From assembly GCA_002796135.1 (NCBI GenBank), contig PCWB01000004.1, forward strand, positions 1-33,183: DNA of 33,183 bases, written 5' to 3'. The stretch is from Candidatus Omnitrophica bacterium CG11_big_fil_rev_8_21_14_0_20_41_12. GTDB lineage: Bacteria; Omnitrophota; Gorgyraeia; Gygaellales; Profunditerraquicolaceae. The stretch's first letter is position 1, and every line of letters begins with the position of its first letter. The notes under the pieces are model-generated. The model did not search any database. It worked only from the letters and a program-made list of their open reading frames with translations, and had not been told where the DNA came from. Shown here in pieces: positions 1 through 33,183 of this stretch. Both the position numbers and the translations under genes were made by a program.

Positions 1-35
1 CGCTAACGCTCGGGGTTAAATTTTCCAGTTAGGAT

Positions 36-150
36 ACAGAAAATTTAAGTTACCAGATTAAAGCGTTCTTTACTTGTATTAATGTAAGACACATTGAAGT
101 GTGAGATTTAAACAGCGGCGTTCTATGAAAATAGAGCGCTTTTTTATTTT
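36..150 (+). promoter_or_regulatory. Nitrogen leader 1, upstream of porin-amt-glnK
   Basis: First of three related leaders in this window. It contains GTTACCAGA at 49-57, then exactly 15 bases between TTACCA and TACTTGTA (71-78), as in the other two copies. Downstream are a hairpin ACAC-ATTGAA-GTGT (89-102) and a second, weak hairpin AAC-AGCGGC-GTT (111-122). Both have six-base loops with A at position 1 and G at position 4. The second hairpin uses bases that also form the 5' arm of the terminator at 118-150, so the two structures exclude each other. The TTACCA/TACTTGTA pair could be a promoter-like or operator element, because its spacing is fixed, or the upper part of a folded RNA, because the TTACCA is flanked by TTTAA/TTAAA. 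An antitermination role is inference. Confidence 0.6.
118..150 (+). terminator. Intrinsic terminator in leader 1
   Basis: GCGTTCTAT and ATAGAGCGC form a nine-pair stem with one G-U pair, closed by a GAAA tetraloop and followed by TTTTTTATTTT. It sits about 70 bases before the porin start, so it would stop transcription before the operon unless overridden. Bases 118-122 are also used by the upstream six-base-loop hairpin. Confidence 0.85.
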
Positions 151-219
151 AACCAGACACAGGCGTCTAAACCGTTTTTAAAAGAGCGGCTAAGGCGCCT
201 TCTCTTTTTATAGGGAGGA

Positions 220-1029
220 ATGATGATGAAAACGCTTAAAACAGGGTTAATCATAAGTTTGTTTTTAGCTACGTTGAGTTTAGGCCCGGTACGAGCAGCT
301 GAAGATGGGTTGTTGGATGGTAATTTGTCAACCTCAGGTATTGAAGTGTCCGGGGAACTGGCCTTTAATTCCATTTATATGTGGAGAGGGATAATGTTGG
401 ATGGAGATGCTGTAGTGCAGCCGGGTTTTTATGTACGTAGCCCGGAATCAAAATTTGGCAGGGTAAAATTAGGAGTATGGTTTAATCACGACCTACAGAA
501 CCAGGATAGCCTAAGATCTAGTGAGACAGATTATATTTTTGATTATACTTATAGTTTTCCCAGCTTAGATCTTTCCACGGGGTTTACTTATTATGATTTT
601 CCTGACGCTGTCCCTCCCGATGGTTCCTCAGGAGGTTTCAGTCGTGAAGCTTACGGCGGAATAACTTTCAACAAGCTACTGCTTTCTCCGGCGATCTACT
701 ATTATTATGATTTTGGTAGAAAAGAAGATGGCGGTGGCCAGGGTAGCTATACAGTGCTTAATTTATCCCACAGCATACCGTTTGTGGTAAGTAAGTATAA
801 TCTGAGCCTAGATCTGTCGGGCCATGTCGGTTATAACAATAAACAGTATTACCGCGGTAAAGGAGGCGATGCAGCTTTAGGCGCAGGGGTTACGGTACCT
901 TTGTTAAAGAATCTAACCTGTAAGCCAAATATTAATTATTCTGTTCCCTGGGGTAATATTAGCGATAAGAATAATGGTAATCAGAAGAACAGGCTCTATG
1001 GTGGTGTTTATATGAGCTATATCTTTTAG
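220..1029 (+). CDS. TorF/Gcw_chp-family putative outer-membrane porin
   Basis: A 269-residue exported protein. The N-terminus is a clear signal peptide (basic MMMKTLK, hydrophobic stretch, cleavage probably after PVRA). The mature part begins with SGELAFNSIYMWRG, which resembles the SxYxxRG start of the TIGR02001/TorF putative porins, and the rest is rich in alternating aromatic and glycine residues and ends in YMSYIF, as expected of an outer-membrane beta-barrel. Three ATGs lie in tandem at 220, 223 and 226. The GGGAGG at 213-218 is best spaced for the second or third. The gene is first in the cluster ahead of amt and glnK and lies behind leader 1, so a role in letting nitrogen compounds such as ammonium through the outer membrane is a reasonable inference, but the substrate is not shown by the sequence. 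Confidence 0.75.
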   Translation: MMMKTLKTGLIISLFLATLSLGPVRAAEDGLLDGNLSTSGIEVSGELAFNSIYMWRGIMLDGDAVVQPGFYVRSPESKFGRVKLGVWFNHDLQNQDSLRSSETDYIFDYTYSFPSLDLSTGFTYYDFPDAVPPDGSSGGFSREAYGGITFNKLLLSPAIYYYYDFGRKEDGGGQGSYTVLNLSHSIPFVVSKYNLSLDLSGHVGYNNKQYYRGKGGDAALGAGVTVPLLKNLTCKPNINYSVPWGNISDKNNGNQKNRLYGGVYMSYIF

Positions 1030-1094
1030 GGTATCCATAATTTGGAAGCTATGAAATTAATTCAAATAGATCAACGACAGTAAGGAGGTTAACA

Positions 1095-2351
1095 ATGGAA
1101 ACGCAATTTGCAAGTATCAGGGGGATTGATACATTATGGGTTTTATTAGGTGCTTTTTTGGTATTTTTCATGCAGGCAGGATTCGGCATGGTTGAGGCAG
1201 GTTTTATCCGGGCTAAAAATACCTGTAATATACTTACAAAAAACTTTCTCGATTTTTGCATGGCTTCATTAGGATTCTTTATCTTTGGCTATGCGCTTAT
1301 GTTCGGAGAAGGCAATATGTTTATGGGATTAAAAGGTTGGTTTCTGTCAGGCGCTCAATCAGGAGGCAATATTCCTCTTTATGCCTTTTGGTTATTTCAG
1401 GCAGCTTTTTGCGGAGCGGCTGCAACTATCGTTGCCGGGGGTATGGCGGAAAGAATGAAATTTCCGGCTTATCTGGTGTACTCTTTTATTATCTCCGCTT
1501 TTGTATATCCTATTGTCGGGCATTGGATTTGGGGAGGAGGCTGGTTGGCTAAATTTAATTTTGCCGATTTTGCCGGATCTACTGTTGTTCATACTGTAGG
1601 AGGGATTGCCGCCCTTGTCGGGACAATGATTCTGAAACCGCGGATAGGCAAATATAATCCGGATGGTTCTGCTAATGTTATAGCCGGCCATTCTATTCCT
1701 CTTGCTTCTCTAGGAGTATTTATTCTTTGGTTCGGCTGGTTTGGTTTTAATCCCGGATCTACCTTAAGCGTAGGAAACGGAGATTTAATCGCACGCATTG
1801 CACTAAATACAAATTTAGCGGCAGCCATCGGAGGCATATCTGCGATGCTGACAGTTTGGAAACTTTTTGGCAAGCCAGATCTTTCCATGGCGATGAATGG
1901 GGCCTTGGCAGGTTTAGTGGCGATTACTGCCGGATGCGCATATGTTGATCCCTGGGCAGCTATTGTTATCGGAGCAGTGGGAGGAATTATTGTGGTCTTG
2001 GGTGTTATTGTTCTGGATAAGCTTAGGATTGATGATCCCGTGGGCGCGGTACCGGTACATGCGCTTAATGGAGTATGGGGTACTTTGGCTATAGGGTTAT
2101 TCGGGCAAAAAGCTCTGGGTTTAGCCAATAACGGATTGTTTTACGGCGGAGGAATGCAGCAATTAGGGGTTCAGCTATTAGGGGTTGTCAGCGTTGTTGC
2201 GTTTATCGCCGTTACCATGGGGCTGCTTTTTAAAGTTATTAACGCAACAATAGGGTTAAGGGTCAGCCGAGATGAAGAGTTAAGAGGTCTAGATATAGGT
2301 GAGCATGGCATGGAGTCCTATGCTGGTTTCGAGATATTTACAACAGAATAA
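1095..2351 (+). CDS. amt: Ammonium transporter Amt
   Basis: A 418-residue inner-membrane channel of the Amt/Mep/Rh family, conducting ammonium into the cell as a trimer. About eleven hydrophobic segments are visible. The twin pore histidines are present at about His166 (VVHTVGG) and His322 (VPVHALNG), and the family signatures GFNPGST and DDPVGAVPVHALNGVWG are intact. The cytoplasmic tail ends in LDIGEHGMESY, the usual partner of PII. There is no added cleavable signal peptide, as residue 10 onward runs directly into the first membrane helix. Translation starts at an ATG behind a strong AAGGAGG. It is followed 36 bases later by the PII gene, the classic amtB-glnK arrangement, which implies PII control of the channel. 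Confidence 0.96.
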   Translation: METQFASIRGIDTLWVLLGAFLVFFMQAGFGMVEAGFIRAKNTCNILTKNFLDFCMASLGFFIFGYALMFGEGNMFMGLKGWFLSGAQSGGNIPLYAFWLFQAAFCGAAATIVAGGMAERMKFPAYLVYSFIISAFVYPIVGHWIWGGGWLAKFNFADFAGSTVVHTVGGIAALVGTMILKPRIGKYNPDGSANVIAGHSIPLASLGVFILWFGWFGFNPGSTLSVGNGDLIARIALNTNLAAAIGGISAMLTVWKLFGKPDLSMAMNGALAGLVAITAGCAYVDPWAAIVIGAVGGIIVVLGVIVLDKLRIDDPVGAVPVHALNGVWGTLAIGLFGQKALGLANNGLFYGGGMQQLGVQLLGVVSVVAFIAVTMGLLFKVINATIGLRVSRDEELRGLDIGEHGMESYAGFEIFTTE

Positions 2352-2387
2352 AATAATTATAAATAAATTTTAAAGGAGGGAAGAAAG

Positions 2388-2729
2388 ATGAAGTTAATAA
2401 TCGCTATGATTCAACCGCATAAATTACCTGATGTAAAAAAAGCGTTATTTGAGGCAGAAGTCCATAAGATGACCGTTAGTAATGTTCTTGGCTGTGGCCA
2501 ACAGAAAGGGTATGCTGAAACTTACCGCGGAGTAATTCACCAGGCTAATCTCTTAAAAAAAGTAAGACTTGAAATTGCCGTTAATGATGATTTTGTTAAG
2601 CCAACCGTTGATGCAATTATTGAGGGAGCTAGAACCGGTAATATCGGAGATGGTAAGATATTAATACAGGATCTAAATGAATGTATACGTATTCGCACCC
2701 AAGAAAAGGGTCCGGTGGCGATCGGGTAA
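2388..2729 (+). CDS. glnK: PII nitrogen regulatory protein (GlnB/GlnK family)
   Basis: A 113-residue PII signal protein, the full family length, that senses 2-oxoglutarate and ATP/ADP and here most likely gates the adjacent Amt. Conserved ligand residues are visible: the T-loop base GCGQQKG with Gln39, Lys58 in LLKKV, the B-loop TGNIGDGK, and the C-terminal RIRTQEK. One oddity is that position 51, the tyrosine uridylylated in enterobacterial GlnB/GlnK, is histidine here (RGVIHQAN), and position 49, the serine phosphorylated in cyanobacteria, is valine. Modification at either known site is therefore unlikely. The start has a strong AAAGGAGGG. I prefer the name glnK because of the amt linkage; glnB would be equally defensible. 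Confidence 0.93.
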
Positions 2730-2730
2730 G

Positions 2731-2822
2731 AGAAAATTTAGATTACCAAAAACGCCAATTTTCTACTTGTAATAAGAGAACAGGGGCGTTCCGGTAGTTA
2801 AAGAATGCCTCTTTTATTTTTT
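2731..2822 (+). promoter_or_regulatory. Nitrogen leader 2, upstream of glnA
   Basis: Second leader copy. TTACCA (2743-2748) is again 15 bases from TACTTGTA (2764-2771). AGAAAATT (2731-2738) can pair with AATTTTCT (2757-2764) around the TTACCA, and the stem sequence differs from the other leaders while pairing is kept. Six bases after TACTTGTA comes the hairpin GAAC-AGGGGC-GTTC (2778-2791), with a six-base loop having A1, G4 and C6. Its 3' arm is part of the terminator stem, so they are alternatives. AACGCC (2751-2756) can also pair with GGCGTT (2785-2790) and block the terminator. The ATTGnA hairpin present in leaders 1 and 3 is absent here. Confidence 0.6.
2783..2822 (+). terminator. Intrinsic terminator in leader 2, between glnK and glnA
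   Basis: GGGGCGTTC pairs with GAATGCCTC (nine pairs, two of them G-U) around an 11-base loop and is followed by TTTTATTTTTT. It separates glnK from glnA, with the glnA start 54 bases downstream, so it can both end the amt-glnK message and attenuate glnA. Confidence 0.8.
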
Positions 2823-2876
2823 GGCGATTGTGGTAAGATAAGTCCAGTATTCCTATAAAATGCAAGGGGGGTATAA

Positions 2877-5072
2877 ATGAGCATAAGACAGAAAGTCCTA
2901 TTTAAAATTAAGAGCACTGTATTAGAAAAAATCGCTACTCCGAAGAAGGTTTCTTCTTATTTTGGAGAGAATATTTTTAGTACGGAAACCATGCAGAAGA
3001 ATATTTCCAAAGGGACCTTTGCAGCATTTAAGACCTGGATGTCTGAAGGCAAGACCATCTCTTTAGCGCAAGCAAACGAGATCGCCAATGCAATGAAAAA
3101 CTGGGCGATTGCCAAAGGTGCCACTTACTATACGCATTGGTTCCAACCGATGACCGGACTTACTGCGGAAAAACATGATAGCTTTATTTCTATTGCCGCT
3201 GTGGGCAAAGTAATCGAGAAATTCTCCGGCAACAAGTTAATTCAGGGTGAACCGGACGCTTCTAGTTTTCCGTCAGGAGGAATCCGCGCAACCTTTGAGG
3301 CCCGGGGTTATACTGCCTGGGATCCTTCCAGCCCCGCCTTTATTATTGAAAGTAAACTCGGTAAAACCTTATGTATTCCTACGATATTTATTTCTTATCA
3401 CGGCGAGGCCTTAGATAAGAAGTTACCGCTTTTACGTTCGGATGAAGCGTTAAACAACTCTGCTGTAGGCCTGCTTAAGCTTTTCGGACATAAGCATGTG
3501 AAAAAAATATTTTCTACCTGTGGGCCGGAGCAGGAGTATTTCTTAATCGATAAAAACTATTATAATTTGCGTCAGGATCTGATTATGACCGGGCGTACTT
3601 TGATCGGAGCGCCAAGCCCCAAAGGCCAGCAATTAGAGGATCAGTATTTTGGCACGATTAAAGAGCGGGTAGTTAATTTTATGTTTGAAGTTGCCGAAGA
3701 AGCCTATAAATTAGGTATTCCTCTGATGACTCGTCATAATGAAGTTGCTCCTCACCAATATGAATTTGCTCCGATATTTGAAGAGTCAAATATTGCCGCT
3801 GATCACAATCAGCTGCTGATGGAGCTGATGAAAAAGATTGCTTTAAGGCATGACATGGTCTGTCTTTTACATGAGAAGCCTTTTGCCGGAATCAACGGTA
3901 GCGGCAAACACTTAAATTGGTCGCTATCCGATGAACAAGGTAATAACTTACTTAATCCCGGAAAGACTCCGGAAGATAATCTGCAGTTTTTAGCAGTATT
4001 AGCTGCGGTTTTAAGAGCGGTCTATCTGCACGCCGACCTATTACGTGCTTCAATTGCTTTAGCCGGTAATGAACACCGCTTAGGAGCTAATGAGGCTCCG
4101 CCGGCAATCATTAGTGTTTTCCTGGGCGGACAGCTTACCTCTATTCTCAATATGATTGAGAAAGGGGTTAAGTCTAAAGTCTCTAAAGCCGATATTATGG
4201 ATTTGGGTATTGGCCGTTTGCCTAAATTTAATAAAGATACAACTGACCGTAACCGCACTTCGCCTTTTGCTTTTACCGGGGCAAAGTTTGAATTCCGCGC
4301 GGTTGGTTCATCGCAAAATATTTCAACTCCGATTGCGGTAATTAACACAATTATCGCTGAAAGTCTTGATTATGTTAAAGATAATATTAAGCGGGCAATC
4401 TCTACCGGCAAAGATTTTAATGCCAGCGTTTTGATGGTAATTTCTAAAGTCGTTAAAGAAACTAAGGATATTCGTTTTGAAGGAAATAACTATTCTGAAG
4501 AGTGGAAGAAAGAAGCTAAAAAAAGAGCTCTGCCGAATGTTGCCGCAACCTATGAAGCGCTTGAGGCTTTAACGAAGAAAGAAAATATCGCTTTGTTTGA
4601 AAGGTATAAAGTTTTCTCAAAAGAAGAATTGGTTGCCCGTTACCATATTTGGATCCATATGTATAATTTAACTCTGGAAATCGAAGCCAATACCTTAAAT
4701 GAGATGGTTAATGCCTCGGTTGTGCCTGCCGGATATGAATATGAAAGGTTATTGGCATCAACTTTGGATGAGCTAGTCAGGTTGCAGAAGGGGGCTGGTT
4801 TGAAAATAGATGCGGCAGCTTTGAGAGATAAAAAAGAACATTTAAGCGAGATAGTTTCAAAAATCTATTACGTGCGTAAAAATGTCGCTGAGATGGTTAA
4901 GCTTTTGGAAAAAGCTAAAAAGATAAGCAATGAAAAACGCGCAGAGCTTTATTTTGAAGAGCTTAAGCCTCTGATGGAGCACATTAGAAAGCACGTTGAT
5001 CAGTTGGAATGTGTGGTTTCCGATGATGCCTGGGATCTTCCGAAGTATCGCGAGATGTTGTTTATAAAATAA
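2877..5072 (+). CDS. glnN: Glutamine synthetase type III
   Basis: A 731-residue cytoplasmic enzyme that makes glutamine from glutamate, ammonia and ATP. Its length and sequence fit the large GSIII family (usually about 700-730 residues), not the 450-residue GSI. The N-terminal GSIII part includes TYYTHWFQPMTG, followed by the catalytic domain with FSTCGPEQEYFLID, the metal-binding NEVAPHQYEFAP, GINGSGKHLNWSL, the ATP/substrate loop NEHRLGANEAPP, and DRNRTSPFAFTG with the arginine-rich FEFRAVGSS. The C-terminal 200 residues form the helical GSIII tail. The start at ATG 2877 is preceded by AAGGGGGG. The gene lies behind leader 2, and its stop codon falls inside the dyad of leader 3. GSIII is not known to be adenylylated, so leader attenuation and PII would be the natural control points. 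That last point is inference. Confidence 0.96.
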   Translation: MSIRQKVLFKIKSTVLEKIATPKKVSSYFGENIFSTETMQKNISKGTFAAFKTWMSEGKTISLAQANEIANAMKNWAIAKGATYYTHWFQPMTGLTAEKHDSFISIAAVGKVIEKFSGNKLIQGEPDASSFPSGGIRATFEARGYTAWDPSSPAFIIESKLGKTLCIPTIFISYHGEALDKKLPLLRSDEALNNSAVGLLKLFGHKHVKKIFSTCGPEQEYFLIDKNYYNLRQDLIMTGRTLIGAPSPKGQQLEDQYFGTIKERVVNFMFEVAEEAYKLGIPLMTRHNEVAPHQYEFAPIFEESNIAADHNQLLMELMKKIALRHDMVCLLHEKPFAGINGSGKHLNWSLSDEQGNNLLNPGKTPEDNLQFLAVLAAVLRAVYLHADLLRASIALAGNEHRLGANEAPPAIISVFLGGQLTSILNMIEKGVKSKVSKADIMDLGIGRLPKFNKDTTDRNRTSPFAFTGAKFEFRAVGSSQNISTPIAVINTIIAESLDYVKDNIKRAISTGKDFNASVLMVISKVVKETKDIRFEGNNYSEEWKKEAKKRALPNVAATYEALEALTKKENIALFERYKVFSKEELVARYHIWIHMYNLTLEIEANTLNEMVNASVVPAGYEYERLLASTLDELVRLQKGAGLKIDAAALRDKKEHLSEIVSKIYYVRKNVAEMVKLLEKAKKISNEKRAELYFEELKPLMEHIRKHVDQLECVVSDDAWDLPKYREMLFIK

Positions 5073-5201
5073 GGTTACCAGAGTAACCTTATATTTACTT
5101 GTATAGATAGGCACATTGTAGTGTCTAGATATTAACGAAAAGAACATAGACGTTCATGATGGCGGAAAACTGTTTTTTTGCCAAAGTGAACGTCTTTTTT
5201 T
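5066..5201 (+). promoter_or_regulatory. Nitrogen leader 3, upstream of the small regulator and gltBD
   Basis: Third leader copy. TTACCA (5075-5080) sits inside a near-perfect dyad, ATAAGGTTAC-CAGA-GTAACCTTAT, and is 15 bases from TACTTGTA (5096-5103). A seven-pair hairpin with loop ATTGTA follows (5108-5127: TAGGCAC and GTGTCTA). Next is GAAC-ATAGAC-GTTC (5142-5155), whose 3' arm doubles as the 5' arm of the terminator. Both loops are six bases with A1 and G4. The first dyad begins within the glnA stop codon. This copy carries every element seen in the other two and is the best model of the motif. Confidence 0.6.
5148..5201 (+). terminator. Intrinsic terminator in leader 3
   Basis: AGACGTTCA (5148-5156) pairs perfectly with TGAACGTCT (5187-5195), with an inner TGGC/GCCA helix in the loop, and runs into a seven-base T tract. 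It lies about 30 bases before the small regulator gene, so it would attenuate the regulator and gltBD. Confidence 0.88.
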
Positions 5202-5233
5202 ATCGGTTCGATTGATTAAAGTTTAGGCATAAA

Positions 5234-5616
5234 ATGATTACGATATTGATTACCGAGGATGAGTTAAAAGCTAAAGAGGCCCTGACTAAAATGTTAGAGC
5301 AAGAGGGGTATGCTTTATCCGCCGATGCCGAGCAGGGAAATGTGGTCCGGGTCGTAAAAAAAGATTGCATCAGGGATCTGGCTTTTATTAAAGATAAAGT
5401 TATCGAATTAGAAAATTCGTTGTTTACGGAAAAAAAGGTGTATTATATAAATCCGTTTTAGAGGCAATTGAGAAACCTTTGCTTGAACAGACTTTGGAGC
5501 GTTGCGAAGGTAATCAGCTTAAAGCTGCCAGAATATTGGGGATTAATCGCAATACCATGCGGGCAAAAATAAATAAATTAGGGATTGATGTATCAAGATG
5601 GAAGATAAATTTATGA
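5234..5616 (+). CDS. Small NtrC-like regulator, split by a -1 frameshift at A AAA AAG
   Basis: The ATG frame gives only 75 residues: a response-regulator-like start (MITILITEDE...LEQEGY) with no receiver core, then a charged helix. At 5431-5437 the in-frame heptamer A AAA AAG allows a -1 slip. The new frame then reads GVLYKSVLEAIEKPLLEQTLERC and a typical NtrC/Fis helix-turn-helix, GNQLKAARILGINRNTMRAKI, ending at 5616. The joined product would be about 127 residues. It has no AAA+ domain and only the first strand and helix of a receiver. The second-frame stop overlaps the gltB start by 19 bases, which suggests translational coupling and argues that the tail is translated. Alternatives are transcriptional slippage on the A7 run, a sequencing or assembly error, or a decaying pseudogene. 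Its place behind leader 3 and before gltB suggests a nitrogen-related DNA-binding role. Confidence 0.6.
5431..5437 (+). other. Candidate -1 ribosomal frameshift (slippery) site
   Basis: The heptamer A AAA AAG is in the correct phase of the 5234 ORF (codons GAA AAA AAG) and matches the dnaX-type slippery sequence. The zero frame stops 22 bases later, whereas the -1 frame continues for 59 codons encoding a recognisable helix-turn-helix. I see no obvious strong stimulatory stem just after it; the sequence downstream is AT-rich. Confidence 0.5.
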
Positions 5617-8600
5617 GCCAGGCGCATTTACCAAAAAAACAGGGTTTATACGACCCGCAGTTTGAACATGACGCCTGCGGGGTAGGATTTGTTTGCAATA
5701 TCAAAGGCAGGAAAAGTAATGATATTGTCAGGCAAGGTTTAGAGGTTCTAAGACGGCTAGCTCATCGTGGCGCAACCGGTTCAGACCCGAAAACCGGCGA
5801 TGGAGCGGGGATCCTTATTCAGTTCCCGCACGATTTTTTTGTTACTATCTGTAAAAAAGAAAAGATTAACCTGCCCCAGGAAGGCCAGTATGCCTCCGGG
5901 ATGGTATTTCTGCCTCAAGATGCCCAGGAGCGCCGGTTCTGCAAAGAAGCATTTGAAAAAATCATTAATAATGAATCCCAGATATTTCTAGGTTGGCGTA
6001 ACGTCCCTGTAAATAATCAGGATATCGGCCAAAGCGCCCGGGAGACCCAGCCTGAAGTTGAGCAGATCTTTATCGGCCGTAATAAAAAAATAAATGATGT
6101 TTTATCTTTTGAACGTAAACTTTATGTAATCCGCAAGCAGGTTGAAAATATTATCCGCGCCTCAATAATAAAACAAAAAACATTTTTTTATATTCCCAGT
6201 TTATCCAGCCGCACCTTTATTTATAAAGGCCTGCTCATGCCGCATCAGGTAGAGAATTTCTTTCTGGATTTAAATGCCAAAGAGATCAAAAGCGCTCTCG
6301 CCCTGGTGCATTCGCGTTACTCGACGAATACTTTTCCGACCTGGGATCTTTCTCAGCCGTTTAGATTTATCGCCCATAACGGAGAGATCAATACCTTAAG
6401 AGGCAATATTAACTGGATGCGCAGCCGCCAGAGCCTTCTGGAGAGTGAGCTCCTGGGCAAGGATTTAAAGAAGATTTTTCCGGTGATTGTTCCGGGGGGA
6501 AGCGATTCGGCAGTAATCGATAATGTTTTTGAACTTTTAATTTTATCCGGCCGTCCCCTGGCGCATGCAATTTCCATGCTCATCCCGGCGGCCTGGGAGC
6601 AGAATAAACTGCTGGCTCAAGGGGTCAGGGCTTTTCATCAATATCATGCCTGCCTTACTGAGCCTTGGGATGGGCCGGCGGCGGTTGCCTTTACCGACGG
6701 TGATTCGATCGGAGCAGTGCTTGACCGCAACGGATTGCGGCCGTGCCGTTATATTGTGACCAAAGATGATTTTGTAGTGATGGCTTCTGAGGTAGGGGTT
6801 TTGAATATTGATCCGGATAAGATTATCCACTCCGGACGGCTTGAACCGGGCAAGACTTTCTTTATCGATACCAAAGCCGGCTGCATCATTGAAGACAGCC
6901 AGATCAAAAAAGAACTGGCTCAGGCCAAGCCTTATGAACAATGGGTTAAGAAAAATATATTGAAGCTGGACAGCTTAAAAGATGAGGTTCCTAAAAAAGA
7001 CCAGACCGATACTTTAACGCAGCTAAAAGCTTTTGATTATACGCGGGAAGATTTGAAAACAATTATTAAGCCAATGGCCGAAGGCGCCCAGGAGCCGATA
7101 GGCTCGATGGGCAATGATACCCCGCATGCCGTACTTTCAGAGAAGCCGCAGCTTCTGTTCTCATATTTTAAGCAATTATTTGCCCAGGTAACTAATCCTC
7201 CGATTGACCCTATCCGGGAAGAGCTGGTGATGAGTTTAGCCAGCTATTTAGGACCGGAAAAGAATATCTTAAGCGACACAGAAGGCCACTGCCATAAATT
7301 GTTAGTTGCCCGCCCGGTGCTTAGCGATATTGAAATTGCGAAAATCCGTAAAATTAAAAAAAATGGTTTTAAAACTAAAACCATCTCGTTGCTTTTTAGG
7401 ACAGACGGAAAAATCGATTTTGCCAAAGAGCTTAAAAAAATATGCAGGGAAACGAAATCGGCAATTAAGGCAGGCTATATTTTTATTATTTTAAGCGACC
7501 GCGGAGTAGGAGAATACTGTGCCAGTATCCCCAGCCTTCTGGCGGTTTCCGCACTGCACCATTATTTGGTGCGGCGTTCTTTACGCACCCAGATCAGTAT
7601 TATTTTAGAGAGCGCAGAGCCGCGTGAGGTGAATCATTTTGCCTTGCTCTTTGCCTACGGAGTTGATTGTGTTAATCCGTATCTTGTTTTTAGGGCCCTG
7701 TTGAAAATGGTTAACGAAAAAGAACTTAACCTCGATATCGAAAAAGCCGGGCATAATTATATTAAAGCGGTAGATAAAGGGATCTTAAAGATCCTTTCTA
7801 AAATGGGTATTTCAACTTTACAGAGTTATCGCGGCGCGCAGATCTTTGAAGCAGTAGGATTGAATCAAAACCTCATCGAAGAATATTTTACCGGAACTTC
7901 TTCCAGGATCAGCGGGGCATCTCTGGGCGTAATTGCTAAAGAGGCGGTTATGCGCCATCAGGAGGCTTTTCCGTCGAGCCCGTTTCAAACAGATCATCTG
8001 GCTAGCGGGGGGGCCTATCAATGGAAGCGCGACGGAGAATTTCATCTCTGGAATCCGGAAAGTATCGCGGCTTTGCAGGATGCCGCGCGTAATAATGACG
8101 CCAAAAAATATCAGGAGTTTTCCGGTTTAATCAATGATCAATCAAAAAATCCGACTACCTTAAGAAGTTTATTAAAGTTTAAAATACAAAAGACTATTCC
8201 GTTAGGTGAAGTTGAGCCGGTTGAAGAGATTGTCAAAAGATTTGCCACCGGGGCAATGAGCTTCGGCTCGATCAGCCGCTCCACACATGAAACCATCGCT
8301 ATTGCGATGAATAGATTAAAGGGTAGGTCAAATACCGGAGAAGGGGGAGAGGACCCGGCGCGTTTTACTCCGCTAGCTAATGGTGATTCTGCCAGGAGCG
8401 CAATCAAACAGGTTGCCTCCGGAAGGTTCGGGGTAACCACAAATTATTTAATTAATGCCGATGAAATACAAATTAAAATGGCCCAAGGCGCAAAACCCGG
8501 AGAAGGAGGCCAGCTTCCCGGGCATAAGGTCAGTGCGATAATTGCTAAGACCCGTTATACTACGCCCGGGGTTACTTTGATTTCTCCTCCTCCGCACCAC

Positions 8601-10139
8601 GATATTTATTCCATTGAGGATTTAGCGCAGCTTATTTTTGATCTAAAAAATGTAAATCCTCAAGCGCGCATCAGCGTTAAGTTAGTTTCTGAAATCGGCG
8701 TAGGAACTGTTGCTGCCGGAGTGGCCAAGGGGCATGCGGATATGATCCTTATTTCAGGACAAGACGGCGGTACCGGAGCATCTCCTTTGAGTTCGATTAA
8801 ACACGCCGGGCTTCCCTGGGAGCTGGGGCTTTCCGAGACGCATCAGACTTTGGTCTTAAATGATTTAAGGAGCAGGGTACGCCTGCAAACCGACGGGCAA
8901 ATGCGCACCGGCCGCGATGTCGCCATTGCCGCTTTATTGGGAGCCGAAGAGTTTGGGTTTTGTACCGCGGTATTAATCGTCTTGGGATGCGTGATGCTGC
9001 GCCATTGTAATTTAAATAATTGTTCGGTAGGCATTGCCACCCAGGATGAAGTTTTAGAAAAAAGATTTACCGGGCGTCCCGAATATATATTAAATTATTT
9101 TACTTTTATTGCCAATGAGCTGCGCCAGATCATGAGTTCCCTGGGTATTAAAAAATTAGAAGAGATGGTCGGTAGAGTAGACCTTTTGGAATTAAATCAA
9201 GAAATTCTACCTTGGAAGGCAAAAGAAATTGATTTCTCCAGGATTCTTTATAGACCGCTTGTTCCGGAATCGGTAATTACGCATTATTGCCAAAAACAGG
9301 ACCACGGGATTGATAAAATCCTGGATTTAAAACTTATTGAGTTAGCTAAACCGGCATTGGATAAATCGCAGAATGTCCGGATTGATCTAGAGATTGAAAA
9401 TGTAAACCGGGCTACCGGAGCAATGTTAAGCGGGGAGCTCTGCAGGCGATTTGGCGAGAGTGGATTGCCGGAAGATACGGTTAGATGTAATTTTAAAGGG
9501 ATAGCCGGACAGAGTTTCGGAGCCTTTTTAGCCCAAGGGATAACTTTTACTCTTGAGGGCATGGCTAATGATTATGTGGGCAAAGGCATATCCGGAGGAA
9601 AAATCATAATTTACCCCGATCAGCAAGCCGACTATAGACCGGATGAAAATATTATTATCGGCAATACTACTTTTTACGGGGCAATTAACGGAGAGGCCTA
9701 TATCAGAGGGGTTGCCGGAGAAAGGTTCTGTATCCGGAATTCCGGGTTAGACGCGGTGATTGAAGGCTTAGGGGATCATGGGTGCGAATATATGACCGGC
9801 GGCAGGATTGTTGTTCTGGGAAAAACCGGCAGAAATTTCGGGGCAGGGATGTCCGGCGGGATTGCTTATTGCCTGGATGAAAATTCAGAATTTAAGAAAA
9901 AATGTAATTTGGAAATGGTGGCACTGGAAAAAATTGATGATGCTGACGCGCAGATAATTAAAAATCTGCTGTTTAATCATCATAAATATACGCAGAGCCC
10001 TAAAGCCAGAGAGACCCTTGCTGATTTTAATAAGTATGCCAAATTTTTTGTTAAAGTCATACCCTTGGAATACAAACGTATATTAGAGGAGACTAGGGCC
10101 TCCAAGAAAACGGATTTAGGAGAATATAGCGATGGGTGA
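5598..10139 (+). CDS. gltB: Glutamate synthase large subunit
   Basis: A 1513-residue enzyme that splits glutamine and transfers the ammonia to 2-oxoglutarate, making two glutamates. The order of domains is standard. First is a short propeptide, then the class II amidotransferase nucleophile Cys27 (FEHDACGVGF) with LAHRGATGSDPKTGDGAG. Next come the central domain and the FMN-binding synthase domain (GEGGEDPAR, GAKPGEGGQLPGHKV, SGQDGGTGASPL). The [3Fe-4S] cysteine cluster CVMLRHCNLNNC follows, and the C-terminal GXGXG beta-helix domain ends the protein. The length matches the bacterial alpha subunit. ATG 5598 is the longest start. ATG 5613, preceded by GGAAG, is a plausible alternative and only shortens the propeptide. 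The next gene encodes the NADPH-type small subunit and overlaps by eight bases, so this is a two-subunit enzyme. Confidence 0.97.
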   Translation: MEDKFMSQAHLPKKQGLYDPQFEHDACGVGFVCNIKGRKSNDIVRQGLEVLRRLAHRGATGSDPKTGDGAGILIQFPHDFFVTICKKEKINLPQEGQYASGMVFLPQDAQERRFCKEAFEKIINNESQIFLGWRNVPVNNQDIGQSARETQPEVEQIFIGRNKKINDVLSFERKLYVIRKQVENIIRASIIKQKTFFYIPSLSSRTFIYKGLLMPHQVENFFLDLNAKEIKSALALVHSRYSTNTFPTWDLSQPFRFIAHNGEINTLRGNINWMRSRQSLLESELLGKDLKKIFPVIVPGGSDSAVIDNVFELLILSGRPLAHAISMLIPAAWEQNKLLAQGVRAFHQYHACLTEPWDGPAAVAFTDGDSIGAVLDRNGLRPCRYIVTKDDFVVMASEVGVLNIDPDKIIHSGRLEPGKTFFIDTKAGCIIEDSQIKKELAQAKPYEQWVKKNILKLDSLKDEVPKKDQTDTLTQLKAFDYTREDLKTIIKPMAEGAQEPIGSMGNDTPHAVLSEKPQLLFSYFKQLFAQVTNPPIDPIREELVMSLASYLGPEKNILSDTEGHCHKLLVARPVLSDIEIAKIRKIKKNGFKTKTISLLFRTDGKIDFAKELKKICRETKSAIKAGYIFIILSDRGVGEYCASIPSLLAVSALHHYLVRRSLRTQISIILESAEPREVNHFALLFAYGVDCVNPYLVFRALLKMVNEKELNLDIEKAGHNYIKAVDKGILKILSKMGISTLQSYRGAQIFEAVGLNQNLIEEYFTGTSSRISGASLGVIAKEAVMRHQEAFPSSPFQTDHLASGGAYQWKRDGEFHLWNPESIAALQDAARNNDAKKYQEFSGLINDQSKNPTTLRSLLKFKIQKTIPLGEVEPVEEIVKRFATGAMSFGSISRSTHETIAIAMNRLKGRSNTGEGGEDPARFTPLANGDSARSAIKQVASGRFGVTTNYLINADEIQIKMAQGAKPGEGGQLPGHKVSAIIAKTRYTTPGVTLISPPPHHDIYSIEDLAQLIFDLKNVNPQARISVKLVSEIGVGTVAAGVAKGHADMILISGQDGGTGASPLSSIKHAGLPWELGLSETHQTLVLNDLRSRVRLQTDGQMRTGRDVAIAALLGAEEFGFCTAVLIVLGCVMLRHCNLNNCSVGIATQDEVLEKRFTGRPEYILNYFTFIANELRQIMSSLGIKKLEEMVGRVDLLELNQEILPWKAKEIDFSRILYRPLVPESVITHYCQKQDHGIDKILDLKLIELAKPALDKSQNVRIDLEIENVNRATGAMLSGELCRRFGESGLPEDTVRCNFKGIAGQSFGAFLAQGITFTLEGMANDYVGKGISGGKIIIYPDQQADYRPDENIIIGNTTFYGAINGEAYIRGVAGERFCIRNSGLDAVIEGLGDHGCEYMTGGRIVVLGKTGRNFGAGMSGGIAYCLDENSEFKKKCNLEMVALEKIDDADAQIIKNLLFNHHKYTQSPKARETLADFNKYAKFFVKVIPLEYKRILEETRASKKTDLGEYSDG

Positions 10140-11574
10140 TGTCAAAGGATTTTTGAAAGTCAAGAGGCAGCCCGGAACATACCGGGCAGTTTGTGAGCGT
10201 GTAAAAGATTTCGCCGAAGTTAATCTCTTACGCAGCGAATCTCAAAATAAAGAACAATCGTCTCGGTGCATGGATTGCGGCACGCCATTTTGCCATTCTG
10301 GTTGCCCCATCGGTAATTATATACCGGAATGGAATGATCTGGTTTTTCATGGCCAATGGGAAAAGGCTTTTAGTCTGCTCAGAGCGACAAATAATCTTCC
10401 TGAAGTCACCGGAAGGATCTGCCCGTCACTCTGCGAATATGCCTGTGTTTTAGGAATTAATGATGATCCGGTGACGATCCGGGAAAATGAATTAGGTATC
10501 ATTGAATACGCTTTTAAACATGGATTAATTAAGCCCCGGGTTATTAAGAAGAGGACAGGAAAAAAAGTTGCGGTGGTCGGCTCCGGGCCGGCGGGCCTGG
10601 CTTGTGCGGATCAACTGAATTCTGTTGGCCATGCGGTGACAGTTTTTGAAAGAGATGATGCCATCGGCGGGATTTTGCGCTACGGTATTCCTGAATTTAA
10701 GCTGGAAAAAAAGATCATCGACCGTAGGATCAAGATTTTGGAAAAGGAGGGGATAAAATTTAAAACTAATTCAAATATCGGCGTTGATTATAAAATTAAA
10801 AAACTGCTTCGTGAGTTTGACGCGGTTTGTATTGCCTGCGGATCGCGTACTCCGCGGGATCTTAATGTTGAAGGTAGGAGTATGTCCGGAATTAACTTTG
10901 CCATGGATTACCTGATCCAGTCGAATAAACGGATTAAGGGAGAAAAAATTCCGGCGAATAAATTGATTGACGCTAAAAATAAGCGCGTGGTGGTTATCGG
11001 GGGCGGAGATACCGGAGCAGATTGTGTAGGGGTTGCGCATCGCCAGGGCGCATCCTGCGTTATGCAAATTGAGATCATGCCTAAGCCGTCAACAAGCCGC
11101 ACCCAAGATTGTTCCTGGCCTAAATATCCTATTTTGTTTAAATCTTCTACCAGCCATGAAGAGGGTGGACAGAGAGATTGGTCGGTATTGACTAAGAAAT
11201 TCATCGGTTCAAATGGAAAAGTAGAGAAACTTGCCTGCATAAGGGTTGAATTTAAGAAAGACGCTTCAGGTTGTCCGATTATACAGGAGGTAGCCGGATC
11301 AGAATTTGAAATCCAGACCGATCTGGTAATTTTAGCTCTAGGCTTCTTGCATCCTGAGAAAAAAGGAATAATCGGGGAGCTGAAATTAGACCTGGACCAG
11401 AGAGGAAATGTCAAAACTAATGATAATTATATGACTTCCAAGAAAGATGTGTTTGCTTGCGGAGATATGCGCCGCGGCCAATCCCTGATTGTCTGGGCAA
11501 TCTCTGAAGGCCGGCGTGCCGCTCATCATATCGATAAACACCTCATGGGTAATTCAATCCTGCCAACGCTATAA
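10132..11574 (+). CDS. gltD: Glutamate synthase small subunit (NAD(P)H-type)
   Basis: A 480-residue flavoprotein that passes electrons from NAD(P)H through FAD and two low-potential iron-sulfur clusters to GltB. The N-terminal cysteine pattern is intact (CMDCGTPFCHSGCPIGN and GRICPSLCEYACVLG). The FAD-binding Rossmann motif VVGSGPAGLACADQL is followed by GGILRYGIPEFKLEK, and the dinucleotide motif VVVIGGGDTGADCVG lies in the middle. The C-terminal FACGDMRRGQSLIVWAISEGR completes the FAD site. Length is normal for the family. The start overlaps the end of gltB by eight bases and is preceded by TTAGGAGAA. The following 139 bases lack a clear U-tailed terminator. Confidence 0.97.
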   Translation: MGDVKGFLKVKRQPGTYRAVCERVKDFAEVNLLRSESQNKEQSSRCMDCGTPFCHSGCPIGNYIPEWNDLVFHGQWEKAFSLLRATNNLPEVTGRICPSLCEYACVLGINDDPVTIRENELGIIEYAFKHGLIKPRVIKKRTGKKVAVVGSGPAGLACADQLNSVGHAVTVFERDDAIGGILRYGIPEFKLEKKIIDRRIKILEKEGIKFKTNSNIGVDYKIKKLLREFDAVCIACGSRTPRDLNVEGRSMSGINFAMDYLIQSNKRIKGEKIPANKLIDAKNKRVVVIGGGDTGADCVGVAHRQGASCVMQIEIMPKPSTSRTQDCSWPKYPILFKSSTSHEEGGQRDWSVLTKKFIGSNGKVEKLACIRVEFKKDASGCPIIQEVAGSEFEIQTDLVILALGFLHPEKKGIIGELKLDLDQRGNVKTNDNYMTSKKDVFACGDMRRGQSLIVWAISEGRRAAHHIDKHLMGNSILPTL

Positions 11575-11651
11575 AACCAAACTTTTTAAGGATTTTAAGC
11601 CGGAATATCGGAAGAGAAGGCATCTAAAAGGTAGAATTTAGGCCCCAGTTG

Positions 11652-11660
11652 TGCTATACT
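11652..11660 (+). promoter_or_regulatory. Possible extended -10 promoter for exbB
   Basis: TGCTATACT is an extended -10 element (TG-N-TATACT) about 50 bases before the exbB start. No good -35 hexamer is seen at 16-18 bases upstream. The 11575-11713 gap holds nothing else I can name. Confidence 0.4.
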
Positions 11661-11713
11661 ATTTTGATAACAAATCTTGAGGCTAAATATTAGTTGAAGA
11701 GGAGGATTTTGAC

Positions 11714-12331
11714 ATGAATATATGGCATTTAATTAAAATCGGTGGAGTTACCATGATTGTGCTTCTGATTATGTCAATAGTATCAGTAGCGATTATTTTA
11801 GAGAGATTTATCTATTACCGCAAAAAAGCTAAATTAAAGCGTAAAGATTTTATGTCGGCTATCCGGCAGGAGCTTAAGAGCAGAGACTTAAAGCGTGCAA
11901 TAAAGGTATGCGAAAGCAGTAATGCGCCTTTTACCCAGGTAACTTATGCGGGTTTAAGTTTTTTTGATTGTAGTGAGAAAGAGATATCTAATAATATGGA
12001 GCGTCAAATTATTATTGAGACCATCAACCTTGAGCGCTTTACTTCAGGGATCGGTACGATCGGAAGTGTGGCTGTTTACATCGGGCTTCTGGGGACGATC
12101 TTGGGTATACTCAGAGCATTTCACGACGTATCGATCAGCGGCTCCAGCGGTATAGGCGTGATTATCGGCGGGATCTCGGAGGCATTATCTACTACTGCTG
12201 CTGGGCTTTGTGTGGCAGTTCCGGCGGTAGCCGCATATAATTATTTTATGAAAAAGATCGATGATTTTATCAAAGATATGGAGTTAGTTGCTTCTGAAAC
12301 GATGGATCTGATCAGCTCGATAAAAAAATGA
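11714..12331 (+). CDS. exbB: ExbB/TolQ-family proton channel subunit
   Basis: A 205-residue inner-membrane protein of the MotA/TolQ/ExbB family, which with ExbD turns the proton gradient into force on an outer-membrane partner such as TonB or TolA. There is one N-terminal membrane helix (TMIVLLIMSIVSVAIILERF), a cytoplasmic loop of about 90 residues, and two C-terminal helices, with the family signature VYIGLLGTILGILRAF and the pore segment ALSTTAAGLCVAVPAVAAYNYF. The start is behind AGAGGAGGA. It overlaps exbD by four bases (ATGA). Neither tonB, tolA nor pal is seen nearby, so ExbB versus TolQ cannot be decided from context, and the symbol is a family-level choice. Confidence 0.87.
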   Translation: MNIWHLIKIGGVTMIVLLIMSIVSVAIILERFIYYRKKAKLKRKDFMSAIRQELKSRDLKRAIKVCESSNAPFTQVTYAGLSFFDCSEKEISNNMERQIIIETINLERFTSGIGTIGSVAVYIGLLGTILGILRAFHDVSISGSSGIGVIIGGISEALSTTAAGLCVAVPAVAAYNYFMKKIDDFIKDMELVASETMDLISSIKK

Positions 12332-12732
12332 GGAATCCTACCAGGAGGCAGAAACCATTCACCGATATAAATACTACTCCGTTTACCGATATTATCCTGG
12401 TGCTGATGACTATATTTATGGTTATGACACCTCTGGTTATGCAATCAAACATTCAGGTAAATTTACCCAGCTCAACAACCGGTGAGCCGAATAAAGAGGC
12501 CAAGCAGATCAACATTACGATTACCAACGAAGGATTGATTTATTTGGATAATAAGTTAACTTTAAAGAAGTTGCTCAAAGCAGAGGTGGCTAGGTTACAT
12601 CAGGCTAATCCCGGCCTAGAGGTTATTTTGCTTTCAGATAGAATGGTCAGGTTTAAAGACATTGTCGGCCTTCTGGACATCTTCAACGAATTGGGCATTA
12701 AAAATCTGAATATTGCCACCAAAACCGAATAA
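12328..12732 (+). CDS. exbD: ExbD/TolR-family biopolymer transport protein
   Basis: A 134-residue protein with the standard ExbD/TolR layout: a short cytoplasmic N-terminus, one membrane helix carrying the conserved aspartate (INTTPFTDIILVLMTIFMVM), and a periplasmic domain of about 90 residues ending in LLDIFNELGIKNLNIAT. The TTPFTD motif is the usual proton-conducting signature. It is translationally coupled to exbB through an ATGA overlap and is followed almost at once by apbE. The energised partner is not encoded in the window. Confidence 0.87.
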   Translation: MRNPTRRQKPFTDINTTPFTDIILVLMTIFMVMTPLVMQSNIQVNLPSSTTGEPNKEAKQINITITNEGLIYLDNKLTLKKLLKAEVARLHQANPGLEVILLSDRMVRFKDIVGLLDIFNELGIKNLNIATKTE

Positions 12733-12736
12733 ATCA

Positions 12737-13726
12737 ATGACAAAAAAAACTATTCAAATTTTCAGCGTGATAATTTTGGTTGGTCTGGGATTTTGGGGTA
12801 TCAAGCGGGCTAACTTAAGTATTCCCCCTGCCCGGACTGAAACCCGCCTGATGATGGGTACTTATGCTACGATTATTGCTTTAGGACCTAAGGAGATTAC
12901 CACTAAGGCAATGAATTTAGCCTTTATGCGGATGCAGGAAATAGATGTAAAATTCAATCCGATTAATCCCCAAAGTCCGGTTTATGCTTTTAATCGCAAT
13001 AATAAACCTATCTCTGACCCTGAGATTATTAGCCTGGTTAAGAGAGCTTTAGAAATTAGTAGGAAGTCTAACGGAGCTTTTGATATCACTGTGGCTCCAT
13101 TATTAGAGCTTTGGGGTTTTTATGTGAAAGCTTCTTCTGTTCCTAAGGATAAGGAGATTAAATCCTGCTTGCGTAATGTTGGTTATCGGCATCTTTTGTT
13201 TAAAGGCGGAAAGTTGAATAAAGATAACCCGAAAGTCAAAATTGATTTTGGCGGGATTGCTAAAGGTTATGCCTTAGCTGAGGCAGCCAGAGTTTTAAAA
13301 AATAACGGCGTAACTTCTGTCTTGATTGATTTGGGAGGAGATATTTATGTTTTAGGGAAATACGGAGCAAGGCCTTGGAAGGTCGGGATCAGAAATCCCA
13401 GAGGCACGGATATCTTGGGATATCTTGAGGCAAAAGATCAATCGGTATCCAGCTCAGGAGATTATGAAAGATTTTTTGTTGAAAAGGGAAAGCGCTACCA
13501 TCATATATTTAATCCGGTAACAGGATATCCTACAGAAGAAGTGGCTGAGGTAACGCTTATTCATCCTGATCCTGTTCTGGCGCAGGCTTGGGCAAAAATA
13601 CCTTTTGTGATGGGCTCACAAAAAGGGCTGCAGGCATTGGACAGGATCAAAGGGATGCAGGCGATTGTCGTGACTAGTGATGGGGAAATTTTATATTCTG
13701 AAAATAAATTAATAATTCATAAATAA
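12737..13726 (+). CDS. apbE: FAD:protein FMN transferase ApbE
   Basis: Transfers FMN from FAD onto a threonine or serine in D-x-x-(S/T)-G-A-(T/S) motifs of exported or membrane proteins. A single N-terminal hydrophobic segment (IFSVIILVGLGFWGI) without a lipobox cysteine suggests a membrane-anchored periplasmic enzyme, unlike many lipoprotein ApbEs. Family motifs are visible: TRLMMGTYATI, VDFGGIAKGYALAEAA-like KIDFGGIAKGYA, LIDLGGDIYVLG, SSSGDYERFF and HHIFNPVTGYP. I prefer ATG 12737 over the track's upstream TTG at 12713, which lies inside exbD; this gives 329 residues. The likely substrates are NqrB and NqrC encoded at 24613 and 25659, both of which carry a DAITGAT site. Confidence 0.94.
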   Translation: MTKKTIQIFSVIILVGLGFWGIKRANLSIPPARTETRLMMGTYATIIALGPKEITTKAMNLAFMRMQEIDVKFNPINPQSPVYAFNRNNKPISDPEIISLVKRALEISRKSNGAFDITVAPLLELWGFYVKASSVPKDKEIKSCLRNVGYRHLLFKGGKLNKDNPKVKIDFGGIAKGYALAEAARVLKNNGVTSVLIDLGGDIYVLGKYGARPWKVGIRNPRGTDILGYLEAKDQSVSSSGDYERFFVEKGKRYHHIFNPVTGYPTEEVAEVTLIHPDPVLAQAWAKIPFVMGSQKGLQALDRIKGMQAIVVTSDGEILYSENKLIIHK

Positions 13727-13740
13727 GCTTATAATTAACT

Positions 13741-14376
13741 ATGAAATATTATCCGATAAATATTACTTTAGAAAATAAAAAATGTGTAGTGCTTGGCGCC
13801 GGGATTGTCGCGCTGCGTAAGATCAAGCGGCTGCTGGAGTGCGGCTCACGTGTTTCTGTAGTTGCCGAAGAGATCAGCCCTCAATTAAAAGAGTTGTTGA
13901 AGCAGAAAAAAAATATATTTATAAATAAAAAAGCTTCGCTTAATGATCTAAAAGGGGCATACTTAGTGGTTGCCGCAACCAATGACAGGAAATTAAATGC
14001 CCTTGTTTCTGCGTATTGCCTAAAAAAAAATATTTTAGTTAATGTGGTTGATTCTCCCGGGGAGTGCAGTTTTATCCTGCCGGCGGTCTTCAGAAGAGGT
14101 AATTTAGCTATCAGTGTATCTACCGACGGGCTAAGCCCGGCGTTGGCCAGGAAAATCCGCCGAGAGCTTCAGAAGAAATTTGGTTTTGAATATGCTAGGT
14201 TATTGCAGCTATTGAAAAAGATTCGTCCGCAGGCGTTAAAGAAAATAAAAAACTTAAGGCAAAGAAATATTTTTTTTCAGAAGATATTCCAGCCGGAAAT
14301 ACTTGATTTTCTTAAAAAGAACAAGCTTGTGCAGGCCAGAAAAAAAATCGGAGAGTATTTAAAAGATGCCCAGTGA
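13741..14376 (+). CDS. Precorrin-2 dehydrogenase / sirohydrochlorin ferrochelatase (Met8-like)
   Basis: A 211-residue protein like yeast Met8, Bacillus YlnF/SirC and the N-terminal half of CysG. It oxidises precorrin-2 with NAD+ and can insert iron to make siroheme. The Rossmann motif VVLGAGIVALRKIKRLLECG is at the start, and the catalytic-aspartate region NVVDSPGECSFILPAVFRRG is at residues of about 105-125, followed by the helical SPALARKIRRELQKKFG segment. In this operon siroheme is the branch point: it is the substrate for the AhbA/AhbB decarboxylase encoded downstream. No separate ferrochelatase (CbiK/SirB/CfbA) is seen, so this protein may do both steps. The gene starts 14 bases after apbE and overlaps the next gene by 11 bases. 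Confidence 0.9.
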   Translation: MKYYPINITLENKKCVVLGAGIVALRKIKRLLECGSRVSVVAEEISPQLKELLKQKKNIFINKKASLNDLKGAYLVVAATNDRKLNALVSAYCLKKNILVNVVDSPGECSFILPAVFRRGNLAISVSTDGLSPALARKIRRELQKKFGFEYARLLQLLKKIRPQALKKIKNLRQRNIFFQKIFQPEILDFLKKNKLVQARKKIGEYLKDAQ

Positions 14377-14824
14377 TAATTTTATTCCCTGTACCTTTAA
14401 TTTATATTCTACGCTTCATATCGTAAGTATCTTTTTGAGCTATTTGGTCTTCTTGATTGCTACGGCTACGGCTGCGGCTTATCTGATCCAGGATGCCTTG
14501 ATTAAAAGTAAGCGCACGGGAGTAGTTTTTAGCCGGCTGCCGGATTTATCATTTTTAGATAAACTTAATTACCGAAGTATCAGCCTGGGGTTTACTTTGC
14601 TTAGCTTAGCGATCATCAGCGGGTTTATCTGGGCTAGAAATATTCACGGCACTTATTGGGGTGTGTATAATTTACGCCAGATCTACTCTCTGGTGTTATG
14701 GTTAATTTATGCGGTTATTCTGCATGCGCGGTTATCCGCGAAATTACGAGGTAGAAAAGTGGCGCTGTTGTCTCTTTTTGCTTTTGGCGTGCTGGTGTTG
14801 AGCCTGCTGGCAACTTGTCGTTAA
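14366..14824 (+). CDS. Half-size CcsA/HemX-like cytochrome c assembly membrane protein
   Basis: A 152-residue protein with four membrane helices (LHIVSIFLSYLVFLIATATAAAYLI, ISLGFTLLSLAIISGFIWA, IYSLVLWLIYAVILHARL, VALLSLFAFGVLVLSLLA). It matches only the C-terminal half of the CcsA/ResC/HemX family, including the family-specific LHIVSIFLSYL histidine and a degenerate form of the tryptophan-rich loop (GTYWGVYNLRQIYSL instead of WxWDPKE). The N-terminal helices are missing and there is no room for them upstream, since the preceding gene overlaps by 11 bases and a GGAGAG is well placed. In Bacillus hemX lies next to hemA and affects HemA levels. Here the gene lies immediately before hemA, so a HemX-like regulatory or haem-handling role is likelier than a complete haem exporter or lyase. 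Confidence 0.75.
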   Translation: MPSDNFIPCTFNLYSTLHIVSIFLSYLVFLIATATAAAYLIQDALIKSKRTGVVFSRLPDLSFLDKLNYRSISLGFTLLSLAIISGFIWARNIHGTYWGVYNLRQIYSLVLWLIYAVILHARLSAKLRGRKVALLSLFAFGVLVLSLLATCR

Positions 14825-14854
14825 GATAATGGGGATATTCCTGGAGAAACAAGG

Positions 14855-15889
14855 ATGAACTTAGTAGTTATCGGTATCAATCATAAGACAGCTCCGGTAA
14901 AGATAAGAGAAAAATTTTCATTTTCGCCTAAACAGATCCTTGAAGTTAATCAAATACTTAAGGAGAAGAGCGCTTTAGCGGAGAATCTGATTTTATCCAC
15001 CTGTAACCGGATGGAGATCTATGCGGTAGAGACCCGGGGAGTCGATTGTATCGGTCCGATTAAAGAATTTTTAAGCCGGTTTCATAATTTAGGCCTTACT
15101 GATTATCAGAATATATTCTATGTTTATAGGGATAAAGAGGCAGTCGAGCACTTGTTCAAGGTTACCGCCGGACTTGATTCGATGATCATCGGAGAAATGG
15201 AGATATCCGGCCAGGTGAAGAAGGCCTATCAGGATGCCAGGGAAAGCCACTCTACAGGTAAGATTTTAAACCGGTTGTTTGAAAAGGCATTTAATAACGC
15301 AAAAAAAATACGTACGGATACTTTTATCGGACGCGGAGCTGTTTCGGTAAGCTCGGCAGCAATCAGGTTGGCAAAAAAAATATTAGGTGAGTTAGGCGAT
15401 AAAGTTGTTTTGATTATCGGTGCCGGAATAATCGGAGAGCAATTGGCGATGTATTTGAAAAAAAACGGGGTCAAGGATATATTGGTTGCCAACCGCACGC
15501 TGGAAAAGGCCAAAATTTTAACTGAAAAATTTTCCGCTACTATAGTTACCTTTGATGAATTCAGGAATAGGCTAACGGATGTGGATATCGTGATTACCTC
15601 AACCGGTGCTCCACACTGCATTCTCCGTAAAGAGGATATACTTGAACTTATGCCCAGGAGAAAACAGAAGCCGCTTTTTATCATTGATCTTGCGGTGCCG
15701 CGCGATGTCGAAGAAGAGGTAAATAAAATAGATAATGTTTACCTTTACAACATCGACGATCTGCAGAAAATTATCGAGCAGAATATCTCCTTAAGAAAGA
15801 ACGAGCTGGATACCTGCCGCAGGATTATTGCCGGCTCTCTGGAATCTTTTATGGGCTGGTGGGCCAAAGAAAAAAAACATGATGCTTAA
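14855..15889 (+). CDS. hemA: Glutamyl-tRNA reductase, lacking the C-terminal dimerisation domain
   Basis: Reduces glutamyl-tRNA(Glu) to glutamate-1-semialdehyde, the first committed step of haem synthesis. The catalytic Cys50 is in LILSTCNRMEIYA, followed by the signature TAGLDSMIIGEMEISGQVKKAY, then the NADPH-binding domain with VLIIGAGIIGEQLAMYL. The protein has 344 residues, against about 400-430 usually. It ends soon after the spinal helix (SLESFMGWWAKEKKHDA), so the roughly 75-residue helical dimerisation domain is absent. hemC begins in the overlap, leaving no space for a frameshifted remainder. The start is ATG 14855, behind GGAGAAACAAGG. Catalytic and NADPH domains appear intact, so it should be active, but the usual V-shaped dimer would need another interface. 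Confidence 0.94.
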   Translation: MNLVVIGINHKTAPVKIREKFSFSPKQILEVNQILKEKSALAENLILSTCNRMEIYAVETRGVDCIGPIKEFLSRFHNLGLTDYQNIFYVYRDKEAVEHLFKVTAGLDSMIIGEMEISGQVKKAYQDARESHSTGKILNRLFEKAFNNAKKIRTDTFIGRGAVSVSSAAIRLAKKILGELGDKVVLIIGAGIIGEQLAMYLKKNGVKDILVANRTLEKAKILTEKFSATIVTFDEFRNRLTDVDIVITSTGAPHCILRKEDILELMPRRKQKPLFIIDLAVPRDVEEEVNKIDNVYLYNIDDLQKIIEQNISLRKNELDTCRRIIAGSLESFMGWWAKEKKHDA

Positions 15890-16799
15890 AACTTTAATTA
15901 TCGGCTCGCGCGCAAGTTCATTAGCGCTAGTGCAGGCAAATCTGATCAAGGATTTATTAAAAAAGAGATATCCGGGTTTAGCCATCGAGATTAAAACGAT
16001 TAAAACAAGCGGCGATAAAATCCTGGATGTAGCTTTAGATAAGATTGGGGACAAGGGTTTATTTACGAAGGAGATCGAAGAGGCATTATTAGCAGGCCAA
16101 ATCGATCTGGCAGTGCATAGCCTCAAGGATTTGCCTGTTGAGATAGCCACAGGATTAAAAATAGCAGCAGTGACCAAACGAGAGGACTTGCGCGATATTT
16201 TAGTTTCACCGCAAGGTTATGATCTTAAGTCGCTTACTCAAAAGAGTAGAGTTGGCACAAGTAGTTTACGCCGTAGGGCCCAGCTTTTGCATCTTAGGCC
16301 GGACTTACAGATTATGGATTTACGGGGAAATTTAGATACGCGTATTCAGAAATTAAATGACGGTTTGTATGATGCGATTGTTTTAGCTTTTGCCGGGGTA
16401 AAACGTTTAGGGTTTAAATTATCGATGTCGGTGATTCCTTTAGAAGAATTTTTACCCCAGGCTGCTCAGGGGGCTTTAGGAATTCAGATCCGGCAGGATG
16501 GAACCGATATTGAGGAGATGGCAAAAATACTGGATGATACCCCGACGCATCTTTGTTGCGATGCTGAACGGGCGGTGCTCTTTGGCTTAGGCGGAGGCTG
16601 CCATGCGCCGATAGGAGTATATGCGCAACTAGAAGATGATAAAATAATTATTAATGCCGGCGTGTTTTCGCTGAACGGAGGAGTTGCGGTGAAGGATAGT
16701 ATCTCCGGGGACAAAAAAGACGTAAATAATTTAGGATTAACTCTAGCGGATAGGCTACTTAATCGCGGAGCAAAACAAATTCTTGAGGCAATAGAATAA
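15879..16799 (+). CDS. hemC: Hydroxymethylbilane synthase (porphobilinogen deaminase)
   Basis: Joins four porphobilinogen molecules into hydroxymethylbilane in the cytoplasm. The N-terminal LIIGSRASSLALVQANLIKD and HSLKDLPVE are typical, as is the RVGTSSLRRRAQLLHLRPDL substrate-binding stretch. Cys241 in GGGCHAPIG is the residue that holds the dipyrromethane cofactor. I place the start at ATG 15879 or 15882, inside the last bases of hemA, giving about 306 residues, the normal length. The track's longer start at 15828 adds an unrelated tail read from within hemA. It is followed three bases later by cobA-hemD. Confidence 0.96.
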   Translation: MMLKTLIIGSRASSLALVQANLIKDLLKKRYPGLAIEIKTIKTSGDKILDVALDKIGDKGLFTKEIEEALLAGQIDLAVHSLKDLPVEIATGLKIAAVTKREDLRDILVSPQGYDLKSLTQKSRVGTSSLRRRAQLLHLRPDLQIMDLRGNLDTRIQKLNDGLYDAIVLAFAGVKRLGFKLSMSVIPLEEFLPQAAQGALGIQIRQDGTDIEEMAKILDDTPTHLCCDAERAVLFGLGGGCHAPIGVYAQLEDDKIIINAGVFSLNGGVAVKDSISGDKKDVNNLGLTLADRLLNRGAKQILEAIE

Positions 16800-16802
16800 A
16801 CT

Positions 16803-18302
16803 ATGACTAAACCAACAGTATATTTAACCGGGGCAGGCCCGGGTGATGCCAAATTGATCACTGTCAACGGCCTTGAGTTGATCAAGAAGGCCGGTTGTAT
16901 TATTTATGATTATCTGGTTAATCCTGATTTGCTTAAATTTGCTAGAAGTGATTGTAAATTAATCTATGTCGGCAAGAAGGCAGGTTCGCATACCCTGTCG
17001 CAGGATAAAATAAACCGTTTACTTGTAAAACAGGCTCGGTTATATAGCGTAGTCGTACGGCTTAAGGGCGGAGACCCGTTTATTTTCGGCAGAGGGGCGG
17101 AAGAAGCGCTTTATCTGAAAAAGAATAAAATTGATTTTGAAATTGTGCCGGGGGTAACTAGCGCGATTGCGGTAGCCACCTATGCCGGAATTCCACTTAC
17201 CGCCAGGAGCCAGAATTCCACGGTTGGTTTTATTACCGGTAATGAAGATCCGACAAAAAAAGATTCAAATATCAACTGGGATGCTTTATCAAAGTCGCTA
17301 GGCACAATGGTTTTTCTAATGGGCATTGGTAATTTAGAAAAAATTGTTCAGAAATTAATTTTAAGTGGGAAATCTCTCCAGACTCCTGTGGCAATCATCC
17401 GTTGGGGTACGACTGCAAAACAGCAAACCTTAACCGGTAATCTTAAAAACATTGTGCAGTTGGCTAAGAAAAATAAAATTACCCCGCCGGCAATCATCGT
17501 GGTGGGGGAGGTGGTTAAATTCAGAAAAGACTTAAACTGGTTTGAGAAAAAACCGCTTTTAGGCAAAAGAATTGTGGTTACGCGCACCAGAGAGCAGGCA
17601 AGTGTACTCTCGGAAAAATTGACAGATTTAGGCGCTCAAGCAATCGAGATCCCCACCATAAGAATTACACCGCTGTGTCAAGATCGCGAAATAAAAGATG
17701 CATTGAATAAAGAGTATGACTGGGTAATCTTTAGCAGCCAGAATGGAGTAAAAGAGTTTTTTGAATTTTTACAAAGGACTAATAAAGATAGTCGAGTCTT
17801 TTGCTGCACTAAGATTTGCGCGATTGGTTCAGAGACCCAAAAGGCGCTTAAAAAAATCAATATCAACGCTGATTATGTCCCCGCGGAATTTTGCGGGGAG
17901 GCAATTTTAGAACATTTCAGCAGGATGGATTTAAAACAAAAGAAGTTTTTAATTTTACGCGCCAAACAGGCGCGCGATATTCTGCCGCAAGGTCTTAAAA
18001 AATTAGGGGCGCAAGTTAGAATAATCGATTTATATGATACTTGCCTTGAAAAAGCAAGTGCGCCAAAATTGAGAAAATGTTTAAAACAGGGAGTAGATTT
18101 AATTACCTTTGCCAGCTCTTCAACGGTTAAGAATTTTGTGGCTTTACTGGGTAAGGATTACCGGCGCCTGCTTAAAAGCGTTGGGATTGTTTCTATTGGC
18201 CCGATTACCTCTGCGACCATTCAGGAATATGGTTTGCAAGTGTCTAAAGAAGCTAGGGTTTATACGATCGAAGGGATAGTAAAAGCTATTCTTAAAAAAT
18301 AA
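16803..18302 (+). CDS. cobA-hemD: Uroporphyrinogen-III methyltransferase / uroporphyrinogen-III synthase fusion
   Basis: A 499-residue two-domain enzyme. Residues of about 1-245 are the SAM-dependent methyltransferase (VYLTGAGPGDAKLITV, VVRLKGGDPFIFGRGAEE, GVTSAIAVATYAGIPLT), which converts uroporphyrinogen III to precorrin-2. Residues of about 250-499 are a HemD-type synthase (KRIVVTRTREQA, WVIFSSQNGVKEFF, DLITFASSSTVKNF, SIGPITSATIQEYG), which closes hydroxymethylbilane to uroporphyrinogen III. The fusion channels flux straight toward precorrin-2 and siroheme, consistent with the Ahb genes downstream. CobA-HemD fusions are known in other anaerobes. The start is three bases after hemC, with GAGG somewhat far upstream, suggesting coupling. 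No hemE, hemF/N, hemG or classic hemH is in the window. Confidence 0.94.
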   Translation: MTKPTVYLTGAGPGDAKLITVNGLELIKKAGCIIYDYLVNPDLLKFARSDCKLIYVGKKAGSHTLSQDKINRLLVKQARLYSVVVRLKGGDPFIFGRGAEEALYLKKNKIDFEIVPGVTSAIAVATYAGIPLTARSQNSTVGFITGNEDPTKKDSNINWDALSKSLGTMVFLMGIGNLEKIVQKLILSGKSLQTPVAIIRWGTTAKQQTLTGNLKNIVQLAKKNKITPPAIIVVGEVVKFRKDLNWFEKKPLLGKRIVVTRTREQASVLSEKLTDLGAQAIEIPTIRITPLCQDREIKDALNKEYDWVIFSSQNGVKEFFEFLQRTNKDSRVFCCTKICAIGSETQKALKKININADYVPAEFCGEAILEHFSRMDLKQKKFLILRAKQARDILPQGLKKLGAQVRIIDLYDTCLEKASAPKLRKCLKQGVDLITFASSSTVKNFVALLGKDYRRLLKSVGIVSIGPITSATIQEYGLQVSKEARVYTIEGIVKAILKK

Positions 18303-19454
18303 ATGATTAATTGTACGAGATTGCTTTGCGATAAGCCGGGGTTTTATGATGAGATCCGCTATCAGAAGGGGAAGCCTGCGGATACGAATCGTCCGATTGT
18401 GGTCTGGAACTCAACCCGCCGCTGCAATTTAAAATGCATTCATTGTTATATTGATGCTAAAAATACTCAGGATACCGGCGAGCTTACGACTCAGGAAGCT
18501 AAAATACTGATTGATGATCTGGCTAGCTTTGGAGCTCCGGTATTTTTATTTTCCGGCGGTGAGCCGTTGATGCGCGAGGATTTATTTGAGCTGGGAAAAT
18601 ACGCTAAAGATAAAGGCCTGCGTACGGTGATCTCAACCAACGGCACATTGATTACCAATGCGCTGGCTAAAAAAATCAAGGATGCCGGGTTTTCCTATGT
18701 GGGAGTCAGCTTAGACGGCTTGGAGGCAATCAACGATAAATTTAGAGAGCAAAAAGGGGCATTTAAGAAGGCCTTGTCCGGCATAAGAAGCTGTTTAAAA
18801 AATGATGTGCGCGTAGGTTTACGTTTTACAATCAATAAGCATAATTTCAGGGACCTGCCCGGGATCTTTGATTTAATCAAAACCGAGCATATCCCGCGCG
18901 CCTGTTTTTATCATTTGGTTTATTCCGGCAGAGGCAGCGCCTTGATCAATGATGATTTAACTCATCCAGAGGCGCGCGATACCATGGACCTGATTTTTGC
19001 CTGTTCTCAGGAGCTTTCCGGAATGAATACGGAAATATTGACCGTGGACAATCACGCCGACGGAGTTTATTTATATTTACAGTTAAAAAAAGTAGATCCT
19101 AAAAAAGCCCAAAGAGTATTAGAGCTACTTAAAATAAACGGAGGCAATAAAAGCGGAGTCGGTATTGCCGACGTGGATAATTTAGGCAATGTGCATCCGG
19201 ATCAATTCTGGAGAGAGCATACTTTCGGTAATGTTAAGGAGAAAAAGTTTAGCCAGATCTGGACGGATGAAAGCAATGTGTTATTAAAGAACTTAAGGAA
19301 TCGTATCCCGCTTTTGAAAGGAAAATGTGGCCGTTGTAATTTTAAGGATATCTGCGCGGGAAATTTTCGCTCGCGCGCTGAAACCCTTTACGGCGATATC
19401 TGGCAAGAAGATCCGGCCTGTTATTTAACTGAAGATGAGATTTTAGATAAATGA
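18303..19454 (+). CDS. ahbC: Radical SAM 12,18-didecarboxysiroheme deacetylase AhbC
   Basis: A 383-residue radical SAM protein. The [4Fe-4S] motif CNLKCIHCY follows the family stretch IVVWNSTRRC, and the SAM-binding FSGGEPLMREDLFEL is at about residues 80-95. The C-terminus has a second cysteine set, CGRCNFKDICAG with DPACYL, for an auxiliary cluster. The IVVWN(S/I)TRRCNLKC start and the C-terminal pattern fit AhbC/NirJ1-type proteins. In the siroheme route AhbC removes the acetate side chains of didecarboxysiroheme to give iron-coproporphyrin III. The gene starts directly after the cobA-hemD stop and overlaps hemB by four bases. A NirJ role in haem d1 synthesis is possible but less likely, as AhbD and both decarboxylase subunits lie beside it. 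Confidence 0.88.
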   Translation: MINCTRLLCDKPGFYDEIRYQKGKPADTNRPIVVWNSTRRCNLKCIHCYIDAKNTQDTGELTTQEAKILIDDLASFGAPVFLFSGGEPLMREDLFELGKYAKDKGLRTVISTNGTLITNALAKKIKDAGFSYVGVSLDGLEAINDKFREQKGAFKKALSGIRSCLKNDVRVGLRFTINKHNFRDLPGIFDLIKTEHIPRACFYHLVYSGRGSALINDDLTHPEARDTMDLIFACSQELSGMNTEILTVDNHADGVYLYLQLKKVDPKKAQRVLELLKINGGNKSGVGIADVDNLGNVHPDQFWREHTFGNVKEKKFSQIWTDESNVLLKNLRNRIPLLKGKCGRCNFKDICAGNFRSRAETLYGDIWQEDPACYLTEDEILDK

Positions 19455-20428
19455 GAATGAGAGAGAGACGAAAAAACCAGACAGCTCGCGAGAAATTCCG
19501 TCAAACTCAAGAATTGTCAGTCAAAGATCTGATTATGCCTGTTTTTGTCAAAGAGGGTATTTCCGGGAAAAAGGAAATTAGGTCTATGCCGGGAATTTAT
19601 CAGTTTTCTCTTAAAGAAGCAGTTAAAGAAGCTACAAGGATTTATAAAACAGGAATACCTTCGATAATTTTATTCGGTATACCGCTTGCGCGGCATAAAG
19701 ATGCTATTGGTTCCGGTGCTTATGATCAAGCAGGTATTTTGCCGCAGGCAATCCGTGCAATTAAAAAAGTTGTTCCAAAATTAAATCTGATCGCGGATGT
19801 CTGTATGTGCGAGTACACCTCACACGGACATTGCGGGATTGTTAAAGGAGGAGATGTTGACAATATCTCCACGATTAAAATATTAGCTCAGATCGCTCTT
19901 TTATATGCGCAGGCAGGCGCCGATATGGTTGCTCCGTCGGCCATGATGGATGGCCAGGTCAAAGCTATAAAAGATGGGCTGGTAAGAAATAATTATTCCA
20001 AAGTAAAAATTATGGCTTATTCGGTAAAATACTCCTCAGGTTTTTATGGCCCGTTTCGGGATGCCGCTGAATCCTCTCCGCAGTTCGGCGATAGGAGAAC
20101 TTACCAGATGGATTATCATAATTCCGATGAGGCAATACTCGAGTCAAAATTAGATATTAAGGAAGGTGCGGATATCATCATGGTCAAACCGGCATTAGGA
20201 TACCAGGATATAATTTACAAAACTAAAAAGGAATTAAAATTTCCGGTTGCCTGTTATTCCGTGAGCGGAGAATATGCGATGATCAAAGCCGCCTCGTTAA
20301 AGGGTTATTTGGATGAAAAGAAAATTGTACTTGAGGCATTAACCGGATTTAAACGCGCAGGCGCGGATTTTATTATTACTTATTATGCGGCTGAGGCAGT
20401 GAAAAAATGGATGAAAAACAAAAAGTAG
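19451..20428 (+). CDS. hemB: Delta-aminolevulinic acid dehydratase (porphobilinogen synthase)
   Basis: Condenses two 5-aminolevulinate molecules to porphobilinogen. The 325-residue length is normal. The cysteine zinc-site motif DVCMCEYTSHGHCG is present, so this is a zinc-type enzyme. The two active-site lysines lie in MAYSVKYSSGFYGPF and IIMVKPALGYQDI. VAPSAMMDGQV and the C-terminal AGADFIITYYA are further signatures. The start is the ATG in ATGA at the end of ahbC; a second ATG six bases later is also possible. hemB sits between the two radical SAM genes, and its end overlaps ahbD. Confidence 0.97.
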   Translation: MRMRERRKNQTAREKFRQTQELSVKDLIMPVFVKEGISGKKEIRSMPGIYQFSLKEAVKEATRIYKTGIPSIILFGIPLARHKDAIGSGAYDQAGILPQAIRAIKKVVPKLNLIADVCMCEYTSHGHCGIVKGGDVDNISTIKILAQIALLYAQAGADMVAPSAMMDGQVKAIKDGLVRNNYSKVKIMAYSVKYSSGFYGPFRDAAESSPQFGDRRTYQMDYHNSDEAILESKLDIKEGADIIMVKPALGYQDIIYKTKKELKFPVACYSVSGEYAMIKAASLKGYLDEKKIVLEALTGFKRAGADFIITYYAAEAVKKWMKNKK

Positions 20429-21453
20429 AGCTAAGGATGGTTGCTTGGGAAGTTACGCGCAGCTGTAATTTATCCTGTGCGCATTGCCGGGCCTCAAGTC
20501 AAAAAGGCCCGTATCTGGGAGAGCTGAGCACTGAAGAATGTTTTAAGGTAATTGATGAGATTGTTTCTTTTGCCAGTCCGGTAATTATTCTAACCGGCGG
20601 AGAGCCGTTATTAAGGAAAGATATTTTTGAAATTGCCGAGTACGGAAAAAATAGAGGCCTGACTATGGTGATGGCTCCTAATGGCACACTGTTAACTGCA
20701 GAAAATGTTGCAAAAATTATTAAATCCGGTATTCAGCGTATTTCTGTAAGCCTTGACGGTCCCAATGCCGCCTCTCATGATAATTTAAGACAAGTTACCG
20801 GCGCTTTTAACACAGCAATCGCCGGAATTAAAGAGGCAAAAAAAGCCGGCCTGCGATTCCAGATAAATTCCACCATTACTAAAAGAAACGTCGCGCTGAT
20901 TACTGCGTTGATGGATCTCGCGGTTGAATTAGGCGCAAGGGCCCACCATATATTTTTGCTGGTGCCGACGGGTAGGGGAAAGGATATGCAAAGTGATGAA
21001 TTATCTGCGCCGGAATACGAAGAGACCCTTAAATTTTTAGCTCAAAGGATAAAAAAATCTGCGATAGAAATAAAGGTTACCTGCGCCCCGCATTTTAACC
21101 GGTTGCTTTTACAGCAGGATGTGCAACTGGGCGCAAGCTTACGCGGGAGAGGATGCATGGGGGGTATTAGTTTTTGTTTTATTTCGCATCTGGGAGATTT
21201 AGCGCCCTGTGGTTATTTAGAGATTAAATGCGGGAATGTGAGAGATCTCGGATTCAAAAAAGCATGGCTTGATTCTGAGGTATTCAATAACTTAAGGGAT
21301 TTTTCTAAATATAAAGGAAAATGCGGCGGATGTGAATTCAGGAATGTTTGCGGTGGTTGCCGCGCACGCGCCTATACTAAATATGGGGATTATTTAAGAG
21401 AAGAGCCGTATTGTGTCTATGAGCCGAAGTCAAAAATTAACTCCGCTGGATAA
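20407..21453 (+). CDS. ahbD: Radical SAM haem b synthase AhbD
   Basis: A 348-residue radical SAM enzyme with MVAWEVTRSCNLSCAHCRA at the N-terminus, typical of AhbD, and ILTGGEPLLRKDIFEIAEYG as the SAM-binding segment. The C-terminal SPASM-like region CGGCEFRNVCGGCRARAYTKYGDYL with EEPYCVYEP provides auxiliary cluster ligands. AhbD converts the two propionates of iron-coproporphyrin III to vinyls by oxidative decarboxylation, giving haem b without oxygen. It overlaps hemB by 22 bases and ahbA by about 35 bases, unusually long overlaps that suggest coupled translation. The related haem d1 protein NirJ and peptide-modifying SPASM enzymes are the main alternatives, but the neighbourhood strongly favours AhbD. 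Confidence 0.9.
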   Translation: MDEKQKVELRMVAWEVTRSCNLSCAHCRASSQKGPYLGELSTEECFKVIDEIVSFASPVIILTGGEPLLRKDIFEIAEYGKNRGLTMVMAPNGTLLTAENVAKIIKSGIQRISVSLDGPNAASHDNLRQVTGAFNTAIAGIKEAKKAGLRFQINSTITKRNVALITALMDLAVELGARAHHIFLLVPTGRGKDMQSDELSAPEYEETLKFLAQRIKKSAIEIKVTCAPHFNRLLLQQDVQLGASLRGRGCMGGISFCFISHLGDLAPCGYLEIKCGNVRDLGFKKAWLDSEVFNNLRDFSKYKGKCGGCEFRNVCGGCRARAYTKYGDYLREEPYCVYEPKSKINSAG

Positions 21454-21883
21454 GCGTATTCTAAACAGGATACAGCAGGAGATTCCTTTTATCTGCCGGC
21501 CCTGGGATAAAATTGCTAAAAGCTTAAAAGTAAGCGAGCCGCTGCTTTTGAAGCGTATTGCTTTTTTGAAAAAGCAAGGTGTAATCCGCAGAATAAGCGC
21601 AACATTTAACCCCCGCAAATTAGGTTATTTTTCTACGCTGGTAGCAATAAAAGTTGCGCCTGTTGATATCGAGGAAGTAGCCCGCAAATTAAATGTTTAC
21701 CCGGAAGTCACGCATAATTATAAAAGAAATTCCGAATACAACCTCTGGTTGGCGCTAGTGGCTAAAAATCGCCTAAGGATAAAACGGATTATCGCTAAGC
21801 TAAAAAAAGATAAGAGAATTAAGCAAGTTTTAGAATTACCCGCTGTGAAATTATTTAAAGTAGATGTGAATTTTAAGGTTTAA
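21419..21883 (+). CDS. ahbA: Siroheme decarboxylase subunit (AhbA/AhbB family, first copy)
   Basis: An AsnC/Lrp-like protein of about 154 residues. A winged-helix-like N-terminus (LDKRILNRIQQEIPF, VIRRISATFNPRKLGYFSTLVAIKV) is followed by a RAM-like domain with VTHNYKRNSEYNLWLALVA. This motif order is typical of the enzymes that decarboxylate siroheme to 12,18-didecarboxysiroheme, which were earlier annotated as transcription regulators. ATG 21419 lies inside the end of ahbD; the track's GTG at 21413 is six bases earlier. It is followed seven bases later by a second family member, as expected for a heterodimer. Which subunit is alpha and which beta is a guess based on gene order. Confidence 0.84.
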   Translation: MSRSQKLTPLDKRILNRIQQEIPFICRPWDKIAKSLKVSEPLLLKRIAFLKKQGVIRRISATFNPRKLGYFSTLVAIKVAPVDIEEVARKLNVYPEVTHNYKRNSEYNLWLALVAKNRLRIKRIIAKLKKDKRIKQVLELPAVKLFKVDVNFKV

Positions 21884-21889
21884 GAGTCG

Positions 21890-22363
21890 ATGCCCGAAAA
21901 AATCGATAAAAAAATAATCAGTTTGCTTTCGCAGGATATCTCCCTGTGCAGCCGGCCTTTTGAAAAGCTGGCTTTAAAACTGGGTATAAAAGAGAGAATT
22001 TTAATCAGCCGGCTTAAAGCCTATAAAAAAAGCGGGCTGATGCGTAAATTTAGCGTCGCGCTTAATCATCGTAAAATAGGTTTTAAGCACAATGCGATGG
22101 TGGTTTGGAATATTCCCGATAAGCTTATTGATCACTCCGGTAGCTTATTGGCTGTTCTTACGCAGGTAAGCCATTGTTATCAAAGGGAGAAAGCCCCCGG
22201 ATGGGATTATAATCTTTACGCAATGATCCATGGTAAGTCCAAGAATGAGTGTCTTAATCTGATCAAGGATATTTCAAGGCAAATAAGTTGCAAAGATTAC
22301 AAGGTTTTGTTTTCTTCGGAAGAATACAAAAAAACCGCAGCTAAATATTACTCCCTTCCTTAG
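21890..22363 (+). CDS. ahbB: Siroheme decarboxylase subunit (AhbA/AhbB family, second copy)
   Basis: A 157-residue partner of the preceding protein. It has the same AsnC/Lrp-like layout (IDKKIISLLSQDISLCSRPF, GLMRKFSVALNHRKIGFKHNAMVVWNIP) and the family motif VSHCYQREKAPGWDYNLYAMIHGKS, with the histidine and tyrosine residues common in this branch. Together the two form the heterodimer that removes the first two carboxyl groups from siroheme. It ends the haem operon: a hairpin spans its stop codon and the rex promoter starts about 80 bases later. A purely regulatory Lrp role is unlikely given two adjacent copies behind ahbD. Confidence 0.85.
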   Translation: MPEKIDKKIISLLSQDISLCSRPFEKLALKLGIKERILISRLKAYKKSGLMRKFSVALNHRKIGFKHNAMVVWNIPDKLIDHSGSLLAVLTQVSHCYQREKAPGWDYNLYAMIHGKSKNECLNLIKDISRQISCKDYKVLFSSEEYKKTAAKYYSLP

Positions 22364-22380
22364 AAAATATAGGAAGGAGT
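22350..22380 (+). other. Hairpin across the ahbB stop codon
   Basis: ACTCCCTTCCT pairs with AGGAAGGAGT (one bulged C) around TAGAAAATAT. It is not followed by a T tract, so it is not a canonical intrinsic terminator, but it may end or stabilise the haem message before the rex promoter. Confidence 0.5.
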
Positions 22381-22426
22381 ATCCTTTAGGGTTAGTTATA
22401 TCAGACCATTGATTATTTAAAAAAGA

Positions 22427-22444
22427 TTGTGAATAATTTCACTT
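22427..22444 (+). promoter_or_regulatory. Rex operator
   Basis: TTGTGAATAATTTCACTT matches the Rex consensus TTGTGAA-N4-TTCACAA at all but the last two bases. It overlaps the first bases of the -35 hexamer of the rex promoter, so bound Rex should block RNA polymerase. This predicts release, and expression of the rex-nqr genes, when NADH is high. Confidence 0.8.
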
Positions 22445-22470
22445 GACGCATGCCAAGGCTATTATATAAT
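22443..22470 (+). promoter_or_regulatory. Sigma-70-type promoter for rex-nqr
   Basis: TTGACG (22443-22448) and TATAAT (22465-22470) are 16 bases apart. The predicted transcription start is only about 3-5 bases before the rex ATG at 22481, and no ribosome binding site is visible, so the rex message may be leaderless or nearly so. Confidence 0.78.
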
Positions 22471-22480
22471 ATTAAAATTC

Positions 22481-23113
22481 ATGCACAAAGAAAAGATACC
22501 GAAATTAACTATTCCCCGACTTTCTCTTTATTATCGTGCGTTGCTGGAATCGCGGGAGAGCGCTTTTATTTCTTCTGAAGAGCTATCAAAGCTGACTCAA
22601 TTCTCAGCCGCCCAGGTTCGTAAGGATCTGACCTATTTCGGAGAATTCGGCACACCCGGTAAAGGTTACAGGATAGTTGAATTAAAAGAGGTAATTTTAA
22701 AGATACTCGGTACAGGCAGGCAGCGTAATATCGCCCTTATTGGCGCCGGTAATTTAGGGTTGGCATTGCTTGCCTATAGAGGCTTTGCTGTTCAGGGGTT
22801 TAGGATCGTTGCTGCATTTGACAGTAATTTAAGCAAGATCGGTAAGACCTTCGAAGGGGTACTTATTCGGGGGATGAACGAATTGCCGCAGGTGGTTAGA
22901 AATAAAAATATCGAAATAGCGATTATTGCTGTTCCGGCAAATGTAGCGCAAGAGGCGGTAAATAAGGTAATCAAAAGCGGGATCACGGCAATTTTAAATT
23001 TTGCGCCTATCCGACCTAAAGCTCCCAAGGGCGAAGAGATATTAAATATAGATTTATCCATCGAGTTAGAGCGGCTTTCTTATTTTTTAAAACGCAAGAG
23101 TAAAAAAGTATAA
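22481..23113 (+). CDS. rex: Redox-sensing transcriptional repressor Rex
   Basis: A 210-residue dimeric repressor that senses the NADH/NAD+ ratio. The N-terminal winged helix carries IPRLSLYYRALLES and the DNA-recognition part FSAAQVRKDLTYFGEFGTPGKGY. The C-terminal Rossmann fold has ALIGAGNLGLALLAYRGF. The length and both domains are typical. It is directly preceded by a matching Rex operator, so autoregulation is likely. It is followed three bases after its stop by nqrA-like and the other nqr genes. Rex would therefore tie expression of the NADH-oxidising ion pump to the redox state. Confidence 0.96.
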   Translation: MHKEKIPKLTIPRLSLYYRALLESRESAFISSEELSKLTQFSAAQVRKDLTYFGEFGTPGKGYRIVELKEVILKILGTGRQRNIALIGAGNLGLALLAYRGFAVQGFRIVAAFDSNLSKIGKTFEGVLIRGMNELPQVVRNKNIEIAIIAVPANVAQEAVNKVIKSGITAILNFAPIRPKAPKGEEILNIDLSIELERLSYFLKRKSKKV

Positions 23114-23116
23114 AAT

Positions 23117-24616
23117 ATGCTAAAACCATTCAGGACATTCAAAGGCGGATACAGATTTAAAAATTATGCCGGTCAGCCTGCTCCAGTGCTGATTGAGGCG
23201 GATATCCCCAAGCAGGTAGTTGTGCCTTTAAGGCAAGGATTTAGCAGCGAAGTAAAGGCGACGGTAAAGGCCGGAGATGCGGTTTTTGCCGGACAGATTA
23301 TCGGTAGAGACGATGAAAGTATATCCAGTCCGGTACATTCTCCGGTAAACGGCATCGTTGAAAACATAAAGCGGATGAATTATTTTAAGCGCGATATTAA
23401 TATGGTGCTCATCCGTACGACTAATTCTTCCCGTGAGATCACCAGGCTTCCCGGGTATGCCTCAGAATGGTGGAAGCTATCGAATGAAAAAATCGAAGAA
23501 TTAATTTATTTGTCCGGAGTCAGCTCTCTTGATCGGGAAGGTATCCCCACGCGCTTTAAAAGTTCGATTGTTCAACCGGCTGATGTTAACCATTTGATTA
23601 TCCACGGCGTAGGCTCAGAGCCGTATAATATTTCGCTAGATTTATTATTAGAAGGTAAAAATTTTCTGAATTTTTTCGAAGGCATAAAAATTTTAAAACG
23701 GTTGATGCCGAATTCAAAAGTACATTTGGCGTTAAATGCGCGTAAGCCAAAGTTAATTGAGCAATTTGTAAAATTGACTTCACAAATTGAGTGGTTGGAT
23801 ATCTATCCGCTTGAACCTAAATATCCGCAAGGTTATGATGAAATACTTGTGCCCACTATTTTACATCAGAAATTCCCCTATGGTTACTCTGCGGCTAATA
23901 TCGGTATAGTCGTATTGAATATCCAGGCAGTATTGGGTGTATATAAGGCGGTGGCTGAAGGATTACCTTTGATCGAACGTATTATTGCTTTCTGCGGCCC
24001 GGCAATGAAAGAAAATATACACCTGAAAGTACGTACCGGCACTCTCCTAGGAGATTTGTTTTATGGAAAGCTTAAAGGTGAACGGCCGCCGCGGGTGGTT
24101 TTAAATAGCCTGCTTACCGGTGTGTTGATGAATGATTTTTCTCTGCCGATTGACCGCTCCTTTACCCAGATTATCGCCATTGAAGAAAATAATAAAAGAG
24201 AATTTTTGTCTTTTATGCGCCCGGGATTAAGGCGCGATTCCTACACCCGCACTTTCTTAAGTAAACTATTTCCGAATATTAAAAAAATTGCCGATACTAA
24301 TCAGCATGGCGAAGAAAGGCCGTGCATTACCTGTAATTTTTGTGAAGAGATCTGTCCGGTAGGGATAATTCCGCATCTTTTAAGTAAATATGTCAAAAAA
24401 GGTTTTATTGATGAAACCATAATGAATTACGGTATTTTTAACTGTATCGAGTGCGGCCTGTGTAGTTTTGTCTGCCCTTCAAAAATACCTTTAGTTAAAT
24501 ATATGAAGGCAGGCCATGAAAAATTAATTATGCAAGGCTGCGATCAAGCGCAGTGCATACTGCCGTATTTTAATCTCAAAGGGTTAGAGGAATACCGCGG
24601 AGTAACCAAGCTATGA
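23117..24616 (+). CDS. NqrA/RnfC-like subunit with two [4Fe-4S] motifs
   Basis: A 499-residue membrane-associated subunit of an Nqr-type complex. The start (FKGGYRFKNYAGQPAPVL, then a barrel-sandwich with SSPVHSPVNGIVENI) blends NqrA and RnfC features. The middle (YPQGYDEILVPTILH, NIGIVVLNIQAVLGVYKAVAEGLPLIERI) is RnfC-like. However, the RnfC flavin/NADH loop GGAxFPT is replaced by SGVSSLDREGIPTRF. The segment VVLNSLLTG...EFLSFMRPGLRRDSYTRTFLSKLF follows NqrA. The C-terminus has two complete ferredoxin-type motifs, Cys403/406/409/413 and Cys443/446/449/453, as in RnfC. True NqrA keeps only a vestige of the second. It overlaps nqrB by four bases. I leave the symbol blank because neither nqrA nor rnfC is fully right. 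Confidence 0.85.
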   Translation: MLKPFRTFKGGYRFKNYAGQPAPVLIEADIPKQVVVPLRQGFSSEVKATVKAGDAVFAGQIIGRDDESISSPVHSPVNGIVENIKRMNYFKRDINMVLIRTTNSSREITRLPGYASEWWKLSNEKIEELIYLSGVSSLDREGIPTRFKSSIVQPADVNHLIIHGVGSEPYNISLDLLLEGKNFLNFFEGIKILKRLMPNSKVHLALNARKPKLIEQFVKLTSQIEWLDIYPLEPKYPQGYDEILVPTILHQKFPYGYSAANIGIVVLNIQAVLGVYKAVAEGLPLIERIIAFCGPAMKENIHLKVRTGTLLGDLFYGKLKGERPPRVVLNSLLTGVLMNDFSLPIDRSFTQIIAIEENNKREFLSFMRPGLRRDSYTRTFLSKLFPNIKKIADTNQHGEERPCITCNFCEEICPVGIIPHLLSKYVKKGFIDETIMNYGIFNCIECGLCSFVCPSKIPLVKYMKAGHEKLIMQGCDQAQCILPYFNLKGLEEYRGVTKL

Positions 24617-25656
24617 AACTCATCAAAGATGTATTAGGGAATCTTAACGGCGTAATTCAAAAGAATAAATTTTTAGCGAAATTCAAGCCGGTGCTCAATG
24701 CCATGGATGAATTTTTCTTCGGCACTAGTAGGGTAACTTCGCTACCTTATATACTTGATTACATAGATATTAAGCGTTTTATGTCATTTGTGGTTATCGC
24801 CCTTATTCCGGCGACGCTGGCGGCAATATATTTCTGGGGTTTGCATATCCTGGCGATGATTATTGTTTCCTATGCGTTTGGTGGGATGGTGGAGGTTGCT
24901 TTTGCCATAACACGTAAAAAAGAGATTCACGAAGGGTTTTTAGTCACCGGGTTAATCTTTCCCCTGATTCTTCCTCCGGCAACTCCGTTGTGGGTGGTTG
25001 CGGTGGGAGTAGTATTCGGTGTTTTATTCGGTAAAGAGGTTTTCGGAGGTACCGGTAGGAATATTTTTAACCCGGCAATCGTCGGCAGGGTATTTTTGAC
25101 GATCGCTTTTCCTAAGATAATGACCTTAAACTGGCCTCTGCCTTCTATAGGCGTGGGAGCAGATGCTATTACCGGCGCTACTCCTCTGGCGCTTTTTAAA
25201 AGCCAAAGCATAGTAAATTCTTACAGCAATCTTCTTTTTGGTTTCTGCAGCGGCTCTGCCGGGGAGACCTTCCGTATCGGGCTGATTGCCGGAGGCATCT
25301 TTCTTATTTTAACCAGGATAATTGATTGGCGCATACCCTTGGCAGCCCTATCAACCATTTTTGTTTTTCCTCATTTAAGCAACCATTTTTTTCACACTAC
25401 GTTTGCCCCGGGATTATTTCAAATCCTTAGCGGTGGGGTATTGCTGGGTGCATTTTTTATGGCAACAGACCCGGTAACCGCGCCTTTTACGAAATCCGGC
25501 AGATGGATCGGCGGGATATTCTTGGGTGTTTTGACTGTTTTAATCCGCGGTCTCTCAGGATACGTGGAGGGATTGGTGTTTAGCATACTTTTGTTGAATG
25601 CCTGCACTCCCTTAATTGATACCCTGGTATTAAAGGTAAGGTATAGAAGAAAATAA
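24613..25656 (+). CDS. nqrB: Na+-NQR subunit B-like membrane protein
   Basis: A 347-residue integral membrane subunit with about ten helices, part of the ion-translocating core. The N-terminal extension (FLAKFKPVLNAMDEFFFG, then DYIDIKRFMSFVVI) resembles NqrB and not the shorter RnfD start. The covalent FMN site DAITGATPLAL is present, with Thr190 the expected attachment residue. GRNIFNPAIVGRVFL and GAFFMATDPVTAPFTKSGRWIGG are conserved in both families. The FMN would be added by ApbE at 12737. It starts in an ATGA overlap with the preceding gene, and nqrC follows two bases after its stop. Confidence 0.92.
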   Translation: MKLIKDVLGNLNGVIQKNKFLAKFKPVLNAMDEFFFGTSRVTSLPYILDYIDIKRFMSFVVIALIPATLAAIYFWGLHILAMIIVSYAFGGMVEVAFAITRKKEIHEGFLVTGLIFPLILPPATPLWVVAVGVVFGVLFGKEVFGGTGRNIFNPAIVGRVFLTIAFPKIMTLNWPLPSIGVGADAITGATPLALFKSQSIVNSYSNLLFGFCSGSAGETFRIGLIAGGIFLILTRIIDWRIPLAALSTIFVFPHLSNHFFHTTFAPGLFQILSGGVLLGAFFMATDPVTAPFTKSGRWIGGIFLGVLTVLIRGLSGYVEGLVFSILLLNACTPLIDTLVLKVRYRRK

Positions 25657-25658
25657 TT

Positions 25659-26231
25659 ATGAAAAACGCGCTGAGGATCATATTATTCGTATTTGTGATG
25701 GGCACGGTCTCCTCGGCAATGCTCGTTGGGCTTAATTTATATACTACTCCGTTGATAGAAAGAAATGAGGAATTAAAACTAAAAGCATCGGTATTAGATG
25801 TTTTTGAGATCCCCTACGGAGAATCTGAGATCGTCAATGTTTTCAACAAAGATATTGAAGTAATCCAAAAGGATAAAGATAAATTTTATAAGACAACCGC
25901 AGGAGCAGTGGCTTTTGAGATTTCCGGTCCGGGGCTCTGGGGCCAGATATCCGGGATTATCAGCCTTGAGCGTGACTTAAAAACTATTCGTAAAATTAAA
26001 ATCACGCATCAGGAAGAAACTCCCGGCTTAGGTAGCCGCATTGCAGAGGCAACTTTTCTTCAACAGTTCAGAAATAAGGAAGTATTGCCGAAAATTATTT
26101 TTATGCCTGAAGGTAAAGCTTCCGGGAAAAATGAAGTTGATGCGATAACCGGAGCAACCGGCTCAAGCAGGGCTTTTGAGAAACTTATTAATGCCAATCT
26201 AGAGAAATATCTGGCGATATTAAAAGGTTAG
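25659..26231 (+). CDS. nqrC: Na+-NQR subunit C-like flavoprotein
   Basis: A 190-residue protein with one N-terminal membrane helix (ALRIILFVFVMGTVSSAMLVGL) and a periplasmic domain carrying the second covalent FMN site, DAITGATGSSRAF, with Thr167 as the probable attachment residue. SGPGLWGQISGIISLERDLKTI and THQEETPGLGSRI fit NqrC better than RnfG. It is shorter than typical NqrC (about 260 residues), so parts of the periplasmic domain are reduced, in a size range more like RnfG. Two bases separate it from nqrB and three from nqrD. Confidence 0.92.
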   Translation: MKNALRIILFVFVMGTVSSAMLVGLNLYTTPLIERNEELKLKASVLDVFEIPYGESEIVNVFNKDIEVIQKDKDKFYKTTAGAVAFEISGPGLWGQISGIISLERDLKTIRKIKITHQEETPGLGSRIAEATFLQQFRNKEVLPKIIFMPEGKASGKNEVDAITGATGSSRAFEKLINANLEKYLAILKG

Positions 26232-26234
26232 AAG

Positions 26235-26867
26235 ATGCCGAAGAAACAGCTGAAAAGAAGTTTCAAACAGACTAAATGGTTTAAGGTTTTTTCCGCCGGG
26301 CTTTGGCAGGATCATCCGACATTCTGCATGGCTTTAGGTATCTGCTCAATGCTGGCGATTACCAATCGTGTTGATAATGCTATTGCCATGGGTTTGGGCG
26401 TAACTTTTTGTATTGCGTTTAGTTCATTGTTTGTTTCAATTTTCCGTAACATTATACCCAGTCGGGTAAGGATGCTTGCCTATATGGTAATCATTTCAAC
26501 TTTTGTTATTTGTATTGACCGTTTTCTAAAGGCGTATTTTCCGCCGATCAGCGAATCTATGGGGCCCTACGTTGGATTGATTATTACTAATTGTATTCTG
26601 ATGGGCAGGGCAGAAGCGTTTGCGATGAAAAACAGGCCCTGGATGTCGTTTCTTGACGGTGTGGGTTGCGGTTTAGGATATAGTTTTATGTTGCTTTTGA
26701 TGGCTTTAGTTCGTGAGCCATTAGGCTTTGGGACTCTCTTGGGCTTTAAAGTAACCCCGGATTCCTGGGTAAAATGGTCGGTAATGACCATTGCTCCCGG
26801 AGCATTCTTTTTATTAGGTATCTATTTGTGGATTTTTAGGACACTGGCTAAAAAAACGGAGGTTTAA
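26235..26867 (+). CDS. nqrD: Na+-NQR subunit D
   Basis: A 210-residue, six-helix membrane subunit. The sequence follows NqrD closely: GLWQDHPTFCMALGICSMLAITN, LFVSIFRNIIPSRVR, VGLIITNCILMGRAEAFAMKN, and the end MTIAPGAFFLLGIYLWIFRT. Conserved cysteines lie in GICSML and TNCILMG, the positions that bind the iron-sulfur centre between NqrD and NqrE in the solved complexes. It is homologous to RnfE, but the MTIAPGAFF tail is NqrD-like. It is tightly packed between nqrC and nqrE. Confidence 0.94.
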   Translation: MPKKQLKRSFKQTKWFKVFSAGLWQDHPTFCMALGICSMLAITNRVDNAIAMGLGVTFCIAFSSLFVSIFRNIIPSRVRMLAYMVIISTFVICIDRFLKAYFPPISESMGPYVGLIITNCILMGRAEAFAMKNRPWMSFLDGVGCGLGYSFMLLLMALVREPLGFGTLLGFKVTPDSWVKWSVMTIAPGAFFLLGIYLWIFRTLAKKTEV

Positions 26868-26870
26868 AAT

Positions 26871-27479
26871 ATGGGACCGGTTATTTCTAATCCAACTGAC
26901 CCTTTAACGCTTTTCGCGGCTTCGATATTTACGCACAATATCGCCCTGGTTTATATTTTAGGTATGTGCCCGTTTATTGTTATTTCCAGAAATTTTAAGA
27001 CTGCTGTGGGCATGGGGCTTTCGGTGGTTTTTGTGGTTACGTTGACTGCCTTGATCAATTGGCCGATATACTGGTATATCCTGGTCCCGGCACACGCAGA
27101 GATACTTTCATTTCTGGTTTTTATTGTAGTTATTGCGGCCACAGTTCAGCTATTGGAGATGCTTATTGAAAAATTTTTTCCGGCGCTTCAGGCTTCATTC
27201 GGAATATTCTTGCCGTTGATTACGGTTAACTGCCTTGTTCTGGCGGTTTGTCTTTTTATGGTTTTAAGAAATTATAATTTTATTCAAACTGCTTTCTATT
27301 CTTTGGGCACAGGCGTGGGCTGGGCGTTAGCCATTATTATTATGGCCGCGATCAAGGAAAAGCTTGCCCTAATCGCGGATATTCCCAGCGGCTTAAAAGG
27401 CGCCGGGATTACGATGATTATTATCGGCCTAATGGCATTTGCGTTTATGGGTTTTGCCGGAATGATTACTTTACAATAA
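26871..27479 (+). CDS. nqrE: Na+-NQR subunit E
   Basis: A 202-residue, six-helix membrane subunit that pairs with NqrD in opposite topology. It matches NqrE in SIFTHNIALVYILGMCPF, EMLIEKFFPALQASFGIFLPLITVNC, YSLGTGVGWALAIIIMAAIKEK and the end MAFAFMGFAGM. The conserved cysteines in LGMCPF and TVNCLV are candidate ligands for the intramembrane iron-sulfur centre. The homologue in Rnf is RnfA. The start has GGAGGT just upstream, and nqrF begins one base after the stop. Confidence 0.94.
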   Translation: MGPVISNPTDPLTLFAASIFTHNIALVYILGMCPFIVISRNFKTAVGMGLSVVFVVTLTALINWPIYWYILVPAHAEILSFLVFIVVIAATVQLLEMLIEKFFPALQASFGIFLPLITVNCLVLAVCLFMVLRNYNFIQTAFYSLGTGVGWALAIIIMAAIKEKLALIADIPSGLKGAGITMIIIGLMAFAFMGFAGMITLQ

Positions 27480-27480
27480 A

Positions 27481-28557
27481 ATGATGACACCTATTTTGAT
27501 TATGAATTTGATTTTGCTGGTTATCGCTATACTTCTGGTGATTGCCGAGAAGCTGTTGGTTACTTATGGCGAATGCAAGATCATTATCAATAAGGAGAAA
27601 ATTCTTACTGTCCAGGGCGGTTATTCCCTGTTGAATTATTTTGCAGAAAACAAAATCTTTATTCCTTCTGCCTGTGGAGGTAAAGCTACCTGCGGCTATT
27701 GTAAGGTTGAGGTTTTAAGTGGCGCAGGGCATATCCTGCCGACCGAAGAGGTATTTATCGGCCCACAGGAGCGCTCTAAAGGTGTACGGCTTGCCTGCCA
27801 GGTTAAGGTAAAGAATGATATTGAGGTTTTGATCTCACCTGATCTTTTACACGCGCGGGAATATAAGGTAACGGTTTTGGATATTAAGGATTTAACGCAT
27901 GATATTAAGCAGGTGATTTTGAAGCTTGATCGGCCAACTTCAATCAAATTTAAAGCCGGCCAATATGTGCAGTTTAAGATACCGGAGACTGACGAATTCC
28001 GCGCCTATTCTATTGCTTCGGTACCATCGCAAAATGATAGGTTAGAGTTGCTTGTGCGGTTTGTGCCGTCGGGATTATGCTCGACGTATATCCATGAAGT
28101 GCTGGATATCAATGATAAGATTGTGGTCACCGGACCGTTTGGGGATTTTTATTTAAGAGAGGAGTTAACGCGTGATATTATCTGTATCGGCGGAGGCTGC
28201 GGTATGGCGCCGATACGGTCGATTTTATTAGATTTAGCAGAAAAGAATATGCCGCGCAAAGTAATGTATTTTTTCGGAGCGCGTAGCAAAAAAGATCTAT
28301 TTTTCACGGAGTTTCTTTTAGATCTGCAGGATAAATATCCGAACTTCAAATATATTCCCGTGCTCTCTGAGCCCAAACCGCAGGATAATTGGGAAGGGGA
28401 AACTGGTTTTGTTACGCAGGCGGTTGAGAAGTACGTCCTCGAAGGCCCCGGCGCAGAAGCATATCTTTGCGGCCCACCGCCGATGATCAATGCTTCCGTT
28501 AAAGTGCTCACCAAAAAAGGCATCAAAGAAATACATATTTATTATGACAAATTCTAA
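27481..28557 (+). CDS. nqrF: Na+-NQR subunit F, NADH dehydrogenase component
   Basis: A 358-residue electron-input subunit. One N-terminal membrane helix (LIMNLILLVIAILLVIAEKLL) is followed by a [2Fe-2S] ferredoxin domain with Cys65, Cys71, Cys74 and Cys106 (ACGGKATCGYC and LACQV). A ferredoxin-reductase domain follows, with the FAD motif RAYSIAS and the NADH motif IGGGCGMAPIRSI, and the end AYLCGPPPMINASV. It is about 50 residues shorter than Vibrio NqrF. Rnf complexes have RnfB and no NqrF, so this gene assigns the cluster to the Nqr side and indicates NADH as the donor. Its end overlaps the next gene by 14 bases. Confidence 0.95.
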   Translation: MMTPILIMNLILLVIAILLVIAEKLLVTYGECKIIINKEKILTVQGGYSLLNYFAENKIFIPSACGGKATCGYCKVEVLSGAGHILPTEEVFIGPQERSKGVRLACQVKVKNDIEVLISPDLLHAREYKVTVLDIKDLTHDIKQVILKLDRPTSIKFKAGQYVQFKIPETDEFRAYSIASVPSQNDRLELLVRFVPSGLCSTYIHEVLDINDKIVVTGPFGDFYLREELTRDIICIGGGCGMAPIRSILLDLAEKNMPRKVMYFFGARSKKDLFFTEFLLDLQDKYPNFKYIPVLSEPKPQDNWEGETGFVTQAVEKYVLEGPGAEAYLCGPPPMINASVKVLTKKGIKEIHIYYDKF

Positions 28558-29488
28558 TTTTTCGGCAAATAGGATATTGATCTGGCTGAAGGCGATGCGG
28601 CTGCCGTTTTTAACGGCAACCATTGTGCCGGTTAGCTTTGGCTCGATAATTGCTTGGCATAACACCGGGGAATTTATCTGGCTGAGATTCTGGTTGGTAT
28701 TATTCGGCGCATCATTTATTCATATCGGTACAAATTTAGCCAATGATTATTTTGATCATCTTAGCGGCGCAGATATTGCCAATGACCATCCTACGTCTTT
28801 TAGCGGAGGCAGCAGGATAATCCAGGACGGGCTTATCGAACCTAAGAAAATTTTATGCGTATCTCTCTCGGCATTTATTCTGGGCAGCTTAATCGGTTTT
28901 TTCCTTAACTATCTTTGCGGCCAAAATGTAATTTTAATCTTAGGCATCATCGGGGTATTTTTAGGATTTTTTTATAGTGCGCGGCCCTTTTTTATCGGCT
29001 ACCGGAGTTTTGGAGAATTAGCCGTGGGGGCAGGTTTCGGGCCTTTGATGGTTATGGGCGCATATTTTGTGCAGGCACAAAGCTTGCCTTTTAGTGTATT
29101 TTTAATTTCGGTTCCGGTGGGTATTTTAGTTGCCTTGATTGTGTTGATCAATGAATTTCCGGATTATGCGGCGGATAAAAGCGTAGAAAAAAATACACTG
29201 GTAGTTGTTTTAGGCCAAAAAAAGGCGGTAACGATATACCATGTTTTTTTAGGGCTGACATATTTATATGTGGCGTTTCTGGTAATATTCGGAATCATGC
29301 CTTTATTTTCTCTGATTGTATTTTTCAGCATTCCCTTGGCCTTCAAGGCTTTTAGAGTATCGAAAAATAATTTTGAATGCATCGAAGGATTATTGCCGGC
29401 AAATGCGGCCACAATCGGGCTGCATTCTACTTTCGGATTATTTTTGTGTGTTGCGTATGTATTAGACAGAGTTTTAATTAAGCTATGA
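28544..29488 (+). CDS. menA: UbiA-family prenyltransferase, probable MenA
   Basis: A polytopic inner-membrane enzyme of about 314 residues that most likely attaches a polyprenyl chain to 1,4-dihydroxy-2-naphthoate in menaquinone synthesis. The first aspartate motif is GTNLANDYFDHLSGAD and the second region is VLINEFPDYAADKSVEKNTLVV, the pattern seen in MenA-like members of UbiA. ATG 28544, within the end of nqrF, gives MTNSNFSANRILIWLKAMRLPF, a normal UbiA start; the track's 28490 start adds an out-of-frame stretch of nqrF. It overlaps the polyprenyl synthase gene by four bases, an obvious functional pairing. A different aromatic acceptor cannot be excluded. Confidence 0.83.
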   Translation: MTNSNFSANRILIWLKAMRLPFLTATIVPVSFGSIIAWHNTGEFIWLRFWLVLFGASFIHIGTNLANDYFDHLSGADIANDHPTSFSGGSRIIQDGLIEPKKILCVSLSAFILGSLIGFFLNYLCGQNVILILGIIGVFLGFFYSARPFFIGYRSFGELAVGAGFGPLMVMGAYFVQAQSLPFSVFLISVPVGILVALIVLINEFPDYAADKSVEKNTLVVVLGQKKAVTIYHVFLGLTYLYVAFLVIFGIMPLFSLIVFFSIPLAFKAFRVSKNNFECIEGLLPANAATIGLHSTFGLFLCVAYVLDRVLIKL

Positions 29489-30477
29489 ATTTAAAGCATA
29501 TCTACAGTCCGATCGCCAAAGATTTGTTCAAAGTGGACAGTCTTTTAAATGAGAGTCTTAAAAAAACCAGATATGCAGCTATCCTTGAGTTAAATAATTA
29601 TCTTTTGGAATCAAAGGGGAAAGGGATCAGGCCGGCCTTGGTGATTATTTCTGCTAAGGCTTGCGCCAGGACTTCTTCAGCGGTTACTTCTGCGCTGACT
29701 AAGATTGCCTCAGCCATAGAATTAATCCACGTGGCTTCGTTAGTTCATGATGATATTATTGATGCTTCAGCTTTGAGGCATCACAAGCCGACTTTTAACG
29801 TAAAATTCGGCGAAGATGTTTCTATTGCTTTTGGAGATTATCTTTACGCGATTGCTTTTGAATTAATTGCTTCCTGTAAGAATACCGATATTTTATCTTG
29901 TATAGCTCAGGCCAGCCGCGCTCTTTGTGAAGGAGAACTTATTCAGGTTTGTGAAAGAGACAACCTGTCTTTATTGAAAGAACGTTATCTGCTGATTGTA
30001 AAGAAAAAAACCGCAAGTCTTTTTGCTGCTTCTTGTCAGGCCGGGGCCATACTTTCACAGAGCCGTCAACTAACACAAGATTCGCTTAAAGAATATGGGT
30101 TAAATTTAGGTGTAGCTTTTCAGATCATTGACGACTGCCGTGATTTGACCGGCAGCAAAGAAAAATTAGGTAAGCGCCCGGGTTTAGATTTTAAAATGGG
30201 GGAGCTGACCTTACCGGTATTGAATTTAATTTTTCAGGAGCCTCAAGAAAAAAAGAATATCATTGAATTACTTCGAAATCAGGATGATGAAAAGGCATTT
30301 CGTAGTTTAAGCTTTAAGTTCCTTAATTCATCTGCTTTTGAGAAAACCAAGCAGGAAGCCTTTGCATATATTCAAAAGGCCAAAAGCTCTTTGGGTCATT
30401 TAAAAGATTCCTCTTACCGGAGAAGTTTATCTGCTTTGGCGGATTATGTTGCCGATAAGATAGAATCCGATGTCTAG
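29485..30477 (+). CDS. Trans long-chain polyprenyl diphosphate synthase
   Basis: A 330-residue soluble enzyme that extends allylic diphosphates with isopentenyl diphosphate to make the quinone side chain. The first aspartate-rich motif is LVHDDIIDASALRHHKPTFN (DDxxD) and the second is FQIIDDCRDLTGSKEKLGKRPG. KGKGIRPALVIISAK and GELIQV are further family landmarks. Small residues before the first DDxxD (HVASLVHDD) suggest a product longer than C20, such as hepta- or octaprenyl diphosphate, but exact length cannot be read. It couples to menA by ATGA and to hemL by TAGTG. Confidence 0.92.
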   Translation: MNLKHIYSPIAKDLFKVDSLLNESLKKTRYAAILELNNYLLESKGKGIRPALVIISAKACARTSSAVTSALTKIASAIELIHVASLVHDDIIDASALRHHKPTFNVKFGEDVSIAFGDYLYAIAFELIASCKNTDILSCIAQASRALCEGELIQVCERDNLSLLKERYLLIVKKKTASLFAASCQAGAILSQSRQLTQDSLKEYGLNLGVAFQIIDDCRDLTGSKEKLGKRPGLDFKMGELTLPVLNLIFQEPQEKKNIIELLRNQDDEKAFRSLSFKFLNSSAFEKTKQEAFAYIQKAKSSLGHLKDSSYRRSLSALADYVADKIESDV

Positions 30478-31778
30478 TGAAAAATTTATCCCTAAAAAAA
30501 TCGAAAGTTTGTTTTGAGCAGGCCAAGAAGTTTATTCCCGGCGGAGTAAACAGCCCGGTACGCGCTTTTAAAGCGGTGGGCATGGGCCCGCTGTTTATTA
30601 AAAAGGCAAGCGGCGCCTACATCTATGATGTTGACAATAATAAATATCTAGATTACGTGCTTTCTTGGGGGCCGATGATTTTAGGGCATGCTGATAAAGG
30701 CGTGATTAAGGCAGTTAAGCAGGCTCTTGAAAAAGGCTCAAGTTTCGGCGCTCCTACTGAGAAAGAAATCGAACTTGCCCGGTTAATCAATCAAATTTAT
30801 CCGTCTGTTGAAAAGGTGCGCCTCACCTCTTCCGGAACTGAAAGTGCAATGTCTGCATTAAGGCTTGCCCGCGGTTATACGGGAAGGCAGAAGATTATCA
30901 AGTTTCAGGGTTGTTACCATGGCCATTTTGACAGTTTGTTGGTTGAAGCAGGATCAGGATCTGCTACCTTCGGAGTGCCTTCATCAGCAGGAGTAAATAA
31001 AAGTTTTGCCCAAGACACTATTTCCCTGCCGTTTAATGATATTAATAAAGTTAAGGAAGCAGTAAAGCAGCATAAAAATAATATTGCTTGTGTAATTGTT
31101 GAGCCAATTCCGGCAAATATGGGAGTTATTCTTCCGGAGCAAGGATTTTTAAAAGGGTTAAGAGAGATTACGCGGAAAAATAATATTGTTTTAATTTTTG
31201 ATGAAGTAATTACGGGTTTTCGCGTTGCTTTGGGCGGAGCGCAGGAGTTTTTGGGGGTCAAACCGGATCTGACAATATTAGGTAAGATTTTAGGCGGAGG
31301 TTTCCCTATCGGCGCCTTCGGAGGGAAGAGAGAAATAATGAATCTTCTTTCTCCGGATGGTCCGGTGTATCAGGGAGGGACATTATCTGGCAATCCGGTG
31401 GCAGTTCAAGCAGGAATTACGACGATTAAGCTGTTGATAAAAAATAAAATTTATGATAGTTTGAATGAGTTAAGTTCGAGCCTGGAGCTGGGTTTAAAAG
31501 AAGTTATCCGCAAAACAGCGGTTCAAGCGACAGTTCAAAGAGCAGGTTCTTTATTTACCTTATTCTTTACAGATAAAAAAATACTTAAAAATTACGATGA
31601 TGTGCGTAGGTGTGATCTACCGAGGTTTGCCGGTTTTTTCCGGAAGATGCTGAAACAGGGGATTTACCTGGCTCCGTCGCAGTTTGAAGCAAATTTTATT
31701 TCCGTAAAACATGCATACCGTGATATTAAAAATACTTTAAAGGCAGCCGAATCAGCTTTAGGAGAATTGAAGAGATGA
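30477..31778 (+). CDS. hemL: Glutamate-1-semialdehyde 2,1-aminomutase
   Basis: A 433-residue PLP enzyme that isomerises glutamate-1-semialdehyde, the HemA product, to 5-aminolevulinate. IPGGVNSPVRAFKAVG is the family start, the PLP-phosphate region is SSGTESAMSALRLARGYTGR, and Lys270 in ILGKILGGGFPIGAFGG binds the cofactor. QGGTLSGNPVA is also conserved. Translation starts at GTG 30477, which shares one base with the preceding TAG stop; the ORF has no closer ATG fitting the family. It supplies the only step missing from the main haem operon, 8 kb upstream, and lies directly before two haem proteins. Confidence 0.96.
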   Translation: MKNLSLKKSKVCFEQAKKFIPGGVNSPVRAFKAVGMGPLFIKKASGAYIYDVDNNKYLDYVLSWGPMILGHADKGVIKAVKQALEKGSSFGAPTEKEIELARLINQIYPSVEKVRLTSSGTESAMSALRLARGYTGRQKIIKFQGCYHGHFDSLLVEAGSGSATFGVPSSAGVNKSFAQDTISLPFNDINKVKEAVKQHKNNIACVIVEPIPANMGVILPEQGFLKGLREITRKNNIVLIFDEVITGFRVALGGAQEFLGVKPDLTILGKILGGGFPIGAFGGKREIMNLLSPDGPVYQGGTLSGNPVAVQAGITTIKLLIKNKIYDSLNELSSSLELGLKEVIRKTAVQATVQRAGSLFTLFFTDKKILKNYDDVRRCDLPRFAGFFRKMLKQGIYLAPSQFEANFISVKHAYRDIKNTLKAAESALGELKR

Positions 31779-32566
31779 AAAAGAAAAATATAATTATTAT
31801 TTTGGTTCTTTTGATTTTTTTATTCATTCTGGGATCTGCCGGGATGATTGTTTATACCGAGCGGCCTGAATTTTGTTTAACCTGTCATAATATGAAGCCT
31901 TACTATGATTCCTGGAAGAAATCAGCCCACAATAAGAATAAATGTGTTGAATGCCATTTTGCCCCGGGAATAAAGGCGCATGTTTTGGGTAAGATCAACG
32001 GCCTAATCCAGGTTGCGCAGTATTTAACCGGCAATTATGCGGATAAGCCTTCTGCTAAAGTAGATGATGGGACTTGTTTAAGGCAGGGTTGTCATACCCG
32101 AGAAGCCATTAGCGCTAAGAAAGTGGTCTTCAAAGATAAAGTTGAATTTGAGCATGCTCAACATTTCGCCTCTACTAAGGCCGGTATTGCGCTTAATTGT
32201 ACTAACTGCCATAAGCAGTTAACTAGCGATGAGCATATTTCAGTTGATGAAAATACCTGTTTTACCTGCCATTTTAAGAATCTTGAGGATGAGAAACTAA
32301 TTGCACAATGCTTGCAATGCCATAAAACAATCAAAGAAACTGATACGCATAAGGAATATTTAAATGAAGAGGGGGCAAACTGCTTAATTTGTCATAGCGA
32401 GGCAAAGTCAGGAAAAGGGGAAGTGCTTAAGCAGCTGTGTTTTTATTGCCATGCGGATAAAAAAGATTTAGAAAAAATACCCGAGGCACAATTTATACAT
32501 AAGGCGCATATTCAGGGAAATAAAGCTGATTGCAGGGATTGCCATCATATCATAGAGCACAAATAA
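31775..32566 (+). CDS. NapC/NrfH-like membrane-anchored multihaem cytochrome c
   Basis: A 263-residue protein with one N-terminal membrane helix (NIIIILVLLIFLFILGSAGMIVY) and a periplasmic part. The first two sites, CLTCHNMKPYYDSW and CVECHFAPG, follow the NapC/NirT/NrfH pattern of quinol dehydrogenases. Eight standard CxxCH motifs are visible (CLTCH, CVECH, CTNCH, CFTCH, CLQCH, CLICH, CFYCH, CRDCH), plus one CX4CH site (CLRQGCH), for up to nine haems. Known NapC and NrfH have four, so the C-terminal half is an added multihaem domain. It probably draws electrons from menaquinol and hands them to periplasmic partners such as the next gene's product. It overlaps hemL by four bases. Confidence 0.86.
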   Translation: MKKKNIIIILVLLIFLFILGSAGMIVYTERPEFCLTCHNMKPYYDSWKKSAHNKNKCVECHFAPGIKAHVLGKINGLIQVAQYLTGNYADKPSAKVDDGTCLRQGCHTREAISAKKVVFKDKVEFEHAQHFASTKAGIALNCTNCHKQLTSDEHISVDENTCFTCHFKNLEDEKLIAQCLQCHKTIKETDTHKEYLNEEGANCLICHSEAKSGKGEVLKQLCFYCHADKKDLEKIPEAQFIHKAHIQGNKADCRDCHHIIEHK

Positions 32567-32583
32567 AATAGCGGAGGATAGTA

Positions 32584-33114
32584 ATGAAACGTAGAGTAAT
32601 ATTCATGGTGATAGTTTTAGCATGTGTATCAACAGAAATAGTATTTGCCGCCGGGCATGAGTATATCGGGGTTAAAAAATGTGCGCTGTGCCATAAATCA
32701 GAATCAAAAGGAAATCAGTATGGCCAATGGCTTTCTACTAAACACGCTAAAGCATATGAGACACTCGCTACTCCTCAGGCGCAAGAAACAGCAGAAAAAG
32801 CAGGTGTCTCCGGAGATCCTCAGGAGGCTGCCGCTTGTTTAAAATGTCATCAGACAGGTTTCGGCGCCGATAGCAGCTTATTAGGCTCAGGATTTATAAA
32901 AGAAGATGGTGTTCAGTGTGAAAGTTGTCACGGAGCCGGAGGCGATTATGCACCTTTGAACGTGATGAAAGATAAGGATAAGTCAATCGCCGCAGGCCTG
33001 ATTATGCCGACCGAAGATGTGTGTGTAAAGTGTCATAATGCCGAGAGCCCAAATTTTAAAGGGTTTAATTTTAAGGAATATTATCCTAAAATTTCCCACC
33101 CTTTAAAAAAATAA
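32584..33114 (+). CDS. Secreted tetrahaem cytochrome c (c554-like)
   Basis: A 176-residue protein with a cleavable signal peptide (MKRRVIFMVIVLACVSTEIVFA-AG). Four CxxCH sites are present: CALCH near the start, then CLKCH, CESCH and CVKCH. The spacing, with GNQYGQWLSTKHAKAYETL after the first site and DGVQCESCHGAGGDY at the third, resembles the cytochrome c554 family, in which such proteins act as periplasmic electron carriers. It starts behind GGAGGA, 18 bases after the multihaem cytochrome. The natural inference is quinol to membrane cytochrome to this carrier, with the terminal acceptor outside the window. Confidence 0.85.
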   Translation: MKRRVIFMVIVLACVSTEIVFAAGHEYIGVKKCALCHKSESKGNQYGQWLSTKHAKAYETLATPQAQETAEKAGVSGDPQEAAACLKCHQTGFGADSSLLGSGFIKEDGVQCESCHGAGGDYAPLNVMKDKDKSIAAGLIMPTEDVCVKCHNAESPNFKGFNFKEYYPKISHPLKK

Positions 33115-33132
33115 TAAAACTGTTATTGTCTT

Positions 33133-33149
33133 CCCCGCGTCCATCGGGG
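33133..33149 (+). other. GC-rich hairpin after the last cytochrome gene
   Basis: CCCCG and CGGGG form a five-pair stem around CGTCCAT. It is the only obvious structure in the last 69 bases, but no T tract follows, so I do not call it a terminator. Confidence 0.3.
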
Positions 33150-33183
33150 CGGATAATCTCTCTATAAAATTATGTTTAAACAT

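Follow-up and report, generated by a model that had tools for sequence, protein, structure and literature searches.

The operon described here would encode an Nqr-type, ion-pumping NADH:quinone oxidoreductase of a lineage that diverged before the clusters disappeared from canonical Nqr, a reading to which we give a probability of about 0.7. It lies in the genome of Candidatus Omnitrophica bacterium CG11_big_fil_rev_8_21_14_0_20_41_12, within the 33,183-nucleotide stretch of contig PCWB01000004.1 that was analysed as a whole (the window). Rnf is an ancient ferredoxin:NAD+ pump, and many pathogens rely on Nqr as their main NADH pump; to our knowledge, the transition from Rnf to Nqr has so far been a model without known intermediates.

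Gene content of the operon

The operon consists of the following genes:

23117–24616, + strand: A subunit of the NqrA lineage, both [4Fe-4S] motifs retained, FMN/NAD loops gone
24613–25656, + strand: nqrB, covalent-FMN/riboflavin subunit with an NqrB-type N-terminus and quinone-pocket residues
25659–26231, + strand: nqrC/rnfG-type FMN subunit with a TGAT flavinylation motif (PF04205 and sequence)
26235–26867, + strand: nqrD, with its pair of membrane [2Fe-2S] cysteines (GICS, TNCI; TIGR01939, 233 bits against a cut-off of 245)
26871–27479, + strand: nqrE, with the two partner cysteines (GMCP, VNCL; TIGR01940, 204 bits against a cut-off of 248)
27481–28557, + strand: nqrF, with membrane helix, [2Fe-2S], FAD and NADH domains (TIGR01941 above cut-off, and tree)

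The A gene, an NqrA/RnfC homologue of 499 aa with an ATG start, begins 3 bp past rex and shares 4 bases with nqrB. The five genes after it have their best or near-best NCBIfam scores with NqrB/RnfD, NqrC/RnfG, NqrD, NqrE and NqrF, in agreement with the original prediction, made from the sequence alone, that they are NqrB to NqrF including an NADH-oxidising NqrF; the latter passes its TIGR01941 cut-off narrowly (296.1 against 295 bits). No rnfB is present in the operon, and the gene content is almost certainly that of an nqrABCDEF-type operon with NqrF and without RnfB, as judged by these profiles. A complete rnfC-G-D-E-A-B operon is found on contig C10 of the same genome, its RnfC having the GGA loop and its RnfB several ferredoxin motifs. 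The window operon is therefore a separate complex, and not the organism's Rnf minus one gene.

Relatives of the hybrid operon

Hybrid A subunits, like that of the window, were detected in 21 of 384 Omnitrophota genomes (364–954 bits with the A1 profile; one is split in two). Canonical NqrA scored over its cut-off in 24 of the 384, and both types occur together in none of the genomes listed; 19 of the 21 hybrid genomes contain a further, RnfC-like match. The close relatives are Omnitrophota MAGs with 63–75% identity, along with two Planctomycetota at ~29%, and the Planctomycetota contain further hybrids as well as a group with an A subunit of ~340 aa. Every relative locus with sufficient contig has the order A-B-C-D-E-F and no adjoining rnfB, so that the combination looked for in relatives, a cluster-bearing A with NqrF and without RnfB, is borne out. 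A scan of viral contigs gave no relatives of hybrid A.

The short-A version occurs at eight Planctomycetota loci (L126–L133; genomes G538, G602, G553, G624, G434, G455, G685 and G707). It differs from the window operon in its ~340-aa A subunit, which lacks the N-terminal barrel and has an incomplete NqrA-type insert, in having D and E as one fused ORF and in an NqrF of ~545 aa, and it forms a long clade of its own. Given the D–E fusion and an HZS-alpha domain (PF18582) in 6 of the 8 genomes, a domain that is non-specific as an anammox marker, with many matches in other Planctomycetota, the short-A form is probably the published anammox Na-NQR. The operon of Jettenia resembles it in comprising a cluster-bearing A, B, C, D-E and F, and the short form was named NqrA–F there (PMC6828613).

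Several loci show other arrangements. In the Omnitrophota hybrid operon at L115 (G182:C1:28000-39400), nqrF (4021–4974, − strand) keeps the membrane helix and [2Fe-2S] domain and has a NuoE-type thioredoxin-like [2Fe-2S] domain (PF01257) in place of the FAD/NADH domain; downstream lies a NuoF/HydB-type flavoprotein (1533–3344, − strand; PF01512, PF10589, two Fer4). By its predicted domains, this Nqr pump has an input module of the complex-I/bifurcating-hydrogenase kind. Plasmid pILYOP01 of the cultured organism Ilyobacter polytropus (L160) carries a B-C-D-E-F cluster (5171–9026, + strand), with an NqrF 44% identical to those of hybrids and a B subunit without the N-terminal quinone segment. 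It has no A gene upstream, nor any other ORF of at least 100 aa in the upstream 5 kb. Downstream of the hybrid nqr genes in L006 (14916–16136) and L009 (12991–14181), a heptaprenyl-synthase-I/Gx-transporter-like domain is fused to CbiQ, with apbE nearby in L009 (15544–16581); the fusion may export flavin for use by ApbE.

Iron–sulfur motifs of the A subunit

The relevant parts of the A gene are:

23507–23566, + strand (A residues 131–150): site of the RnfC GGAxFPT FMN loop, now SLDREGIPT (64-protein alignment)
24200–24304, + strand (residues 362–396): NqrA-type insert, missing in RnfC (alignment)
24323–24358, + strand (residues 403–414): first [4Fe-4S] motif, CITCNFCEEICP (Cys 403, 406, 409, 413)
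24443–24478, + strand (residues 443–454): second [4Fe-4S] motif, CIECGLCSFVCP (Cys 443, 446, 449, 453)
24539–24613, + strand (residues 475–499): C-terminal tail, CDxxQCILPYF(N/D)LKGxEEYRG (alignment)

The A subunit narrowly passes the cut-off of the RnfC subfamily TIGR01945 (252 against 246 bits) and falls far below that of the NqrA equivalog TIGR01936 (140 against 321 bits), and is thus intermediate by profile model too; TIGR01936 scores are 108–154 bits across all hybrids with a listed match. Its Pfam domains are RnfC_N, Complex1_51K and Fer4_7. Among solved chains RnfC is nearest and NqrA second, the NqrA alignment running end to end with the insert included.

An alignment of 64 A-type proteins was made (20 Omnitrophota hybrids, 9 Planctomycetota hybrids, 8 short forms, 14 RnfC and 13 canonical NqrA). 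The eight cysteines of the two CxxCxxCxxxCP motifs are all present in 20/20 Omnitrophota hybrids, 8/9 Planctomycetota hybrids, 8/8 short forms and 14/14 RnfC, and in 0/13 canonical NqrA. As the ninth Planctomycetota protein is truncated by a contig end, the two intact motifs first noticed in the window are kept in 36/36 full-length hybrids. Pairwise identity among hybrid A proteins is as low as 17%, which argues for a strong constraint on the cysteines rather than chance. In canonical NqrA, cysteines are kept at the equivalents of 443, 449 and 453 in 6/13, 9/13 and 9/13 proteins, and none is kept in the first motif; such partial retention is what decay would predict, and it upholds the suggestion that the C-terminus of NqrA is a decayed second motif.

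All 14 RnfC have the FMN-loop GGA, which none of the 37 hybrids or 13 canonical NqrA has, so the loop had rightly been called lost, and the RnfC ECEPY loop reads GSEPY in the window protein. The central segment EFLSFMRPGLRRDSYTRTFLSKLF, described beforehand as NqrA-like, aligns to the same stretch of the 13 canonical NqrA and is absent from the 14 RnfC. The 34-residue insert is filled in hybrids and NqrA, has a median of 4 residues in RnfC and is half filled in the short form. The cluster geometry assumed below rests on homology, since the AlphaFold model of A was poor (mean pLDDT 48.8 with an 11-row alignment).

The clusters might be purely structural, steadying the C-terminal domain on NqrB, protein packing having replaced them in canonical NqrA. 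Canonical Nqr does function without clusters, the catalytic FMN/NAD site of the hybrid A is lost, and NqrA is considered structural (PMC12174285); but both full motifs are strictly conserved across this range of identity, and they are kept even in the anammox-like form, which lacks the whole N-terminal barrel. We consider a purely structural role rather unlikely, and predict, with somewhat better than even confidence, that the A clusters are redox-active.

The C-terminal tail, in full CDxxQCILPYF(N/D)LKGxEEYRGVTKL, is nearly invariant only in most Omnitrophota hybrids. It contains two extra cysteines and is missing from the Planctomycetota forms.

Phylogeny and order of events

A core tree was built from concatenated B, C, D and E (53 taxa, 957 columns, LG+C20) and rooted with RNF as outgroup; the RNF and NQR reference sets comprised 13–14 rows each, containing no Chlamydiae or Verrucomicrobia. 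RNF is separated from the rest with 100/100 support, and canonical NQR is monophyletic (100/100). Its sister group consists of the Planctomycetota hybrids L013, L014 and L119 (100/99), followed by L121 with L123 (100/99), while the Omnitrophota hybrids (95/97) and the short form are deeper branches. At the split from RNF, the B, C, D and E subunits of the window go with NQR, outside the canonical NQR clade, and on the unrooted tree the hybrids sit between RNF and canonical NQR whatever the root. Forcing all hybrids into one clade gave a tree 59 log units worse, which was rejected (AU p = 2e-4); one hybrid clade without the short form was 82 log units worse (AU p = 5.6e-10), and after removal of short-A and long-branch rows p was 0.012. 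A tree of NqrB only agrees, with weaker support. According to these trees, the cluster-bearing operons very probably form a paraphyletic grade within which canonical Nqr arose. The hybrids are modern enzymes on this branch, not the ancestor itself.

In the tree of A subunits, the hybrids group with NqrA and not with RnfC (100/100), although support among the hybrids is weak and long branches come together. This tree bears on a further explanation, that a canonical nqr operon had its nqrA secondarily swapped for rnfC. Such a chimera would account for an A subunit above the RnfC cut-off and well under that of NqrA; it is at odds with the grouping of A with NqrA, with the presence of the NqrA insert and with B, C, D and E also branching outside canonical NQR, and we regard it as extremely improbable. 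Replacement of NqrA by RnfC is ruled out by the A tree and the core tree together, unless the trees are artefactual. What had been named in advance as telling against the original prediction, a place deep within RnfC with a full rnfB in the operons of relatives, or poor alignment with NqrA, was not observed, although an ordinary Rnf with rnfB does exist on another contig.

Hybrid and canonical NqrF form one clade against monooxygenase reductases (100/99), with L121, whose clusters are present, as sister to canonical NqrF (100/99); the order of the hybrid groups is not settled by support, and L123 and L118 are unstable. Since NqrF forms one clade in which the cluster-bearing L121 and canonical NqrF are sisters, the trees place NqrF recruitment and disappearance of the A flavin site first, and a single loss of the [4Fe-4S] clusters later, on the branch leading to canonical Nqr. 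In the published scenario, decay of RnfC precedes recruitment of NqrF (PMC4014512), and the order suggested by our trees contradicts it. The proposal that the operon is a step from Rnf to Nqr therefore stands as to its intermediate position, but has to be amended in two respects: the family spans two phyla rather than a single operon, and the sequence of events is not that of the published model.

Quinone pocket and quinone genes

Residues of the NqrB quinone pocket were compared in V. cholerae numbering, the positions being taken from published structures. K54, G140 and E157 are all present in 31/31 hybrids (17/17, 6/6 and 8/8 by hybrid group) and in 13/13 canonical NqrB, and F159 in 20/31 hybrids, whereas in RnfD position 140 is A or C, position 157 is not E and position 159 is A. 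The N-terminal segment of NqrB that closes the pocket is found in hybrids and not in typical RnfD. The NqrB of the short anammox-like form is without F159 and G141, and its quinone pocket may differ from that of the other hybrids.

Two predicted genes for quinone synthesis follow nqrF:

28490–29488, + strand: menA-like prenyltransferase, a listed ORF overlapping the end of nqrF (TIGR00751 above cut-off)
29485–30477, + strand: polyprenyl diphosphate synthase, for the quinone side chain (profile match)

An ortholog of this menA (at least 40% identity) is present in 14 of 21 hybrid genomes compared to 0 of 39 other genomes (Fisher p = 7e-9). Yet neither MqnA/D of the futalosine pathway (PF02621) nor MenD (TIGR00173) scored over cut-off in the organism's own genome (G000) or in most hybrid genomes; the quinone head group may be made by some other route or supplied by neighbours.

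These data bear on whether the complex is instead a divergent Rnf, not using quinone, in which an NqrF-like reductase independently took the place of RnfB. The short NqrC and NqrB, near the lengths of RnfG and RnfD, and the failure to detect a head-group pathway in the genome are in line with that idea. Against it stand the single NqrF clade, the pocket residues of NqrB, the distribution of menA and the loss of the NAD/FMN site, which leaves no NAD+ reduction, and we hold it to be very unlikely.

Putative regulation and neighbouring genes

Features upstream of the operon are:

12713–13726, + strand: apbE, flavin transferase (PF02424, 276 bits)
22427–22442, + strand: putative Rex-operator-like site TTGTGAATAATTTCAC, abutting the −35 box (exact consensus match)
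22443–22470, + strand: promoter-like TTGACG-16-TATAAT 5' of rex (best of scan, 11/12 consensus positions)
22481–23113, + strand: rex, NADH/NAD+-sensing repressor, 3 bp ahead of the A gene (NF003995/NF003993 above cut-off)

A search for the perfect, AT-cored Rex palindrome gave no match; the looser half-site pattern TTGTGAANNNNTTCAC matched exactly at TTGTGAATAATTTCAC, with 0 matches in 100 shuffles. The putative operator and predicted promoter are consistent with control by the NADH/NAD+ ratio. A rex gene also precedes the hybrid operon of L011.

Upstream of the operon are tetrapyrrole/heme genes in addition to apbE, whose product is expected to attach FMN to NqrB and NqrC. The genes after nqrF are the menA-like gene, the polyprenyl synthase, hemL and two cytochromes. 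These multiheme cytochromes, of NapC/NirT and c554 type, lie at the contig end (31775–33114) and are likely a route of quinol oxidation.

Comparison with Nqr and Rnf

The hybrid complex resembles Na+-NQR of the Vibrio cholerae type in gene order, NqrF, the N-terminal segment and pocket residues of NqrB and the NqrA insert. It differs in retaining two [4Fe-4S] motifs in A and in that B, C and F are without the canonical insertions (medians of 356/191/357 versus 399/253/409 aa). With Rnf (RnfCDGEAB) it shares both RnfC cluster motifs, B and C lengths near those of RnfD and RnfG and a homologous core; in contrast to Rnf, hybrids have NqrF in place of RnfB, have lost the GGA FMN and ECEPY loops, possess an NqrB-type N-terminus and have A and core subunits outside the RNF clade. 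The NQR/RNF-like partial systems reported earlier also mix NqrB/RnfD and NqrF domains, but are one-way NqrB–NqrF fusions, while the window operon is a full six-subunit set (PMC8238504).

Proposed electron path

In Nqr, electrons pass from NADH through FAD and the [2Fe-2S] cluster of NqrF, the [2Fe-2S] cluster of NqrD/E, FMN of NqrC, FMN of NqrB and riboflavin to quinone. Riboflavin is 11.6 Å from ubiquinone in Nqr (PMC10643135) and 11.7 Å from the RnfC-2 cluster in Rnf (PMC9588780). In the window operon the NADH, FAD and [2Fe-2S] domains of NqrF, the membrane [2Fe-2S] cysteines of D/E and the flavinylation motifs of B and C are present by sequence. It carries sequence features of both exits, but FMN and NAD+ are no longer the end point of the Rnf exit. 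The window complex is, with good probability, predicted to be an NADH:quinone pump: electrons would run from NADH via FAD, [2Fe-2S], the D/E cluster, FMN of C and FMN of B to riboflavin of B, and on to quinone at B as the main acceptor, with Na+ or H+ being pumped. The A clusters, ~12 Å from the same riboflavin by homology, would provide a second one-electron branch. We favour for them the role of a side relay, which would hold or exchange an electron while quinone takes two singly, rather than NAD+ reduction.

The clusters might instead form a true second exit or entry for a soluble partner such as ferredoxin, in a branched NADH/quinone/ferredoxin machine. Conservation of both clusters in 36/36, and not just of the riboflavin-proximal one, is as a surface wire needs; the FMN that ends the RnfC wire is gone, and Rnf, with ferredoxin, is present in 19/21 hybrid genomes. 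However, the operons read contain no gene for ferredoxin or another partner, the RnfB-type docking domain is absent and the separate Rnf already gives a ferredoxin route, which makes this exit distinctly unlikely. Put more broadly, it is a speculative and doubtful idea that riboflavin has two live exits, the quinone of NqrB and the [4Fe-4S] wire of NqrA, so that the pump would branch or buffer electron flow between quinone and a soluble carrier of the cytoplasm, which neither Rnf nor Nqr does; Nqr would then have originated in anaerobic PVC-type bacteria or their kin, and not in Bacteroidota/Chlorobi.

Discussion

Searches of the open-access literature turned up no earlier account of an NqrA with clusters, only 'NQR' and 'Rnf' annotations. 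Papers on Omnitrophota name Rnf and Nqr without remark on the A subunit, and a survey of flavinylated systems makes no mention of a cluster-bearing NqrA. From its genes, a step between Rnf and Nqr that was formerly only proposed seems to survive today in uncultured Omnitrophota. The hybrid operons form a graded series, from which the order of events can be read on trees, and the published origin of Nqr in Chlorobi/Bacteroidetes needs to be rechecked with hybrids included. Should the anammox NQR belong to this series, as its sequence suggests, electron transfer by the clusters could be tested directly in organisms amenable to bulk enrichment, and such tests would also bear on the unexplained function of NqrA.
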